Positions 1 to 64,000 of a stretch of 64,000 bases of DNA are shown here, piece after piece. Below the pieces are notes generated by a model, which did no database searches, was not told where the DNA came from, and saw nothing but the letters and a program-made list of their open reading frames with translations. The translations under genes were made by a program, and so were the position numbers. Source of the stretch: Colwellia polaris (GTDB lineage: Bacteria > Pseudomonadota > Gammaproteobacteria > Enterobacterales > Alteromonadaceae); the NCBI RefSeq assembly GCF_002104515.1, contig NZ_NBOE01000008.1:62001-126000 (forward strand). Direction: 5' to 3'. How positions within the stretch are numbered: the stretch's first letter is position 1; each line of letters begins with the position of its first letter.

Positions 1-1
1 C

Positions 2-361
2 TCAAACTCGGTAATGGCTAACAATAATGTTCAAAACTGCGAAAGCACTATGGACAGCAATACTGAAGTGTCTCGTTGCTTAGATAGTGTTAGAGAAAAG
101 AAAGACCGTGAATTGCAAACCTGGATAAATAACCAAACGTTTATTTTAGAAGAGTTATCACTGATTAATGGCCGAAGTACTTCGCTAGATATGTTTAAGC
201 GCTCACAACAAAACTTTATTACCTACCGAGAAAATAACTGCCGCTGGCAATATTTAGTACTAACCCCTGATGAAAGCGCGGCTATCGCTTATAAAAAATG
301 CTATATCACGTTAACACAAGACCGTATTGAAGAATTAACACATCTTAACAAGCAAAACTAA
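2..361 (+). CDS. LprI/DUF1311-like protein, 5' end outside window
   Basis: The reading frame stays open from the first bases of the window through the ATG at 14, so the true start and probable signal peptide most likely lie upstream. The visible 115 residues resemble the lysozyme-inhibitor LprI-N (DUF1311) fold: regularly spaced cysteines (NCEST, RCLDS, NCRWQ, KKCYI), a long charged helix, and a C-terminal helix with a run of polar residues. Members of this family are usually small secreted proteins, some of which inhibit lysozyme. Function here is inferred from this resemblance only. Confidence 0.5.
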   Translation, partial: SNSVMANNNVQNCESTMDSNTEVSRCLDSVREKKDRELQTWINNQTFILEELSLINGRSTSLDMFKRSQQNFITYRENNCRWQYLVLTPDESAAIAYKKCYITLTQDRIEELTHLNKQN

Positions 362-483
362 ATATTTTAGCTCTAATATATACTCATAATCGAGTAAATA
401 TAGTGAGAGTAAAATTGCACTCAAATACTTTAAAACTCTGTATTGAATTCATCACCACGATAACGAGTCACCTTAAACTAAGC

Positions 484-1254
484 TCATTTATTGCTGTTTC
501 TAAGGCGCTTTACTTGATAAGAACTTAGTGCAGTATCGACTGCCCAAGCTATCAATAAAGCAACGGCTAAAAGCTGTGCAGCAATAGCGGAGAAAATATC
601 AGGGGCTTTCATAAGCGTTGCCATTAAAGAGTCGCGATAATAAAAAAACCATTGATGCTCTGCCGGAAATATTACCGTGTGCAAATAATAAAAAACCTCG
701 GTAAAGCCCCAAATACCTAAAACCACCACCAGTAAAACAATAAAGCTTAAAAGTGACATAATTTTTTGCTTACCTGTTGGCATTTTCCTTATCGAGTTAA
801 CATTTATTTTATCTATATTTAAGCCATATAAAAATAACACCCCAAATAACAATATCAAGCTTCCCCACCATAACTTTTCAACTGCGTTTAATAAGTTGGC
901 AACATCTTTAAGATGTAGTACCTCAGCATTGGTTAACAGACGTTTTGATACCGCGTGATTATTTACATAACTGATTTCAGCTAAACCATAACCTTGTTGA
1001 TGAATCGCTTGAACAATGTCGGCAAATTTCGTTTCATGTAGTTGGATGTTATCGATAGGGAAATCTCGTTTACCTTGAGTATTCTTCGGAACATTTTTTA
1101 TGACTACGTCATTAATATGTAAGGTTTGATACCAAAAACTATACAAGAAATTTGTAGTTTTACTTATCTGCCAGCTAATACCCAAAGAGAAAACCAACAA
1201 AATTAAAGCAAAGATACACCAAAGAAATTGCCTCAAAACAGCACCTTTTTTCAT
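484..1254 (-). CDS. Hypothetical multi-pass membrane protein
   Basis: I do not recognise the family. The protein has about four hydrophobic segments: one at the N-terminus after a MKKGAVLRQF start, two in the middle (GSLILLFGVLFLYGL and a segment beginning LLSFIVLLVVVLG), and one near the C-terminus (AIAAQLLAVALLIAWAV). A soluble region of about 80 residues follows the first segment and may face the periplasm. The frame extends to 1341, but the Met at 1254 directly precedes the first charged and hydrophobic signal and is preferred. It stands alone, with no close operon partner. Confidence 0.55.
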   Translation of the reverse strand: MKKGAVLRQFLWCIFALILLVFSLGISWQISKTTNFLYSFWYQTLHINDVVIKNVPKNTQGKRDFPIDNIQLHETKFADIVQAIHQQGYGLAEISYVNNHAVSKRLLTNAEVLHLKDVANLLNAVEKLWWGSLILLFGVLFLYGLNIDKINVNSIRKMPTGKQKIMSLLSFIVLLVVVLGIWGFTEVFYYLHTVIFPAEHQWFFYYRDSLMATLMKAPDIFSAIAAQLLAVALLIAWAVDTALSSYQVKRLRNSNK

Positions 1255-1575
1255 AAAAATATACATTACCTTATTAATTAAATACGCAACAGCCTGCTCT
1301 AGTTTACCGCTTATTAGTTTAAAACTAATTAATAGTTGCACATTAACATATAGTTAAGCGTCTAAGGTCAAGTATAAGAAAGATAAATGAACGCTTTTAT
1401 ATTAACTTAAAAGCATAAATCTAACCCAATCACATCGAAATCATTGTTGACACGTTTTTTTAAAAAACTTTTATTTCAGTTTGTATTTCCATTTGAATTT
1501 TCATTTAGCATCTCGCCAGTTACTACCCAAACAAATATGCTAAAAAAGATGACATAAAAATAAATTCAATAATAC

Positions 1576-1602
1576 TTGATCTTACCTTTAGATCGATATA
1601 CT
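1576..1602 (+). promoter_or_regulatory. Probable sulA promoter
   Basis: A TTGATC -35-like hexamer (1576-1581) and a TATACT -10-like hexamer (1597-1602) lie 15 bp apart. The -10 overlaps the LexA box that follows, as expected for an SOS promoter. Assigned by eye. Confidence 0.45.
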
Positions 1603-1618
1603 GTACATGCATACAGTA
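1599..1618 (+). promoter_or_regulatory. LexA (SOS) box
   Basis: TACTGTACATGCATACAGTA is a perfect palindrome that matches the gammaproteobacterial LexA consensus CTGT-N8-ACAG including the outer TA/TA. It ends 16 bp before the ATG of the SulA-like gene and overlaps its probable -10. LexA repression with induction by DNA damage follows from this placement. Confidence 0.93.
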
Positions 1619-1634
1619 TATCGAGGTAAGCAAT

Positions 1635-2105
1635 ATGATTAACGTTAACAAAATAGATTTAGATTTTAATATCAATAACTTAAAGTCAATCACCACTTTA
1701 ACAAACCCAGTTAAAACAGAGTTAACTACTGTTTGGTGTAACGTAGTGCATGTGAATAATGCCATTGACTTAACTGAAAAATACCAAGATATTTGCCAGA
1801 AACATTACGACAATAGCAAGTGGATTTTAATGATTAATCCCGAAAATGACTCGCTAGAGCAACTCTCTACTATGGGGAAAATTAACCCTGAAAAAATATT
1901 GAAAGTAAATGCGAATAAGGTCAATGTTAGCTTAGAACATATTAAAAGCACTTTATTAAAAGGTACTTGTTCTGCAATGATATTGAATGATGCGAGTTAT
2001 AATGAAGACGAATTAAATGACATAGCGCACTGTGCAGCTATAGGGAAAACGCAATGCATATTATTGCAACATCACCAGAATTGCCAAGCACAAAAATTAC
2101 ATTAA
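1635..2105 (+). CDS. sulA: SulA-like SOS cell-division inhibitor
   Basis: The 156-residue protein is close to the usual SulA length (about 169). Its layout fits the family: a variable N-terminus, a core with the WILMINPENDSLEQLSTMGKI segment, and a lysine/asparagine-rich second half. SulA binds FtsZ and blocks Z-ring assembly after DNA damage. The perfect LexA box just upstream is the strongest support, because the sequence itself is divergent. lexA is not adjacent, unlike in some gammaproteobacteria where lexA and a sulA-like gene are neighbours. The sequence could be a diverged SulA-superfamily (RecA-like fold) protein that is not a true FtsZ inhibitor. Confidence 0.75.
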   Translation: MINVNKIDLDFNINNLKSITTLTNPVKTELTTVWCNVVHVNNAIDLTEKYQDICQKHYDNSKWILMINPENDSLEQLSTMGKINPEKILKVNANKVNVSLEHIKSTLLKGTCSAMILNDASYNEDELNDIAHCAAIGKTQCILLQHHQNCQAQKLH

Positions 2106-2348
2106 ACCAGAGTTAGCTTTCAAGCCGAGTCAGAAAACTTAACCTGAAAAGCCAATTCACACGCTTATTTAAATACATCGCTTTATTTATAAAGACTCAC
2201 TTATTTAGGCTGTTCATAGGGCTTAAATTAAGCCGGCTTAACCGACAGTAAGCTCAAAATATTGCCATATATGAACTGACATAAATAGCTCAACGACTTT
2301 GCAATGTCATGATAAACTCTTAATAATTTACTTTAGAAGAATATCTCC

Positions 2349-2837
2349 ATGCAATGTCCATGTGGCTTAGAACTTACCTTTGCACAATGTTGCCAACCTT
2401 TAATAACGGCGACAAAGTTAGCAAACTCCCCAGAGCAATTAATGCGCTCTCGTTACTCTGCTTATGCAACAAATAATGCTGAGTACATTTACCTTACCTA
2501 TGCAAGTTCTAGCAGGCTTGAACAATCTATTGCTGATATAGAGCAATGGGCCATACAAACAAAGTGGTTAAAGCTTGTTGTTCATAGTGCTAGTGAGTTC
2601 CAAACAAGCAGCGATAATAATGACAGTGCACAAGTTATGTTTTCAGCATTTTATCAACATCTTGGGAAAATATGGCAAATGCAAGAAAACTCAAACTTTA
2701 TTATTGAAGATAGTGTTTGGCGATATGTAGATGGTGATGTTTCTGAAAGTAAAGTACTAAAAAAACCGAAAAGAAACGAAGCGTGCTTTTGCCTGAGTAA
2801 TAAAAAATTTAAACAGTGTTGTGCTAACGCACTTTAA
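2349..2837 (+). CDS. ychJ: YchJ family SEC-C motif protein
   Basis: The 162-residue protein has a cysteine-rich SEC-C type motif at each end: CPCGLELTFAQCC at residues 3-15 and CFCLSNKKFKQCC near the C-terminus, the usual UPF0225/YchJ arrangement. Between them lies the NTF2-like YchJ middle domain, which starts at the typical LMRSRYSAY signature. SEC-C motifs bind zinc. The molecular role of YchJ is not established. The 3' end overlaps that of the convergent gene by 4 bp. Confidence 0.88.
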   Translation: MQCPCGLELTFAQCCQPLITATKLANSPEQLMRSRYSAYATNNAEYIYLTYASSSRLEQSIADIEQWAIQTKWLKLVVHSASEFQTSSDNNDSAQVMFSAFYQHLGKIWQMQENSNFIIEDSVWRYVDGDVSESKVLKKPKRNEACFCLSNKKFKQCCANAL

Positions 2838-3367
2838 GCAACAGCCTCTACGGCAGCTGACTTCTCAAGGGTATTTTTTATACCAGATAACCACGCCTCA
2901 GCGTTAAATTCTGTATGGGGCTGAGATTGCTCCAGTGCTTTATTTATATATTTTTGCTGACAATATAAGCTTGTGTTACTCATTACTTGCTGGTTTATAA
3001 AGCCTGTATCGTTACGAAAAGCTAAAGGGTTAGGGTTTAATGCATTCATCAAACGTAGGTGTTCTAAACGTTTAGATTCAATTAAATCAGCTTGATTAAA
3101 AAGTTGCGTATCCTCAATATCCTTTAAAGCGATCGGCGCTTCTTTAGGAAGTTGAAAACGCTTTCGTAATAGCTCTGAAGTAGTGACATTGGCAGGGGTA
3201 ACGGTTTGTGGAAGTTTGAACTGGCTATGGGCTCGAACATCATCGGTTAGCATAGCGAGTAACAACGAAAAATCAGCGCGACGTTTACTATGAACACTTT
3301 CATTAAGCTGTTCGCCCAATTGAAGTTCATGAACAAGAATGTCGTTTGATATGTTTTCTATTGTCAA
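2834..3367 (-). CDS. VC2046/SO_2500 family protein
   Basis: A 177-residue soluble protein without signal peptide or membrane segment. The sequence (HSKRRADFSLLLAMLTDDV and ALNPNPLAFRNDTGF segments) resembles the uncharacterised VC2046/SO_2500 family of Vibrionaceae and Alteromonadales. No function is known for that family. It converges on ychJ. The family call is from memory and moderately secure; the ORF itself is not in doubt. Confidence 0.6.
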   Translation of the reverse strand: MTIENISNDILVHELQLGEQLNESVHSKRRADFSLLLAMLTDDVRAHSQFKLPQTVTPANVTTSELLRKRFQLPKEAPIALKDIEDTQLFNQADLIESKRLEHLRLMNALNPNPLAFRNDTGFINQQVMSNTSLYCQQKYINKALEQSQPHTEFNAEAWLSGIKNTLEKSAAVEAVA

Positions 3368-3489
3368 AATAATCTACTATTTTACTGCCGATAGTGCTTT
3401 ATCGGCAGTAAGGTAAATTACTTTATGGTTAAAATGAATTAATTAGATATTTTTATAATATTTACAGAATGTTGTACGATTACTATACC

Positions 3490-4782
3490 TTAAGTTACAA
3501 CGTGCTTAATTGGCCAACTTAGAATAAAACTCGCCCCACCGTGTTCACTATCAACAACAGAAGCACTACCGCCATGCCACTCCATAATACGGCAAACTAT
3601 CGCTAGGCCTAAACCAAAACCACCCGTTTCACGATTGCGTGAAATGTCACCTCGAGAAAAGGCATCAAAAATTGTGCATTTAAAGTCGTCACAAACACCT
3701 GCTCCGTTATCTGTCACTTTTATTTGACATTGATCGGAGTTTTTCGAAATAGTGATATCTATTTCACCATTGCCGTATTTTATTGCGTTAGAAATGTAGT
3801 TGTTCAAAGCCCGAGCGATAAATTGTTTATCAACGTCAACTTTATCTTCGCCAAGTAAGTTATTCACCGTAAAGTTTTGTTCAAATTGCTGGAAATTACC
3901 GACTTGGTTTTTAACAATATCCACTATTGCTTCGTTGGTAAATTTTAACTCCGGCTTTTCATTATCAAAACTAGCATAAATTAGCATTTCACTGATCAGC
4001 TGTTCTAACTCACAAATATCTTTACTAATAGCCTTTCGGTATTTTTCTTGTTTAACTTTATCATCAGTACACTCTAACATTTGTAAAGCAAATTTTGTGC
4101 GTGCTAAAGGGGTACGTAATTCATGAGCTACTGCCGTAGACAATTCTTTATGAGCATCAATTAAACGTTTTATTCGACTTGCCATGGTATTAAAAGCTGT
4201 CACCATAGGTTCAGTCATTGTTGATCTTGCTTTTGGGGCCACCATATCAAAACTTTCTTGACCAAAAGCTACGGCGGTTTTTCGCAACTGATCTAAATCA
4301 CGAGAAAGAGGTCGTAACCAAAAAAACAATAAACACGCTAAACTTGCCAGTAAAATAACACGAATTAAAGCCTCAACTCTTGGTCTGGTTGGCATTTTAG
4401 CTGGACCAAGTACAATCACTGCACCTGTACTATTAATACGGTGATGAATTTCTACGGCATCATTATCATAAAAGATATGGGTGTTATCTTCTTTAATTAC
4501 ATCATGGCGTTGATGACTAATTTTTTCTACTTGCTTTTCTGACATTAGCTTTAATGACAGCTTCCATTCTTTTGAAGCGCCCGCCAATATATCTTGCCAT
4601 TCGTTTTCAGGGTGTTTTTCTAAATAATTAGAAAGCGATAGCAGCATACTTTTATAACCAGTATATGACTCTATATCTTGTTCTAAATAAGAACTCCACA
4701 CTTCATCTAGCATCCAAGAGAAGATGATAAAGATAGAGATTATTAGAAAATATAAGCTAAAAAATGAGCGACCGAGTTTCAT
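3490..4782 (-). CDS. rstB: Sensor histidine kinase, RstB-like
   Basis: Membrane sensor kinase of an OmpR/EnvZ-class pair. In order: an N-terminal transmembrane segment (LGRSFFSLYFLIISIFIIF), a periplasmic sensor of about 120 residues, a second membrane segment (IRVILLASLACLLFFWL), a HAMP linker, a HisKA H-box with phosphoacceptor His220 in TAVAHELRTPLA, and an HATPase_c domain with the N box NNYISNAIKYG and the G boxes DNGAGV and GGFGLGL. The frame extends to 4830, but the Met at 4782 places the membrane anchor correctly. It lies directly downstream of rstA, the same order as in other RstAB systems. The input signal cannot be read from sequence. Confidence 0.83.
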   Translation of the reverse strand: MKLGRSFFSLYFLIISIFIIFSWMLDEVWSSYLEQDIESYTGYKSMLLSLSNYLEKHPENEWQDILAGASKEWKLSLKLMSEKQVEKISHQRHDVIKEDNTHIFYDNDAVEIHHRINSTGAVIVLGPAKMPTRPRVEALIRVILLASLACLLFFWLRPLSRDLDQLRKTAVAFGQESFDMVAPKARSTMTEPMVTAFNTMASRIKRLIDAHKELSTAVAHELRTPLARTKFALQMLECTDDKVKQEKYRKAISKDICELEQLISEMLIYASFDNEKPELKFTNEAIVDIVKNQVGNFQQFEQNFTVNNLLGEDKVDVDKQFIARALNNYISNAIKYGNGEIDITISKNSDQCQIKVTDNGAGVCDDFKCTIFDAFSRGDISRNRETGGFGLGLAIVCRIMEWHGGSASVVDSEHGGASFILSWPIKHVVT

Positions 4783-4858
4783 CAAAGTGCCTAAATAGAG
4801 GAAAGAAATTCTGATGAGTTGGCGTAGCAACCCATCAGTTTACACATTGAAATAATGT

Positions 4859-5575
4859 TTAACTCCATGCGTCAGGAACAAATAAGTAGCCTTGACCCCA
4901 AATGGTTTTAATTCTGAAAGGTGTTTCATTACTATCTTGCAGTTTTTTACGTAAACGAGAAATACGTACATCGACACTTCTGTCCATACCATCGTATTCA
5001 CGACCAACAACGGCTTTATAGATGTAGTCGCGATTTTGCACTTCGCCTGCACGGCTAGCTAACAACCAAAGTAAATCAAATTCTTGACTGGTCAGATCGA
5101 CATTTTTACCATGTAATAACACTTGTCTTGAGCCACGACTAATGTGGAGTTCTCCGCAATCAATTTCCGCACTTTCTTTACCTTCATTAGGTAATTGTCC
5201 TCGACGTAATAATGCATTAACTCGTGCTAATAATACTCTTGGCTCAACAGGTTTAATAACATAGTCGTCTGCACCTATCTCTAAACCTAACACTTGATCA
5301 AAATCAGTGCCTTTTGCTGTTAGCATTAAAATGGGACCTTTAAAGTTAGGACGCAACTCTTTACAAACAGTAAAACCATCTTTACCTGGTAGCATAATGT
5401 CTAAAATAATTAAATCAGGGACAAATTTGTCCACACGTTTTTCGACAGTATCACCTCTAAACTCTTGTTTAACATGATAACCTTCGTTTTCTAAAAACTC
5501 TGTGACTAAATCCGATAACTGGCGGTCATCCTCAACGAGCAATATCTTTTTTACTGGCAATTTATTATCTGACAT
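4859..5575 (-). CDS. rstA: Response regulator, RstA-like (OmpR family)
   Basis: A receiver domain (acidic pair D16/D17, phosphoacceptor D59 in ILDIMLPGKDG, MLTAKG switch region) is followed by an OmpR-type winged-helix DNA-binding domain (SVDVRISRLRKKL recognition segment, RIKTIWGQGYLF wing). At 238 residues the length is standard. It is the first gene of the pair with the kinase gene and is presumably phosphorylated by that kinase. The assignment to RstA rather than another OmpR-class regulator rests on overall resemblance and gene order. Confidence 0.83.
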   Translation of the reverse strand: MSDNKLPVKKILLVEDDRQLSDLVTEFLENEGYHVKQEFRGDTVEKRVDKFVPDLIILDIMLPGKDGFTVCKELRPNFKGPILMLTAKGTDFDQVLGLEIGADDYVIKPVEPRVLLARVNALLRRGQLPNEGKESAEIDCGELHISRGSRQVLLHGKNVDLTSQEFDLLWLLASRAGEVQNRDYIYKAVVGREYDGMDRSVDVRISRLRKKLQDSNETPFRIKTIWGQGYLFVPDAWS

Positions 5576-5929
5576 TAATTTGGCCTACTTTATTACACTG
5601 AACTAACAGTATTTTCATGGATGCATTATCAACACGGTTCAATGTTTATTCTAGCGTTTTAGCGCTAATCAATAAATAACAACCATTGAAAGTATGAATG
5701 ACTCTAATTTTTAATAATCATAAAATGTTTATAATTAATTAACAACGCTATGTACAAGGTGTTACGGCAATAGTACAACTTATTACCCTGAGTTAACATT
5801 TAATTACAACTTGTCAACCGACTGATTTTAAATGACTTTTAATGAAGTTAATTCTTAAGTTATATTCATTATACTTTGGAGTTAAGTTTACTTAGCTACT
5901 AATGACATTTATTATATTCGAACAAATCT
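5576..5929. promoter_or_regulatory. Divergent intergenic region, possible RstA-box
   Basis: This 354-bp AT-rich region separates rstA from the MFS gene and should hold both promoters. TACAAGGTGTTACG at 5753-5766 partly resembles the E. coli RstA box TACATNTNGTTACA (three mismatches in the fixed positions), which would fit autoregulation. No terminator or small ORF is evident. Confidence 0.3.
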
Positions 5930-7216
5930 ATGTTAATCATTGCTGTTAAGTACACTATGACAATTCACTTACCCCAAGCACAAAATTCGACAGAGAACAC
6001 TTCTAACGCCGAAACATTAATAGCCAAAAAAACGCTATTCTCTGTCATGCTTGTTGTGCTTTTCAGTTGTGCCGGTATCGCCCTACCTTATCCTGTGTTA
6101 GCGCCTATATTTTTAAATGAAATTAGTCCTCTTACTACCTTTGCAGATTTACCCAGTAAAATTTTGTTAGGCATAATATTAGCAATCTATCCATTAGGGG
6201 TTATTTTAGGTAGCTCAGTGTTGGGTGCCGCTTCAGGAGTTTATGGTCGAAAGAAAACGTTAATTATTACATTAATGTTAACAGTTGTGGGATATGTACT
6301 CTCAGCATTAGCCGTGATGGCTGAAAGCTTTTTATTATTAATTTTCGCCCGTTTTATTACTGGCGTATTTTCCGGAAATATCAGTATCGCAAAAGCTATT
6401 GCGATAGATTTGTCGCCTACGCTAGATAAAACCCATACATTTAATTTGGTTAATGCGACAGGTTATATTGGTTGGTTGTTAGGTCCTTTAGCAGGAGGTT
6501 TACTGGCAATATATGGTTTAGATACTGTTTTTTATTTTGCGGCTTTAGCTCTAGTTATAGCGCTGTTCAGTGTTACCTTGGTTTTACAGCCCGACAAAAC
6601 TAACCTCAATAAAACTCAGGTTAAATTTTCTCAGCTTTTTAGTAAACAAAATTCATTTGCTTTACTCGCGAATACTAAGATTAGACGCATATTTTTAATT
6701 TATTTATTGGCGACTCTAGGTCTTAATGCTTATTATGAATTTTATCCAGTTTGGTTAGTTGAGAACTTTAATTTTTCTAGCCTTAATATTGGATATATTA
6801 CCGTTGTATTAACCTTTTTTATGACAATAACCAGTGTATTTTTTGTTAAAAAGTTAAAGGTAATTATGGGTCTTAAGTTTGGTGCAATATTCGGTATGCT
6901 ATCACTGGCATTACTATTAGGTTTACATATGGTGCTATCTTTATCTAGCCTATGGCCAGTTTATGCCATAACCGGTATTTCAATCGCCATATTTAATGGC
7001 TTATTACCGGTTTATATTTCAGAGCAATATGCCGATATTGAGCAAGGTCAACTTATGGGACTAATCACCACAACTTTTAGTCTAGCAAATGTGCTGATGG
7101 CGCTTATTGGTAGTGTGCTAGCGTTGCTTGGTGCGCATTGGGCGATTTTATTTGGCGCTGTGTTACTAATTATCGCCTCGGTTGACTTTCACTTTAGTCA
7201 GGAAGATATTCGATAA
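5930..7216 (+). CDS. MFS transporter (DHA1-like)
   Basis: Twelve hydrophobic segments are spread over 428 residues. The MFS signature between helices 2 and 3 is recognisable as GAASGVYGRKKTL, and a second conserved stretch (ATGYIGWLLGPLAGG) lies around helix 5. This fits a drug:H+ antiporter-type major facilitator of the inner membrane; the substrate cannot be predicted. It resembles YajR-type exporters but lacks the extra C-terminal domain of YajR. The start could also be the second ATG at 5957; neither has a convincing ribosome binding site. Confidence 0.8.
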   Translation: MLIIAVKYTMTIHLPQAQNSTENTSNAETLIAKKTLFSVMLVVLFSCAGIALPYPVLAPIFLNEISPLTTFADLPSKILLGIILAIYPLGVILGSSVLGAASGVYGRKKTLIITLMLTVVGYVLSALAVMAESFLLLIFARFITGVFSGNISIAKAIAIDLSPTLDKTHTFNLVNATGYIGWLLGPLAGGLLAIYGLDTVFYFAALALVIALFSVTLVLQPDKTNLNKTQVKFSQLFSKQNSFALLANTKIRRIFLIYLLATLGLNAYYEFYPVWLVENFNFSSLNIGYITVVLTFFMTITSVFFVKKLKVIMGLKFGAIFGMLSLALLLGLHMVLSLSSLWPVYAITGISIAIFNGLLPVYISEQYADIEQGQLMGLITTTFSLANVLMALIGSVLALLGAHWAILFGAVLLIIASVDFHFSQEDIR

Positions 7217-7429
7217 TGATAATGCATGGAAATACGCCTAAATCTTAGCCAATACGAAGCTAAAAAGCGCTAAACATTATTTTGCATAAATTGCATAGTA
7301 TTAGCTTTGCTTCACTTCTAGCTTATTGCTTCGGACTAATCCTTTCGGGCTCATGTGCTTGAATAATGTTTCGATATAAATTAAAAGTACATAATTAAAA
7401 TATATAACTAAAGTATATAACTAAAGTGC

Positions 7430-9685
7430 TTAACTACTTCGCCATTTTTGTTCAATCCATAATACGATTAGCGATATAAACATAATTAACCATAATAAAA
7501 ATTTATTTACTGGCTGATAAGTAGAAGATAAGTGAGCGGTTTCACTTTCCATCGCGACAACATCCGAAGGCATAATCTTGTTCAAATTCCCCGACTCTAA
7601 TTGATGTTCACTAGCTTGATGCTTAATAGCTTGCTGCCAAGCTGGAAAGTCTTTTTCGCTATAATAATAACGATGCTGTTCACTAAGAATGGTTTGTTTA
7701 TCATTCAATACTTTAAAAGAGTGCCAACCTTTAAGAGCAGTTATAAACTGGCCACATTGCTTATGTGTTGAAAGCGGATATGTCGTTAATTTCATGTTCG
7801 GAACATCAAGTTTTTCTAGTGAAGATATGAAACAAATATTTTCAAAGTTTTTTACTTTAGCAACAGACTTTGGCGATGGAATTAACCAGCGGGTATTATT
7901 TTCCGCACGCGATAGGTTCAATAATAAGTACTGCCAATAAGCGCTATAGTACGCTGGTGTAATTTGCGAAGACCATTGATATGTCTCGTTTAATGTCGTG
8001 AGTGAAACTACTCCTAAACCTAAGGGTTGCTTCACCACTAAAGCTTGGCCAGTTGCTGACTCAACCAGTGATTGGCCCTGTTTAGCATTCATATTTATTG
8101 TAATTGCTTGCGGTGAAATAACTTCGCCCTTTGCTAAGGAAGGTTGATTAGGCCATTTAGCTGCAACCTGATTAAGAGACGGGTCAATTGGCGTTAATTG
8201 AAAAAATCGTAACAGTTTACTTAATTTGTCCCGATTATTATTTTCAGTTGATAGCAAAGCCCCATCGGCATTAATTAATAGTCCTAGCCCTTGTTTTATA
8301 GCCTGATAAAGCGCATCAAGTTCGCTTTCTTTTAATGCTAACAACATTCTGCTATCCACTATCAAAAGATCATAATTATCAAGTATTGCTTTAGTTAATT
8401 CGGTTGGTTGAGCTTTATTTATTGCTTGGGAGGTATTCACTCGCTGTTGCGACCATTTACTTTTACTTATTTGACTAATAACCGTAACTTCACTGCCTGT
8501 TTCACTAAGCCATTGTTTCAAGCGTCTTGTTTCAAAAGACGGTGCTGATTGTTTTATTAACACCTTAGGTTGGTTGTCATTTATAACGCTAAAAGCAATA
8601 TCTTCACTTATGTTAATTAGGCGTTTATCGCTATTTTTTACATTAACAGCTACAAGCTTGTTTATATCGTTTTTCGGTAACTCTTGCAGTACCAGTTGAT
8701 AATTAAATAAACCTGTTATCTTGCTCGTCGAACTTAATGAAAAAGTATGATTACTCTGCACGATCACACTATCTTGAATACGCCCATTACTTACTAAGCT
8801 CAGCTCGAACTTAGTATTATTATCTAATGAATGCTGAAAGCGCCCTGTTATTGTTAATGCTTGTCCTAAAATCAACTGTTTCGGCCACTGTAAAAAACTT
8901 AAACCGGTTATTGGTTCACTTTTATAGAAGGTAAATTTAATAGCATTTGGGGCAGGTGTACTTTTGTTTAACGGTTTTGAAGCTTCAACGTTAGAAATTT
9001 TTGTAATTAAGTCTGTTGTGTCGAGTTTATTCGCATGCAACTGGTTAAAGGCATTTAATTGTTGCCACTGTATTTTACTTAGACCATCACCAAAAACTTG
9101 CAATAACGTGGGTATGGCATAATTTTCTATATCGGTATTTGAATAAGTAAGCTTACTTAGTGACCAAATATCGACAAGCTCTTCAATGGCTGTAATTACC
9201 ACTACCTTATCTTGATAATTATTAGCTAGCCACTCTTTTAATAATTGATTATCTTTAGATTTTTCTGATGGCGTTGTTAGTAACCAGATACGATTAGCAG
9301 ACTTTAGCGCCTTATCTATCTTGCTTTTATCAATGCCAATAATATTAAAATCTTCATTATATGATGATTGTTTAAAGCCATTAGTAATTAAAACGTCATA
9401 AGTAGATGTGGGTGCTTTTACCTGAAAAGGTAAAAGAAACAGTAATACACTGATCAGAGCAATAACATTGCCAAGTATTAATAATGACAGATGGGTGTAT
9501 TTATTTAATCCTGCGGCTTTTTGTGTTGTTAAACTGCTTTGAGATTCTTGTGTAAAGCGTCGATAAATTAAGCCACAGCTGACCAACAAGCCAAATAATG
9601 CGATAAATATGATTGCCCAATGAAATGGTGTATTTACCATTAAACGTAAGCTAGCAAAATCAATGTGGGTTGCTGAATTCATCAC
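7430..9685 (-). CDS. Membrane-anchored protein of the MoxR/Bat-like cluster
   Basis: A 751-residue protein with two N-terminal membrane segments, a long periplasmic or extracytoplasmic body and one C-terminal membrane segment (FLLWLIMFISLIVLWIEQKW), the topology of the large vWA/Bat cluster proteins. The body contains a glutamine-amidotransferase-like (Rossmann) region around PKVLIKQSAPSFETRRLKQW and YDLLIVDSRM, without an obvious catalytic triad. It overlaps the next gene by 4 bp (ATGA-type coupling), so it is translated with the DUF4175 protein. No enzymatic activity can be inferred. Confidence 0.6.
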   Translation of the reverse strand: MMNSATHIDFASLRLMVNTPFHWAIIFIALFGLLVSCGLIYRRFTQESQSSLTTQKAAGLNKYTHLSLLILGNVIALISVLLFLLPFQVKAPTSTYDVLITNGFKQSSYNEDFNIIGIDKSKIDKALKSANRIWLLTTPSEKSKDNQLLKEWLANNYQDKVVVITAIEELVDIWSLSKLTYSNTDIENYAIPTLLQVFGDGLSKIQWQQLNAFNQLHANKLDTTDLITKISNVEASKPLNKSTPAPNAIKFTFYKSEPITGLSFLQWPKQLILGQALTITGRFQHSLDNNTKFELSLVSNGRIQDSVIVQSNHTFSLSSTSKITGLFNYQLVLQELPKNDINKLVAVNVKNSDKRLINISEDIAFSVINDNQPKVLIKQSAPSFETRRLKQWLSETGSEVTVISQISKSKWSQQRVNTSQAINKAQPTELTKAILDNYDLLIVDSRMLLALKESELDALYQAIKQGLGLLINADGALLSTENNNRDKLSKLLRFFQLTPIDPSLNQVAAKWPNQPSLAKGEVISPQAITINMNAKQGQSLVESATGQALVVKQPLGLGVVSLTTLNETYQWSSQITPAYYSAYWQYLLLNLSRAENNTRWLIPSPKSVAKVKNFENICFISSLEKLDVPNMKLTTYPLSTHKQCGQFITALKGWHSFKVLNDKQTILSEQHRYYYSEKDFPAWQQAIKHQASEHQLESGNLNKIMPSDVVAMESETAHLSSTYQPVNKFLLWLIMFISLIVLWIEQKWRSS

Positions 9686-12243
9686 AAGTTAGCCTCTAAA
9701 AATTGACTATATTGTTCAACCAAAGGTTGTTGATTTTCAAAGTCTTGTATTTTACGATTCGGACTAGAAGTTGGGCTGGGTAATAACTGCGAAATTTTAC
9801 CTGCTAATAAGTTAATACATTGCTGGCATTGTGATAAATTTAACCTTTGTTCCAGTAATATTTGCTCAATAACCACTAAGACATCGACTAAAGCAGGTCG
9901 ATCGTCAATTAGTTCTTCTATTGCTAATTTTGCTTGTTTAACAAGCGCTAGTTCGTTAACAGATAATGGTACGTTTTTCGTCAACTCACTTTCATTTTCA
10001 ACATAGCTAGTGTTTCGAACTATCACTGTTTTTGGTCGCTTACTGACAACTACAAGCTGTTGATTAACATTATTCAATAGTTGCAAGAATTGGCGAAATA
10101 CAACTAGTGTTTGATCAGATAATTGCTCAGGTTTAAAGCGTGAAATTTGCACCGAGTTCGCTAGAATATCGCTTTGTTCGCCTTGATAGCGGCGCTGCTC
10201 GGTTACCGGTGGTGGCTCAAAACCCAGGCGTTTTACATAAATACGCTCTGCTTTTCTCGCTAAATTTAGTAATTTAAGTGCTTGTTGTTCAAAAGGTAAA
10301 GCCAGTTCAGGTTCAAACAACATCAAGTGCAACTCGGCCTGCCACATATTCGCTAAACTTTTTTTCATTAGGGCTCGCGGATCTTGACTTGTCATAACGC
10401 CAACATCACTATCTTCATGGTTATGTCCGTATTTATTAATAAGCTCCATGCGGGCTGAACCTTGGCTATTATTTTTCGTGGTATGGTTTTCATGTTCGTG
10501 ACCCGAATTGCCACTAGGGTTTACCGTTTTATTCGCAGAAATAACAGCATTAGCGCTACCGCCCTGCTCATCGTGTATGTGTATTTTCGGTTTAATATGC
10601 TCTGTGTCATGATTGTCATGATGACTGTCATAAGACTCTGTGGCTTCATTTTCCTCCCGCTCAACTTCATCCCCGAGGTACTGACCATATTTTTCTTTCA
10701 GTGCACTTTGTGCCACACCTAACAGTTCTGACTTCTGATTAAAGCTTTTGCGATCAAGGTCAAGCTTATCTTCAATTAACGCTAGGGTTTCAATAATAAT
10801 TTGTCGTTGGCTTTTAAAATATTCAGGCATGAAGTCGATCAGTATTCCATCAGCATTAATACCTGTTTGCTCTTCGTCTAACCAACGTATAATTTTAGTT
10901 TCTGAGCGAGTCTGTTGCTGCTCAGGTTCACGATTATCTGTTGCAACAATACTAAAATAGAGTTCGTCCCCAGGCTCCATAGCTAGCTCTTCTATCGACC
11001 ACTTTTTGTAATAATGTTGTTTAGCGTTAACCATAGTATTGCTGTCGAATGTAAAGTTTTCATCTCTAAACTTGACGCCTTCACCAGAGCCTTTGGCTAT
11101 AGAAGCCTTAATGTGAATATCGGTTAGTGCAAAGTCATCTGATATTTGTACTTCAGCATAGAGTGCAGGCACTGTATTTTTTCCGTACTCGGTTATGGTA
11201 CTTTTAGGATTAATAAAGCGAATTTTTGGCGCGTTATCTGGAGTTAAGTTTATCCGAAAAACATCTGAAATAGCTTCAACAACTTCGCTAGCTTGATCCC
11301 TAATTGCGATATGGTAAACCATGCTTTTGTGCAGTGTTAATTCAACCTGAAATGTACCATCAGTTTGTATAATTAATTGATGCTGCTCGCCATTAGAAAA
11401 AATCAGAAAGACGTTTGCGCTTTGTTCAGAGGTTGTTAACTGCCAGCGCACTTTACTGCCCACTAACGTATCAACATCTAACACCTGAGAGGTAAATTCA
11501 GTTGGCTGCCCTTCTGCTACGCTATAGCTTGGTGGCGTTACAGTAACGTTTGTAGATAATAGCTGCACAATTGTCTTATCTTGTTCGCTTTGGTTTTGGT
11601 TTTTATCGTAAATTTCATGAATGTTGTTATCTGCAGAACCCTGCAACAATAACGCTTTATCAATTAAGTTGAACTGAGTAAAAATGAAAAAAATTATGAG
11701 TGAAAAAAACAGTGATACATTCCTTAAGATGAATTTTCTCTTGTCAAATTTGGGTGTAATTTCAGCATCATTTATTTGAGATTGTTGTAGAATATCGTTT
11801 AAACGGACAAACACTTTGCTCTGTTGTAGTTTCTCTAAATTAGACAGTTTATCTTGTTCTAGTAATAGCAATTGCGCACTTTGTTCAAGTGATTCAAAGC
11901 GACTATTTAGATGAGCGATCAGGTTTTTCAATGTAATGTTATGATAATTTTTACTACGCTTTATTAACACCAGCTTAGTCATTATGCCGAAAATAAATAA
12001 CATCACGCCAGCTACCGCAAGCTCATTTTCAGCAACATCACCAGCTATATTCAAACCGCTTAAAGAAAGGCAAAATGAAAACACCACTAACACAATTAAC
12101 CAAAGCGGCAAAAATAATAACAAATGCTGCTGTAGGTGCTTACGTCGCCATTTTTTTAATTTTTGACTTAGCAAGCTAATAGCTAGCTGTTGATCATCAT
12201 TTTTAAACGCTGGATTGTTTTTATCGAACGGGTTATTCAACAT
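9682..12243 (-). CDS. DUF4175-type membrane protein with His-rich insert
   Basis: This 853-residue protein has two N-terminal membrane segments (about residues 42-65 and 75-95), a third at about 175-195, and then a long extracytoplasmic region. Layout and genomic position match the DUF4175 proteins found beside MoxR/DUF58/BatA genes. About residues 535-615 form a low-complexity insert with some eleven histidines (SHHDNHD, KIHIHDE, GHEHENH, GHNHED). Such inserts often bind divalent metal, but that is inference here. The start codon overlaps the stop of the BatA-like gene by 1 bp, which implies a tightly coupled operon. Confidence 0.65.
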   Translation of the reverse strand: MLNNPFDKNNPAFKNDDQQLAISLLSQKLKKWRRKHLQQHLLLFLPLWLIVLVVFSFCLSLSGLNIAGDVAENELAVAGVMLFIFGIMTKLVLIKRSKNYHNITLKNLIAHLNSRFESLEQSAQLLLLEQDKLSNLEKLQQSKVFVRLNDILQQSQINDAEITPKFDKRKFILRNVSLFFSLIIFFIFTQFNLIDKALLLQGSADNNIHEIYDKNQNQSEQDKTIVQLLSTNVTVTPPSYSVAEGQPTEFTSQVLDVDTLVGSKVRWQLTTSEQSANVFLIFSNGEQHQLIIQTDGTFQVELTLHKSMVYHIAIRDQASEVVEAISDVFRINLTPDNAPKIRFINPKSTITEYGKNTVPALYAEVQISDDFALTDIHIKASIAKGSGEGVKFRDENFTFDSNTMVNAKQHYYKKWSIEELAMEPGDELYFSIVATDNREPEQQQTRSETKIIRWLDEEQTGINADGILIDFMPEYFKSQRQIIIETLALIEDKLDLDRKSFNQKSELLGVAQSALKEKYGQYLGDEVEREENEATESYDSHHDNHDTEHIKPKIHIHDEQGGSANAVISANKTVNPSGNSGHEHENHTTKNNSQGSARMELINKYGHNHEDSDVGVMTSQDPRALMKKSLANMWQAELHLMLFEPELALPFEQQALKLLNLARKAERIYVKRLGFEPPPVTEQRRYQGEQSDILANSVQISRFKPEQLSDQTLVVFRQFLQLLNNVNQQLVVVSKRPKTVIVRNTSYVENESELTKNVPLSVNELALVKQAKLAIEELIDDRPALVDVLVVIEQILLEQRLNLSQCQQCINLLAGKISQLLPSPTSSPNRKIQDFENQQPLVEQYSQFLEANL

Positions 12244-13934
12244 TAAACATCAACCTTAGTAGGAGATACGGTTGGTGTACTATGAGTTTTGATATTATCA
12301 ATGTTACTAGCACCATCAAAAGCTAATGTTGATGTTTTACTGCGGTTTCTTCTACGATAATACTCACTAGCTATTCGCTCAAGGCTCCATAATATAATAA
12401 TCAGTAGCGATAAGAATTCAGTCCAATAATTTTCATTGCTTTGTTGTTTAACAATTATATCTTCAGCGCTTTTTAAACGTGGAGTAACACTGTTATTTTT
12501 ATTTTTAGCTTTATCTTCAAAACTCACCGTTTCATGCTCGTCTAAAACTCGATCTTCATTGCTAGAAACTAATTGAGTTATTTGTGTATGCGTTAATGTT
12601 TGCTGATCAACAAACCTGTTAATTTGCCATTGCTGAAATAGTATTGATTGTAATAACAACGGAAATTGTTTTGATACTATTAAGTTACTCCAAGACGGTG
12701 AAAATCTTGAATACAGCTGGTAAACATAACTTTCATGAGCATTACTTTCGTTAACTGTGCTTTCTTTAGCACTATTTTCGGCGCTACTGCTTTGATAAGA
12801 ATGAGTCGTTTTCGTTAACATATCAGTGCTAGCGCCATCGGGTTGATTAAGCTGCCAAAGTGTTTCTTTATATACACTTGTAGGCTTTGGACTTAATTGT
12901 TTTGTAACATCTAACGGCAAAGCGCGTTGGTAAAACCTAGCCTCGGTACCAAGTAAAGGAGAGTTATTATTGATTTCGCTAGCAGTACTCAACAATGTGC
13001 TCTCTTGCGAGTTTTGTGCATCAACAAAAAGGTTGGTGCCTGTCGATAACGCCTGCATTATTTTATGATTAAGTTTTTGGCTGCTTAAATAAAATAACCA
13101 GTTAGGCTTATTATTCATTGCTTGTTGATACGGCTCTGATTTTTCAAGGCTGTTGTGGCTAAAGTAACTAACAGATAATTGTGTTGCCGTTTCTTGTTTA
13201 ATTAATGCAAAGGCTTTCTGAAAATATTTAACGTCTTCGAAACGATCTTGATCGTAAATCAACACGACATTCATTGTATCAACATATTGTGCGTCGGCTT
13301 GATAACTCGTATTAAGAATATGCCATTCAAGGGTGTTGTTAATATTATATAGGTGCCCTTGTTGCGATAATTTATATTGCGCAGCACGATCAGTAACAAA
13401 AAATTTAATGTCGGTTTCTGGCGTTAATAATTCACTAAACGTTATCAGGTTTTTAAGTATATTTTCAGTTTGGAGGATGTTTTGCGTTTGAACATTGGGC
13501 TTTGGCGGCCATTGTAATATTTCGTCATCAGTTATTAACTTAGTGTTACGGTTTAAAAGATAAAACGGCTGTTTTAGCGCCTGTTCAATTAACTGTTGTC
13601 GCTGTATCGATGAACTTTGATTTAACCAATCAGCACTCACAAGATAAATGCTTTCATTTTTAATCAAAGGCTTAATTAAAAATAATTGTGCTAACAGTAA
13701 TATAGAAAACAACAGTAATAACAGTCGTAATAACAATAACCAAAATTCGGTTAAACGCAGCTGTCTCATACTTTTCGGCTGTTGGGCGTCGATTAATGCA
13801 ATATTAGAAAATTTAATCTGTTGCGGTTGGCTTTTACTGAGTAAGTGCAACACTATGGGCACAACTAAGCCTAATAATGCAATAAAACCCCACGGATTTT
13901 GCACGATCAACGAGGCAAATAAATTCAAATTCAC
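12243..13934 (-). CDS. BatA-type N-terminal domain protein
   Basis: The N-terminus (residues about 10-90) has the BatA/aerotolerance-regulator N-terminal pattern: a first membrane helix, a VPIVLHLLSKSQPQQIKFSN linker, then a second leucine-rich helix. A vWA-like body and a C-terminal membrane helix (EFLSLLIIILWSLERIA) follow in 563 residues. Such proteins sit in the inner membrane with a MoxR ATPase and a DUF58 protein. Start and stop overlap both neighbours by 1-4 bp. No MIDAS motif can be confirmed by eye, so metal binding is uncertain. Confidence 0.7.
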   Translation of the reverse strand: MNLNLFASLIVQNPWGFIALLGLVVPIVLHLLSKSQPQQIKFSNIALIDAQQPKSMRQLRLTEFWLLLLRLLLLLFSILLLAQLFLIKPLIKNESIYLVSADWLNQSSSIQRQQLIEQALKQPFYLLNRNTKLITDDEILQWPPKPNVQTQNILQTENILKNLITFSELLTPETDIKFFVTDRAAQYKLSQQGHLYNINNTLEWHILNTSYQADAQYVDTMNVVLIYDQDRFEDVKYFQKAFALIKQETATQLSVSYFSHNSLEKSEPYQQAMNNKPNWLFYLSSQKLNHKIMQALSTGTNLFVDAQNSQESTLLSTASEINNNSPLLGTEARFYQRALPLDVTKQLSPKPTSVYKETLWQLNQPDGASTDMLTKTTHSYQSSSAENSAKESTVNESNAHESYVYQLYSRFSPSWSNLIVSKQFPLLLQSILFQQWQINRFVDQQTLTHTQITQLVSSNEDRVLDEHETVSFEDKAKNKNNSVTPRLKSAEDIIVKQQSNENYWTEFLSLLIIILWSLERIASEYYRRRNRSKTSTLAFDGASNIDNIKTHSTPTVSPTKVDV

Positions 13935-14854
13935 CTGCGATTACCTCTTTGCCTGATACCAAGGAAGTCGATTAACGTTTGATCTAAAGCTTGATCGATA
14001 TTTGCGTGAAAATATTGAATGTTTTGTTGGGCTAATTTCAATTTTAATACATCGTTCAAGCGCTGTTTGTTTTTAAGATAGCCGGCCCGTACTTCTTTCG
14101 CTGATACTTGGCGATACTGATGAGTTTCTAAGTCTTGAAAATTAACGAGTCCTTGATAAGGAAAGTTAATTTCATCATCGCTATCTAAATGAAAAGCAAC
14201 CACATCGGTTTGTTTATTACTAAGCTTTGAGGTGATCTCAAGTAACTCAGTATTTACTTGATGAAAATCACTAATAACAATCACTAAACCATTTTTACGT
14301 ACTGCTTCTAGGTGAGTTAATATTGCTTGTGCATTAGGTATTACGCCACTCACCTTTAATTGCGTTAATGTGTGTAATATTTTTTGCCAATGACGTTCGC
14401 CTGACAAGGCGGGTATTTGTTTTTGCTCATCTGCGCCCAATGTTAACAAACCAACCGAATCACCTTGTTTTTGTGCTAAATAGGCAATAGATGCAGCTAA
14501 GTATTGCGCATAAGTTATTTTATTCCATTGCCCTATTGTTGAAGCTTTATTCTCGCCTTGAGCAGATTGTTGCAGCATAGACTCACTGCAATCAACGACT
14601 AACCAAACATTGATATTACTTTCTCGTTCTGCTTCTCGAACAAAATATTTATCTGAACGAGCAAATAGTTTCCAATCGATTTTGCTTGGTTCATCGCCAG
14701 GCTCATAAGCTCGAAACTGGCTAAATTCGATACCAACACCTCGTTGCATACTGGCATGGTTGCCGTGTAAAAAACCTTGCGCTAAGGCTTTTATCGCTAA
14801 CGGTAAATCTTTAACGCGTAATAAGGTTTTGGCATCAAAATAAGGCTTTTGCAC
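13931..14854 (-). CDS. DUF58 domain protein
   Basis: A 307-residue soluble protein with the DUF58 signature GVGIEFSQFRAYEPGDEPSKIDW followed by ARSDKYFVREAERE. A vWA-like stretch comes next, with the MIDAS-type sequence WLVVDCSESM at about residue 85. DUF58 proteins are standard partners of MoxR AAA+ ATPases and BatA-like membrane proteins. It lies 13 bp downstream of moxR and overlaps the next gene by 4 bp. Confidence 0.85.
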   Translation of the reverse strand: MQKPYFDAKTLLRVKDLPLAIKALAQGFLHGNHASMQRGVGIEFSQFRAYEPGDEPSKIDWKLFARSDKYFVREAERESNINVWLVVDCSESMLQQSAQGENKASTIGQWNKITYAQYLAASIAYLAQKQGDSVGLLTLGADEQKQIPALSGERHWQKILHTLTQLKVSGVIPNAQAILTHLEAVRKNGLVIVISDFHQVNTELLEITSKLSNKQTDVVAFHLDSDDEINFPYQGLVNFQDLETHQYRQVSAKEVRAGYLKNKQRLNDVLKLKLAQQNIQYFHANIDQALDQTLIDFLGIRQRGNRR

Positions 14855-14867
14855 GTGTATTACCTGC

Positions 14868-15902
14868 TTACTGCAATGGACTGTTTGGCAAACTTACAAA
14901 AGCTAATAAGTCTTCAATGACCATATCTGGCGTAATGTTTAAGGCCTCTGCTTGAAAATTCACTAAAATTCGATGCCGCAACACTGCCGGGGCAACAAAT
15001 TTAATATCGGCCAGCGAAATCGCATATCGACCTGCCATTAAGGCTTTTGCTTTTGCACATAATATTAAGGCTTGTCCGGCTCTTGGTCCTGCTCCCCAAC
15101 GCACATGCTCTACAACACTTGGGCAGCAACTTTGTGATTGCTTTGCCTCTTTATCGTTAAGCCCGTTGGATGCAGCAGGTCTTGTCGAACGAGCCAAGTT
15201 TGCTGCATAAGCCAATAACTCATCTGAGACAGTGACATTTCGAACAAGCGCTTGTAAGGCAATAATATCATCGCCTGTTAGTACTTGGGTTAATTCGGAG
15301 TGACGACTACCCGTTGTACGTTTTAGAATTTCAATTTCTTCTTGCTCTGTTGGGTAGCCAACGCGTACAAACATTAAAAATCGGTCTAACTGTGCTTCAG
15401 GCAAAGGATAAGTGCCTGCTTGTTCAACCGGGTTTTGAGTGGCTAAAACAAAAAATGGTTTGGGTAAGCCATAACTTGTACCGGCATAACTTATTCGACG
15501 CTCTTGCATCGCTTCTAATAATGCAGCTTGGGTTTTAGGCGGTGTACGGTTTATTTCATCAGCCAATAAAATTTGGGTAAATACCGGACCTTTTTGAAAT
15601 TTAAAAAAACGTTCGCCACTTTCATGATCGGTTTCTAATATTTCAGTACCGACAATATCGCTAGGCATTAAATCTGGCGTAAATTGCACACGATTAAACT
15701 TCAAGGCTAATGTTTGTGCTAACGAACTTACCATTAAGGTTTTCGCTAACCCTGGCACACCTTCTAATAAACAATGTCCGCCAGCTAATATACTAATTAA
15801 TAGTTCATCAATAACGTCTTGTTGACCCACAATAACTTTGGCTATTTCGTCACTAACTTGATTAAGCTTGCCCAGTAATTCGGTTATCTGTTGCTCTTGC
15901 AT
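14868..15902 (-). CDS. MoxR family AAA+ ATPase
   Basis: A 344-residue MoxR ATPase. Walker A-type GVPGLAKT lies in the segment LLEGVPGLAKTLM near residue 50, Walker B is ILLADEINRTPPK, sensor 1 is FVLATQNPVEQ, and the MoxR-specific AGTYPLPEAQLDRF motif follows. The C-terminal lid domain ends in RHRILVNFQAEA. MoxR ATPases act as chaperones for vWA proteins. This one probably serves the DUF58 and BatA-like proteins encoded downstream. Confidence 0.9.
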   Translation of the reverse strand: MQEQQITELLGKLNQVSDEIAKVIVGQQDVIDELLISILAGGHCLLEGVPGLAKTLMVSSLAQTLALKFNRVQFTPDLMPSDIVGTEILETDHESGERFFKFQKGPVFTQILLADEINRTPPKTQAALLEAMQERRISYAGTSYGLPKPFFVLATQNPVEQAGTYPLPEAQLDRFLMFVRVGYPTEQEEIEILKRTTGSRHSELTQVLTGDDIIALQALVRNVTVSDELLAYAANLARSTRPAASNGLNDKEAKQSQSCCPSVVEHVRWGAGPRAGQALILCAKAKALMAGRYAISLADIKFVAPAVLRHRILVNFQAEALNITPDMVIEDLLAFVSLPNSPLQ

Positions 15903-15931
15903 GTATATTCCATTTTATAAATTTTTAATCT

Positions 15932-16633
15932 TTAGCTATTCATAGCGTACATAACAATATTGACAGCGAAGCGGGTATTATCTTCCTTTAACCAACGTTT
16001 ATTTCTAAAATCATAATCCCATTCACAACCTAAGTCTTTATTACTATATAACACCGCAATTCGACCATCGATTTCTATGGCTTTTAAATAGTTATGCACC
16101 AAATCATCTCCCCAACCATTAAGTTCTATTGACGTTCTTGGGGGACCTTCAAACTTAAAAAATGAAGAATATATAGCGTGGTCATTGGGAATTTTTTTTA
16201 ATGCACCTTCACCAAAAATTTCACGCATTTGTCGCTCAAAACTGCGTGCAAACATACCATCTATATCATGGTTACAGTCATCAACAAAAACAAAGCCACC
16301 GTTTTCAACATATTGTTGGAAGTTTTGTTTTTCTTCGCGATTAAATTGCACTAAGCGATGCCCTGCTAAATAGCAAAATGGTGCCGCCAGCATTTGTGGA
16401 TCAGACAAAGGAATGATTCGCTCTTTAATATCCACGCGTAAACTGGTGTATTCTATTAATGAGTTCAAGACATTGGCAGGCATTCTTTCGTCAACTTCCC
16501 AATCACCTGATTCATAGCTCAAGCGTGTAAAAAAGAAGTCAATTTGCTCTTGGGCACCCAATTGTAAAAACGGTATGGCACAGGTACCTACCGTAAATAG
16601 TGACAGAGTACGAATAAAGTTACGTCGATTCAT
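15932..16633 (-). CDS. Tat-exported DUF4159 protein
   Basis: The N-terminus MNRRNFIRTLSLFTVG carries a twin-arginine signal (RRNFI) followed by a hydrophobic stretch and a likely cleavage after QLGAQ. The mature part has the DUF4159 pattern: FTRLSYESGDWEVD, a central GGFVFVDDCNHD strand and the C-terminal VNIVMYAMNS. DUF4159 proteins resemble class I amidotransferase folds and often sit beside MoxR/DUF58 genes. It lies 29 bp upstream of moxR and begins that operon. Confidence 0.75.
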   Translation of the reverse strand: MNRRNFIRTLSLFTVGTCAIPFLQLGAQEQIDFFFTRLSYESGDWEVDERMPANVLNSLIEYTSLRVDIKERIIPLSDPQMLAAPFCYLAGHRLVQFNREEKQNFQQYVENGGFVFVDDCNHDIDGMFARSFERQMREIFGEGALKKIPNDHAIYSSFFKFEGPPRTSIELNGWGDDLVHNYLKAIEIDGRIAVLYSNKDLGCEWDYDFRNKRWLKEDNTRFAVNIVMYAMNS

Positions 16634-16650
16634 ATAAACTCAAGAAAATT

Positions 16651-16681
16651 AAGGGTAAACAATGATGATTGATTTACCCTT
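16651..16681 (-). terminator. Hairpin between pmbA-like gene and DUF4159 gene
   Basis: AAGGGTAAA (16651-16659) pairs perfectly with TTTACCCTT (16673-16681) around a 13-nt loop. On the minus strand it is followed by AATTTTC, a weak T-tract. It probably terminates or attenuates transcription from the TldD/TldE pair before the DUF4159-MoxR operon. Confidence 0.45.
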
Positions 16682-16714
16682 ACTAACCTTCTTATTTTTG
16701 CTCCTGTATTATCA

Positions 16715-18082
16715 CTATACAGCGTCAGATAAACTGCTGAAGGTAAAGTCACGTATTTTCATCGGCGGTATCATACTGCCATTAACACGTTGGGGTTTAC
16801 CTAATGCTTCGATATTATTTAACATAACAATTGGGCTTTCATTAAAGCGGAAGTTTTTAATTGGAAACTTAATTTTACCGTTCTCAATATAAAAAGTGCC
16901 GTCGCGCGTTAAGCCGGTATACAGCAAGGTTTGTGGGTCTAAAGCTCTGATATACCAAAGACGAGTAACAAGAATGCCACGACGAGTGTCTTTGATCATA
17001 TCTTCAAGACTATCACTACCACCTGCCATAATAATTTGTGAAGGCCCGCCAAATAAACCAGAACCAGCATATGCTGTTGGGGTATATTCCACGCCAGTTT
17101 TACTAGCCCAATAAGGAGAATTAGGCATATTGACTATTTTGCCATCTTTGATCCAATCGGTTTTTGTAACGCGATGTCCGTCACCTGCAAAAGGTGCCGT
17201 TGGTGCTTCAGGGTGCATAGGATCTGAATAAATATGAACACGTTCATCAAACAGCTTTTCGCCTAACTTATTGGTTGGTCCGCCTTCTTTACCTTCTTCT
17301 TGCAGTTTACTTAAAAAGCTACGACCTTCGTCAGCGGTTCGCTGATTCATGCTACCAAACATATTATTTAATAATTGCACGCTAGCAGCAGGTTCTAATA
17401 TAACCGTATATTTGCCCGGTTCTAACTCTTTGGCGCCAGAAGAACCAATAGATTTTTCAATGGCAACTTGTGACGCTGTTTTCGTGTTCAACTTTTTAAA
17501 GTCACTATAATCACGAGTAACCCAGCCAGAGCCTTTACCGTCTTCAGTTCTAATAGTTACGGTGAAGTCGACATTAGTAGACTTATTATAAGCGAACAAA
17601 CCTTTATTATTCATAATCGCAATAAATGTTGTCGCATCTTGTAAAAATCCCGAAGAAACCAGTTTATTTTCTTTAGATGGCTTAATACTATTTTCTGCAG
17701 CTAACGCTCGGTCATCAGGGGTTATGTTGGTTGTTGAGTCAAATGCGCTTTTGGGTGCCTCATATTTTTGCTTACTAAACAGTGGCATGCTTTCTGGATT
17801 TTCAGGGGCTAACTTTGCTAACTCTTCTGAACGTTTAACCACTTTCATTAATGAGGCGTCGTCAAATTCATTGATCGTGGCAACACCCGTTTTCTTACCA
17901 AAAGTAGACTGCACAGACAAAGTTAAATCGCTTTGCTCGCCAGCAGTTGAAACGGTATTACGTGCGGTTCGAATATTGCCGCCAACTTCACCACCTAAAT
18001 TACACTCACATTCGTCAGCTTTTGAAAATGAAAGTACTTTTTCTAATAACGCTTTCGCGTGTTGTTCTGTTAATATTGTCAT
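16715..18082 (-). CDS. TldE/PmbA family protein
   Basis: TldD/PmbA superfamily protein without the HExxxH metal motif of its neighbour, as expected for the TldE (PmbA) partner of the heterodimeric TldD/TldE peptidase. Recognisable segments are RTARNTVSTAGEQSDLTLSV near the N-terminus, the central LEPGKYTVILEPAA and the C-terminal GTFYIENGKIKFPIKNFRFNES. No export signal is seen. The frame runs to 18121, but the internal ATG at 18082 (MTILTEQHAKALLEKVL) starts the conserved part. It lies about 50 bp downstream of the tldD-like gene, so the two are presumably cotranscribed. Confidence 0.82.
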   Translation of the reverse strand: MTILTEQHAKALLEKVLSFSKADECECNLGGEVGGNIRTARNTVSTAGEQSDLTLSVQSTFGKKTGVATINEFDDASLMKVVKRSEELAKLAPENPESMPLFSKQKYEAPKSAFDSTTNITPDDRALAAENSIKPSKENKLVSSGFLQDATTFIAIMNNKGLFAYNKSTNVDFTVTIRTEDGKGSGWVTRDYSDFKKLNTKTASQVAIEKSIGSSGAKELEPGKYTVILEPAASVQLLNNMFGSMNQRTADEGRSFLSKLQEEGKEGGPTNKLGEKLFDERVHIYSDPMHPEAPTAPFAGDGHRVTKTDWIKDGKIVNMPNSPYWASKTGVEYTPTAYAGSGLFGGPSQIIMAGGSDSLEDMIKDTRRGILVTRLWYIRALDPQTLLYTGLTRDGTFYIENGKIKFPIKNFRFNESPIVMLNNIEALGKPQRVNGSMIPPMKIRDFTFSSLSDAV

Positions 18083-18133
18083 GACGCTATGCTTCCTTTT
18101 ATACTTTATTTTTATCGTCAAATATCAGTAAGA

Positions 18134-19768
18134 TTAAACTTTACGAGCGGTATTGATCACGTTGATATTGTTAAACCGTGTGGTTGGACAACCGTGTGAA
18201 ACCGCACTAACTTGCGAAGGTTGGCCTTTACCATCAAAAAATGACCCGCCTATGCGATAGTCAGATTTACCCGCTATTTGTGTACAGCTATTCCAGAACT
18301 GTTGGGTGTTTGATTGATAAGCCACATCTTCAATCTGCTCAGTAATTTTACCGTTCTTAATTTCAAAAAATAATTGCCCGCCAAATTGAAAGTTATAACG
18401 TTGTTGGTCAATCGAAAATGAACCTCGACCAGCAATGTAAATTCCATTTTCAACATCTTTGATAACATCGTCAGCCGATATATCTTTATCATTGGGTTTT
18501 AAAGAAACATTTGGCATACGTTGAAATTGCACATCGCGCCAGCTTTGCGAATAACAACAGCCATGCGATTCTTTTTGATCGATCATATGCACTTGGTCAC
18601 GAATTGCTTGGTAATTAACTAACGTGCCTTTTTTAACTAGATCCCACTCTTTAGTTTTAACACCTTCGTCATCATAACCCACATTACCTAATGAATAAGG
18701 CTGGGTTTTATCAGCAAATAAGTTAACGATATCTGAACCGTAATTAAACTTGCCACTCTTCCACTTATCTAAAGTCGCAAAGCTCGTACCGGCAAAATTA
18801 GCTTCATAACCCAATACACGATCAAGCTCTAAAGGATGCCCTACCGACTCATGAATAGTTAACATTAAGTGGGCTGGGTCTAGTACTAAGTCATATTTAC
18901 CCGGCTCAACTGATTTTGCTTTTAACTTAGCTTGTAGCTGTTTACCTGCTGCAACTGCATCTTCTACTATATCGTAAGAGTTTTTATAACCAACGTTAGC
19001 ACCCGAAATACGAATTTTGTCTTCTTCTTTACCATCTAAGTATTCAAAGCCCATACCAACAGGATTACCTAAACCCGTGCGTTGCTTAAAGCCTTCTTTA
19101 CCAACTGCGGTTGCAAAAAATGGTGCCCATAAGCGATGTACATCTTGATCTATATAAGAACCATCAGTAGAGGCAAAATACTTTTGTTCATTCACTAAAA
19201 ATAAAACCGATGTAATATAATTAGCACCATTAGACATAGCAGCATCGTTTACCGACAACAATAAATCTACTTTATCTTTAATAGGAATTTCTAGGGCATT
19301 CTTTTTAATGGGTGTATTCCAACTGACATCGCCAACGCCTTTTACTGGCGCAAGTTGTACGGGAACCGTTTGAAATTTAGAATTTGCCATGGCAACAGCT
19401 ACGGCTTTTTCGGCAGTTTTAGCAATGCTATCTGGTGTCATATTCGACGTGGAAGCAAAGCCCCAAGTGCCATTAGCAATAACTCGAATACCAATACCGG
19501 CTGACTCGGTGTTAACAATGTTATCTACGCGTGTCTCTTGTGTGGTAACAAACTGATTAAGGTAGCGTCCAATACGCGCATCAGCATAAGAAGCGCCCTT
19601 TGCTTTTGCGGCGTTTAAGGCGATATCAGCTAGTTTTTTCTTATAAGCGACATCCATTGGTTTATCTAACAACTGATCTGCTGATACCGCGAAGCCTGAC
19701 ATCGGCAACATTAACCCACCAGCACCAACGCCAGTAAGTTTAATAAAATCACGTCTTTGCATTTCCAA
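18134..19768 (-). CDS. TldD-like metallopeptidase with Tat signal
   Basis: The 544-residue protein begins with a twin-arginine signal (MQRRDFIKLTGVGAGGLM), so it is probably exported folded to the periplasm. The TldD metal motif is visible as H306-ESVG-H311 in LTIHESVGHPLELDRVLG, the HExxxH Zn site of TldD. TldD acts with TldE to cleave unfolded peptides (microcin maturation and CcdA degradation in E. coli). The neighbouring TldE-like gene lacks an obvious signal, an unusual mismatch unless the partner is exported with it or the exported protein acts alone. It is longer than classical TldD (about 480). Confidence 0.82.
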   Translation of the reverse strand: MEMQRRDFIKLTGVGAGGLMLPMSGFAVSADQLLDKPMDVAYKKKLADIALNAAKAKGASYADARIGRYLNQFVTTQETRVDNIVNTESAGIGIRVIANGTWGFASTSNMTPDSIAKTAEKAVAVAMANSKFQTVPVQLAPVKGVGDVSWNTPIKKNALEIPIKDKVDLLLSVNDAAMSNGANYITSVLFLVNEQKYFASTDGSYIDQDVHRLWAPFFATAVGKEGFKQRTGLGNPVGMGFEYLDGKEEDKIRISGANVGYKNSYDIVEDAVAAGKQLQAKLKAKSVEPGKYDLVLDPAHLMLTIHESVGHPLELDRVLGYEANFAGTSFATLDKWKSGKFNYGSDIVNLFADKTQPYSLGNVGYDDEGVKTKEWDLVKKGTLVNYQAIRDQVHMIDQKESHGCCYSQSWRDVQFQRMPNVSLKPNDKDISADDVIKDVENGIYIAGRGSFSIDQQRYNFQFGGQLFFEIKNGKITEQIEDVAYQSNTQQFWNSCTQIAGKSDYRIGGSFFDGKGQPSQVSAVSHGCPTTRFNNINVINTARKV

Positions 19769-20235
19769 TTCCTCTTTGTTTTTATTTTAACTTCTTGTTA
19801 TATTTTATGTTTTTTAAACTAGCTACAACAAAGCCCTAAACATACTTAAAACAAACAACTCGTACCTACATGCGTAAATAAGCTTCATGCGGATAAATAA
19901 CACCCATCAAATATAGCGTAATGCTTCACTTGATAAAAGCGGTTAAAACAATATACGAAGATATTTATTAACAATTAAGTCACAAAATATTTACGGTTGA
20001 AAAAGCGCTTTGTTGTAATGTTAAATCACTCCTCTCAAGTCTGTGCCAAACATATAATATTTATTACTTTCACTTTGTTCAGTACAAAACAAACGTTATC
20101 GCATTATTTAATATTGATAAATATGTCTGGTAGGCCTAGCTAATAACAAGTTTTCATTACTTTTCAACTCAATATGACTACTGCTAATAGGCAAGTTCTG
20201 GTAGCATAAGCGAAAAATAATTATCGAGTTTCAAA
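19769..20235. other. Intergenic region upstream of tldD-like and xthA
   Basis: This 467-bp AT-rich divergent region should hold the promoters of both flanking genes. I see no repeat, terminator, RNA gene or plausible small ORF in it. Confidence 0.4.
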
Positions 20236-21045
20236 ATGAAAATCATCTCTTTTAATATTAATGGTCTACGTGCACGTTTACATCAATTACAGGCGATTAT
20301 AGACAAACATCAACCTGATATTATTGGCCTACAGGAAATTAAAGTTCATGATGAAGCTTTTCCGCTTGCTGATGTTGAAGCTATGGGTTATCAGGTTTAT
20401 TTTCATGGCCAAAAAGCGCACTACGGCGTGGCTATGATGTGTAAAAAACCTGCCGATGTTGTTAGTAAAGGTTTTCCTACTGACGATGATGAAGCTCAAA
20501 AGCGTATGATCATGGTAGAAACTACCGATGAAAATGGCGAGAAAGTTACGGTTTTAAATGGTTATTTCCCTCAAGGTGACAACATTGCCCATGAAACAAA
20601 ATATCCATATAAGCGCCAGTTTTACAAAGATTTAATGCAATATTTAAATGAAAACCATACCCCTGATGAAAATATTGTTGTGATGGGAGATATAAATATT
20701 TCTCCTACCGATTTAGATATAGGCATTGGTGAGCCAAATAAAAAACGTTGGTTAAAAACCGGTAAATGTAGTTTTCAGCCAGAAGAAAGACAATGGTTAG
20801 CTACCCTGATGAACTGGGGGTTTACTGATACTTTCAGAGCACTGCATCCAACAAGAGAAGAACGCTATTCGTGGTTTGATTATCGCTCACGAGGCTTTGA
20901 CGATAATCGTGGACTTCGCATTGATGTGGTGCTTGCTACCGAAAAACTTGCAAAGCGCTGTATAGAGTCAGATGTTGATTATGAATTACGAGGCATAGAA
21001 AAGCCTTCTGATCATGCCCCTATTTGGTCTACTTTTAGCAAATAA
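20236..21045 (+). CDS. xthA: Exodeoxyribonuclease III
   Basis: Full-length (269 aa) ExoIII/AP endonuclease of the EEP fold. It starts with [14 protein letters not shown], contains [11 protein letters not shown] with the metal-binding Glu, then [16 protein letters not shown] with the catalytic Asp/Asn, [20 protein letters not shown], and ends in the SDHAPIWS catalytic His motif. It removes 3'-blocked ends and cuts at AP sites in base-excision repair. rlmA follows after 11 bp in the same direction. Confidence 0.95.
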
Positions 21046-21056
21046 AATTATACAAA

Positions 21057-21887
21057 ATGATATCTATAACGCCCACGCATTATACTTGCCCTTTGTGCAA
21101 CTTACCCTTGCTTAATCAAGCCAGGGTATTTCGCTGTGAAAACAACCATAGCTTTGATCTTGCCAAAGAAAACTATTTAAATTTGCTACCAGTACAATTC
21201 AAGCATTCTAAAAACCCCGGTGATAATAAAGCCATGGTGAATGCTCGTCGTGAATTTTTAGAGCAAGGTTATTATCAACCTCTGATGGACAGGTTGTTAG
21301 CTTTATATAATGAAAAAGTAACGGCTAATAGCGATAAACCCGCTATGGTTCTCGATGCAGGTTGTGGTGAAGGCTTTTATACTCATCAGCATAAAAATGA
21401 CCAAAATAGCGTTTACGGTGTCGATATTGCCAAAGAAGCCATAAAAAAAGCCGGTAAAAAATATCAACAGTGTCACTTTAGTGTCGCAACGTTATCAAAA
21501 CTGCCTTTTGCAGATAATCTATTTTCTTGGATAGTATCGGTTTATGCGCCAATACTAGAAAAAGAATTTACCCGTGTATTATCACCAGGTGGTTTTTTGT
21601 TAACCGTAACTCCGGCTAAGCAACATTTAATGCAATTAAAACAGTGTATTTATGATGACGCTAAAGAGCATGATATGGAAAAGTTACCTATTGAGAATCT
21701 ATTACTTGTGCATCAAGAGAATATTTCTTATCAAATGCAGTTAAAGTCGGGACAAGACACCTTAAATTTATTGTCGATGACCCCTTTTGCATTTAAAGCC
21801 AGTGAAGAAGTTAAGCAAAACTTGTTAAATAAAGACAACTTTACTTGTCAGGCTGACTTTCTCATTCGACTTTACCAAAAATCATAA
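21057..21887 (+). CDS. rlmA: 23S rRNA (guanine-N1) methyltransferase RlmA
   Basis: The N-terminal zinc ribbon is visible as CPLCNLPLLNQARVFRCENNH (residues about 10-30), typical of RlmA (RrmA). A class I SAM-dependent methyltransferase domain follows with motif I VLDAGCGEGFYT and the conserved FSWIVSVYAPILEKE stretch. In E. coli RlmA methylates G745 of 23S rRNA. The length of 276 is normal. It ends just before a strong hairpin. Confidence 0.92.
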   Translation: MISITPTHYTCPLCNLPLLNQARVFRCENNHSFDLAKENYLNLLPVQFKHSKNPGDNKAMVNARREFLEQGYYQPLMDRLLALYNEKVTANSDKPAMVLDAGCGEGFYTHQHKNDQNSVYGVDIAKEAIKKAGKKYQQCHFSVATLSKLPFADNLFSWIVSVYAPILEKEFTRVLSPGGFLLTVTPAKQHLMQLKQCIYDDAKEHDMEKLPIENLLLVHQENISYQMQLKSGQDTLNLLSMTPFAFKASEEVKQNLLNKDNFTCQADFLIRLYQKS

Positions 21888-21892
21888 TAAAA

Positions 21893-21919
21893 AAGCGATA
21901 CGTTTATGACGTATCGCTT
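21893..21919 (-). terminator. Convergent terminator between rlmA and yfbV
   Basis: An 11-bp perfect stem, AAGCGATACGT with ACGTATCGCTT, encloses a 5-nt loop. On the minus strand it is followed by a run of T, a strong intrinsic terminator for yfbV; read on the plus strand it may also stop rlmA. Confidence 0.85.
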
Positions 21920-21950
21920 CGTTCAAATGCTTAATAACTTATTGTACTTG

Positions 21951-22382
21951 CTAAGAATTTTTGTAGCGATTTTGAAAAGTTAAATTCAATAACTGAGCAA
22001 GGTCTAAGTAACGTGGGCGCTTTGAAGAAAGCTTAACATCCCCGCCACTTTGATTAACACGAGCTACACTTTCTTTGTACCAACCTTCTAATCCTGGCGG
22101 TAAAAATTTATCGGCTTTAATGCCCATAAAGATCAAGGCTTGTAACGGAAAGCTCAAAATACATAGAGTGTATAAAAGTGCTTGAGGTAAAACCGCCCAA
22201 GAACCAAAATATACTTGCATGATTAAACAAAACAAGGCTAATCCTGGCATTATTTTACACACCAAACGACTCATTCTAACTGCTTGATAATCAGCAAAAT
22301 ATTCGCCAAGCTCTGTGCGCGATGGCCATAAATTAATGTACTTTCGGCCGAGAACAATAATTTCTAAAATAGATAATTTCAT
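21951..22382 (-). CDS. yfbV: YfbV/UPF0208 family membrane protein
   Basis: The 143-residue protein has two central hydrophobic helices (ALFCLIMQVYFGSWAVLPQALLY region) and the family pattern: YINLWP near the N-terminus, RMSRLVCKIMP before helix 1, and PPGLEGWYKE after helix 2. YfbV is an inner-membrane protein linked in E. coli to insulation of the Ter macrodomain by MatP. It is monocistronic, with a terminator downstream. Confidence 0.85.
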   Translation of the reverse strand: MKLSILEIIVLGRKYINLWPSRTELGEYFADYQAVRMSRLVCKIMPGLALFCLIMQVYFGSWAVLPQALLYTLCILSFPLQALIFMGIKADKFLPPGLEGWYKESVARVNQSGGDVKLSSKRPRYLDLAQLLNLTFQNRYKNS

Positions 22383-22944
22383 AAATTACACACTACATTA
22401 GCGGTTGGTTAAAAGATAGTACTAACTTGTTACCCCAATAAAATGCAATTAAGGCACAGTCATGTTGATATAAGATTATTTTAATATACTTAGCTTAGAT
22501 CAGGTATATATTATTTGGTATAGCGTGGTGATAATCAATGTTGTTAATTAATGACGTTAGTCAGAATGTCAAATCCGCTGCTTAATGGGTAATTACATTA
22601 GTTATGCCACCCTATTGCATTAGAACGGCTGATGGTGAACATTCACTACTCCCCATTAAATATTAAGTAGCATTGACTTTGACCCTCTTACTAGCACTTA
22701 GGTTAGTCATTATTTGTAATAAGTAAATCATTATAATTTTAGGAAGGTAGTCTTTAAGAGTAATTTTTAAAATGGCAACTTTTCCGACAAAACGGTCATT
22801 AGCTTTGTTAACTCATGAACATATTTAGGGAGAATTTTAACCAGAAATAATTCTATGATTCATGGACTGATGTAAGGTCATAGCGGCCAGTGCTTTTTCA
22901 TCTCAGAACGCTAATTTTATTTGTTGTCCACCTCAGGGCGTGTT
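22383..22944. other. Gene-poor left flank of the accessory region
   Basis: No convincing ORF or RNA gene is visible in about 560 bp. Composition is AT-rich and uneven. The right end (from about 22860) may contain decayed integron recombination-site sequence belonging to the small cassette that follows. Confidence 0.3.
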
Positions 22945-23211
22945 GTTATATTGCTTTACTGCCAACCCCATTCTGCATAAGTTTTCTTATATTCAAGGTT
23001 GTTGGTTTCATATTCACCCCAATCCATATATTCATAGTATTTAGTCATGGCTTCAAAATGAGATTTCGCATCAAAAGTAAAAACTAGTTTAGCGTCAGGC
23101 TCAAGAATATTATTCCTAGCATCATCACCATGTTTCCCTTCTAAACATAAAGTTGTTAAACCTTCGTCATCTTTCCATATTTCATGCTTCATAGTTCGAG
23201 AGCCATATAAC
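22945..23211 (-). other. Candidate integron gene cassette
   Basis: On the minus strand, GTTATAT (23211-23205, 13 bp before the start codon) and ATATAAC followed by AACACGCC (22951-22945 onward) bracket the 78-aa ORF. These are complementary 7-mers of the GTTRRRY / RYYYAAC type that mark attC ends. The downstream half has no clear full palindrome, so this is a probable but decayed cassette, in the same orientation as the better cassettes at 27.5-28.5 kb. Confidence 0.4.
22956..23192 (-). CDS. Small hypothetical protein, possible cassette gene
   Basis: A 78-residue acidic soluble protein, rich in Glu, Asp, Trp and Tyr, without cysteines near a motif, signal peptide or membrane segment. It resembles small orphan proteins seen in marine gammaproteobacteria (MKHEIWKD start, SHFEAMTKYYEYMDWGEY segment); no function is known. 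Its flanks look like attC core sequences, which would make it a cassette gene lacking its own promoter. Confidence 0.6.
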   Translation of the reverse strand: MKHEIWKDDEGLTTLCLEGKHGDDARNNILEPDAKLVFTFDAKSHFEAMTKYYEYMDWGEYETNNLEYKKTYAEWGWQ

Positions 23212-23440
23212 GAGCCTGTAGAATTACTCGTTTTTTATATAATTTTTAATCAAAATACTCTAACTGGATTATTTTCTTTTAACAATCAAAAACGTTTACG
23301 TTTTTGGAGGATTTTTATTTTTGCATCGTTAAAGGTTTATTAAGGGTGTTGATTAAGTGGTTTATGTCGCTTCGAGGCTGGTTTTTCGCGTGATGTTGGG
23401 CTTTTAGGCCCTAATGCAGATTGTTTCTTAACTTTTAAAA

Positions 23441-23482
23441 TTTAATAATTGTTTTAATAATTGTTTTAATAATTGTTTTAAT
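23441..23482. repeat. 12-bp tandem repeat TTTTAATAATTG
   Basis: Nearly four tandem copies of the 12-mer TTTTAATAATTG run directly into the first 177-bp repeat unit. They may have arisen by slippage at the end of that unit, which begins TTAATAATG. Confidence 0.8.
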
Positions 23483-23654
23483 AATGACACTCATCCTAAA
23501 TAATAAAACCACATAGCATTGATATTTCTCTGTTGTTGCCATAAATAAGCTTAACGATTGGCTATTAGCAACGGAAGATTACTAGTTCTCTCTTAAACGA
23601 CACCAAAAAACCAACTTTTTGGCAAGCCTCATCCTCAAGTAATGACTCGTTAAG
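23478..23654. repeat. 177-bp repeat unit, copy A (RAYT left-end unit)
   Basis: Begins TTAATAATGACACTCATCC and ends GACTCGTTAAG. Near-identical to copy C (23776-23952); copy B (23681-23771) is the first 91 bp only. The GACACTCATCCTAAAT near its start is almost the reverse complement of ATTTAGGATGGGTGTC found at the other side of the transposase genes, so these units look like element ends. Inside, CCAAAAA and TTTTTGG form a short hairpin. Confidence 0.8.
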
Positions 23655-23680
23655 TGTTTGGCTGTTTTTAATAGTGTAAT

Positions 23681-23771
23681 TTAATAATGACACTCAGCCT
23701 AAATAATAAAACCACATAGCATTGATATTTCTCTGTTGTTGCCATTAATAAGCTTCACGATTGGCTATTAG
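23681..23771. repeat. 177-bp repeat unit, truncated copy B
   Basis: Matches the first 91 bp of the unit (TTAATAATGACACTCAGCC to GGCTATTAG) and stops where copy C begins 5 bp later. It has the same AGCC variant as copy C, so copies B and C share a more recent origin than A. Confidence 0.8.
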
Positions 23772-23775
23772 TAAT

Positions 23776-23952
23776 TTAATAATGACACTCAGCCTAAATA
23801 ATAAAACCACATAGCATTGATATTTCTCTGTTGTTGCCATTAATAAGCTTCACGATTGGCTATTAGCAACGGAAGATTACTAGTTTTCTCTTAAACGACA
23901 CCAAAAAACTAACTTTTTGGCAAGCCTCATCCTCAAGTAATGACTCGTTAAG
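23776..23952. repeat. 177-bp repeat unit, copy C
   Basis: Full 177-bp unit, ending 27 bp before the stop codon of the first RAYT transposase. Differs from copy A at only a few positions by eye. Confidence 0.8.
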
Positions 23953-23979
23953 GGTTGTTTTAAATAGTGCGTTGTGAGT

Positions 23980-24954
23980 TTACGCAAAGAGTTTTTTGCA
24001 GTGGCTTAAGTTTTGTCGTCGTTTGAGTTGTTGGTGTTCGCAATAATCACTGAGTACATCTTCGCGCCCTATTGCACCATGGAACTGTGTTTTAAATTCA
24101 GTGGTGATGATTAGCCAGTTTTCAGCTGATATGTTTAATCGGCTCAGTATGCTTGGTAGGTTTTCGTCGATGTAGCCAGGTTTATCTTCTCTGATACAAC
24201 GACCGGTAAGTTCGATTAATTGTAAATAGTCAGTCAGCTCAAACGGTAGGCCTTTGGGCATGTTTTCTCTGGGGTTACCAACAAAGGGCATGAGTGTTTT
24301 GGGTTGTTGGCTTTGTGTGGTTTGCTTGCAGCGCAGTTTAACGCTGGTGTGCGTTGAGTCTTCTGGGGTGTTGGCGATATTGGCGCGAATGGGGTTTAAG
24401 TCCACATAAGCCATACAAGCAGCAAGTGCGGCTTCATCAAGTAAAGCTTGAGATTTAAACCGACCTTCCCAGAACCTGCCTGTGCAGTTATCTTCTTGGT
24501 TGGCGGCTCGTGCAATGTTTTCGTTGATATAGCCCATAAACCAGCTGATTTTCATCAGGCGCTTTCGATACACTTCAGCGGTAGCTTCAACGATAGCCAT
24601 TAAGTGCTTTGGCAGTGCATCACCACGACAGTATTGTTGTGTGAGTATTGTGCCTTTGTATAAGCGATGCCAACGCTCAAGCACCTCTTTCATACTCCAT
24701 TGTTGGGCTTTTTCTTCATCAATAAATAACACCACATGATAATGATTACTCATTACCGCATAAGCACAAACGTCAATGGCAAACACTTGGCTGAGAAAGT
24801 GTAACTTCTCTTCTATCCATTCTCGGCGATGTTCAAAGCTTTGGCCTGATACGGTATCTTCACCGCATAAAAAAGCGCGTCGAACACAACGCGCCACACA
24901 ATGATAATACGGGGTGTTAACTAAACTAATTTGCTGCTTCCTTGGCGTAGCCAT
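23980..24954 (-). CDS. REP-associated tyrosine transposase (RAYT), intact copy
   Basis: Y1/HUH single-strand transposase of the RAYT (TnpA_REP) group. The HUH metal motif is HYH at residues 71-73 (AVMSNHYHVVLFI), and a candidate nucleophile is Tyr142 in KISWFMGYINE. The conserved NCTGRFWEGRFKSQALLD and ACMAYVDLNPIRA stretches follow. At 324 residues it has the longer C-terminus that the second copy lacks. Such enzymes move or amplify short palindromic repeats. It is flanked by 177-bp units on the 3' side and GGATGGGTGTCC-type repeats on the 5' side. Confidence 0.92.
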   Translation of the reverse strand: MATPRKQQISLVNTPYYHCVARCVRRAFLCGEDTVSGQSFEHRREWIEEKLHFLSQVFAIDVCAYAVMSNHYHVVLFIDEEKAQQWSMKEVLERWHRLYKGTILTQQYCRGDALPKHLMAIVEATAEVYRKRLMKISWFMGYINENIARAANQEDNCTGRFWEGRFKSQALLDEAALAACMAYVDLNPIRANIANTPEDSTHTSVKLRCKQTTQSQQPKTLMPFVGNPRENMPKGLPFELTDYLQLIELTGRCIREDKPGYIDENLPSILSRLNISAENWLIITTEFKTQFHGAIGREDVLSDYCEHQQLKRRQNLSHCKKLFA

Positions 24955-25020
24955 AACTCACCTGAGATAATGTTGTGGGGTTTTTCTTAGTTTAGTTCAG
25001 TGTTCTGTAATTTCAATTTA

Positions 25021-25070
25021 GGATGGGTGTCCTGTTAATTCCGTTATTTAGGATGGGTGTCCTGTTAATT
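25021..25070. repeat. RAYT right-end repeats, copies 1-2
   Basis: Two copies of GGATGGGTGTCCTGTTAATT (25021-25040 and 25051-25070), each followed by CCGTT. Seven copies of this 20-mer occur between 25021 and 26189; each probably marks the end of an inserted or deleted RAYT element. Confidence 0.9.
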
Positions 25071-25075
25071 CCGTT

Positions 25076-25167
25076 CCGCATAAAAAAGCGCGTCGAACAC
25101 AACGCGCCACACAATGATAATACGGGGTATCTACTAAACTAATTTGTTGCTTCCTTGGCGTAGCCAT
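25076..25167 (-). pseudogene. RAYT 5' fragment
   Basis: About 30 N-terminal codons of a RAYT gene: the ATG complement ends at 25167 and the segment matches the start of both other copies (MATPRKQQISLV). It is cut at CCGCATAAAAAAGCGCG, where a repeat copy ending TTAATTCCGTT is joined. The rest of the gene is missing. Confidence 0.85.
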
Positions 25168-25225
25168 AACTCACCTGAGATAATGTTGTGGGGTTTTTCT
25201 TAGTTTAGTTCAGTGTTCTGTAATT

Positions 25226-25984
25226 TCAATTTAGGATGGGTGTCCTGTTAATTCCGTTGTCAGTCAATTCAAACGGTAGGCCTTTGGGCATGTTTTCTCT
25301 GGGGTTTCCAACAAAGGGCATCAGGGTTTTGGGTTGTTGGCTTTGTGTCGCTTGCTCGCAGCGTAGTTTAACGCTGGTGTGTGTTGAGTCTTCTGGGGTG
25401 TTGGTAATATTGGCGCGAATGGGGTTTAAGTCCACATAAGCCATACAAGCGGCAAGTGCGGCGTCATCAAGTAAAGCTTGAGATTTAAACCGACCTTCCC
25501 AGAACCTGCCTGTGCAGTTATCTTCTTGGTTGGCGGCTCGTGCAATGTGTTCGTTGATATAGCCCATAAACCAGCTGATTTTCATCAGGCGTTTGCGATA
25601 CACTTCAGCGGTGGCTTCAACGATAGCCATTAAGTGTTTTGGCAGTACATCACCACGACAGTATTGTTGTGTGAGTATTGTGCCTTTGTATAAGCGGTGC
25701 CAACGCTCAAGCACTTCATTCATGCTCCATTGTTGGGCTTTTTCTTCATCAATAAATAACACCACATGATAATGGTTACTCATTACTGCATAAGCACAAA
25801 CGTCAATGGCAAACACTTGGCTGAGAAAGTGTAACTTCTCTTCTATCCATTCACGGCGGTGCTCAAAGCTTTTTCCGGATAAGGTATCTTCACCGCATAA
25901 AAAAGCGCGTCGAACACAACGCGCCACACAATGATAATATTGGGTATCTACTAAACTAATTTGCTGCTTCCTTGGCGTAGCCAT
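25226..25984 (-). pseudogene. Second RAYT transposase, 3'-truncated
   Basis: Almost identical to the intact copy over its first 240 residues, including HYH at 71-73 and Tyr142. It then diverges at PFELTD: coding sequence ends near 25259, where a repeat ending TTAATTCCGTT is joined, and the frame closes inside the repeat. About 80 C-terminal residues are lost. The high identity suggests recent duplication. The catalytic domain is complete, so residual activity cannot be excluded. Confidence 0.85.
25234..25253. repeat. RAYT right-end repeat, copy 3
   Basis: GGATGGGTGTCCTGTTAATT followed by CCGTT, joined directly to the truncated 3' part of the second RAYT gene. Confidence 0.9.
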
Positions 25985-26049
25985 AACTCACCTGAGATAA
26001 TGTTGTGGGGTTTTCTTAGTTTAGTTCAGTGTTCTGTAATTTCAATTTA

Positions 26050-26189
26050 GGATGGGTGTCCTGTTAATTAGTATTTAAGATGGGTGTCCTGTTAATTAGT
26101 AATTTCAATTTAGGATGGGTGTCCTGTTAATTTTTTTAGTTTAGTTCAGTGTTCTGTAATTTCAATTTAGGATGGGTGTCCTGTTAATT
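26050..26189. repeat. RAYT right-end repeats, copies 4-7
   Basis: Four copies of the GGATGGGTGTCCTGTTAATT motif (26050-26069, 26078-26097 with A at the first base, 26113-26132, 26170-26189), two with the longer upstream context AGTTCAGTGTTCTGTAATTT. The last is fused to the truncated IS110 transposase gene and supplies an in-frame ATG to it. Confidence 0.9.
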
Positions 26190-26927
26190 TCGCGCGCGGC
26201 AAATATAAAACCAGCCAGAGTGTTAACCAATGAAGAGCAAGGGTTGCAGTCGGTTGGGAAAATGAGAGATTTACTTGATAAACAAAAACTTCAGATATCA
26301 AACCAAGTACGTGGCTTATTATTAGAGTTTGGTATCATAATCAATAAAAGTATAAAAAGCTTTAAAGCGCGAATACCTGACATTTTAGAAGACGCTGAAA
26401 ATCAGTTACCGATGCCGATGCGTCACAGTATCAGTAAAATGTGGACGCTATATTCTCGCCTAGAAGATGATTTTAAAGTCATGAATAACGAATTAATCAA
26501 CTTAACAGGGCAAGACAATGTCTGTAAAAAATTCATGAAACTTGAAGGTGTTGGTCCCATAACATCGATGAGACTGAAAATACAGTTAGGTAGTGGTGAA
26601 CATTTCAACAGTGGTCGACAGGTATCTGCTTGCATTGGACTTACCCCAAAACAACATAGTAGCGGTGGAAAAATACAACTCGGCTCCGTAGGGAAAAGTT
26701 CATGTGATAAGCCATTACGAAGTTGTCTTTTTTTAGGGGCAAGAGCCGTGGTCTCCAAACTTAAAAACAGGCCAGCAAGAACAGAAAAAGAAAAGTGGTT
26801 AAAAGCCTTAATTGAACGTAGAGGATCTAATTGTGCATCAATGGCATTAGCCAATAAAAACGCACGAACCGCCTATGCGCTATTGAAAAATAATACAGAT
26901 TACGCACCAGTACTAATAACCAATTAA
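26172..26927 (+). pseudogene. IS110-family transposase, N-terminus lost
   Basis: From about 26191 the frame encodes the C-terminal two thirds of an IS110/IS116/IS902 transposase. It has a coiled helical region, the EGVGPITSMRLKIQLG segment, and ACIGLTPKQHSSGGKIQLGSVGKSS, where the catalytic-serine domain lies. The N-terminal DEDD (RuvC-like) domain is absent, replaced by a RAYT repeat whose ATGGGTGTCC provides the apparent start MGVLLIS. The right end of the element lies inside an integron attC (see 27545), so it belongs functionally with IS1111-attC type elements. It is presumably inactive. Confidence 0.85.
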
Positions 26928-27540
26928 AAATGATGATAAGCACATTAAAAATTTACACGTAAAATTGCTACAAAAAAGATCTTAAAAAAGGTTAGACCAA
27001 CCTTCAACAGCCTGATTTTTGCTCTGAACATATAGAATGTCGTGAAGGAGAATAGGCATGAAGGTGCGAATACATCAAAGTGGCCGGGATAGCTTCCCAT
27101 TATGAGCCCGAATATAAGCGCGCATCTAAAATTTTAAAAGTTTTTTCTTGTACAATATGAGGAGTCCATATAAGCCTTAATTGAACGTAGAGGATCTAAT
27201 TGTGCATCAATGGCATTAGCCAATAAAAACGCACGAACCGCCTATGCGCTATTGAAAAATAATACAGATTACGCACCAGTACTAATAACCAATTAAAAAT
27301 GATGATAAGCACATTAAAAATTTACACGTAAAATTGCTACAAAAAAGATCTTAAAAAAGGTTAGACCAACCTTCAACAGCCTGATTTTTGCTCTGAACAT
27401 ATAGAATGTCGTGAAGGAGAATAGGCATGAAGGTGCGAATACATCAAAGTGGCCGGGATAGCTTCCCATTATGAGCCCGAATATAAGCGCGCATCTAAAA
27501 TTTTAAAAGTTTTTTCTTGTACAATATGAGGAGTCCATAT
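26803..27540. repeat. 369-bp tandem duplication of the IS110 right end
   Basis: Two adjacent copies, 26803-27171 and 27172-27540, appear identical. Each holds the last 40 codons of the transposase plus about 245 bp of noncoding right-end DNA, ending GAGGAGTCCATAT. The tetramer AAGC stands at the start of each copy and again just after the second, so a microhomology-based duplication is likely. The long 3' noncoding end is where IS1111-type elements encode their bridge RNA; a short GGTTAGACCAACC hairpin is visible in it. Confidence 0.88.
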
Positions 27541-27544
27541 AAGC

Positions 27545-27587
27545 AAAAACCAACTGTTATTTGTCCTTTTGAGTGCCTTGTTATAAG
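27545..27587 (-). other. Integron attC site interrupted by the IS110 element
   Basis: On the minus strand CTTATAACAAGG starts the site, followed by CTCAA-GGAC-TAACAGTTGG, the same order as in the intact attC at 28024-28125. After TAACAGTTGGTTTTTGC the sequence switches to the IS right end (TTATATGGACTCC). The first core also supplies the stop codon of the adjacent ORF. The other half of the site is not found. Confidence 0.75.
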
Positions 27588-28012
27588 GCAATTACTTCAC
27601 CCAACACTTTTTCTATATTTGTTTCCAAGTCACTATTAGATTTGTAGCCCTGTTCAATCAAGTCTACTTCATCACTTATCCAGATAAACTTATCAAAGGC
27701 TTCGCAACCCCATTCAAGTGACAAGTATAATTTATGCGAAATATCACCTAGCTTTTGAGTATTAAGTTCACCTTTTTTGTAAAGGGTGAGTAGCTCACGT
27801 GCAATGATTTTACAGTCATCTTCATTAATAGGCTCAAGTATTAAATCAAGTAAGGGTTCTCTTTCTAGGCTTTCACCAAGAGATATTTTAGTAACCCAAT
27901 CAGGGAATACTTCATTATCAATAATGTAGTTATCGGCTAACTGTATTAATTGATCTTTAGACAGCAAGCCCACTTTATTTTGTATAATCCATTGTCGGAA
28001 TTCAGACTTCAA
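27581..28012 (-). CDS. Integron cassette gene, hypothetical protein
   Basis: A 143-residue acidic soluble protein of unknown family (ISDEVDLIEQGYKSNS near the C-terminus; no metal motif, signal peptide or membrane segment). It begins 11 bp after the GTTATAAG core of the attC on its right, and its TAA stop lies within the CTTATAAC core of the interrupted attC. This is the classic compact geometry of a promoterless gene cassette. The helical composition is reminiscent of immunity-type proteins, but this is not evidence of function. Confidence 0.75.
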   Translation of the reverse strand: MKSEFRQWIIQNKVGLLSKDQLIQLADNYIIDNEVFPDWVTKISLGESLEREPLLDLILEPINEDDCKIIARELLTLYKKGELNTQKLGDISHKLYLSLEWGCEAFDKFIWISDEVDLIEQGYKSNSDLETNIEKVLGEVIAL

Positions 28013-28023
28013 TATCGACTTGC

Positions 28024-28125
28024 CTTATAACGCCTTGCTAAGAGGCGAGTAATTGTTGGCTAAAATGTGGAGCGAAGCGGAACCGAGCCAACTGTTACGA
28101 GTCCTGCTTGAGCAACTTGTTAGAG
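28024..28125 (-). other. Integron attC recombination site
   Basis: About 102 bp. On the minus strand it runs from CTCTAACAAG to GGCGTTATAAG. The inner arms AGTTGGCT and AGCCAAC pair around a loop that contains CCGCTTCGCTCC, a sequence typical of Vibrio/Shewanella-type attC sites. The outer R''/R' cores are TCTAAC and GTTATAA, from two different cassettes. It separates two minus-strand ORFs. Confidence 0.9.
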
Positions 28126-28494
28126 TGAAAAGTTCGCCAAGCCTCCAAGGTACATGCTTGTAAAAAATAATAAGGCTAAATAAATACTTAACGAGATTAA
28201 AACAATTTTTTTAAAGTTTAAACTAGTTGCTTGAGTGAAACTTTTTTGTAATTTGGTAACAGTTAACCAAACACCGTAGCTTGCCAAGAAAAGTAACAAC
28301 AACCAAAAAGCTTGAATACGAAAAATAACCGTTAATACAGTTATAAGTCCGATAATACCTATTTGTATGCGTTGTGATTTCCCTTGCTCGTCATTATTTA
28401 ATTGGACAATAAAACCTTTGCGTCGTCCCCAAGTGATTAATGCAACCAAACTTACGTAATAGATTATTATGAAAAAACTCAAGTTGGATAACAT
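28120..28494 (-). CDS. Integron cassette gene, small membrane protein
   Basis: A 124-residue protein with four hydrophobic segments (FFIIIYYVSLVALITW, GIIGLITVLTVIF, AFWLLLLFLASYGVWL and a C-terminal ISLSIYLALLFFTSMYLGG). The family is not recognised. The TAA stop overlaps the first attC core (CTCTAAC), and a second GTTAGAG core lies 14 bp upstream of the start, so the cassette is about 394 bp. Cassettes usually lack promoters; expression would depend on read-through or an internal promoter. Confidence 0.75.
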   Translation of the reverse strand: MLSNLSFFIIIYYVSLVALITWGRRKGFIVQLNNDEQGKSQRIQIGIIGLITVLTVIFRIQAFWLLLLFLASYGVWLTVTKLQKSFTQATSLNFKKIVLISLSIYLALLFFTSMYLGGLANFSL

Positions 28495-28507
28495 TATTTG
28501 ATATTCA

Positions 28508-28514
28508 CTCTAAC
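28508..28514 (-). other. Upstream cassette boundary core (GTTAGAG)
   Basis: GTTAGAG on the minus strand is identical to the core at 28125-28119 and marks the other end of that cassette. The DNA upstream of it (TCTAATAAGCT) is short and not a full attC palindrome. It could be an attI, a collapsed attC, or the junction with the retron-bearing element. Confidence 0.55.
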
Positions 28515-28615
28515 AGCTTATTAGATTTCAATTTAATAATTAACCAATAAATTCAAATGCTTACCTAAACAAGCACTATACATGTATGCACTATGTAGTC
28601 GAAAAAATATTTATT

Positions 28616-29245
28616 TTATAAATTTTTATTCGTTCTCATTTGAAAGCAATCAGAAAACGTTTGAAATGAGTTATACACATCCTTGGTTAAACTTTGTCTA
28701 CCTGTAAGAATAGAACCTAAAATCGCAACCATGCCATTTACTCCATTTGATGCTTTTAATGCTTGCTCAAGTATTTCAATGGGGTAGCCTTTACTATGAC
28801 GATTAACAGCATGTAGACCACCATGAACATACCCACTCAAAGGCTTCCAAGAATATTTTTTAAACTCAAGTATTGGATTAATCGCATTCTTTGGAGCTGT
28901 TTCTTCAAGGCGTTTAATCATTTCACTCAACATTGGTAAATTGTCTGCTCTTTTTTGATTTTTTTCATTTAATTCAGCAGTAAGTTTACTTACTGCACAG
29001 TCTGTAGCAACATAAAGAATCCACATTCCTCGAACTAGACATTCAAACTGCAGTCTTAATAAACCTATGGCAGATGTGAAATTTCGAGAGGCTAAAAGAA
29101 TTTTAAAACTTTCGGCATGCTCTAAAGAAACACTGCACATTATTCTACTTACTTTCACTCTTTGTGAATTATCATAGAGAGGATAACTCAAAACATTAAG
29201 GACATAGTTTTCGAATTCCGAAGACCTTAAAAGTAATTTATCCAT
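28616..29245 (-). CDS. DUF6988-like protein
   Basis: A 209-residue helical protein with SLEHAESFKILLASRNFTSAIGLLRLQFECLVRGMWI, KKYSWKPLSGYVHGG and LKASNGVNGMVAILG segments, which I associate with the uncharacterised DUF6988 family. No membrane segment is obvious. It follows ptuB in the same direction after 147 bp. Type I-A retrons normally contain only RT, PtuA and PtuB, so this may be an extra cargo or defence gene, or a gene of the older cassette region. Function unknown. Confidence 0.55.
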   Translation of the reverse strand: MDKLLLRSSEFENYVLNVLSYPLYDNSQRVKVSRIMCSVSLEHAESFKILLASRNFTSAIGLLRLQFECLVRGMWILYVATDCAVSKLTAELNEKNQKRADNLPMLSEMIKRLEETAPKNAINPILEFKKYSWKPLSGYVHGGLHAVNRHSKGYPIEILEQALKASNGVNGMVAILGSILTGRQSLTKDVYNSFQTFSDCFQMRTNKNL

Positions 29246-29392
29246 AAACTATCCCTGAAATTTAGAACGCCCTGATAATGGCCTTTTAATTTAAATTAAA
29301 CCCAACAAAAACAATTAACTGATAACCTCTCTTTCAGGGGTGACAATAAAATATAGCGCATATGTAGCACGAGATAGTATTAAAGTTTAATA

Positions 29393-30223
29393 CTAATTTT
29401 CATCTTTTAATAAAGCCACAGCTATTGGACTTTCACTTATTAGAATATCGCGAGTGGTTTGAAATAACTTGGGTTTTTCAACTCCCCACTTACACAAAAA
29501 AAATTTAAATTTTTCCATGTTTCCTGAATCTCTAGCCCGCTTTTTCGCTCGTTCAAAATCATATAAGATCTGGAGCCTAGCTTTATTTAGACGTTCACAA
29601 TTTAAGTTAAATGAGTTAATCGTGTGCCTAACTAAACTAGCTGTGTCAGGGTGGTTATTTTTTATAAAACTTAATTTAGAACAGTATTCAACATTTTCGT
29701 TAAGCTCACCCGTTGCTTTATTAAAAGTGAATAATTGATGAAAACGGGGTAAATATACGGGGAAAAGGACATTACCATGCCAATCTTTATTAATGTTTTT
29801 CGATTTGGACTCTAAGAATTCTTTGTATGCATCGCAGCTTTTATTCTCCGACATACTAAAGTCTTCTAAATTCTTATTATAATTATCAGTACCCCCAATA
29901 CATACACCAATAACATTATCCCAATCTAGACTCCAATTTATTCCATGGTCTCCTAATTTCCAACCTGATTTAGATTTAAAATGCTCAACTCTCCGATGAT
30001 GCTCGAATATACCTGCTGGATTATTTACAGTTGAATCAGCTAAAGAAAGATCAACTTCGCAATAAGCACATAAGTCATATTGTTCGTCGAATAATTTTTT
30101 CTTTATTGCTGTTGAATCTAAACCTCCATTAAAATCCCTAAAATTTTTCCAAGTGTCATTAGGGTATTTTGATTCGTAATGAGTCAGCTTATTAGGTGGT
30201 CTTGATTTATCAACCTTCCTCAT
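29393..30223 (-). CDS. ptuB: Retron effector HNH nuclease PtuB
   Basis: HNH-type protein of the Septu/retron Ec78 PtuB kind. The N-terminal MRKVDKSRPPNKLTHYESKYP and WKNFRDF segments precede a zinc-finger HNH core: CAYC (58-61 of the longer frame), then the catalytic region FEHHRRVEHFKSKS with the VEHF His at 87. A later DWDNVIGVC strand follows. In type I-A retrons PtuB cleaves nucleic acid when the RT-msDNA guard is disturbed by phage. The start at 30223 (MRKVDKS) is preferred over 30241; either way the gene overlaps the end of ptuA and is translationally coupled. Confidence 0.88.
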   Translation of the reverse strand: MRKVDKSRPPNKLTHYESKYPNDTWKNFRDFNGGLDSTAIKKKLFDEQYDLCAYCEVDLSLADSTVNNPAGIFEHHRRVEHFKSKSGWKLGDHGINWSLDWDNVIGVCIGGTDNYNKNLEDFSMSENKSCDAYKEFLESKSKNINKDWHGNVLFPVYLPRFHQLFTFNKATGELNENVEYCSKLSFIKNNHPDTASLVRHTINSFNLNCERLNKARLQILYDFERAKKRARDSGNMEKFKFFLCKWGVEKPKLFQTTRDILISESPIAVALLKDEN

Positions 30224-31823
30224 ATTCTTTATCCCACACACGGTTATCTATATAAAGTTTAATTTTTATTAAAGCTTCATCATCTTCTCCAAAATGCGCA
30301 GTAAGAGTTTTACCTAATGATATACTACGTTCTTCCTTATATTTTTCTTGATAAACTAACTCTTTATATTCATTTAACATTTCGGTGTATTTATCATTAG
30401 GAGGTCTTTCATCAACAAAAAAAAGATTCTCTAGCACCCATGAAGATACAGCCCCTCTTGTTCCTTTAGGCGGTCGATATTTTTTCCCATTTCTTAAAAG
30501 CCAAATGTTGTCACTATCAATCGTGTGACAGACTTGTGGACTATGAGTGGTAATTATGAATTGTAAATTAGGAAATGTATGCTCGAGCCTCTGGATTATT
30601 TTTTGTTGCCAAGACGGATGTAGATGCAGATCAATTTCATCTATTAATACAATTCCCGAACCATTTAGTGATTCAGTACTATTAGGATTTAATAATGTTA
30701 GTCTTCTAGCAATATCCGCGACTAAGGATAATACACTTTTTTCACCCTGCGATAACTGGAGTACACTTAAAGTAACTTCATTCTTAACGATAGTAAGATC
30801 AAGTGGACTGCGCATGAGCTTGAGGTTACTAAAACCATCAAGAAACATGTAAATTGCATTCTTCACAACCTCTAGAGATTTATTATCAATATTAGAAGTA
30901 GCGTTTAGTTGTTTTTTTAAAGCATTAACTTCTGATTGATATTGCTTAATTAGTTCTTTCGTTTCTGGGTGTTTAGTTAACAATTTCTTAAGTAGAGGGC
31001 TATTTATTTCTTCTTCTTTAGATTTGATTTTCGACTTTAATACAATAAATTCTGAGTTTTCTGAGTTATCTTTCTCAACCATCTCTTTAAACCATCGAAA
31101 AAACAATTTAAAGTCAGCTTTTCCAGATAAACTTTTATTGTAAGCCTTTGCTTTATTCCAGATATGGTTATCTTTTATTTCTTCTGAGTCTTCTATATCT
31201 TTTGTTGTAACGTCATTGGCACGACCAACTGTATAAGAAGCAAATAGAGGTAATGATAAATCAGGCCTCTCTGAATTAGCTAATCGAAGTACTTTACTTA
31301 ACTCGTTAATTTCTGAATACTTTCCCTTTAGTTGTGTTTCTTCAAGAACTCGGCTTGACGCTAACTCCATGGAAAATTCACAATCCTGTAGACTAAAAGT
31401 AGGAATTATCTTTGAAAATTTAGATTTTTCCGTAATTTCAAGTTCGTCGATCAACTCACCGTTCGGGGAGTTAGTAGCAAGTCTGGCGCTCAAGTGAGTA
31501 AGGGTCTTTTGAATTGCCTCTAATATTGTGGATTTACCACAACCGTTATTTCCTATTAATATAGTTGTATTATTCTTTTTTGAAAATTCAATTTCAATAT
31601 TATTAAAGCCTTTAAAATTCTCTAATTTTAAAGAATCAATCTTGAATTTATTATTAATTAATTGTCCCGCACAAACCTGTTTATAATGTTGATATTTTTC
31701 TGGACTTTTTTCGACGCTTATTCCTTCGTTATATAGCATAGCCAACTGAAAGGATGCTGCGAAATCACCTTTTTGGGAGCGCCTACTTAATTTTATACTG
31801 CCTTTACTTTCGTTGCTGCTCAT
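30210..31823 (-). CDS. ptuA: Retron effector ATPase PtuA
   Basis: A 537-residue ABC/OLD-like ATPase. A short Sel1-like segment (GDFAASFQLAMLYNEGISVEKSPEKYQ, about 19-45) is followed by an ATPase head with Walker A GNNGCGKST (91-99), a coiled coil (about 258-310), signature LSQGE (357-361) and Walker B IVLIDE (391-396), with the TTHSPQV switch beyond. The N-terminal Sel1-like piece is typical of retron-associated PtuA. PtuA and PtuB form the toxic complex restrained by the RT and msDNA. Its start overlaps the RT stop by 4 bp. Confidence 0.9.
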   Translation of the reverse strand: MSSNESKGSIKLSRRSQKGDFAASFQLAMLYNEGISVEKSPEKYQHYKQVCAGQLINNKFKIDSLKLENFKGFNNIEIEFSKKNNTTILIGNNGCGKSTILEAIQKTLTHLSARLATNSPNGELIDELEITEKSKFSKIIPTFSLQDCEFSMELASSRVLEETQLKGKYSEINELSKVLRLANSERPDLSLPLFASYTVGRANDVTTKDIEDSEEIKDNHIWNKAKAYNKSLSGKADFKLFFRWFKEMVEKDNSENSEFIVLKSKIKSKEEEINSPLLKKLLTKHPETKELIKQYQSEVNALKKQLNATSNIDNKSLEVVKNAIYMFLDGFSNLKLMRSPLDLTIVKNEVTLSVLQLSQGEKSVLSLVADIARRLTLLNPNSTESLNGSGIVLIDEIDLHLHPSWQQKIIQRLEHTFPNLQFIITTHSPQVCHTIDSDNIWLLRNGKKYRPPKGTRGAVSSWVLENLFFVDERPPNDKYTEMLNEYKELVYQEKYKEERSISLGKTLTAHFGEDDEALIKIKLYIDNRVWDKEYEEG

Positions 31824-32776
31824 TTTAAGTCCTCACTATTAAATTTTCTGATTCTTATCATTATATCGCTACCATACTTTTTAGTTAATCTTACAATGAA
31901 GTTTGGTTCAATATAATAAGCAAAACCAAGCAACCCTTTAAGGTGATTAATTTCAGTTAAGTCATTTAATTGGTTAGTTTTGAATTTGTGAACTAATGCA
32001 GATATATATCGTTTTCTGATTCTACCGATAGACAACTTATTACTATTAGTTAGTGTTATACCCGTGACATGCCTATTATGTTTTTTCGAAGAAAACACCG
32101 TTTTTGAGCTATTAATATTTATCTCACCTTCAAATTCTATTTGTAAGGCTTCATTGACCATATCGACAAGATTAAAAAGTACTGATTTTATGTTTGTAGA
32201 AAATGTTAAATCATCGGCATATCTAGAATAGTTTATATCTAAAGCTTTACATATATCTTCGATTTTTCTATCAAACGAATACATAACGATATTTGAAATT
32301 AGAGGGGAGCTTGGTGCTCCAATACTTAAGACTAATGGAGCATTAATTTTTTTTGACCTATTCCAAAATAATATTTCTGATAATATTTTGGAATCGCTTT
32401 TAGATACACTCACTCCTTGTTCCGCTAGCACTTTAAATAACATTATAGGTGTGATGCTATTGAAAAAATTTTCGAAATCCAATTTCAATAAATATTGTGA
32501 GTTCAAATGAACAGCAGCGTTATCTTTTATACTACATTTTTTTATGTATGCCTTAGCTGCATGATGAACTTTTACATGAGGAAGCAATAAATCTACCACC
32601 TTTCGTTGAACGTCTTTTAATGAAGAGGTAGGTTGAGCAATAGTCCTAAAGCCAATAGTGCGTTTAGGTATTTTGAATACTTTATAGTGCGTAGAAGGTG
32701 TTTTTTTGACAAGCTCTTTGAGTTCAGGGAACTCTTTAATTAATGCTTGAACTATTTTAAATTCCATTAAAATCAT
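31820..32776 (-). CDS. Retron reverse transcriptase (type I-A)
   Basis: A 318-residue retron RT. The retron-specific NAxxH motif is NAAVH (86-90), the catalytic site is YADD (186-189) in NYSRYADDLTFS, and the second retron motif VTG lies at 237-239. Motif A is KLDFENFFNSI and motif B is SIGAPSSPLISNIVM. It copies the msd part of the RNA encoded just upstream into msDNA, with 2'-OH priming. The start is the ATG at 32776 or the Met at 32767. Order RNA-RT-PtuA-PtuB with 4-bp overlap identifies a type I-A retron (Ec78, Vc95 relatives). Confidence 0.93.
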   Translation of the reverse strand: MILMEFKIVQALIKEFPELKELVKKTPSTHYKVFKIPKRTIGFRTIAQPTSSLKDVQRKVVDLLLPHVKVHHAAKAYIKKCSIKDNAAVHLNSQYLLKLDFENFFNSITPIMLFKVLAEQGVSVSKSDSKILSEILFWNRSKKINAPLVLSIGAPSSPLISNIVMYSFDRKIEDICKALDINYSRYADDLTFSTNIKSVLFNLVDMVNEALQIEFEGEININSSKTVFSSKKHNRHVTGITLTNSNKLSIGRIRKRYISALVHKFKTNQLNDLTEINHLKGLLGFAYYIEPNFIVRLTKKYGSDIMIRIRKFNSEDLK

Positions 32777-32791
32777 TTCTTAATTAAATTT

Positions 32792-32817
32792 AGCGATGCA
32801 AGTTACCTTGCATCGCT
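32792..32817. terminator. Perfect hairpin between msd and RT gene
   Basis: AGCGATGCAAG pairs with CTTGCATCGCT (11 bp) around a 4-nt loop. On the plus strand it is followed by TTTTTT, a textbook intrinsic terminator; on the minus (retron) strand it lies 15 bp before the RT ATG and is followed only by AAATTT. It may block antisense transcription into the retron RNA, or act as an RNA processing or attenuation element between msd and RT. Confidence 0.6.
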
Positions 32818-32819
32818 TT

Positions 32820-33000
32820 TTTACTCTTTACTTAAAGACGCGGAATCAAATTATTGATCCGTTATCTGTGCGAAGTATGAGTACATATCACGGATCAATA
32901 ATTTGATTTCGCAACTGTAAATGTACTCAATAAATTTGAGTTTGGCGCAACGCCAAACTAGATTAAACCATTAAATTCAATCAAAAATACACTAAAGAGC
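32820..33000 (-). ncRNA. Retron msr-msd RNA
   Basis: Read on the minus strand from about 33000: a1 CTCTTTA (32999-32993) pairs with a2 TAAAGAG (32830-32824). The msr stem-loop AGTTTGGCG/CGCCAAACT lies at 32959-32939 and a small CTCAA/TTGAG loop at 32940-32926. The msd is one long hairpin (32912-32840): 23-nt arms with one mismatch (19 perfect bp) and a 27-nt loop. Position upstream of RT and architecture match known retrons. The exact branching G and msDNA ends cannot be fixed by eye. Confidence 0.85.
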
Positions 33001-33008
33001 TCTTGAAT

Positions 33009-33035
33009 TGTATATTCATCACAAGTAAAGATCAA
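33009..33035 (-). promoter_or_regulatory. Probable retron promoter
   Basis: On the minus strand TTGATC (33035-33030) and TATACA (33014-33009) are 15 bp apart. Transcription would begin near 33002, directly at the a1 repeat of the msr-msd RNA, which supports both calls. Confidence 0.45.
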
Positions 33036-33416
33036 TGCTACTTATATTATAAATATCCTTATAATATTCATCTAAGAAGACATTTAATTATAACTACCGG
33101 ACTAAATAATTAATTAGGAAACTCATTTACAGTAGGAGTATAGGCTTTAAGTTCAACTGTTATTTGAGTCCACTCAGTTGTATTGACTTTTATTAGTACA
33201 GTTATTTACAGAACTCCAAGTAAAAGCATCTTTACCATTCTGGCAGTCGACTAACTAAAGCCTTAACATTACTATTTGAGTGTTTTTCGGTGTGAGCTAA
33301 AGCCTATTTCTAGCTAAAGGCTCTTTTGAGGTGTGCTGAGTTGCTCATGTTTGTAGATTTACAACAAAATAAGCCTTTAGCCTATTCTGGACGATATTAG
33401 GCTTTACCTAAGGCTG
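33036..33416. other. Intergenic region between rep and retron
   Basis: No ORF stands out. Several AGCTAAAGGC / AGCCTTTAG-type inverted and direct repeats cluster at 33295-33405. AGCCTA (33379-33384) pairs with TAGGCT (33398-33403) just after the rep stop codon on the minus strand and could be its terminator. Confidence 0.35.
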
Positions 33417-35228
33417 TTATGCTTTTTCTATTTTCCAGTGGTAATGACGTGTTACAACCGCTTTACCTGCGAACCATAACCCTTTTACTTTGAGTATCAG
33501 TTCTCCATCATAATAACTTTGCAGGCATTCGCCTGTTTGCTCATTAATATTTAAATCGTAATGTAACTGAATAGGTCTGTCTTTGTGTTTTATGTGTAAT
33601 CCGCCCATAGCGAGCGTGTAACCTTGCCAATCACTGTTATCGGCAGCATATCGCGCTTGCTCTAATACGCTATCGGCTTTATCCATGAACTTGATACGTA
33701 ACCGCCTGAGTTCACGCCAAACAGAAACACTTGCACCACCAATTTGTTGAAATTGACGAATACACCAACAAGACGCCCATGCATCAATGCGCTGTGCGAC
33801 CAATAGCGAGTCATTACCAAACTTATCTTCGCCAACTCCTTCACCATCAATATTTTTAACGATGTACTTTAGGATATAGCCCGTTGCTGAGCCTTTTGTT
33901 GGGTCGATTTTTTTAAAGTCACAACGATTCTCTGCCGCGCCTTTTTCATCACCATCAACTTCTAAGGCGTAACGGCGAATAACGCTCTCTAAGGCTTTAA
34001 GTTTTTCAGCGTCAATGAAAAGCAACATGTGCCAATGCGGTGTTCCGTCATGTTGAGGTTCAACGACACGAAAGCCATAAGGTGAAATACCTTGTCTTTG
34101 AAGCTCTGCTCTTGTTTTTTGCCATTGGCGATTTAAATACGCGTTGGCCGCATCAGGCATTAACCCTTGCCACTTTGGATTCGCAGCACCAGACTTAGCA
34201 AACGCGCGATGATATTTTGAAGGGCAAGTAACAGTAATAAATAAAGCCTCATGGCCTAACTCTTTAGCGAGGTTTTCAAAGCCTCTTGCTCGGCAAATAA
34301 GCTCGTCTTTTCGTACCTTGGGGTTTGACACATTTAAGTCAGATATTTCTTGTAATGAATAGCGTTGACCTTGTTCGTTAAGAATGAAACTTGAACTGAG
34401 TAATTCTTGATTTCGTAACCGTTGAGCAATACGATTTTTAGTCGTTATGTTACTGGCATAAACTTGTCTTTTACTGTTAACGAAATTTAAATGCAATGCG
34501 GCCTTTTCATTTGCTTGGGTAATGAGTTTGCGAAACTTGCGTAACCACCAACGATTATCAGCATAACGCTTTATACAACCTGAAAGCTGAATTGTTTTAT
34601 TTAGCTCAATAGGTTTGATTGAAAAGGTTTCAACATAACGGGATAAAAATTCATATACGGTTTTTTGCTCTGCCATAGCGAATTCGCTAGCCTTTTCGCT
34701 GTTGGTATAGCGAACGGGAGCAAAACTTTCGTTAACGGTTTCGTTACCACTTACTTTTTCGTTACGAAATACGGGCGAAATATTTCGCTCAATTTCGCTA
34801 CTGTTTGGCTTATGATTTTCGTTAACGGAAATATCAGGCGTCGACATTCCGTTAACGGAATTTACATGATGGACATAAAGAAAACTAACCTTTTGCGGGT
34901 CGATAACAATTTGTCGGCAATAGTTCGCACACTCTTTCGCTTTAGCGTTAATGTCATCATCAAAACAAAAGAACATACTGGCGAGCTTATTGGGTAATAA
35001 TTGATAAAGTTGGGTTGAGGTATCCAAAATATGACGATTACGCTCATAGTCACTTGGTTTGTTAAATGCCTGCGTTAAAATCGTGCTTTTAATGATGTTA
35101 GAAAAAGGCGCTAGCTTTCTCGTAATAAATGCAGCATCCGCCCTATCAACTTGAGCTAAATAAGGTGCAATAACATTATCTTTATCGTTAATGGCTTTAA
35201 CGAGTATTTTTTCTTTAAAAGTATTCAT
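33417..35228 (-). CDS. Replication endonuclease, phage gpA-like (HUH)
   Basis: A 603-residue HUH-type rolling-circle initiator of the P2 gene A class. The HUH metal motif HWH is at 398-400 (PQHDGTPHWHMLLFI), preceded by FITVTCPSKYH; the active-site tyrosines are in YILKY (Tyr451, Tyr455). The N-terminal 200 residues are divergent. Residues about 124-170 are a low-complexity linker encoded by a cluster of DNA repeats (34727-34861). It would nick the element's origin to start replication. It lies 5 bp downstream of the 97-aa gene. Confidence 0.85.
   Translation of the reverse strand: MNTFKEKILVKAINDKDNVIAPYLAQVDRADAAFITRKLAPFSNIIKSTILTQAFNKPSDYERNRHILDTSTQLYQLLPNKLASMFFCFDDDINAKAKECANYCRQIVIDPQKVSFLYVHHVNSVNGMSTPDISVNENHKPNSSEIERNISPVFRNEKVSGNETVNESFAPVRYTNSEKASEFAMAEQKTVYEFLSRYVETFSIKPIELNKTIQLSGCIKRYADNRWWLRKFRKLITQANEKAALHLNFVNSKRQVYASNITTKNRIAQRLRNQELLSSSFILNEQGQRYSLQEISDLNVSNPKVRKDELICRARGFENLAKELGHEALFITVTCPSKYHRAFAKSGAANPKWQGLMPDAANAYLNRQWQKTRAELQRQGISPYGFRVVEPQHDGTPHWHMLLFIDAEKLKALESVIRRYALEVDGDEKGAAENRCDFKKIDPTKGSATGYILKYIVKNIDGEGVGEDKFGNDSLLVAQRIDAWASCWCIRQFQQIGGASVSVWRELRRLRIKFMDKADSVLEQARYAADNSDWQGYTLAMGGLHIKHKDRPIQLHYDLNINEQTGECLQSYYDGELILKVKGLWFAGKAVVTRHYHWKIEKA
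34727..34861. repeat. TTTCGTTA repeat and palindrome cluster inside rep
   Basis: Within the rep coding sequence lie TTTCGTTAACGG (34727), TTTCGTTACC (34739), TTTCGTTACGAAA (34757-34769), GCGAAATATTTCGC (34775-34788, perfect palindrome), TTTCGTTAACGGAAA (34817-34831) and ATTCCGTTAACGGAAT (34846-34861, perfect palindrome). More TTCGTTAAC-like copies occur at about 35318-35360. Candidate iterons or replication origin. Confidence 0.7.
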
Positions 35229-35232
35229 GTAA

Positions 35233-35526
35233 CTAGCGCGCTATCGCTAGCATCAAGACATAAACTTGACCTGCTTCAGTCAAGAAGTAATGCTCATGCT
35301 TCACACCAAATGGATAAATAAATTCGCTCGTTACAAGGTTTTCGTTAACAAGTTTAACGAGTGTTCGCATATCAAACTTGTAAGGAACACCATCTTTACT
35401 AATGTAACTATGAAGGCCATTTACTTTACGGTATGAGCAACCAATTTCACGGCATATTTCAAAATGCGTTTCGCGATAAGATAGCCAAATTAACAGGCGA
35501 ATTTGCTCATTAGTTAACTTAGGCAT
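35233..35526 (-). CDS. Small wHTH-like protein of the integrative element
   Basis: A 97-residue protein with a likely winged helix (EQIRLLIWLSYRETHFEICREIGCSYRKVNGLHSYI) and a C-terminal helix ending in AGQVYVLMLAIAR. Family not recognised. It lies between the AlpA-like gene (75 bp) and rep (5 bp), so it is probably cotranscribed with rep and may regulate replication or copy number. The frame has good composition and flanking genes fit tightly, so it is probably real. Confidence 0.65.
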   Translation of the reverse strand: MPKLTNEQIRLLIWLSYRETHFEICREIGCSYRKVNGLHSYISKDGVPYKFDMRTLVKLVNENLVTSEFIYPFGVKHEHYFLTEAGQVYVLMLAIAR

Positions 35527-35601
35527 GTTTACCCCCTAAAGGGTTTTGGCCTAGGTATTGTTCTGGGTATAAACCAGTGAAAAAATGCTGAGAATATTGC
35601 A

Positions 35602-35805
35602 TTACGCCATTCCACCTTCACTGGTTGAATAACATAAGTTATCTTCAATGTACTTTTCGATATCTTGTAGACGATAACGAATAGCTCGAGCGCCTACCTT
35701 GATGAATGGAATTCTTGCGCCTGCCCATCTGTCACGCTCAAGAAAGGCTTCACTAACACTTAAAATAGCAGCTGTTTCTTTGGTATTTAATAATTTGATT
35801 TGCAT
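35602..35805 (-). CDS. AlpA/excisionase-like DNA-binding protein
   Basis: A 67-residue MerR/AlpA-type helix-turn-helix protein: LLNTKETAAILSVSEAFLERDRWAGARIPFIKVGARAIRYR is the standard AlpA pattern, with the wing FIKVGARAIRY and a C-terminal helix DIEKYIEDN. In P4-like elements AlpA activates excision or integrase expression. A set of palindromic repeats at 35885-35932 lies just upstream of its start and is the likely operator. Confidence 0.85.
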   Translation of the reverse strand: MQIKLLNTKETAAILSVSEAFLERDRWAGARIPFIKVGARAIRYRLQDIEKYIEDNLCYSTSEGGMA

Positions 35806-35884
35806 GTTTGTTACTCGTAGTTTTAAAAGACGAGTACAGTTTTGATCATGTTTTAATTGGTATGAATGTCGCTAGGGGGTAGCG

Positions 35885-35932
35885 GTATACCTATAGGGCG
35901 TAGGAGTATACTTATAGGGGGTATAAGTATAC
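35885..35932. promoter_or_regulatory. Operator repeats upstream of alpA-like gene
   Basis: GTATACCTATAGGG (35885-35898) and GTATACTTATAGGG (35906-35919) are direct repeats spaced 21 bp, two helical turns. The second forms a perfect inverted repeat, GTATACTTATA (35906-35916) with TATAAGTATAC (35922-35932), around GGGGG. They lie between the alpA-like start codon and the upstream gene, consistent with binding of a dimeric regulator. Confidence 0.65.
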
Positions 35933-35945
35933 TTTTGGCGTATTA

Positions 35946-36761
35946 TTAATTAATAGAAAGCTTAATTTGACCATTTTTAAATTTACCTATCCACTTTCCA
36001 AATTCCACCTGTTTTTCTTCTGAACTTGATAAAGCCAGTAAAGGGCTGCCTAATTCGATTAATTCAGCTTCAATTAATTTACTAGCGTGTCGATTCGAAC
36101 GACTCGTGTATTTTGCCAAATATAGTCGAATGACCTCGTCTTTGAGGGGCTCTATTCGCTTACCTTTTGAAGTACCACCTTTGCTGCCTGTTATGACTGA
36201 TTTTTGTTTTTTATCAAATAAACATTCTGCTCGCGCAATACTATCTAATGTTTCTGTAGCCATATCGAGGATAAATTTCTCTGAATATAACTTCATTGCT
36301 TGCGACATATCGTCATCACCATAGCTTTTATGCCTAGCGCCTGAAATCTCAGCCGACTGCATAAGTGTTAACGTGGCAAACATTTCACACCACAGAGCTT
36401 TTTTAACCGCTATTGTTGTTAAATCGAAATAATCAGAAAGTAAATATAAAGCACGACCTTGAGTAAATGTAATCGCCTTTCTCGTTGTGGAAGCAGATAG
36501 TTGCTGCATAGAAAGGATTGTTAATAAATTTTCACCAACTTGTAACATCGAATCAATACCGATAGACATTAACAAAATATCTTCATTAGTGCGTTTTGAT
36601 AGAATATCACGGGCAATATGTGCGGCGTCATTACCTTCTTCTTCAAGCACGAAATCTAACGGTTGCAGTTTTTCACGAATGAACACATTTGGGTGATTAT
36701 ATCCCTCACTAGCGCTTGCTATAAGCGATTTAGCTTCAATTTCAATTTTATCTTGATACAT
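35946..36761 (-). CDS. Hypothetical protein between integrase and alpA
   Basis: A 271-residue mostly helical soluble protein of unrecognised family. There is a C-terminal region with a basic stretch (ITGSKGGTSKGKRIEPLKDEVIRLYLAKY) and an overall pattern seen in accessory proteins of integrative elements. It overlaps the 3' end of the integrase gene by 14 bp, so the two are coupled. No catalytic motif is seen. Confidence 0.65.
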   Translation of the reverse strand: MYQDKIEIEAKSLIASASEGYNHPNVFIREKLQPLDFVLEEEGNDAAHIARDILSKRTNEDILLMSIGIDSMLQVGENLLTILSMQQLSASTTRKAITFTQGRALYLLSDYFDLTTIAVKKALWCEMFATLTLMQSAEISGARHKSYGDDDMSQAMKLYSEKFILDMATETLDSIARAECLFDKKQKSVITGSKGGTSKGKRIEPLKDEVIRLYLAKYTSRSNRHASKLIEAELIELGSPLLALSSSEEKQVEFGKWIGKFKNGQIKLSIN

Positions 36762-37971
36762 AATCTTCCATTGTTATGTTGCAGTTATCTTTAAAAAAGT
36801 CTGTTATGCGTTGCATAGGCGCTCGTAAGCGGTCATGGTTTGCAATAATATAACCTTCAGTAACATCATTGCCACTTTTATGATTAACGAGTCGTTTAAT
36901 GGCATAGGATGATATATCTAACGATTCAGCGACCGTAATAAACGTCCTCCTTAAATCATGAAAGGTAAATTTGACACCTGACTTTTCACATAGGTGTTTT
37001 AAGGCTTTTTCTGGGTAAGCAAAATACTGTGACTTTCGTGAAGAAAACACATAGTTATTGATTTTAAAACGTTGTCGATAATTGAGTATGGCAATCAGTA
37101 CATCAGATAATGGCAATGTTAACGGCTCTTTGTTTTTGGTATCAGGTATATGTATGGTTCCTTCTTCCAAATCAACGTTATCCCATAAAAGCGTTGCCCC
37201 TTCATTTTTTCGTAAACCTGTTAGCAATAAAAATAAGATATAATCTGCACCTACATGGTGTGATTCTGCCTCTGCATTAAATTTCATTTCTTGAAGTGCT
37301 TTGTACCAAGATATTAATTGCGTTGGTTTAATGATGTTTTGGCGTCTAGGCTCTTTAGCCCATGCTTTCATTTGCCCAAGTCGCTCAACAGGGTTGTGAG
37401 GAAATAAACTTAACCCATTATTGTCTTCGTAATGCTCTTTAGCAAATTTGTATATGGCACTTAAAATACGCATAGCGGTATTGGCGTAGGAAGGACTATG
37501 GCTTTTTAATAGTTTGCCATGACGCACCGAAACCATGTCTTTTGTAATATCGACGAGGCGCTTATTCTTCCAATCCTTTAACTCACCGTTCAAATACATT
37601 TCATATTGAACGTAGGTTTTATCTTTTAAGTAAGACTTAACACGACGATAATCTTGCCATACTTGCCATAGCGTTGTTTGCTCAGCTTGTGCTTGCTGTC
37701 TTTTGGCAATGGGATCTATACCTGTAGCAATTTCACCTAAATACTTAAGTGCCTCTTTACGCGCCATTTCAACCGTTATTTCAGGATAGCGACCCAGTGT
37801 TATTCGTTTGAGTTTGCGGTTGATACGTTTCTCTAGAATAAACGCTTTACTACCGCCTGTAGTCACACGAACGGCAAAGCCTTTTAATTCAGAATCTCGG
37901 TAGAAAACTTGCCCTTTTTCAGGAAGAGTAAGTTTGTCTACAAAAGACTTGGTTATTTTGCATGTAGACAT
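36748..37971 (-). CDS. int: P4-type tyrosine recombinase integrase
   Basis: A 407-residue integrase with an N-terminal Arm DNA-binding domain (DUF4102: residues 1-85, LPEKGQVFYRDSELKGFAVRV), a SAM-like core-binding domain, and the catalytic domain: Arg254 in LTGLRKNE, His338 and Arg341 in HDLRRTF, a His in VNHKSG, and nucleophile Tyr374 in VTEGYI. It integrates the element, usually into a tRNA or conserved gene end. It faces away from the chromosomal genes at 39 kb. No tRNA is seen nearby, so the target is unknown. Confidence 0.93.
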   Translation of the reverse strand: MSTCKITKSFVDKLTLPEKGQVFYRDSELKGFAVRVTTGGSKAFILEKRINRKLKRITLGRYPEITVEMARKEALKYLGEIATGIDPIAKRQQAQAEQTTLWQVWQDYRRVKSYLKDKTYVQYEMYLNGELKDWKNKRLVDITKDMVSVRHGKLLKSHSPSYANTAMRILSAIYKFAKEHYEDNNGLSLFPHNPVERLGQMKAWAKEPRRQNIIKPTQLISWYKALQEMKFNAEAESHHVGADYILFLLLTGLRKNEGATLLWDNVDLEEGTIHIPDTKNKEPLTLPLSDVLIAILNYRQRFKINNYVFSSRKSQYFAYPEKALKHLCEKSGVKFTFHDLRRTFITVAESLDISSYAIKRLVNHKSGNDVTEGYIIANHDRLRAPMQRITDFFKDNCNITMEDYVSR

Positions 37972-39150
37972 TGTGTAGTCATGCTATATAAAAATTAGGT
38001 GGGCTATTTAAAACAGCAAAGGGGCGCCTTGTCAATTAAAATAAGGGATGTAAGTAACATGAGTATTTATTCAAACTACGTAAAACAACTGGAAATAAAA
38101 CAGCTTATTATGAGGAAAAATTCCTTGTTTAAACAAGGAAAAAATCCTTCTTTCATATTTTAAGATAATCAAAACATACCTGATTTATTCACTATCTACA
38201 ATAAGTTACTAATAAAACATCTCGTTATGCTAAAGACATAAACGAGAATATTTCCTTTTTATTGGATGAAAGCAGGAAATCGCACTAATCTGTACAAATA
38301 CACAGTTAAATTTGTGACGTAACAAAATAAATAAGGATAAATATAAACTGCGGAGTCAGGCTCATTGAAATATCAGCAATGTGCTCAAACCGAAATATTA
38401 GTCGAGTTATACTACGTCTGTTTTAGGTTCACAATTGCCATAAAATAAATGAATGATTACATCTTTTTTCTAAATGCTTAAAAATTTTAGGGTGGCAAAC
38501 TTAAATATAATTTGCTGGCAACGATAAATGCAATTCGGTGGCACTGATGATCGATATATCCAACTTATTAAACTTATATTAAATCAAACCCACTAATCGT
38601 AGAAAATTATTACTTTTATCTTGCCTTGTGAGTAAAAGTGCATTAATGCAAAAAAAACTATGGTTACAAATCACACGTATTATTACTCTACTCTGTGTAT
38701 TCATGGTTAATAGTACGATCTACCCTGATAAAAATACGATCTTTTAGCACTTTGATTACAAATGGGATATTTTAATAACTTATCTAAAAATTATTTTTTT
38801 AAATTGCACCTGTCACTTTTTAACCAACACGATAAACAATTTATAAACAAACACTTACACAGTTAAACAATAGTTGTACACAATGATACCCACAGCTTAT
38901 GTGGATATCATTAAATGCACAATTTTTAAATTAAGCCATTTAATTGACTTTATATTTAACTCTAGACATATAAATACACTAGCTTGACAGCAATAATTCA
39001 TTTAATACAACCTAAGTACAGGTTAACCAGTTTATTAAATAGCAATTCAAGCATACTTGGTTGCACTGTATTGTATGATAATCGCTAGAGATCATACGTA
39101 TTAACCGTTATAGTAATGCCCACAAGATTTAAATTATCAAGAAGTTATTT
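37972..39150. other. Gene-poor junction right of integrase
   Basis: About 1.18 kb without a convincing gene. A bidirectional palindrome lies at 38121-38140. A 34-codon ORF at 38059-38163 (MSIYSNYVKQ start, GGGATG upstream) is possible but weakly supported. One end of the integrative element (att site) should lie here; no direct repeat matching the left side was found by eye. Confidence 0.4.
38117..38145. terminator. Bidirectional terminator-like palindrome
   Basis: TTCCTTGTTTAAACAAGGAA (38121-38140) is a perfect 20-bp palindrome preceded by AAAAA and followed by AAAAA, so each strand reads as a hairpin with a T-run. It could isolate the element from the chromosome or be a recombinase or regulator binding site. 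Confidence 0.55.
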
Positions 39151-39531
39151 ATGAGCAATTTAACCCTGCGCCGTTTAACTGAAACATTTGCGATTCATAG
39201 CTTACAACGTGAAAGTGCTATACCCGATGCGGTATTTAACGCGCCAATATTTTTTCTAGCCAAAACCTATGATGAAATTTCAATTGTCTTACCTGAACAC
39301 ATTGAAATTGACAGTGAAGAGGCTGAGCTTGGTTGGCAAGCATTTGAAGTGGTTGGCCCATTAGATTTTAGTTTAACAGGCATAATGTCAAACATATCTA
39401 CAGTTTTAGCGAATGAAAAAATCAGTATTTTTGCTATTTCTACGTTTGATACCGACTATGTGCTCGTAAAATCAGATAAAATAGCAGCAGCGACAAACGC
39501 CCTTATAAAACATAATTATCAAGTAATATAA
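39151..39531 (+). CDS. ACT domain protein
   Basis: A 126-residue cytoplasmic protein with an N-terminal region (FAIHSLQRESAIPD, ISIVLPE) and a C-terminal ACT fold (WQAFEVVGPLDFSLTGIMSNISTVLANEKISIFAISTFDTDYVLVK), the pattern of CASTOR/ACT_7 type proteins that bind amino acids. No catalytic domain. It lies 12 bp upstream of the ArsC-like gene and probably heads the dapE operon. Ligand unknown. Confidence 0.8.
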   Translation: MSNLTLRRLTETFAIHSLQRESAIPDAVFNAPIFFLAKTYDEISIVLPEHIEIDSEEAELGWQAFEVVGPLDFSLTGIMSNISTVLANEKISIFAISTFDTDYVLVKSDKIAAATNALIKHNYQVI

Positions 39532-39543
39532 TCAGGAAATAAA

Positions 39544-39888
39544 ATGACAATACTTTATGGCATTAAAAACTGCGATAGCGTAAAAAAAGCAAAAAAATGG
39601 TTAGAGCAAGAGAATATTCCTTACCAATTTCACGACTTTAAAACTGACGGTTTAAGCGCTGAATTATTACAAGAATTTATTAGCGCTTCAGATTTAACTT
39701 CCTTATTAAATAAACGAAGCACTACATTTCGTAATCTCAGTGATGAAATTAAAAACAACCTTAGCGATGAAGTTATAAAAGAAAACATTCTAGCACAACC
39801 TACGTTAGTAAAACGTCCACTCCTTAAACATGACCAAGCATTTTTAGTCGGGTTTAAAGACAGTCAATATCAAGCAGTTTTCTGCTAG
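39544..39888 (+). CDS. ArsC-family reductase (YffB/Spx-like)
   Basis: A 114-residue thioredoxin-fold protein of the ArsC/Spx family: [20 protein letters not shown] with a single redox Cys10, HDFKTDG, the [12 protein letters not shown] stretch and the [16 protein letters not shown]-terminus. It resembles E. coli YffB, which is also encoded directly upstream of dapE. Substrate unknown; arsenate activity is not implied. Confidence 0.88.
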
Positions 39889-39904
39889 TTATAACGGTAC
39901 CTTC

Positions 39905-41053
39905 ATGACAAAACATCCAAATATCACCATCTCATTAGCCCAAGCATTAATTGAACGTCCTTCTGTAACCCCAGAAGATTTTGGCTGTCAGCAACTTATG
40001 TCTGACCGTTTAGCCAAATTAGATTTTAATAATGAAAGCATGGTATTTGAAGATACCACCAACTTATGGTCTCGACGAGGTAACACTGGCCCGGTATTTT
40101 GTTTTGCCGGTCATACTGACGTTGTGCCCGCTGGAAACCTTGACAGCTGGCTTACTCCTCCTTTCGAGCCTGTAATTACTGACGGCATGCTTTATGGTCG
40201 AGGTGCTGCAGATATGAAAGGCAGTTTAGCGGCTATGGTTGTCGCTACAGAAAGGTTTGTTAGCGATCACCCTGATCATAAAGGCTCAATTGCATTTTTG
40301 ATCACCAGTGACGAAGAAGGCCCTTTTATCAACGGCACAACGCGCGTTATTGATACACTTGAAGCACGAAATGAAAAAATTGATTACTGTATTGTTGGTG
40401 AGCCTTCAAGTACCAGTAAACTAGGCGATGTTGTTAAAAATGGTCGTCGAGGTTCTATATCAGGTGAATTAACTATTCGCGGTAAACAAGGCCATGTTGC
40501 CTACCCTGAACATGTTATTAACCCTATTCATAAAGCTATGGCTGCATTAGATGAATTAAGTAAATTTCATTGGGATAAGGGTAATGAATATTTTCCACCG
40601 ACAAGTTTTCAATTATCTAATATCCAATCAGGCACCGGGGCAACTAACGTCGTTCCGGGTCATTTAACTGCCTTGTTTAACTTAAGATATAGCACAGAGT
40701 TAACAGCAGAAATGATAGTAGAAAAAGTTGAGGCACTTTTAAATCAGCATCAACTCGACTATGACATAAAGTGGGTATTTAACGGCCAACCTTTTATAAC
40801 TGAGCCGAGCACACTGGTTGACTCTGTTGTTCAAGCGATTAAAACTTGCTGTAAGATTACTCCTGAACTCTCAACCAGCGGCGGCACATCAGACGGCAGA
40901 TTTATTGCGCCAACAGGTGCACAGGTTATTGAGCTTGGCCCTTGTAATGCAACTATTCATAAAGTTAACGAATGCGTTGCAGTTCAAGATTTAATTTTAT
41001 TAACTGATGTTTATTACCAAACATTAGTTAATGCATTAACCGACCATGCCTAA
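39905..41053 (+). CDS. dapE: Succinyl-diaminopimelate desuccinylase
   Basis: A 382-residue M20 metallopeptidase-family enzyme. The metal site is seen as [13 protein letters not shown] with the conserved His-x-Asp, [10 protein letters not shown] with the bridging Asp, ITSDEEG with the catalytic Glu pair, and [18 protein letters not shown] and the NATIHKVNE His near the end complete it. It hydrolyses N-succinyl-L,L-diaminopimelate in lysine and peptidoglycan precursor synthesis. It lies 16 bp after the ArsC-like gene and overlaps the next gene by 8 bp. Confidence 0.95.
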
Positions 41054-41741
41054 CAGACCTAACATGAGCGAACTTGAGTTAATATTAACCGGTAAAACTG
41101 AGCGTCATATTCATTGGTTAACGCAAAATGTGGGGATTCACCATGAAATGCTATCAGCATTCGAGCAGTTAACATTAGCTGCTAAAGCTGCCGGTTTCGA
41201 GCTTTGTATAGCAAGCGGTTTTCGTAGCTTTGATAGACAGTTGGCCATTTGGAACAATAAGTTCTCGGGTATTACTGCTATTAAAGATAAAGCTAATCAA
41301 ACATTAGCGATTGAAAAACTCAGTGAGCGTGAAAAAATACACGCCATTATGTTATTCTCCGCATTGCCTGGTGCGAGTCGTCACCATTGGGGCTGCGACA
41401 TTGATGTATATGCAAAAAATTTATTACCTCAAGATCAAGCGTTAGCACTAGAGCCATGGGAATATCAAAGCTCCGGCTATTTTTATCCTTTAAGTGTGTG
41501 GCTTCAAGAACATGCAAAATCGTTTGGCTTCTTTTTACCTTATGATAAATTTCGTGGTGGTGTTGCACAGGAGCCCTGGCACCTTTCGTACCTGCCACTA
41601 TCGAAAGAATACAAAAAATTTTATAGCGAGAAACTCTTAGCTGAGACATTGTTAAGTACTGATATTCAGGGAAAAAACGAACTTTTACATTTATTACCAG
41701 AACTATATCAACGTTACATCATTAACACCGCTGAAGCTTAA
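41046..41741 (+). CDS. M15 family D-Ala-D-Ala carboxypeptidase-like
   Basis: A 231-residue protein of the VanY/DacY (M15B) peptidase fold: [23 protein letters not shown], then [14 protein letters not shown] with the Zn ligands His and Asp, and EPWHLSYLP with the third ligand. These are typical of LD/DD-carboxypeptidases acting on peptidoglycan or its fragments. No signal peptide is evident, so it may act in the cytoplasm on recycled peptides or be exported by another route. Translationally coupled to dapE. Confidence 0.85.
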
Positions 41742-41875
41742 AAGTAGCAAACAGCAAAACAGCATTCTTAACTAAAATAAACTAACAGTTTAGGTAAACA
41801 TAAGATTTAGCCATAAACAGTTTCATTACGACAATAATGAAATTAGATTTATACCTGTATTTGGAGTATTACACT

Positions 41876-42124
41876 ATGAGCACTATGAGCACTATGACCA
41901 GCATATTAACTGAAGCTTGGGTTGCACCCACCATTGTCATTATTGCCTTAGTTATATTAATTGGTAATTTAAGTACCTTTCAAAAAAGTGCAAAAACACC
42001 TTTGCGTAAAAAAAGTTTAAATGACTTAAAAGAAACCCTGCCTAGAACACAAAAATCAGCTCACAAAATGCCAACAGTAACCAAAGAAAGTGATTTAGCC
42101 CAGAAAACAAAAAACTCCGATTAA
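41876..42124 (+). CDS. Small DUF2897-like membrane protein
   Basis: The start at 41876 (MSTMSTMTSIL) is chosen because a GGAG ribosome site precedes it (41863-41866); an upstream in-frame ATG at 41837 has none. One N-terminal membrane helix (WVAPTIVIIALVILIGNLS) is followed by a basic cytoplasmic tail of about 55 residues. The layout fits DUF2897 proteins. The terminator overlaps its stop codon. Role unknown. Confidence 0.65.
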   Translation: MSTMSTMTSILTEAWVAPTIVIIALVILIGNLSTFQKSAKTPLRKKSLNDLKETLPRTQKSAHKMPTVTKESDLAQKTKNSD

Positions 42125-42136
42125 CGGAGTTTTTTA
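42110..42136 (+). terminator. Intrinsic terminator after DUF2897-like gene
   Basis: ACTCCG and CGGAGT (42114-42119, 42125-42130) with an ATTAA loop, extended by AAAA/TTTT and followed by TTTTTT on the plus strand; the A-run makes it usable for bamC on the minus strand as well. Confidence 0.88.
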
Positions 42137-42172
42137 TCACAATTTATCGCTGAGGATAATTCATTCAACGCA

Positions 42173-43258
42173 TTAAAATGTATCTTTAAATGACAGTCCT
42201 GATTCCATAACGTCAAATATTTTTTCTAACGTTGCTTCAGGTAATGCATTGCCTTCACTATCAAATAGGGTAACAACAGATTTATCTGCCATTTTTTCTA
42301 GTTGAAATTGGTATTTACCATTCGGTAAATCTACAACAGGCACGCTATCGCCCCAAATACTATCCCAAAAACTGGTTTCAGGTTTAACATAATCAACAAA
42401 GTAAATTTTGGTTGATTCGTTAAGATCTTTAATTGTAAAACCATGCTCTTCAAAGAACAGCGGTAAATTAGACCACAACAAGTCTTCGTCAATTTCAACA
42501 ATAAACGCTGGCTCGCCAGAAACATTTTCACCTAAGCTAACAAACTTATGATTAGCGCGTAACAAACGGTTTTCTTGTTGTTTTAAACGATATTGGAAAT
42601 CAACTTGGGCGATAATTTCATTCAACATGTTCATTTCAGCACGTTGTTGGTCAATTATATCTATTTTCTTACTGCCGCCTGATTTATCGGTTTTCATGTA
42701 GTCAAGTAACTCAACCACTAAAGCAACACTTCGTCCGTGCGACTTACTTTCTAGTAAGAAACGATATTTAATGCTTTCAGCAATGGTTATTTCTTTAAAT
42801 AACCAGCTACCTTCTTCTACTTCTTTATGATACCAGTCTGATTTGAACTCAAAACCCTCTTCGTCGATTTGGGTTAGTTCAACGTTGTCTGATGCCAACT
42901 GTCCTTTTATGGCTTTTATGATAAAAGCACGTAAATCTTCATCGTCAAGCACTTGGTCGAACCAAACTTTAGACGCTGAGGTAGTATTTTCTGTTCTTGT
43001 AGATGCGGCAACCGGCAATACAAGCGAAGGTGCTCGTACATCAACACTAGCACCAACTGGCCCTTCATGGTTTATTTCATCAGTAACAAAGTATGTATCA
43101 ACTTTTTTAGGCTTGGCTAAGCCTGAAGGTATTTTTAACGCAGGTACTTCTTTATGTTTCGCGTATTCAAAATCGCCTACTGCTTGCTTATTATTTACTG
43201 TACTACAGCTAGCAACTGCAACACTTAATAATGAAAAATAAAATATCTTGCGATTCAT
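42173..43258 (-). CDS. bamC: Outer-membrane assembly lipoprotein BamC
   Basis: A lipoprotein signal MNRKIFYFSLLSVAVASC with lipobox ending in the Cys is followed by an unstructured BamD-binding-type lasso (FEYAKHKEVPALKIPSGLAKPKKVDTYFV) and two helix-grip domains, a good match to BamC (NlpB). It belongs to the Bam complex that inserts outer-membrane proteins. The ATG at 43258 has a GGGAG site six bases upstream and is preferred to the GTG at 43264. In E. coli bamC lies beside dapA; here dapA is not adjacent. Confidence 0.9.
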   Translation of the reverse strand: MNRKIFYFSLLSVAVASCSTVNNKQAVGDFEYAKHKEVPALKIPSGLAKPKKVDTYFVTDEINHEGPVGASVDVRAPSLVLPVAASTRTENTTSASKVWFDQVLDDEDLRAFIIKAIKGQLASDNVELTQIDEEGFEFKSDWYHKEVEEGSWLFKEITIAESIKYRFLLESKSHGRSVALVVELLDYMKTDKSGGSKKIDIIDQQRAEMNMLNEIIAQVDFQYRLKQQENRLLRANHKFVSLGENVSGEPAFIVEIDEDLLWSNLPLFFEEHGFTIKDLNESTKIYFVDYVKPETSFWDSIWGDSVPVVDLPNGKYQFQLEKMADKSVVTLFDSEGNALPEATLEKIFDVMESGLSFKDTF

Positions 43259-43264
43259 TAACAC

Positions 43265-43810
43265 TCCCGAGGATACAAATCTGAATCTTTCTAAATTTAA
43301 TTTTGCTTGTTATATTTATGATTAACATTTTTATTTATTACGACACGCTGTAAAAACATAAGGTCGTAAAGTTCAAGCAATACATCTATAACGCTATTTG
43401 ATGACTGAAACAGGGCTAAGTTCCCTAAATCATCTCATTTATTTCATCGCTACCAAGTTAATGAGTTTATAGCTAAAATCAGCAGCGCACCATGGTACTT
43501 GCCTGAAAATACAAACACAAGATATTGAGGGTATATTTATCATAAAAAGTAACGAAGTTTTAATCGTAAGCTTTATTTAACCTTTTAGTTTTGCGCTACA
43601 ACTTCTATCTTCTTCTATTTAAATACCATAAAGCGTATTTGAAACGCCAATAGGCTTATTCATTTTGTATTATCCGCTATATAAATCGTTTAAGGTTTAG
43701 GTAAGTAATATTGATTAAGCTCTGAGTTAATTTGCTTGCATTAAATATACTCAATAAAAGTAACAACCTAGTCTTCTTTAATGCCTTATTTTATATTTTT
43801 TGAAATCACA
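43265..43810. other. Intergenic region, bamC to PhzF gene
   Basis: 546 bp without an evident gene, repeat or terminator. No dapA remnant could be recognised. It contains the bamC promoter presumably, and the 3' flank of the PhzF-like gene. Confidence 0.35.
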
Positions 43811-44602
43811 CTAAACGGTAATGATTCCTTCAAGATATTGCACTGCTTTACCTGAAATATGAACTTTATCGCCTTTTACACTGCACAATAACTTTCCTCC
43901 GCGTGCAGATGCTTGAAAAGCGACTAAATCAAGTTTATTGAGTTTTATTGCCCAAAAAGGCGCTAAACCACTATGGATAGATCCTGTAACAGGGTCTTCG
44001 TGCCCGCCATTAGCTGGCCAAAAATAACGAGAAACAAAGTCATATTCAGTCGATTGGGCGGTAACGACTACATCAAAAGGCGCAAGCTGTTTAATCCATT
44101 CAATATTTTGTTGTACTGAACGAACAGCTGATTCATCTTGGTAAACCGCAAAATAAGCCTGATCATTTAGCAAAACTTCTAAGGGTTTAATTGATAAGCC
44201 ATTGATTAGAGCTTCGGGTATATCGTTAACAATTTCAGGCATTTTATTTGGAAATATCATTTCAATATAACCATTACTTTGTTCTGTAACCGATAAATTG
44301 CCGACAGCTTTAGCGTAAAAGTTAATCTTCTTTACATCTTGGTGTAGCTTAAAAATAACAAATGAAGCCGCTAAGGTTGCATGACCACAAAAATCGATTT
44401 CTGTTATCGGTGAGAACCAACGTATTTCATAACTATTTGGGGCTATTTGTTTTACAAATGCCGTTTCTGATAAGTTATTTTCCAAAGCAATTGCTTGCAT
44501 TAAGGCATCATTGAGCCAATCTTCGACGATAATAACCGCTGCTGAATTACCTTTAAATGCTATATCAGTGAATGCATCAATGACATTAATTTTTAATTCC
44601 AT
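43811..44602 (-). CDS. PhzF family isomerase-like protein
   Basis: A 263-residue PhzF/diaminopimelate-epimerase fold protein. The N-terminal VIDAFTDIAFKGNSAAVIIV, EIDFCGHATLAASFVIF (active-site region) and SRYFWPANGGHEDPVTGSIHSGLAPFW segments are diagnostic of PhzF. The conserved catalytic Glu is at ETAFV. Members isomerise or epimerise small metabolites; the substrate is unknown. It occupies the place where dapA would be expected between bamC and gcvR. Confidence 0.85.
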   Translation of the reverse strand: MELKINVIDAFTDIAFKGNSAAVIIVEDWLNDALMQAIALENNLSETAFVKQIAPNSYEIRWFSPITEIDFCGHATLAASFVIFKLHQDVKKINFYAKAVGNLSVTEQSNGYIEMIFPNKMPEIVNDIPEALINGLSIKPLEVLLNDQAYFAVYQDESAVRSVQQNIEWIKQLAPFDVVVTAQSTEYDFVSRYFWPANGGHEDPVTGSIHSGLAPFWAIKLNKLDLVAFQASARGGKLLCSVKGDKVHISGKAVQYLEGIITV

Positions 44603-44787
44603 AGGGGCAACATGCTCCGCGCGTTTAGGTAGAGTAGAACTGTGCTGTTATATTTATCAGCTTACCTTGATATTTAAAAGCTTAATCCAAATACTGATCT
44701 AAATTGAACAAACATTATTCACGTTGGCTTTAGCTATGTAACATACGTTACAATAGCTTTTTTTAAATATCACAGTTAGGTTTATTG

Positions 44788-45318
44788 ATGAGCGAGTATT
44801 TAGTTTTAACGGCCATGGGACCAGATCGTAAAGGTAGTGTTAGTGATTTAACTAAACTAGCCAGCGAATGTGGCTGTAATATTATAGACAGTAGAATGGC
44901 AATTTTCGGTTTAGAATTTACCTTAATTATGTTGCTTACTGGTAATAATAGAGCTATTCATCAATTAGAAAGTAAACTCCCCGCTGTAGCGCATAAACTT
45001 GAACTTATCACTATGATGAAACGAACTTCAGGTTACCGGGAGCAAGATTTTGTTCATCACTATCAAGTGGATTATGCCGGTATCGACCAGCCTGGCGTTT
45101 TAAAAGCTGTTACCGCATTTTTTGCTACGCGTAATATCGACATATCATCATTAAAGTCTGAAATTAATCAAAAAAACAATCATATGAGTGCATCCATTTT
45201 AATCGCACTGATGGAAGAAACCAGTATTGAAAATCTTGAAAGTGATTTTCTCCAATTGTGTGAGCAATTCGACGTTCAAGGCTGTATAAAGAAAGTCCAA
45301 TCTAACCAAATAGATTAA
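44788..45318 (+). CDS. gcvR: Glycine cleavage system repressor GcvR
   Basis: A 176-residue two-ACT-domain protein: MSEYLVLTAMGPDRKGSVSDLTKLASECGCNIIDSRMAIFG and, in the second half, HYQVDYAGIDQPGVLKAVTAFFATRNIDISSLKSE. This matches GcvR, which acts with GcvA to repress gcvTHP. The ATG at 44788 is used; the upstream TTG at 44785 is an unlikely start. It lies 59 bp upstream of bcp in the same direction, the E. coli gene order. Confidence 0.9.
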   Translation: MSEYLVLTAMGPDRKGSVSDLTKLASECGCNIIDSRMAIFGLEFTLIMLLTGNNRAIHQLESKLPAVAHKLELITMMKRTSGYREQDFVHHYQVDYAGIDQPGVLKAVTAFFATRNIDISSLKSEINQKNNHMSASILIALMEETSIENLESDFLQLCEQFDVQGCIKKVQSNQID

Positions 45319-45377
45319 ACAACCAAATAACCGTTACACTCCTCGTGTATTAGCTAAATGATAAAGGATAATAACAA

Positions 45378-45839
45378 ATGTTAGAAATAGGCCAACCTGC
45401 CCCGAAATTTACATTACTCGATCAAGACAGTAATTCTGTTGAGTTAGACTCATTCAAAGGTAAAAAAGTACTGGTGTACTTTTACCCAAGAGCTTCAACA
45501 CCGGGTTGTACGGTACAAGCTTGTGCATTAAGAGACTCTAAATCAGCACTTGATGATTTAAATGTAGTTGTATTAGGCATAAGCCCTGATACGCCAAAAA
45601 AACTTACAAACTTTATTAATAAACAAACACTGAACTTCACCTTATTATCTGATGAAGATCATGCTGTATGTGAAGCTTATAACGTATGGCAGTTAAAGAA
45701 GTTTATGGGTAGAGAAAATATGGGTGTAGTGAGAACATCATTTCTTATTGATGAGAATGGAAATTTAGAACATATTTTTAATAAATTTAAAACCAAAGAT
45801 CATCATGAAGTTGTTTTAGAGGTATTAAACAAGCTTTAA
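45378..45839 (+). CDS. bcp: Thioredoxin-dependent peroxiredoxin Bcp
   Basis: A 153-residue BCP/PrxQ-type peroxiredoxin. Peroxidatic Cys44 is in YPRASTPGCTVQACALRD and the resolving Cys49 follows, giving the Cys-x4-Cys pattern of Bcp. The C-terminal GVVRTSFLIDENG strand is typical. It reduces hydrogen peroxide and organic hydroperoxides with thioredoxin. It ends before a bidirectional terminator. Confidence 0.94.
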   Translation: MLEIGQPAPKFTLLDQDSNSVELDSFKGKKVLVYFYPRASTPGCTVQACALRDSKSALDDLNVVVLGISPDTPKKLTNFINKQTLNFTLLSDEDHAVCEAYNVWQLKKFMGRENMGVVRTSFLIDENGNLEHIFNKFKTKDHHEVVLEVLNKL

Positions 45840-45895
45840 ATCATCACTGGTTATTGCTTGAAAACACTCGCAAAAATATCTACACAAGTACCGAC

Positions 45896-45932
45896 AAAAA
45901 AGGCTTAACAATTAAATTGTTAAGCCTTTTTT
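45896..45932. terminator. Bidirectional terminator, bcp/cobA
   Basis: AGGCTTAACAAT (45901-45912) and ATTGTTAAGCCT (45916-45927) form a 12-bp perfect stem with a TAA loop, flanked by A-run and T-run, ending both convergent genes. Confidence 0.92.
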
Positions 45933-45958
45933 TCTTACCAAATAATGGCGTGAAATAA

Positions 45959-46789
45959 TTAGCTATTATCTGAGGAAAGTTGTAAATTTTGTTGATAATT
46001 ATCAGCGTCTAAAAATCCAGGCTTTGCTAGTGCAACATCAGTTAACTGGTTAACTACGTCACCAATAACAATTAATGTCGGTGGGGTAATTTTATGCTCT
46101 GCTACTAATGCTGCAAGGTTCGATATTTTTCCGCGAAAAATTTGTTGCTCGGGTTGCGTGCCTTTTCTTATAAGCGCAGCAGGTGTATTAGCATTGCGGC
46201 CATGCTTTATTAACTGCTCTGTAATACTTGGCAGAGTATTAATGCCCATATAGAACACTATGGTTTGGCTACTATCACTTAAGCTTTGCCAAGGTAAGTT
46301 CAACTGTCCGTCATTTTGCATATGACCGGTAATAAAAGTACAGCCTTGAGCAACACCGCGATGGGTTAAAGGTATGCCAGCGTATGTGGTACAACCCGAA
46401 GCCGCCGTTATACCAGGACACAGGTGGCAGCTAACACCATTTTTTAATAAGTATTGAGCTTCTTCACCACCGCGACCAAATATAAAAGGGTCGCCACCTT
46501 TCAAACGAAGTACTCTTTTGCCTTGCTGAGCATATTGTAATAAAAGTTCATTAATTCTATCTTGTGGTACGCAGTGTTTAGCTTGTTCTTTGCCAACATA
46601 TAGGCGTTCACAATCAGCCGGTAAAAGCGCCATTATTTCATCACTAACTAGGCGGTCATAAATAGCAATTTCTGCTTGTTCAATAAAACGTAAGGCTCGA
46701 ATGGTAAGTAATTCAGCATCACCAGGACCAGATCCAACAAGCGCTACTTCACCAGCTTGTAACTTAGATTTGCTATTTACGTTTTTCAA
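45959..46789 (-). CDS. cobA: Uroporphyrinogen-III C-methyltransferase
   Basis: A 276-residue SUMT-type tetrapyrrole methylase: EVALVGSGPGDAELLTIRALR at the start, VYDRLVSDE-like AIYDRLVSDEIM, LRLKGGDPFIFGRGGEEAQ, and the VCPGITAASGCTTYAGIPLTHRG-type region. It methylates uroporphyrinogen III to precorrin-2 for siroheme. It is a stand-alone CobA, without the CysG N-terminal precorrin-2 oxidase domain. Monocistronic here. Confidence 0.92.
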   Translation of the reverse strand: MKNVNSKSKLQAGEVALVGSGPGDAELLTIRALRFIEQAEIAIYDRLVSDEIMALLPADCERLYVGKEQAKHCVPQDRINELLLQYAQQGKRVLRLKGGDPFIFGRGGEEAQYLLKNGVSCHLCPGITAASGCTTYAGIPLTHRGVAQGCTFITGHMQNDGQLNLPWQSLSDSSQTIVFYMGINTLPSITEQLIKHGRNANTPAALIRKGTQPEQQIFRGKISNLAALVAEHKITPPTLIVIGDVVNQLTDVALAKPGFLDADNYQQNLQLSSDNS

Positions 46790-47158
46790 AACACTTATAC
46801 TCTATTGATTTTTATATTAAAAGATGACGTTTTATATCGATATGGCAATATTTTGCCTTATTACAACTATTCGATTATAGAATAAAAAAAGTGAATTTTA
46901 TAAACATTTTATTCAATAACTTAGTGCTAATTAACCTAAGCTATTTTAAATTTATCCAGGTTAGTAAAGGCAGAAACAACGCCAAGTTTAAGTTATAGCA
47001 AATATAATAAGTAATTGACGATTTAAACCGCCTGAAAATAATCGATTCTTTATTTCAATGAGTATTAGCAGGTTTAATAGCCGTGAGTCAGTACAAGGGG
47101 AGTGAAAATGTAAACTAAAGCCTAAAGTAAGGCTTTAGTTTTTATAGCGCAGACAAGT
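46790..47158. other. Intergenic region with orphan hairpin terminator
   Basis: AAACTAAAGCC (47112-47122) and GGCTTTAGTTT (47131-47141) form a plus-strand hairpin followed by TTA/T, with no plus-strand gene upstream. A TTGACG-like -35 lies about 100 bp upstream. GGGGAG (47097-47102) precedes ATG-TAA (47108-47113), a start-stop minimal ORF. A small RNA is possible but unproven. Confidence 0.35.
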
Positions 47159-47164
47159 TATCTA

Positions 47165-47393
47165 ACCTGAACTCTGGATAATGAGTGCTTGAAACTCAAG
47201 TGAACCAAAAGCTTAGTTAATAAAGTAAATGCTATAGCCAGGTGAACATCAATAATAGACATCATCAATGCTTCATTTTATGCCATTTCCAAGGCAAAAC
47301 GTTGATGAATAGCGCGCTATTTATCGACGTTTTAACGCAGAAAATGGCTTAAAAGGGAGCATTGAGCAAGTGCTGCTTATCCAGAGTTCAGGT
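47165..47393. mobile_element. MITE, copy 1
   Basis: 229 bp with perfect terminal inverted repeats ACCTGAACTCTGGATAA / TTATCCAGAGTTCAGGT and a 6-bp target duplication TATCTA (47159-47164 and 47394-47399). It lies immediately downstream of the stop codon of the AI-2E/PerM-like gene. No ORF inside, so it would depend on a transposase elsewhere. Confidence 0.88.
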
Positions 47394-47399
47394 TATCTA

Positions 47400-48473
47400 T
47401 TAACTCTCGGTAATGCCTTCAGCTTGTGTCGTTGTCGACCAAGCATTAAGCACTGCCTTAACAAGGGTTGCTAAAGGAATAGCAAAAAATACGCCCCAAA
47501 AACCCCACAAGCCACCAAACAATATTACCGCAATAATAATAGTAACAGGGTGTAAATTAACCGCTTCAGAAAAAAGTAATGGCACTAACAAATTACCATC
47601 AAGCGCTTGAATAATTGCATAGGCTATCATCACATAACCAAACTCAGCACTGGTACCAAATTGAAATAAAGCCACCAATAAAACAGGTAAGGTTACTATG
47701 GTTGCACCAACATAAGGAACAAGCACTGAAAACCCAACTAAAACCCCAAGTAAAACAGGATAGTTAAGCCCTAAGGTTATAAAAGCTATGGTTGATGCTG
47801 TGCCAATGATAATAATTTCGATTAATTTACCACGCATGTAATTCATGATTTGTTGATTCATCTCACTACCCACTTGCTTTGCCATTCGGCGGTCTTTGGG
47901 TAAAAATTTACGCAAACTATCAAAAAGTACACTTTTATCTTTCAAAAAGAAAAACACCATTAACGGCACTAAAATAAGATAAATCAATAATGCGACCACA
48001 TTTGAAATTGAGCCAAGCGATGCTTGCAATGCTAACTGCCCCCATTCAATTAACTTATCATTAACTAAGGTAATAACGTTGCCGATTTGTTCGGCACTAA
48101 CCAATTCAGGGTACTGCTCAGGCAAGGCCAATAAATAGGTATGCCCTTTGCCAACCATTTGAGGTACTTCTTGAAGTAAATTAGAACTTTGCTGCCATAT
48201 CACTGGCATTAAACCTAATATTCCCACTAACGTTAGTCCGACAAATACTGACACCACAATAACGACAGAAAGACTACGAGACAAACCAAACTTTGCTAGT
48301 TTGTTTACCGGCAAATCTAATAAAAAGGCAATGGCAACGGCGACAAAAACAGGCATTAACAAACTACTAAAAAAATACACAAACAAAAAAGTACAAATTA
48401 GGATAACCATTAAGGTTACCGCACTCGGATCCGAAAAATTTCTTTTGTACCAATCGCTAAACAGTGAAACCAT
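47400..48473 (-). CDS. AI-2E transporter family permease (PerM-like)
   Basis: A 357-residue membrane protein with about eight hydrophobic segments and the family signature in the second half: LVPYVGATIVTLPVLLVALFQFG and LLVPLLFSEAVNLHPVTIIIAVILFGGLWGFWGVFFAIPLATLVKAV. Family members (PerM, YdgG/TqsA) export small molecules or solutes; substrate unknown. In E. coli a homologue (perM/yfgO) lies divergently beside bepA, as here. Its stop codon abuts the MITE. Confidence 0.88.
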   Translation of the reverse strand: MVSLFSDWYKRNFSDPSAVTLMVILICTFLFVYFFSSLLMPVFVAVAIAFLLDLPVNKLAKFGLSRSLSVVIVVSVFVGLTLVGILGLMPVIWQQSSNLLQEVPQMVGKGHTYLLALPEQYPELVSAEQIGNVITLVNDKLIEWGQLALQASLGSISNVVALLIYLILVPLMVFFFLKDKSVLFDSLRKFLPKDRRMAKQVGSEMNQQIMNYMRGKLIEIIIIGTASTIAFITLGLNYPVLLGVLVGFSVLVPYVGATIVTLPVLLVALFQFGTSAEFGYVMIAYAIIQALDGNLLVPLLFSEAVNLHPVTIIIAVILFGGLWGFWGVFFAIPLATLVKAVLNAWSTTTQAEGITES

Positions 48474-48478
48474 AATAT

Positions 48479-48703
48479 TTATTTTTCCATTCTAATCATT
48501 AATTCAATAATATGTTGATCAATTATACGCTCTTCAAAGTAAAACCCTTGCTTTAATAACAACTTAGGAATATCTTTTTTAGACCCGTTATCGCAAATAC
48601 GTATCAGACAACTATCAGTGGGTGTTAACTTTCTTAGTATTAAGCGTAAATTTACCAGTGGAACCGGACATTTATCTTGTGTGGCATCGTATTCGTAAGT
48701 CAT
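48479..48703 (-). CDS. TusA-family sulfur carrier protein
   Basis: A 74-residue protein with the TusA/SirA signature Cys-Pro-x-Pro in KCPVPLVNLRLILRKL near residue 12 and the conserved alternating strands to IIDQHIIELMIRMEK. The catalytic Cys carries persulfide in TusA. Whether this copy serves tRNA thiolation or another sulfur relay is not clear. It is 5 bp upstream of the permease gene and presumably cotranscribed. Confidence 0.8.
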   Translation of the reverse strand: MTYEYDATQDKCPVPLVNLRLILRKLTPTDSCLIRICDNGSKKDIPKLLLKQGFYFEERIIDQHIIELMIRMEK

Positions 48704-48820
48704 AAATAAACTATGCGTGGTGCTTTAGTTTGATTATCTAATTTGCGACAATTGATTACAATGACATTTGGTAATTCTTTTGATGTATTTTTAATAATTT
48801 AAAGAGGTTATAGAAAATAT

Positions 48821-49417
48821 ATGAGCAAACTTTCTGAAAACCCAAGTCTTAAAGAGATTAACGCTTATAAAAATAAATTAAACTGGGGCGATATTCCCTC
48901 GATTTATCAACTAGCAAGCAATGCTATAAGAGAAATGGACGGAATGTTAACTCATGGTTTCAATAACCCTTTTAAACAATTACTCGACCAAAGCAATTGG
49001 AACCTAAAACTTGCTAAGCAATCGAGTAATATTATAGGTAAAGTAACGACAGGTAAGCCAAAAATTTCACTTTATCATAATATTAATGAACAAGATTATG
49101 AGTTACATTGTTACCCAATGAATAATAATGAACCGGTAAAAGAAGCTCAGTTTAATAACCCGCATTGTCCATTTATTGTTTGGACACCGCAAACAATGCA
49201 AATATTGTTTAAATTGAACTCATTAGTACCTTTTATTGTCTACACCTTTCAAAAAGGTGATATCGCCGATTATGCCCTTATTCGTTATGCAAACCAACGT
49301 GTTGATGAACTTATTAGCGTGCTTAGCCAGTCTTTTGACATTATTGATATCAAAGGTTATTCAATTGCTGAGTTTTGCAAAGAAATTTATCGTAAGCACT
49401 CAGAGTTACAAAGCTAA
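48821..49417 (+). CDS. Hypothetical protein upstream of bepA
   Basis: A 198-residue soluble protein of unrecognised family, without signal peptide. The central part (KISLYHNINEQDYELHCYPMNNNEPV and NNPHCPFIVWTPQTMQILF) and the C-terminal helices look like a compact globular domain. A GAGG-like ribosome site (AAGAGG) precedes the ATG by about a dozen bases. No function can be inferred. It is 44 bp from bepA in the same direction. Confidence 0.6.
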   Translation: MSKLSENPSLKEINAYKNKLNWGDIPSIYQLASNAIREMDGMLTHGFNNPFKQLLDQSNWNLKLAKQSSNIIGKVTTGKPKISLYHNINEQDYELHCYPMNNNEPVKEAQFNNPHCPFIVWTPQTMQILFKLNSLVPFIVYTFQKGDIADYALIRYANQRVDELISVLSQSFDIIDIKGYSIAEFCKEIYRKHSELQS

Positions 49418-49461
49418 ATTATGACCAACGATAATACATTTTATAAAATGGAAAACTAAAT

Positions 49462-50916
49462 TTGTTTAAATTAAAACCGCTTATTATTGCACTTGCCTTT
49501 ACTTCAATAACAACGAGTGCTTTGGCAGCGAGTGCTGAAACCAATAGAAATAAATTACCTGAAATAGGATCAGCAGGTGTCAGTGTTCTCTCTATTGAAA
49601 AAGAACGCCAAATAGGCGGTGAAATGATGCGTCAAATTCGTGCCACTCAACCGATATTGCATGATCCCGTACTAACAGAATATATCAACGATTTAGGCAA
49701 TCGCATGGTGCGAAACGCTAAAGATGTTAACTACAGTTTTGAGTTTTTTGTTATTCGTAACCAAGAGCTTAATGCCTTTGCTTTTTTTGGCGGACATATT
49801 GCTATTCATAGTGGCTTGATCACAACCGCAAATACAGAAAGTGAGCTAGCCTCAGTTGTTGCACACGAAATATCTCATGTAACGCAGCGCCACTTAGCCA
49901 GAAGACTTGAGTCTCAAAACAAATCTCAACCATTAACTATGGCGGCTATGGTGTCTAGTGTTTTACTTACGCTAATAAACCCAACCGTAGGCATGGCAGC
50001 GCTTAGTACAACAATGGCAGCCTCACAACAAGCCAGCATAAATTACACGCGAGGCAACGAGCAAGAAGCCGACAGAGTTGGCATTATGCTACTCGTTAAT
50101 AGTGGCTTTAACCCGCAAGGTGCACCTGATTTTTTCAACATAATGGCAGAAAAGTATCGCTACACATCAAAGCCCCCTGCCATGTTGTTAACTCACCCAC
50201 TACCTGAGTCACGTATTGCAGACGCCAGAATTAGAGCACAAAACTTTTCACCTCGCCCATTAGCGCCAAGTTTAGCATTCGAGCTCACTAAAGCCCGAAT
50301 AAAGGCAAGATATGAAGGCGATGCTGAAAGTAACATTATTAATTTTCAACAAAGCATAGATAAACAACGTTATGCTATTGAAGCAGCAGCGCGTTATGGC
50401 CTAGCATTATCTTATTATGAAAATAAAGACTATGAAATTGCCGTTAAGCAGCTAGAGGCTTTATTAAAAAATGACAATAGAAATTTATTTTATGCCGATG
50501 CCCTAACCGACGCCTATATTGGGGTTAAAGATTTTGATAAAGCGATTGCAATGCTTGACGAGTTAAACTTATTAATGCCAAACAACCAAGTCGTGACATT
50601 AAATTACGCGAACGTGTTAAATGAAGCCGGAAAATATGCGCAAGCCGAATCATTACTGCAAACTTTTTTAGTGTTAAGTCCGAAAAATTTTATTGCTAAC
50701 GATTTACTCACCGAAGTGTATAGAAAACAAGATAAAAAAGCCTTAATGCATGCAACTAAGGCTGAAGTTTTCGCACTATTAGGCGCTTACCCTAAAGCGG
50801 TTGACGAATTGCAAACAGCATATAACTTTGTTGAAGATAACCCATTATTACAAAAACGCATGAAAGGTCGAATATTGCAACTGCAAGAACAACAAGAAAA
50901 GCTTAAACGCTTGTAA
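49462..50916 (+). CDS. bepA: M48 periplasmic protease BepA
   Basis: A 484-residue secreted metalloprotease-TPR protein. A signal peptide (MFKLKPLIIALAFTSITTSALAA) is followed by the M48 domain with H135-EIS-H139 in SVVAHEISHVTQRH, the third-ligand region GNEQEADRVG, and C-terminal TPR repeats to the end. BepA (YfgC) oversees outer-membrane protein and LptD assembly in the periplasm. The start is a TTG at 49462; no ATG lies in a suitable place. arsC follows 56 bp later. Confidence 0.93.
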   Translation: MFKLKPLIIALAFTSITTSALAASAETNRNKLPEIGSAGVSVLSIEKERQIGGEMMRQIRATQPILHDPVLTEYINDLGNRMVRNAKDVNYSFEFFVIRNQELNAFAFFGGHIAIHSGLITTANTESELASVVAHEISHVTQRHLARRLESQNKSQPLTMAAMVSSVLLTLINPTVGMAALSTTMAASQQASINYTRGNEQEADRVGIMLLVNSGFNPQGAPDFFNIMAEKYRYTSKPPAMLLTHPLPESRIADARIRAQNFSPRPLAPSLAFELTKARIKARYEGDAESNIINFQQSIDKQRYAIEAAARYGLALSYYENKDYEIAVKQLEALLKNDNRNLFYADALTDAYIGVKDFDKAIAMLDELNLLMPNNQVVTLNYANVLNEAGKYAQAESLLQTFLVLSPKNFIANDLLTEVYRKQDKKALMHATKAEVFALLGAYPKAVDELQTAYNFVEDNPLLQKRMKGRILQLQEQQEKLKRL

Positions 50917-50972
50917 AAAATCAGTTAAAATAAGCTTAATTTGATGAACTTAAAATAATCTAAGAGAAATAC

Positions 50973-51323
50973 ATGTTAACGATTTATCACAACCCTCGTT
51001 GCTCAAAAAGCCGACAAACACTAGCACTTATCGAAGAACAGAACCATGAAGTCACTGTTGTTGAATATTTAAAAAACCCTTTAAATGTTACTGAAATTGA
51101 AACTCTGTTAACCTTGCTTAACGTTTCGCCGCTTGAAATGATGCGAACAAAAGAAGCCGAGTTTAAAGAGCAAAATTTATCTCAAGCTGATAACGCTACG
51201 TTAATTGCTGCAATGGCTGCAACTCCTAAGTTAATTGAGCGCCCTATTGTTAGTGATCAAACACGTGCCATTATTGGTCGCCCACCAGAAAACGTGCTGA
51301 CATTAATGCAGGCTAAAAATTAA
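50973..51323 (+). CDS. arsC: Glutaredoxin-dependent arsenate reductase ArsC
   Basis: A 116-residue ArsC of the R773/YfgD type: catalytic Cys10 in YHNPRCSKSRQTL, the EYLKNPLNVTE segment, and C-terminal KLIERPIVSDQTRAIIGRPPENVL. It converts arsenate to arsenite with glutathione and glutaredoxin. In E. coli the homologue yfgD also lies beside bepA, so the place may be conserved without a role in arsenic resistance. It is 1 bp upstream of the DUF2069 gene. Confidence 0.9.
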   Translation: MLTIYHNPRCSKSRQTLALIEEQNHEVTVVEYLKNPLNVTEIETLLTLLNVSPLEMMRTKEAEFKEQNLSQADNATLIAAMAATPKLIERPIVSDQTRAIIGRPPENVLTLMQAKN

Positions 51324-51324
51324 A

Positions 51325-51717
51325 ATGGCAACTACACCACGCTTTTCAACCACAAGACTTAAACAAATAACCTTATTTGGCTACTTTTCATTATTATTTT
51401 ATATGCCATTTTGGTTGATCATTGTTAGTGATGACACAGCGTTATCAGTACCATTAACACTGGCATTTTTTACACTACCTTTATTGTTTCCCATGAAAGG
51501 CTTAGTTCAGGGCAACCCATATACTTATGCATGGTCAAACTTTATTGTGATGATTTATTTTTTGCATAGCTTAACAACGTTGTGGGTTTCAGCTGATGAG
51601 AAATTATGGGCTGTAGGTGAACTAATTTTAGCTACCACTATGTTCATTGCTGGTAGTTACTATGCTAAATATCGCGGACAAGAGCTTGGCTTAAGTATTC
51701 GTAAAAAGAAAGAATAA
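51325..51717 (+). CDS. DUF2069 membrane protein
   Basis: A 130-residue inner-membrane protein with four hydrophobic segments (LFGYFSLLFYMPFWLIIV, PLTLAFFTLPLLFPM, NFIVMIYFLHSLTTLW, VGELILATTMFIAGSYYAKY) and the PMKGLVQGNPYTYAW turn typical of DUF2069 (YfgD-linked) proteins. Function unknown. Tightly coupled to arsC. Confidence 0.85.
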   Translation: MATTPRFSTTRLKQITLFGYFSLLFYMPFWLIIVSDDTALSVPLTLAFFTLPLLFPMKGLVQGNPYTYAWSNFIVMIYFLHSLTTLWVSADEKLWAVGELILATTMFIAGSYYAKYRGQELGLSIRKKKE

Positions 51718-51798
51718 ACAACGCTATTCTTCGATAATTTCTCTCTAAACAAGTGGTTTGGTTTTTTAACCAAAACTAAGCACGAATCACTTGCCATT

Positions 51799-51837
51799 AA
51801 AAAAACACTAAAGTTACCTTTCATTAGTGTTTTTTTA
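51799..51837 (+). terminator. Intrinsic terminator
   Basis: ACACTAA (51805-51811) pairs with TTAGTGT (51824-51830), extended by A and T runs, ending the bepA-arsC-DUF2069 operon. Confidence 0.85.
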
Positions 51838-51878
51838 TCTTAGCTTACCGTGAATTAACCCATCTTCTTTCTTAAATA

Positions 51879-52030
51879 GCCTGATCTCTGGATAATGAGA
51901 GCTTGATACAAAAGTGAATCAAAAGCTTAGTTGGTAAAGTAAATGCTATATCGAGTTATTTATAAACGTTTTAACGCAGATAATGACTTAAAAGGGGCAT
52001 TGAGCAAGTGCTGCTTATCCAGAGTTCAGC
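51879..52030. mobile_element. MITE, copy 2 (internally deleted)
   Basis: About 152 bp related to the element at 47165-47393, with ends GCCTGATCTCTGGATAA and TTATCCAGAGTTCAGC and shared interior (AAAGCTTAGTT, GTAAATGCTATA, CGTTTTAACGCAGA). About 80 bp of the centre is missing. Flanks TTAAATA and TTAAACA may be a decayed target duplication. Confidence 0.82.
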
Positions 52031-52161
52031 TTAAACACATTACTCTTTACTAACAGAACAAATTTGTATAAAAATAGTGCAGTATATTTATTATCTGATG
52101 ACTAAAGTAAACTCAGCTACAACAGTACTATATATTAACCATACAGCAAACAAGGGCTAAA

Positions 52162-54126
52162 ATGAATACTATGCATTTACAACCTAATATTTTCTCCCAC
52201 AAAAAGTATCGTACGATATTAGCTGCTGCTGTTTTAATAATACAAGGTTGTGGAGGTGGCAGTGGCGCTAAAAATAAAAGTAATGAACCTATTGATACCT
52301 TTACACCTGTGGTAACACAAACCGGTATAATCGCTTTTAACGAAAACAGCAAAACTAATCAACCGGTTGAACTATTTCTTTACTACCCTGACGACTCATT
52401 AAATAATATAAGTTGGCAACAAACCGCAGGCAATGCAGTTGTATTTCTTGCTAACAATTCAAAAGGCATTGCTTTTACTCCTTCTTTTGCTGGTGATTAC
52501 AGTTTTCAAGTAAGTTTTAATCGAAATGGTCAAAGCGAAACCCTGTCTCATTCTTTTACCGTATCAAACGAAAATAGCCAAATAGCGGCCAGGCTCGGGC
52601 ATGCAGTATTAGAAGGTAACAAGGTTTCTTTACGGGTCAGCCTAGAAGATGATCTATTACAAAATAGCATTACTTGGCAGCAACTTTCTGGCCCAAATGT
52701 TACTTTTAATGAAGCCACTGATGGCCAATATGCTGTTTTCTTTACGGCACCTGCGGTAAGTGCTGATAGTTTAGTTACCTTTAGCGTTAGCGCTACAAAC
52801 GGTACATCACAGCAACAAGATACAGTGGCTATATTAGTAGAAAACGCTGCAAGTATTAGTAGTAATGAGAATATCGCCTACGACACAAGGTTAGCTAAGG
52901 TTCACCCGTTTAATGCTAACTCACCCTATGCTGATGTACTGGTAGATTGTGTTTACAGTAATGCCATAGATTTTCGCACTAGCTGTCGCCTAAACGACTT
53001 ACCCTTAATAGCGCAAGATACAACCAACCCCACTGTTGAAGATATAATGAACCGTGTTGTGGTTTCACATGACTGGATGGGGCAACGCTTTAAAGAGTTT
53101 TTACAAAACTTTGATCCACAAGACGACTTTAAAAATTTATTACGCGCCACCACCGCCATTGTTATTTCCTATGACGTTCGCCCTTCCTATTATTGGGTAG
53201 TTACTGGTGCTATTCATTTAGATCCAAATAACTTTTGGTTAACCCCCGATGAAAGAGACACCATCAACGAAGCGCCCGACTATCGTGCCTCATTTGGCGA
53301 CAGTTTAAACTTTGCCATGCCCTGGCGATATGTTAAAAATAATGATTACGCTAGCTATTATTATCCAGGAAATAGCCGAGTAACACGCAGTGCGAACGAC
53401 GGGCTTTATAATTTGGCCTCTTTGATGTATCACGAACTCGCCCATGCAAATGACTTCTTTTCCCAAAGCACTTGGCAAAACTTAAACCGCAATGATCGTA
53501 TACTCGACGCTGCCGATAAAATCATACAGTCTACAGGTATACCCTCAGATTTATTAAGCCAATCATATCCGCTAAACGGCGCTGAAATGTATGGCCTGGC
53601 AAAAGTTCGCTACCAAGGCGAAACAGCAACAAGCCTTGAAAAAAGTTATAGCCCAAGTGATGTAAGCCATTTTTTCAGTCCTGAACATGCGCCACAATTT
53701 TACAATTACACCAGTAAACGCGAAGACTACGCCATGCTATTTGACGGTTTTATGATGAAAGCCCGATATAATGTTGACCGCGATATAGCGGTTACAAATC
53801 AACCTCAAAGTGAAAGTGAAGAGCACCGCGTAAATTGGGGACAACGGGGTCGTATTGGCGATGAAAACATTAAACCAAGAGTTGATTATGTAACACGCAG
53901 AATATTGCCTGAATTTACCTCTGCCGCTAGCATTATTAATAATTTATCAGCGCCAATTGCCATGGAGCCAGGTAAAACGTGGAACGAAAATTTAGCCATT
54001 AGCCCTATTATTAATCAGCTTAATACAGGCGTAATTAATGATATAAGCGCTAAAAATATCAAACAGAATAAAATTAATTTAAATGGTCAAATGTTTTATG
54101 AGAAAGCAATACCTATTCGACAATAA
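52162..54126 (+). CDS. HExxH lipoprotein with two Ig-like repeats
   Basis: A 654-residue lipoprotein: signal MNTMHLQPNIF..., lipobox LIIQGC with Cys30, then two Ig/PKD-like beta domains (SWQQTAGNAVVFL and TWQQLSGPNVTF repeats), and a C-terminal part with the zinc-type motif H424-ELA-H428 in LMYHELAHANDFFSQ, followed by Asp431. A surface or periplasmic metallopeptidase is inferred. The family is not recognised and no third ligand can be assigned by eye. Monocistronic; the upstream region holds the MITE. Confidence 0.65.
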   Translation: MNTMHLQPNIFSHKKYRTILAAAVLIIQGCGGGSGAKNKSNEPIDTFTPVVTQTGIIAFNENSKTNQPVELFLYYPDDSLNNISWQQTAGNAVVFLANNSKGIAFTPSFAGDYSFQVSFNRNGQSETLSHSFTVSNENSQIAARLGHAVLEGNKVSLRVSLEDDLLQNSITWQQLSGPNVTFNEATDGQYAVFFTAPAVSADSLVTFSVSATNGTSQQQDTVAILVENAASISSNENIAYDTRLAKVHPFNANSPYADVLVDCVYSNAIDFRTSCRLNDLPLIAQDTTNPTVEDIMNRVVVSHDWMGQRFKEFLQNFDPQDDFKNLLRATTAIVISYDVRPSYYWVVTGAIHLDPNNFWLTPDERDTINEAPDYRASFGDSLNFAMPWRYVKNNDYASYYYPGNSRVTRSANDGLYNLASLMYHELAHANDFFSQSTWQNLNRNDRILDAADKIIQSTGIPSDLLSQSYPLNGAEMYGLAKVRYQGETATSLEKSYSPSDVSHFFSPEHAPQFYNYTSKREDYAMLFDGFMMKARYNVDRDIAVTNQPQSESEEHRVNWGQRGRIGDENIKPRVDYVTRRILPEFTSAASIINNLSAPIAMEPGKTWNENLAISPIINQLNTGVINDISAKNIKQNKINLNGQMFYEKAIPIRQ

Positions 54127-54212
54127 TAGTAACGTGTTTATTAGTTGTATAAATATTTAACTAACAGTACTAAATAATTTTAAGCAGCATTTATACGCTA
54201 TTAGATACAAAC

Positions 54213-54812
54213 CTAATTATTGTTTTCTAGTGCTTTAATATAAGTGATGAAAACTTCAATAGAGTTGCATAGGACCAAAGTTGACTCATGCATTCTAGAC
54301 TGAACACGCAAGCCTTGTAGATTGGTCATAAAAAAATCTGTAAGTTTTTCTACATCAACAGATTGATTTAATCGTTGATCTTTTTTGTATGCAGTAAAAA
54401 ACTTAAGCATAATACTTCTCGCATGACTTAAATGTTTATTTACAACCTCAAGTAATACGGGCTCGTTACCAGCGAGCTCCAATAAACTATTTATTAGCAT
54501 GCACCCATGAGATATTTTATTATTTTTGTCCCTAGAAAAGCGCTCATTTAATAGTACTTCAATGTTTTCTGACAGAGACTTTTTCATATCAATAAGTTGA
54601 AATTGAGCTTTCAACTGCTGAGATACAAAATAGTCGATTGACTTTTTAAACAGTTCGGCTTTATTGCCAAAGGCATTATATAAACTTGTTTTTGTTAAAT
54701 TAGTTATTGCAGATAATTGGTCAACCTTTGTTGCATTATAGCCGTGAAGCCAAAAATATTCAGCTATAACCGCGAGCACTTCATTTTCATCAAATTGTTT
54801 TTTTTTACCCAT
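54213..54812 (-). CDS. TetR family transcriptional regulator
   Basis: A 199-residue TetR regulator. The N-terminal helix-turn-helix lies at about residues 10-55: AVIAEYFWLHGYNATKVDQLSAITNLTKTSLYNAFGNKAELFKKSI. The helical ligand domain ends with VFITYIKALE. It is divergent from the redoxin gene, with two matching palindromic operators in the shared region. It likely represses both genes and responds to an unknown ligand or redox cue. Confidence 0.88.
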   Translation of the reverse strand: MGKKKQFDENEVLAVIAEYFWLHGYNATKVDQLSAITNLTKTSLYNAFGNKAELFKKSIDYFVSQQLKAQFQLIDMKKSLSENIEVLLNERFSRDKNNKISHGCMLINSLLELAGNEPVLLEVVNKHLSHARSIMLKFFTAYKKDQRLNQSVDVEKLTDFFMTNLQGLRVQSRMHESTLVLCNSIEVFITYIKALENNN

Positions 54813-54843
54813 TACAACCTCACTTTATATTGCCTTGACAAGT

Positions 54844-54890
54844 ATTGTACCCGTTAGTACAATAATTTCAAAATGTACTAGTCGGTACAA
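54844..54890. promoter_or_regulatory. Twin TetR operators
   Basis: Two inverted repeats of the type TTGTACCCGTTAGTACAA (54845-54862) and ATGTACTAGTCGGTACAA (54873-54890) share the pattern TGTAC-N6-GTACA with centres 28 bp apart. They lie in the 105-bp gap between the divergent regulator and redoxin genes. Confidence 0.78.
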
Positions 54891-54917
54891 TTAAACTATA
54901 ACCTTGAGATAATATTA

Positions 54918-55736
54918 ATGAATACATTTGCACTAACAATTTCCTTAGTTGGTTTAATAATAATGCTAACGGGAATTGCACTTTATTTTTCTAAATTAAT
55001 AAAAAACAAAGTACCTAAACTTCCTATAGGATTATTCTTTTGTCTGTCTGTAGGCGTTCTTACAGGTTTATATAGCCTTTACCTTGCTATTCCAAATGCC
55101 TTTTTATCGGTATTACCCATTGCTATTCCTGCCGTTTTCACTGTGTTTATAGGTAGTTTTTTTATCTTCGTTTTTTTGAATAAAAACACACCATTAGGTG
55201 ATATTAAAGTAAGTATTGGAGACAAACTAATACCCTTTGAAACAAAAACTGCAGCAGACACAATATTTTCAAGTGAACAATTTAAAGGTAAAAGAACGCT
55301 GCTTAAATTTTATCGTGGTTCTTGGTGCCCATATTGTAGTCGTGAATTAACCATGTTTGAAGAAATGGACAATGAGTTTAAAAAGTTTGATGTGCAAGTG
55401 TTTGCCTTATCGGGTGACAATGCAAAACAAGCAAGTGCTCATATCAAAAGAGATAACCTGAGCCTGACCTTACTTGCTGATCCTGAATTAGAAGTGGTAA
55501 AAAAATACGGAGTAGAACACCAAAAGTCATTAGGTGCAGACTCTGAAGGTATCATGACTGTTTTTGGTTTACCTTTTCCAAAACCTTATCAATTTAAATT
55601 TAAGTCGATGTCTATTCCTACTACTATATTGATTGATGAGCACGGCATTATTAAATGGATTGATCAATCAGAAGATTATAGGTTACGTGCTAGCAAAGAA
55701 CGTATTTTAAGCGCTCTTCAACAAAGTTTTAAATAA
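54918..55736 (+). CDS. Membrane-anchored redoxin (AhpC/TSA-like)
   Basis: A 272-residue protein with three N-terminal membrane segments (ALTISLVGLIIMLTGIALYF, LPIGLFFCLSVGVLTGLYSLY, VLPIAIPAVFTVFIGSFFIFVFL) followed by a thioredoxin-like redoxin domain with Cys137 and Cys140 in FYRGSWCPYCSREL. The C-terminal SIPTTILIDEHG strand fits AhpC/TSA-type redoxins. A thiol-disulfide or peroxide role at the membrane is inferred. Divergently linked to the TetR gene and its operators. Confidence 0.8.
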   Translation: MNTFALTISLVGLIIMLTGIALYFSKLIKNKVPKLPIGLFFCLSVGVLTGLYSLYLAIPNAFLSVLPIAIPAVFTVFIGSFFIFVFLNKNTPLGDIKVSIGDKLIPFETKTAADTIFSSEQFKGKRTLLKFYRGSWCPYCSRELTMFEEMDNEFKKFDVQVFALSGDNAKQASAHIKRDNLSLTLLADPELEVVKKYGVEHQKSLGADSEGIMTVFGLPFPKPYQFKFKSMSIPTTILIDEHGIIKWIDQSEDYRLRASKERILSALQQSFK

Positions 55737-55752
55737 AAGAGAGATTAGCAAA

Positions 55753-55787
55753 GGCACTCATCCTAAATTGTATTTATCTTGAGTGTC
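55753..55787. repeat. Solitary REP-like palindrome
   Basis: GGCACTCATCCTAAAT (55753-55768) matches the RAYT left-end motif GACACTCATCCTAAAT at 15 of 16 positions. The other arm, TGAGTGTCATT (55780 onward), is the exact reverse complement of AATGACACTCA in the 177-bp units. It sits between convergent genes, 30 kb from the RAYT cluster. Confidence 0.6.
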
Positions 55788-55806
55788 ATTGATTAATTAA
55801 TAAGCA

Positions 55807-56517
55807 TTAAAACAAAACATCTTTAATAAAAGGAATAGTAATACGGCGTTGTTCTCTTATAGAGGCTTGATCAAGTTGTTCTAACGCGGCAATTAAGCTG
55901 GTCATGTCTCGTGATAAACGATTAATTAAAAAGCTCGCAACTTCATCACTGATATACAAACCTCTTTGCTGCGCTCTATATTGCAAGGAAACAGATTTTT
56001 CTTCATCAGATAATGGTTTTACTTGTTCCGTTAAGCCCCAACTCAGTCTAGAGACTAAATCAGGCAAGCTAATATTTAAGTTCGTTACACTTTGATCACC
56101 AGTAATAATTAAACATTTATTTTGTTCAACCATACGGTTATATAAATCGAATACGCCTTGTTGCCATTTTTTATTGCCAGCAATCAATTGAATATCATCT
56201 AAGCAAACTAAATCTATATTCTCTAAACCATCGAGTACATCAACCGATAGTTGTGTGAGCTCAGAAAAAGACAAACATAAGGAGGTAATACCTAATGTGT
56301 CGGCATAGGCGCAACTGGCATGTAGTAAGTGGCTTTTTCCAACGCCAGATAAGCCAAATAAATACATACTGTGTACTTGCTTGTTGCTTTTGGTTATTTG
56401 ATCAAGAAAATGGGTTAGTTGTTGCACAACCATTTGATTGCTTTGGCTTTTAAAGCTCGCGAAAGTTTCATCATCAGGTAATTGTACCGATAGCGTTAAT
56501 TGCGATACTCTCTTCAC
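55807..56517 (-). CDS. hda: DnaA regulatory inactivator Hda
   Basis: A 236-residue AAA+ protein homologous to DnaA domain III. Walker A is GLSGVGKSH in MYLFGLSGVGKSHLLHA, Walker B is LVCLDDIQLI, sensor 1 follows LIITGDQS, and the arginine-rich DLVSRLSWGL stretch is typical. The N-terminal LTLSVQLPDDETFASF carries the beta-clamp binding motif QLTLSVQL-type. Hda with the loaded clamp promotes DnaA-ATP hydrolysis. It overlaps the DUF2066 gene by 4 bp. Confidence 0.93.
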   Translation of the reverse strand: MKRVSQLTLSVQLPDDETFASFKSQSNQMVVQQLTHFLDQITKSNKQVHSMYLFGLSGVGKSHLLHASCAYADTLGITSLCLSFSELTQLSVDVLDGLENIDLVCLDDIQLIAGNKKWQQGVFDLYNRMVEQNKCLIITGDQSVTNLNISLPDLVSRLSWGLTEQVKPLSDEEKSVSLQYRAQQRGLYISDEVASFLINRLSRDMTSLIAALEQLDQASIREQRRITIPFIKDVLF

Positions 56518-57635
56518 TTTTTACCCCAATAAAACATTGGTATTTGCTCATTGTTTTCAGGCGCTGCCAGAGGATCAATATACCGGTTTAGCTGTTCACT
56601 CAACTTTAATGAGGCGAGTAAAGCTTGTTTTGAGCCAATTAAGGCGAGCTTAAAACGTCTATTGGTTGCCTTTGCACTGATCAATTGCACTGACTGCACA
56701 GCCGATAAATCAGCTAAGAAGTCTGACACAGCAATTAAGTCTGCTAAAGTTGCGATATTTGCCACATCTATTTCAAACTCATTACTGTTGGTTGTAGAAA
56801 GCGCATATTGTTGATAAATAATATCGGTAATGTCTGATAATGCCGTTGTTAATAATTCTTCAGCATTATCTCCAGAGTAAGGTTGACTAAATACTTGTGC
56901 ATGCTCACTTTGTGCATCTGTCATTAAGCTCCAATCAACAATCAAACTGTGATTTTGACAAAGCGGACAATCTTGTGGATCTTCTGGAGTTGGCACTAAG
57001 CTCGAATTAGATAGCCTGATCACGACCACGGCCTCAGCTGAATATCGAGCTGAAGCTTGTGCTACAGGTTGTGAAAATCGCCCCCAAACATCGGTGAGTG
57101 TTAAAGCAGTAACATCGGTTAAATCCATAATAGGCATTACAACAGGCAAACCACGTAACTGAGAAAAATTATCGATAACTGCCGGTAGTAAAGAACTTGA
57201 TGTTGAAGAAACTATTTTTCGTTCAAAGCCATTTTCTTCAACCAACCAAAGCATAACCTGTGGCCTTAGTCGCCCCCAAATAGCAAGGTTACTATCTTTA
57301 AATAGCTGATTAATTTTATCTTCATCAAACGAGACATTAAGTAATACATTATTATTGTTGTCACGGATATATTGATATTGAGTGACATATTTATTGTAAT
57401 TTTTTTGCGCTTGATTAATTAGCGGATGGTCAATTTTTTTCCCACCAACTTTCACTAATATAGCACTCAAGGCACTTTTAAGTGCTTGGTTACGATCGTT
57501 GTTCGACTGTGACGTTACAGCAACTTTTGCGCTGTACAAATTTTCAACTTCGATAGCGCTAATATTAAGCGGTAATACAAAGCAAAAGAAAAGTAGACAA
57601 TTTCTGAACATATATGGCTTAAGCATGTGTTTCAT
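56514..57635 (-). CDS. DUF2066 exported protein
   Basis: A 373-residue protein with an N-terminal signal (MFRNCLLFFCFVLPLNISA) and the DUF2066 core: VTSQSNNDRNQALKSALSAILVKVGG near the start and RRFKLALIGSKQALLASLKLSEQL at the end. It is found upstream of hda and divergent from purM in many gammaproteobacteria, as here. Function unknown. The frame begins MKHMLKPYMFRN; the true start could be a few codons later. Confidence 0.85.
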   Translation of the reverse strand: MKHMLKPYMFRNCLLFFCFVLPLNISAIEVENLYSAKVAVTSQSNNDRNQALKSALSAILVKVGGKKIDHPLINQAQKNYNKYVTQYQYIRDNNNNVLLNVSFDEDKINQLFKDSNLAIWGRLRPQVMLWLVEENGFERKIVSSTSSSLLPAVIDNFSQLRGLPVVMPIMDLTDVTALTLTDVWGRFSQPVAQASARYSAEAVVVIRLSNSSLVPTPEDPQDCPLCQNHSLIVDWSLMTDAQSEHAQVFSQPYSGDNAEELLTTALSDITDIIYQQYALSTTNSNEFEIDVANIATLADLIAVSDFLADLSAVQSVQLISAKATNRRFKLALIGSKQALLASLKLSEQLNRYIDPLAAPENNEQIPMFYWGKK

Positions 57636-57776
57636 AATGAAGATCTTACCATAATGTTACTGATTTTTATCACATATAAAAAATAATTTATTTTAAAGAT
57701 TTTCAGCGGGTCTTTGCGCTGATAGAATGTGCGCCTTTATCGTACAAGTAAACTAACAACATAATTGAGGTTTCCC

Positions 57777-58823
57777 GTGAGCGAAGAAAAACAGTCTTTA
57801 AGTTATAAAGATGCTGGCGTAGATATAGATGCAGGTAATGCCCTAGTTGAAAATATTAAAGGTGCAGTAAAACGCACTACTCGTCCAGAAGTTATGGGAG
57901 GGCTAGGTGGTTTTGGTTCTGTCTGTCAACTTCCTACTGGCTATAAAGAACCTGTACTTGTTGCTGGTACTGATGGCGTAGGTACTAAATTGCGTTTAGC
58001 TATCGATCTAGAAAAACATGACACTGTAGGTATCGACTTAGTTGCCATGTGCGTAAATGACCTAATTGTACAAGGCGCTGAACCGCTATTTTTCCTCGAT
58101 TATTATGCCACAGCTAAACTTGACGTAGCTGTTGCTTCAGCTGTTGTTGAAGGTATTGCTGAAGGTTGTGTACAAGCAGGCTGTGCGCTTGTTGGTGGTG
58201 AAACTGCTGAAATGCCAGGCATGTATCACAAAGGCGATTACGATATTGCTGGCTTTTGTGTTGGTGTAGCTGAAAAATCTCGTTTATTAGACGGCACTAA
58301 AGTTGCTGCTGGCGATCAACTTATAGCACTGGGTTCTTCTGGTGCTCATTCAAACGGTTATTCTTTAGTACGTAAAGTATTAGAAGTAAATAACACCAAT
58401 ACTAATGACTTGCTTGACGGTAAACCATTAGCAGAGCATTTATTAGCGCCAACAAAAATTTATGTTAAATCTGTTTTAGAATTACTTAAACATGTTGATG
58501 TACACGCATTATCACATATTACGGGTGGCGGATTTTGGGAGAACATTCCACGTGTTTTACCAGAAAGTGCACAAGCAATTATTGATGGTAACAGCTGGCA
58601 GTGGCCTTCAATCTTTAACTGGTTACAAGAAAACGGCAACATCAGCGAACATGAAATGTACCGCACATTTAACTGTGGTGTTGGTATGATCATTGTTGTG
58701 CCTGCTGACGAAGTAGAAAAAAGCATCGAAATTCTTAGTGCTCAAGGCGAAAATGCTTGGCATATAGGTGCAATTGCTGACTTACAAGCTAACCAAGAAC
58801 AAGTTATTATTAACAAAGGTTAA
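57777..58823 (+). CDS. purM: AIR synthase (PurM)
   Basis: A full-length PurM of about 348 residues. The GTG at 57777 is used because GAGG (57767-57770) precedes it by six bases and the product [17 protein letters not shown] matches the usual PurM start; the ATG-less upstream extension has no support. Conserved segments are [38 protein letters not shown] and [16 protein letters not shown]. It converts FGAM to AIR in purine synthesis. purN follows after 6 bp. Confidence 0.95.
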
Positions 58824-58829
58824 TCATTA

Positions 58830-59474
58830 ATGCGAAGCCGAATTGTAGTACTAATTTCTGGCGGCGGCACTAACTTACAGGCGATTATTGATGCCAGTAA
58901 GCAAGAAAACTACGGCGGCGAAATAGTCGCTGTAGTTTCTAACAAAGCTGACGTTTATGGGTTAACTCGAGCACAAGATGCCAACATTGCAACCGCTGTG
59001 CTTTCACATAAAGACTTTGATAGTCGAGAAGACTACGATACTGCGCTGATAAGTGAAATTAACCATCACCAACCTGACCTCGTTGTTCTTGCTGGCTTTA
59101 TGCGTATTTTAACGCCTAAATTTGTGCAAAAATTTCAAGGTCGATTAATCAACATACACCCTTCTCTACTTCCTAAATACCAAGGTTTACATACACATCA
59201 ACGTGCTATTGACGCCGGTGATAAAGAACACGGTGTAAGCGTACACTTTGTTACTGAAGAGCTCGATGGTGGCCCGGTAATTTTACAAGCTAAAGTACCT
59301 GTATTTCCAGAAGATACCGCAGACGAACTAGCACAAAGAGTTCATCAACAGGAGCATCGAATTTATCCTATGGTGGTAAACTGGTGCTGTACTAAGCGCG
59401 TTACTATGGCTCAAGATCAGGCATTATTTGATGGTGTAATCTTACCTGTTTCAGGTTATGCTAGTGAAGAGTAG
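58830..59474 (+). CDS. purN: GAR transformylase (PurN)
   Basis: A 214-residue phosphoribosylglycinamide formyltransferase. SGGGTNLQAIIDA starts the substrate loop, LAGFMRILTPKFV and INIHPSLLPKYQGLHTHQRAID hold the catalytic Asn/His, and GVSVHFVTEELDGGPVILQ the catalytic Asp. It uses 10-formyl-THF to formylate GAR. Standard purMN pair. Confidence 0.95.
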   Translation: MRSRIVVLISGGGTNLQAIIDASKQENYGGEIVAVVSNKADVYGLTRAQDANIATAVLSHKDFDSREDYDTALISEINHHQPDLVVLAGFMRILTPKFVQKFQGRLINIHPSLLPKYQGLHTHQRAIDAGDKEHGVSVHFVTEELDGGPVILQAKVPVFPEDTADELAQRVHQQEHRIYPMVVNWCCTKRVTMAQDQALFDGVILPVSGYASEE

Positions 59475-59499
59475 CATTTAACCTAGAGAGTTTACCATT

Positions 59500-60243
59500 T
59501 TGAAATCATTAGCTTATATACCTTTATTTTTATCTTGTATTACATGTAATGTCTTGGCAGAAGATAAAGCAGCAAGCAAAGTGATACCGGCGTTTAGTGC
59601 AAAATATGTTATTTTGAACAACGATAAGTCGGTCGGTGAAGCAACACGTAAATTGAGTTATCTCGATAATGGTCTGGCAAAGTACAGTTATCATACCAAT
59701 ATTGAGTGGTTAATTTTTTCTGATGCCCGTGATGAAACGTCAATGATTAAACTTGAAGGAAATAAAGTTATTCCGCAAAGTTTTGAATATGTTCGTGAAG
59801 GCACTGGCTCAGATAAACATTATAAATGGCGTTTCGACGTTGAAAACAACCTTGCTATTAATGAAATTAAAAACCGCAAGAAAAATGTTGAATACCCTGA
59901 AAATATTCAAGACCCACTTAGTTACCATTTACAACATCGATTAAATTTGATTGAAAATGCCAACCAAGAGCATTTTGTTTACCCTGTTATTAAAACATCA
60001 GGCACAATCAAAAACTATGTTTACCAATATGACGGTGAAGAAGAACTTATGTTGCCTTATGGTTTAGTGAAAACCATTAGGTTAAAGCGTGAAGTCATTG
60101 AGAAAAAACGGGTTACTTATGCTTGGTTTGCACCTGAGTTAAATTATTTGTTGGTAAAACTGAATCAAACTAAAGGTGATGTGGAGCAATTTGAAGCACA
60201 ATTAAAATCTGTTGCTAACAGCAATGAGCAAAATACCAAGTAG
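59500..60243 (+). CDS. DUF3108 exported protein
   Basis: A 247-residue protein starting at a TTG (59500, with AGAG upstream). It has a signal peptide (MKSLAYIPLFLSCITCNVLA) and the DUF3108 beta-rich body: FSAKYVILNNDKSVGEATRKLSY, NIEWLIFSDARDETSMIKL and the C-terminal TYAWFAPELNYLLVKLNQTKGD. It follows purN by 25 bp, an arrangement common in Alteromonadales and Vibrionaceae. Function unknown. Confidence 0.85.
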   Translation: MKSLAYIPLFLSCITCNVLAEDKAASKVIPAFSAKYVILNNDKSVGEATRKLSYLDNGLAKYSYHTNIEWLIFSDARDETSMIKLEGNKVIPQSFEYVREGTGSDKHYKWRFDVENNLAINEIKNRKKNVEYPENIQDPLSYHLQHRLNLIENANQEHFVYPVIKTSGTIKNYVYQYDGEEELMLPYGLVKTIRLKREVIEKKRVTYAWFAPELNYLLVKLNQTKGDVEQFEAQLKSVANSNEQNTK

Positions 60244-60258
60244 TTTGAATAAATTATA

Positions 60259-60289
60259 AAGGTAAGCGACTTTTTATCTCGCTTACCTT
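60259..60289. terminator. Convergent terminator after DUF3108 gene
   Basis: AAGGTAAGCGA and TCGCTTACCTT (11 bp) around a 9-nt loop, at 60259-60269 and 60279-60289. Confidence 0.8.
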
Positions 60290-60341
60290 AAATTTTCTAC
60301 CCTTTACTTTCTTGCCCTAACTTCCCTTATTTATATTTAGC

Positions 60342-61133
60342 CTATTTCTCATTCTGTTTAGTTTGAAACATTAATTCCCCTTTGCAAAACAACAGCCCTT
60401 CACCAGCATACATTTTTTGCCAGGTTTCATCGCCGGTTAAAGGTTGTGTAGCAATTACAGTAACAATGTCATTGTCTGTAGTTTCATGATCAAAATTCAC
60501 CACCATTTCTGCATCTATTAAACTTGCATTACCAAAAGGTGCCCTACGCGTTAACCAATGTAAATTATTACTGCAGTAAACCAATAAAAAGTCACCATCA
60601 GTCAATAATAAATTGAATACGCCTAATTTATGTATTTGCTGGCACAGGCTAATAATATAGTGAAACATTACTTCGGTATTAGGCTCTTCTCCATCAAATT
60701 TTTTCAGTAGTTGATCTAATATCCAACAAAATGCTTGTTCACTGTCAGTCTCACCAATGGGTAAATGATATTTAGTGCTTAATTGGGCTTTATAATCAGC
60801 CAACTGACCATTGTGCGCATAAGTCCAATTTTTCCCCCACATAGGACGAATAAAAGGATGAGTATTTACTAACGAAACATCGCCTGAATTGGCTTGTCGA
60901 ATATGACAAATCACCGTTTCACTTTTTATTGGGTAGTTAGTCACTAATTCAGCAATGGGTGAATGCGCAGAAGGCAGTGGGTCTTTAAAGCTTCTACAAC
61001 CTTTACCTTCGTAAAAGGTAATGCCCCAACCATCTTTATGCGGGCCAGTATTGCCACCTCGTTGCATTAAACCGCTAAAACTAAAACAAATATCTGTTGG
61101 TACGTTGGCACTCATGGCCAATAATTCACACAT
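60342..61133 (-). CDS. Class II glutamine amidotransferase (YafJ-like)
   Basis: A 263-residue protein starting at the Met at 61133 so that Cys2 (MCELLAMSANVP) becomes the N-terminal nucleophile of an Ntn-type amidotransferase. The FSGLMQRGGNTGPHKDGWGITFYEG, CHIRQANSGDVSLVNTHPF and WTYAHNGQLADY segments match class II GATase proteins of the YafJ family. The physiological acceptor is unknown. The frame extends to 61154, but that start would bury the catalytic Cys. Confidence 0.9.
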   Translation of the reverse strand: MCELLAMSANVPTDICFSFSGLMQRGGNTGPHKDGWGITFYEGKGCRSFKDPLPSAHSPIAELVTNYPIKSETVICHIRQANSGDVSLVNTHPFIRPMWGKNWTYAHNGQLADYKAQLSTKYHLPIGETDSEQAFCWILDQLLKKFDGEEPNTEVMFHYIISLCQQIHKLGVFNLLLTDGDFLLVYCSNNLHWLTRRAPFGNASLIDAEMVVNFDHETTDNDIVTVIATQPLTGDETWQKMYAGEGLLFCKGELMFQTKQNEK

Positions 61134-61365
61134 AAAATAAAACCTAAAAAGCACACCATAGCAGGAGCAATATTATTCAGTATAATCACTCTAAACAGTA
61201 TTATTTAATATTAACTATAATGTATATTAAGCATGCATTTTACATTGAGCTAGTCATAAAATAATAGTGTTTTAAGTCAATGTTACTAATATTTGGAGAT
61301 AAAGCAGTGAAGTCACTATAAATAATTTGAAATTATGTAACAGACGAATTAAGCTTAAATAATTG

Positions 61366-61382
61366 ATCTGGTCTGACCTTTC
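61366..61382. promoter_or_regulatory. FadR-like operator upstream of fadE
   Basis: ATCTGGTCTGACCTTTC contains CTGGTC-N-GACC, the core of the FadR consensus AGCTGGTCCGACCAGTT (about 12 of 17 positions). TATAGT at 61388-61393 is a likely -10 just downstream, so binding would repress transcription. Confidence 0.65.
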
Positions 61383-61439
61383 TTTCGTATAGTATTTTTA
61401 AGATAGCGTTAAACCTAAATTTTACACTAAGGAATAAAT

Positions 61440-63860
61440 GTGGACTACTTAACTTGGATACTCATTGCTATAGCTTTATGCGGGTACATGGCTTATTCAC
61501 GCGCCTCACTATCAACATTTACTATGTCATTCGCTTTACTGATGATTGTTGGCACTTTTTTCGGTGTTATCGGTTTCTTCGGTTGGTTACTTTTCGTTAT
61601 TATTGCCATACCGCTAAATATTAGCGATATTCGAAAGCAATATATATCTAGCCCCTTACTTGCAATGTTTCGCGGCATTATGCCCGAAATGTCAGATACT
61701 GAACAAGAAGCTATTGATGCAGGTACAACTTGGTTTGAAGCTGAATTATTTCGCGGCACTCCTGATTGGAAAAAACTACATAATTACCCTAAGCCTCGAC
61801 TAACCGCTGAAGAACAAGCGTTTTTAGATGGCCCAGTAGAAGAAGTTTGTCGCATGACAGACGATTGGGAAACCACACATGAGCTTGCCGACTTAACACC
61901 TGAAGTATGGCAATATTTAAAAGATAATAAATTCTTCGCCATGATCATCAAAAAGCAGTACGGCGGTCTTGAATTTTGTGCTTATGCACAATCTCGTGTG
62001 CTACAAAAGCTTTCTAGTGTTAGCACTGTGCTTGCTTCAACGGTCGGTGTACCAAACTCACTTGGCCCTGGCGAATTATTACAACATTACGGCACTAAAG
62101 AACAACAAGATTATTATTTACCTCGTCTAGTTAAAGGTGATGAAATTCCATGTTTTGCTTTAACTAGCCCTGAAGCTGGCTCAGATGCTGGTGCTATTCC
62201 TGACTTCGGCGTTGTTTGTCGTGGTGAGTTTAATGGTGAAGAAGTGTTAGGTATGCGCCTAACATGGAATAAACGTTATATCACATTGGCACCCGTTGCT
62301 ACGGTTCTAGGTTTGGCATTTAAATTACAAGACCCGGAGCATTTATTAGGTGAAGAAGAAGACTTAGGCATAACTTGTGCGTTAATACCTACAGATCTCG
62401 AAGGTGTTATTACAGGTCGACGTCACTTCCCACTTAACGTACCATTTCAAAATGGTCCAACTCAAGGTGATGGCGTTTTCGTTCCATTAAGTTTCATCAT
62501 TGGTGGCCCTGAAATGGCAGGCCAAGGTTGGCGTATGCTGGTTGAATGTTTATCTGTTGGCCGTGCGATTACCTTGCCGTCAAACAGTACTGGTGGTATT
62601 AAATCACTAGCGTTAGCAACGGGTGCATATAGCCGTATTCGTCGTCAATTTAAAATTTCAATCGGTAAAATGGAAGGTGTTGAAGAAGCACTTGCCCGTA
62701 TTGGCGGCAATGCCTACTTAATGGATGCTGTAACGACAATGTCGACAGGCGCTATTGATATGGGCGAAAAGCCAAGTGTAATCTCGGCAATTGCAAAATA
62801 TCATTTAACTGAAAAAATGCGTTCTTGTGTTGCCGATGCTATGGATATTCATGGTGGTAAAGGTATTTGTATGGGCCCAGGCAATTACTTGGCTCGCTCT
62901 TATCAAGGTGCTCCTGTTGCCATTACTGTTGAAGGCGCAAACATTTTAACACGTAGCATGATTATCTACGGGCAAGGTGCCATTCGTTGTCATCCTTATG
63001 TTTTAGCTGAGTTGTCTGCAGCTAATAATAAAGATAACGAGCAAGCACTTAATGATTTTGACCATGCATTATTTGGTCATATCGGTTTTGCTATTAGTAA
63101 TATTTGCCGTAGTGTTTGGTTCTCATTCAGCGGTAGCTATGCATTAAGCTCGCCATACAATGATGAAACAAAACGTTACTACCAATTAATGACTCGCTTT
63201 AGCTCAAATTTAGCCATGCTTTCTGATATTGCCATGTTAACTTTGGGTGGTGATTTAAAACGTCGTGAGCGTATTTCAGCGAGATTAGGTGATATTCTTA
63301 GTTACTTATACTTAGCCTCTGCAACACTTAAGCGTTATAACGATGAAGGACGTCAAAGTGCTGATTTACCACTAGTAAAATGGGCGCTAGAAGATAGCTT
63401 ATATAATATTCAACAAGCAATTGATGAACTTATTAGTAACTTCCCTAACCGTATTGTGGCTAAAATGTTACGTATGATCATTTTACCGCTAGGTAGCTGG
63501 TTGAAAAAGCCATCTGACGTTACGGATCATAAAGTAGCCGCTTTATTGCAGTACCCAAATGAAACACGTACACGTTTGGGGCATGGTCAATACCTAACAC
63601 GCGAAACAGGAAACGTTTTAGGCGAGTTAGAGCAAACACTAGAAGATATTATTGCTTGTGAACCTATTTTTGACAAAATTTGTCGTGAACTAGGTCAACG
63701 TCTACCATTTTATCATCTTGATTTAGTAGCAGAAAAAGGCCTTGCTGCCAACATTATTACTCAAGAAGAAGCTGACTTGTTAACAAGAACCGAAGTCGCT
63801 CGTAAAGCGACTATTGATGTTGATGATTTTGACTCTGATTATTTAAAAGCAGGCAAATAA
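61440..63860 (+). CDS. fadE: Acyl-CoA dehydrogenase FadE
   Basis: An 806-residue FadE, the long membrane-associated form. Two hydrophobic segments at the N-terminus ([15 protein letters not shown] and [26 protein letters not shown]) precede the ACAD domains: [66 protein letters not shown] with the region of the catalytic Glu in [19 protein letters not shown]. It catalyses the first step of fatty acid beta-oxidation. The start is GTG at 61440; the overlapping ATG at 61438 hits a stop within four codons. A FadR-like operator lies upstream. Confidence 0.95.
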
Positions 63861-63887
63861 ACTACAATTAGCTATTTTGATAAATTT

Positions 63888-63926
63888 AAAGCCCATTATT
63901 GCCACGTGCATTAATGGGCTTTTTTA
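63888..63926 (+). terminator. Intrinsic terminator of fadE
   Basis: AAGCCCATTA (63889-63898) and TAATGGGCTT around a 13-nt loop, followed by TTTTT. Confidence 0.9.
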
Positions 63927-64000
63927 ATACACTTATCGAATGCAGTTATGAAATGCTTTACCTAATAAAAATATAGGCCAAGCCTAATAAATATAACCTC

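Follow-up and report, generated by a model that had tools for sequence, protein, structure and literature searches.

The described systems closest to the locus analysed here are the retrons Eco4 (Ec83) and Eco7 (Ec78). For both, PtuAB alone is reported to be toxic, and in Eco7 the toxicity is neutralised by msr-msd together with the reverse transcriptase (RT) (PMC11555353). The complete Eco4 operon is described as largely neutralising its accessory toxin (PMC8989520). Eco7 PtuAB is reported to deplete tRNA-Tyr, and no fall in tRNA levels was observed with Eco4 PtuAB (PMC11555353).

The locus lies in a 64-kb window of Colwellia polaris DNA (the whole stretch of 64,000 nucleotides that was analysed, to which all positions refer unless another locus is named). 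Its gene order and RNA plan are those of Eco7; in a locus whose RT matches the Ec78 chain end to end (L036), however, RT and PtuA are only about 49% and about 31% identical to those of the window. Its likeness to Eco4 extends to all three proteins, since RT, PtuA-type ATPase and HNH protein are each nearest to chains of the Ec83 entry 9e8z, and an Escherichia coli locus with an RT that matches the Ec83 chain from end to end (L032) has msr hairpin 2, the msd base and a1/a2 in common with the window. The Ec83-like RNAs of L032, L033 and L059 have a 5-nt msd loop, whereas that of the window has 27 nt and contains a segment complementary to the msr tail. A short loop was not taken as defining for Ec83 because L057, L060 and L067 also have long loops. 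St85-like loci (L019, L034 and L087) have a related msr or a1/a2 plan. They differ in other respects: a St85 family effector is annotated before the RT in L034, in L019 the RNA and the RT downstream of it are about 1.2 kb apart, and no PtuA match was found in the examined DNA of the three loci. A filamentous Vibrio phage (10N.261.55.B9_PE001; L031, positions 6443-9849) also carries a type I-A retron, with annotated RT, ATPase and PtuB and an msr RNA.

The retron operon and its RNA

An Rfam scan and folding of the window located the msr-msd RNA of a retron at 32822-33000 on the minus strand, and the genes for RT, PtuA and PtuB follow directly downstream in one operon (Table 1). The best PADLOC model for the RT was RT_I-A (428.5 bits), followed by RT_II-A (361.5 bits), and the conserved RT motifs, including YADD, were present in an alignment of 10 RTs. 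All three proteins cover their family models nearly end to end. The histidine of VEHFKSKSG is intact in the window PtuB-type HNH protein; this residue is alanine in the 9o4a chain. The assignment of the locus as a type I-A retron is supported by the RT_I-A match, the presence of PtuA and PtuB, and an msr-msd RNA that has a1/a2 and precedes the RT gene.

Table 1. Positions of the retron features and of the element that carries them, in window coordinates.
Feature	Position	Strand	Basis or remark
Promoter-like TTGATC-17-TACAAT	33007..33035	-	9/12 consensus matches
a1, CTCTTTA	32999-32993	-	base-paired to a2; paired cells 97.6% across six aligned RNAs
Candidate branching guanosine, TTTAGT context	32992	-	assigned by comparison with Eco1 (UAGC)
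msr hairpin 1, 9 bp, 4-nt loop	32982-32961	-	folding
msr hairpin 2, 9 bp, UUG loop	32959-32939	-	folding and alignment
msr tail TGAGTACAT, complementary to msd loop	32929-32921	-	place from sequence; covariation
msd hairpin, 23-nt arms	32840-32912	-	pairing and both-sided changes in 11/22 pairs
msd loop segment ATGTACTCA, partner of msr tail	32886-32878	-	sequence and covariation
a2, TAAAGAG	32830-32824	-	pairs with a1
11-bp hairpin, terminator-like, between a2 and RT gene	32792..32817	-	folding
Retron reverse transcriptase, 318 aa	31820..32776	-	PADLOC, PDB sequence search
PtuA-type ATPase, 537 aa	30210..31823	-	NCBIfam PtuA 570.9 bits (cut-off 500)
PtuB-type HNH nuclease, 282 aa	29393..30241	-	NCBIfam PtuB 209.1 bits (cut-off 150)
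DUF6988 / candidate defence protein PDC-S52, same element	28616..29245	-	profile matches
Integrative element, retron as cargo	28512..38110		circular form 9587 bp

The nearest PDB chains to the three proteins all belong to retron Ec83 (9e8z), with E values of 1.5e-104 for the RT, 1.5e-193 for the ATPase and 1.2e-56 for the HNH protein. Entry 9n69, whose type is not given by its chain names, followed at 2.4e-88 for the RT and, behind a second Ec83 entry, at 4.9e-58 for the ATPase. Chains of Ec78 (9l7p/9nnb) matched the RT at 2.7e-82, Ec78-named chains matched the ATPase at about 1e-50, and no Ec78-named chain was among the PDB sequence matches of the HNH protein listed at E up to 1. With all three proteins nearest to Ec83 among solved chains, the locus is, as judged by sequence, a member of the Ec83 (Eco4) subgroup, and Ec78 was excluded as nearest relative (for the RT, 2.7e-82 against 1.5e-104). 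The tRNA-Tyr target of Eco7 was not adopted for the window PtuAB, because no reduction of tRNAs was observed with Eco4 PtuAB (PMC11555353). The retron itself is a further well-defined member of a known defence type. It very probably belongs to type I-A, in the Ec83 (Eco4) subgroup, and works by the family mechanism, a judgement that does not extend to the RNA contact described below. Across the class, PtuA was detected in seven of 369 genomes, including the window's own (none of these seven loci was used in the RNA comparison), and RF00170 in one of 369, the window's own only; across the order, RF00170 was detected in 16 of 394 genomes.

RF00170 (msr; 32922-33000, minus strand) was the sole Rfam match in the window at gathering thresholds; it scored 54.9 bits, where the gathering score is 52. 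The region 32815-33005 folds at -61.5 kcal/mol, compared with -33.6 +/- 3.5 in 200 shuffles (z -8.0). In the msd, 32908-32890 and 32862-32844 form 19 perfect pairs around a 27-nt loop, below which one A.C mismatch is followed by a 3-bp GCG/CGC helix. No other perfect hairpin with a loop of 3-40 nt in the 64 kb is as long as this 19-bp arm, the runner-up having 17 bp, and perfect hairpins in 300 first-order Markov resamples of the region did not exceed 9 bp. At the predicted priming site the G is present in the context UAGU instead of UAGC, as is also seen in L012, L017 and L035. The msd stem of the window includes a perfect GATC/GATC pairing (32893-32896 and 32856-32859); the same place (columns 110/148) is mismatched in the five Ec83-like relatives of alignment A2.

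Covariation was assessed in two alignments. In A2, which comprises six Ec83-like RNAs (the window, L057, L060, L067, L032 and L059), both-sided changes affect 11 of the 22 msd pairs and 93.2% of cells are paired; over the whole structure, 21 both-sided cells were counted compared with 7.1 in shuffles, a value reached in 0/500. In A3, with 17 further RNAs, both-sided changes affect 19 of the 22 msd pairs and 92.0% of cells are paired. The compensated changes indicate that the msd hairpin is selected as a structure.

A preliminary description, made from the letters of the window alone, had drawn a1/a2, two msr loops and an msd stem with 23-nt arms, 19 perfect base pairs and a 27-nt loop, and the coordinates confirm every one of these elements. 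The covariance comparison that it had proposed gave strong support for the msd, and its reading of a type I-A retron RNA is upheld by the RT_I-A score and by PtuA and PtuB in the same operon. The claim that the RNA could be drawn in full holds for a1/a2, the msr hairpins and the msd, but the complementarity between the msd loop and the msr tail had been missed; of the two relatives it had named for comparison, Ec78 and Vc95, Ec78 gave way to Ec83, which is nearer for RT, ATPase and HNH protein. A start site at the first position of the RNA had also been predicted. The promoter-like site ends at 33007, 6 nt before 33000, which would place transcription start near 33000. Taken alone this site is at chance level (two sites found, 3.6 expected), but 20 of the 25 retron RNA clusters have a -10-like box ahead of a1, compared with 9.2 expected from shuffles, and the predicted start site near 33000 is plausible. 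The distance from box to a1 is 6-9 nt in 18 of the 20 clusters and 11 and 13 nt in the other two; L036 (Ec78) and L057 are among the five clusters without such a box. A hairpin of 9-17 bp separates a2 from the RT gene in 13 of the 14 loci shown, with a T run after about half; this is a raw count over a set that includes two pairs of near-copies. It is possible that this hairpin is an attenuator separating the RNA from the RT message.

Complementarity of the msr tail and the msd loop

The segment of the window RNA right behind the conserved TTATT of the msr (TGAGTACAT) can form nine Watson-Crick pairs with a segment of the msd loop (ATGTACTCA), a number reached by 38 of 50,000 loop shuffles. 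Different sequences are complementary at the same places in other retrons: GAGCA/TGCTC in L060, GAGTGA/TTACTC in L057, GAACGAG/CTCGTTC in L031, GAACGG/CCGTTC in L037, GAACGGGTTT/AAACTCGTTC in L089 and, with wobbles, GGTGTTT/GAGCACT in L064, while L017 reaches 11 bp. The same contact is predicted in the Ec78-like L036 with 5 bp (GAACG/CGTTC), and complementarity was also found in the St85-like group, which contributes seven clusters. The literature matches listed, a set that did not take in the Ec78 and Ec83 structure papers or the retron classification paper, contained no earlier account of a tail-loop contact. The new element is the covarying contact itself, which links the retained portion of the RNA to the loop of the portion that is first copied and then lost.

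The contact was evaluated across 54 RNAs in 25 clusters at 80% similarity by comparing each tail (14 nt) with its own loop (31-nt apical window) and with those of other clusters. Copies of the window (L001, L014-L016, L043 and L063), copies of L012 and L013 (L068 and L070) and of L017 (L054), a sequence with masked bases (L079), a truncated one (L055) and one with the RNA of L064 (L018) were dropped. Loci in which the RNA pattern was unrecognised (L042, L081, L082, L085, L092, L093, L095, L097, L098, L100-L146 and L148) or which were not scanned for RNA (L003-L011, L021-L030, L039 and L044-L050) were left out. Mean duplex energy was -10.1 kcal/mol with own loops and -6.1 kcal/mol with swapped loops, and the observed sum was reached in 0/100,000 permutations, by energy or by helix weight; because all the sequences are related, these counts are not strict probabilities. 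The window's own tail-loop pair ranked first of 25 and that of L036, by helix weight, sixth. With the window left out, 0/20,000 permutations reached the observed value, and the same count was obtained with 12 clusters at 72% similarity and with the 18 I-A clusters alone; for the seven non-I-A clusters the counts were 9/20,000 by energy and 176/20,000 by helix weight.

The signal was also local. Restricted to the loop +/-10 nt, the helix weight gave z 7.25 (0/20,000); shifting by 12 nt, where the loop is still overlapped, gave z 4.6 and 2.5, shifting by 24 nt in either direction gave z -1.2 and -1.4, and comparing the tail with two other parts of the RNA gave z 0.5 and -0.7. In the nested minimum-energy fold of the window, part of the tail pairs instead with the segment behind the branching G, which would compete with the contact. 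This pairing, found in some minimum-energy folds, was rejected for want of covariation (helix z 0.2; energy z -1.3, 1,896/20,000).

A complementarity without function, arising from the ancestry and composition of a few lineages, would account for part of these observations. Decoys scored above zero (z 2.6 for the reversed and 1.9 for the reverse-complemented apical region), and part of the signal is therefore shared composition; permutations of related sequences are not independent trials; and several clusters, an Ec83-like one included, have a poor helix. By helix weight, 11 of the 25 clusters placed the own loop among the top two and six (L012, L013, L019, L020, L087 and L067) placed it below tenth; L067, of the Ec83 subgroup, has only six pairs, three of them wobbles. 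We nevertheless consider this explanation unlikely, given the absence of any permutation among 100,000 that reached the observed sum, the persistence of the signal at 12 clusters, within I-A and in the seven other clusters, and its peak on the loop, with nothing 24 nt away or on the post-branch segment. The complementarity thus suggests, at the level of sequence, that the msr tail and the msd loop covary over type I-A and related retrons.

Pair by pair, the picture is uneven. In A2, the six pairs of columns 75-80 form in all four loop-bearing RNAs (24/24 cells) with one both-sided change, and the remaining three contact pairs form in 7/14 cells. In A3, five core contact pairs form in 82.4% of cells and three of these five show both-sided changes; two additional pairs reach 41.9%. 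In L059 and in the Ec83-like E. coli RNAs of L032 and L033 the loop is short and has no partner for the tail, so that the contact is absent. As we read the alignments, the subgroup of L013, L056, L078 and L099 would use another register, if it pairs at all.

Allowing G-U pairs raised the signal from z 4.9 to 6.0; allowing A-C pairs instead gave 4.1. These values bear on the proposal that a single protein reads both the RNA tail and the DNA loop, the pairing being a by-product. Since the msDNA loop, once synthesised, carries the msr tail sequence in the same sense, complementarity is not easily told from identity, and to that extent the proposal fits. It is improbable in view of the wobbles, which add signal where the A-C control does not, and of the pairs GAACGGG/CTCGTTC, GAGTGA/TTACTC and GAGCG/CGTTC, in which wobbles keep the pairing and break the identity. 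A possibly conserved GCGAAG-like msDNA loop motif was seen by eye in several loops.

A possible role ahead of reverse transcription

By analogy with the family, msDNA synthesis, toxin neutralisation and defence would be expected at this locus. An RNA starting near 33000 on the minus strand would fold so that a1 pairs with a2, the msr forms its two hairpins and the msd its single long one, and the RT would prime from the 2'-OH of G32992 and copy the msd. The RT and the msDNA would then keep the PtuA/PtuB nuclease inactive until phage infection damages the RT-msDNA complex, at which point the nuclease would be freed and the infected cell would stop growing. The predicted template runs from about 32832 to about 32914-32921, with estimated ends, and the msDNA should be about 83-90 nt long before any 5' trimming; the DNA of 32832-32916, as the predicted product, folds with z -8.9. 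The preliminary description had placed the msDNA within 32840-32912, which is correct for the msd hairpin and slightly narrower than the template predicted here. Since the Eco4 product is reported as 79 bases long and unbranched (PMC8989520), 5' trimming may occur here too.

Copying would erase the contact. The msDNA loop has the tail's own sequence and therefore cannot pair with the tail, and the partner of the tail in the msd loop is template, which is unpairable once copied and once the RNA template has been removed, as RNase H is reported to do in retrons (PMC12887533); the contact would thus belong to the RNA before or during copying. The solved complexes hold finished msDNA, so the contact is not expected to be visible there. 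In Eco2 the 3' end of the msr is described as pairing with the 3' end of the msDNA within the RT active site (PMC12405507), and in Eco8 the same ends likewise form a DNA-RNA duplex (PMC12887533).

From this we infer that the contact shapes the RNA ahead of reverse transcription, either by placing the template or by pairing two RNAs. A fuller reading, held tentatively and with somewhat less than even confidence, is that the I-A/St85 lineage has a conserved tertiary tail-loop helix that exists only in the un-copied RNA and is irreversibly destroyed by copying. The helix would serve as a built-in "not yet copied" state, in which the template is placed or two RNAs are brought together ahead of msDNA synthesis, and would have been lost in lineages such as Ec83.

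The geometry of the RNA bears on how the helix might form. The linker from the tail to the GCG of the msd is 8 nt in the window (counted from the sequence; the automatic stem, with a mismatched extension, gives 0) and 11 nt in L036, against a stem of 19-23 bp, and with an 8-nt linker a fold in cis would be nearly fully stretched. This favours a contact in trans, in which the loop of one RNA pairs with the tail of another and helps the assembly of a multi-copy complex, as does the palindromic core GTAC common to the tail and loop of the window. A path across the deep groove would shorten the cis route and could keep a fold in cis feasible. Retron oligomers are known, as in the Eco2 trimer bridged by msr RNA (PMC12405507) and the 4:4:4 complex of Eco8 (PMC12887533), but these complexes contain msDNA, with the RNA loop of the msd already gone. 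On balance the trans arrangement is conceivable and somewhat doubtful. Whichever way it forms, a helix restricted to the un-copied RNA would matter for retron editors, where a donor sequence is reported to take the place of the msd loop and upper stem (PMC12548924): in editors of this lineage the contact, if real, would be broken.

The integrative element and its surroundings

The retron is cargo of an integrative element. A contig from an assembly of an uncultured Colwellia (locus L001; the whole contig, of 9642 bp, is L161) overlaps with itself by 55 bp at its termini, which closes it to a circle of 9587 bp, and this circle contains window positions 28512-38098 with zero mismatches. Both ends of the element have the 12-nt core AACAGCTTATTA, which was derived from the circle junction; the repeats reported, of 14 nt or longer, included no direct repeat that links the two ends. 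The element encodes an integrase, proteins of 271 and 97 aa, a GPA-type replication protein, the retron operon and the DUF6988/PDC-S52 protein. The occurrence of an identical circular form in a separate assembly argues against the view that the retron has decayed or fallen silent and left its RNA fold as a relic, as do three proteins nearly full-length to their family models and a 19-bp RNA stem without a broken pair; such a state is highly improbable, and a retron working by the family mechanism is the reading retained for the cargo.

Related integrases (65-97% identical) accompanied by a GPA gene were found in G009, G012 (two) and G018. The four related elements keep a 26-nt motif, ACTTGGAGTTCTGTAAATAACTGTAC (window 33194-33219, minus strand), that lies just behind the GPA gene, and the DNA past it differs between the window element and all four; the motif is possibly a replication or boundary signal. 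The same or a near-identical core stands at the integrase end of each related element and again beyond its cargo, there followed by A (GTTA), at 3718 in L156, 5063 in L157, 11775 in L158 and 5886 in L159. The cargo-end core of the window element, at 28500-28530, likewise reads GTTA, which we take to resemble the end of an integron attC site. Repeats like those at window 28020-28122, presumably attC-like, occur in three of the four related stretches (L156, L157 and L158), and L156 has two integron integrases (3930-4928 and 13911-14876). The element may attach at such integron attC-like sites. The retron as an integron cassette was not supported, as it sits inside the excised circle of an element with its own integrase.

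Other, possibly mobile sequences lie nearby in the window. Two adjacent, near-identical ORFs, one of them shortened (23980-24954, 324 aa, and 25226-25984, 252 aa), read like transposase-type proteins, presumably REP-associated. They are followed by the ORF of an IS110-family transposase (26172-27544), which matches only the last two thirds of NF033542 (251 aa) and behind which exact 276-nt copies recur at a spacing of 369 nt.
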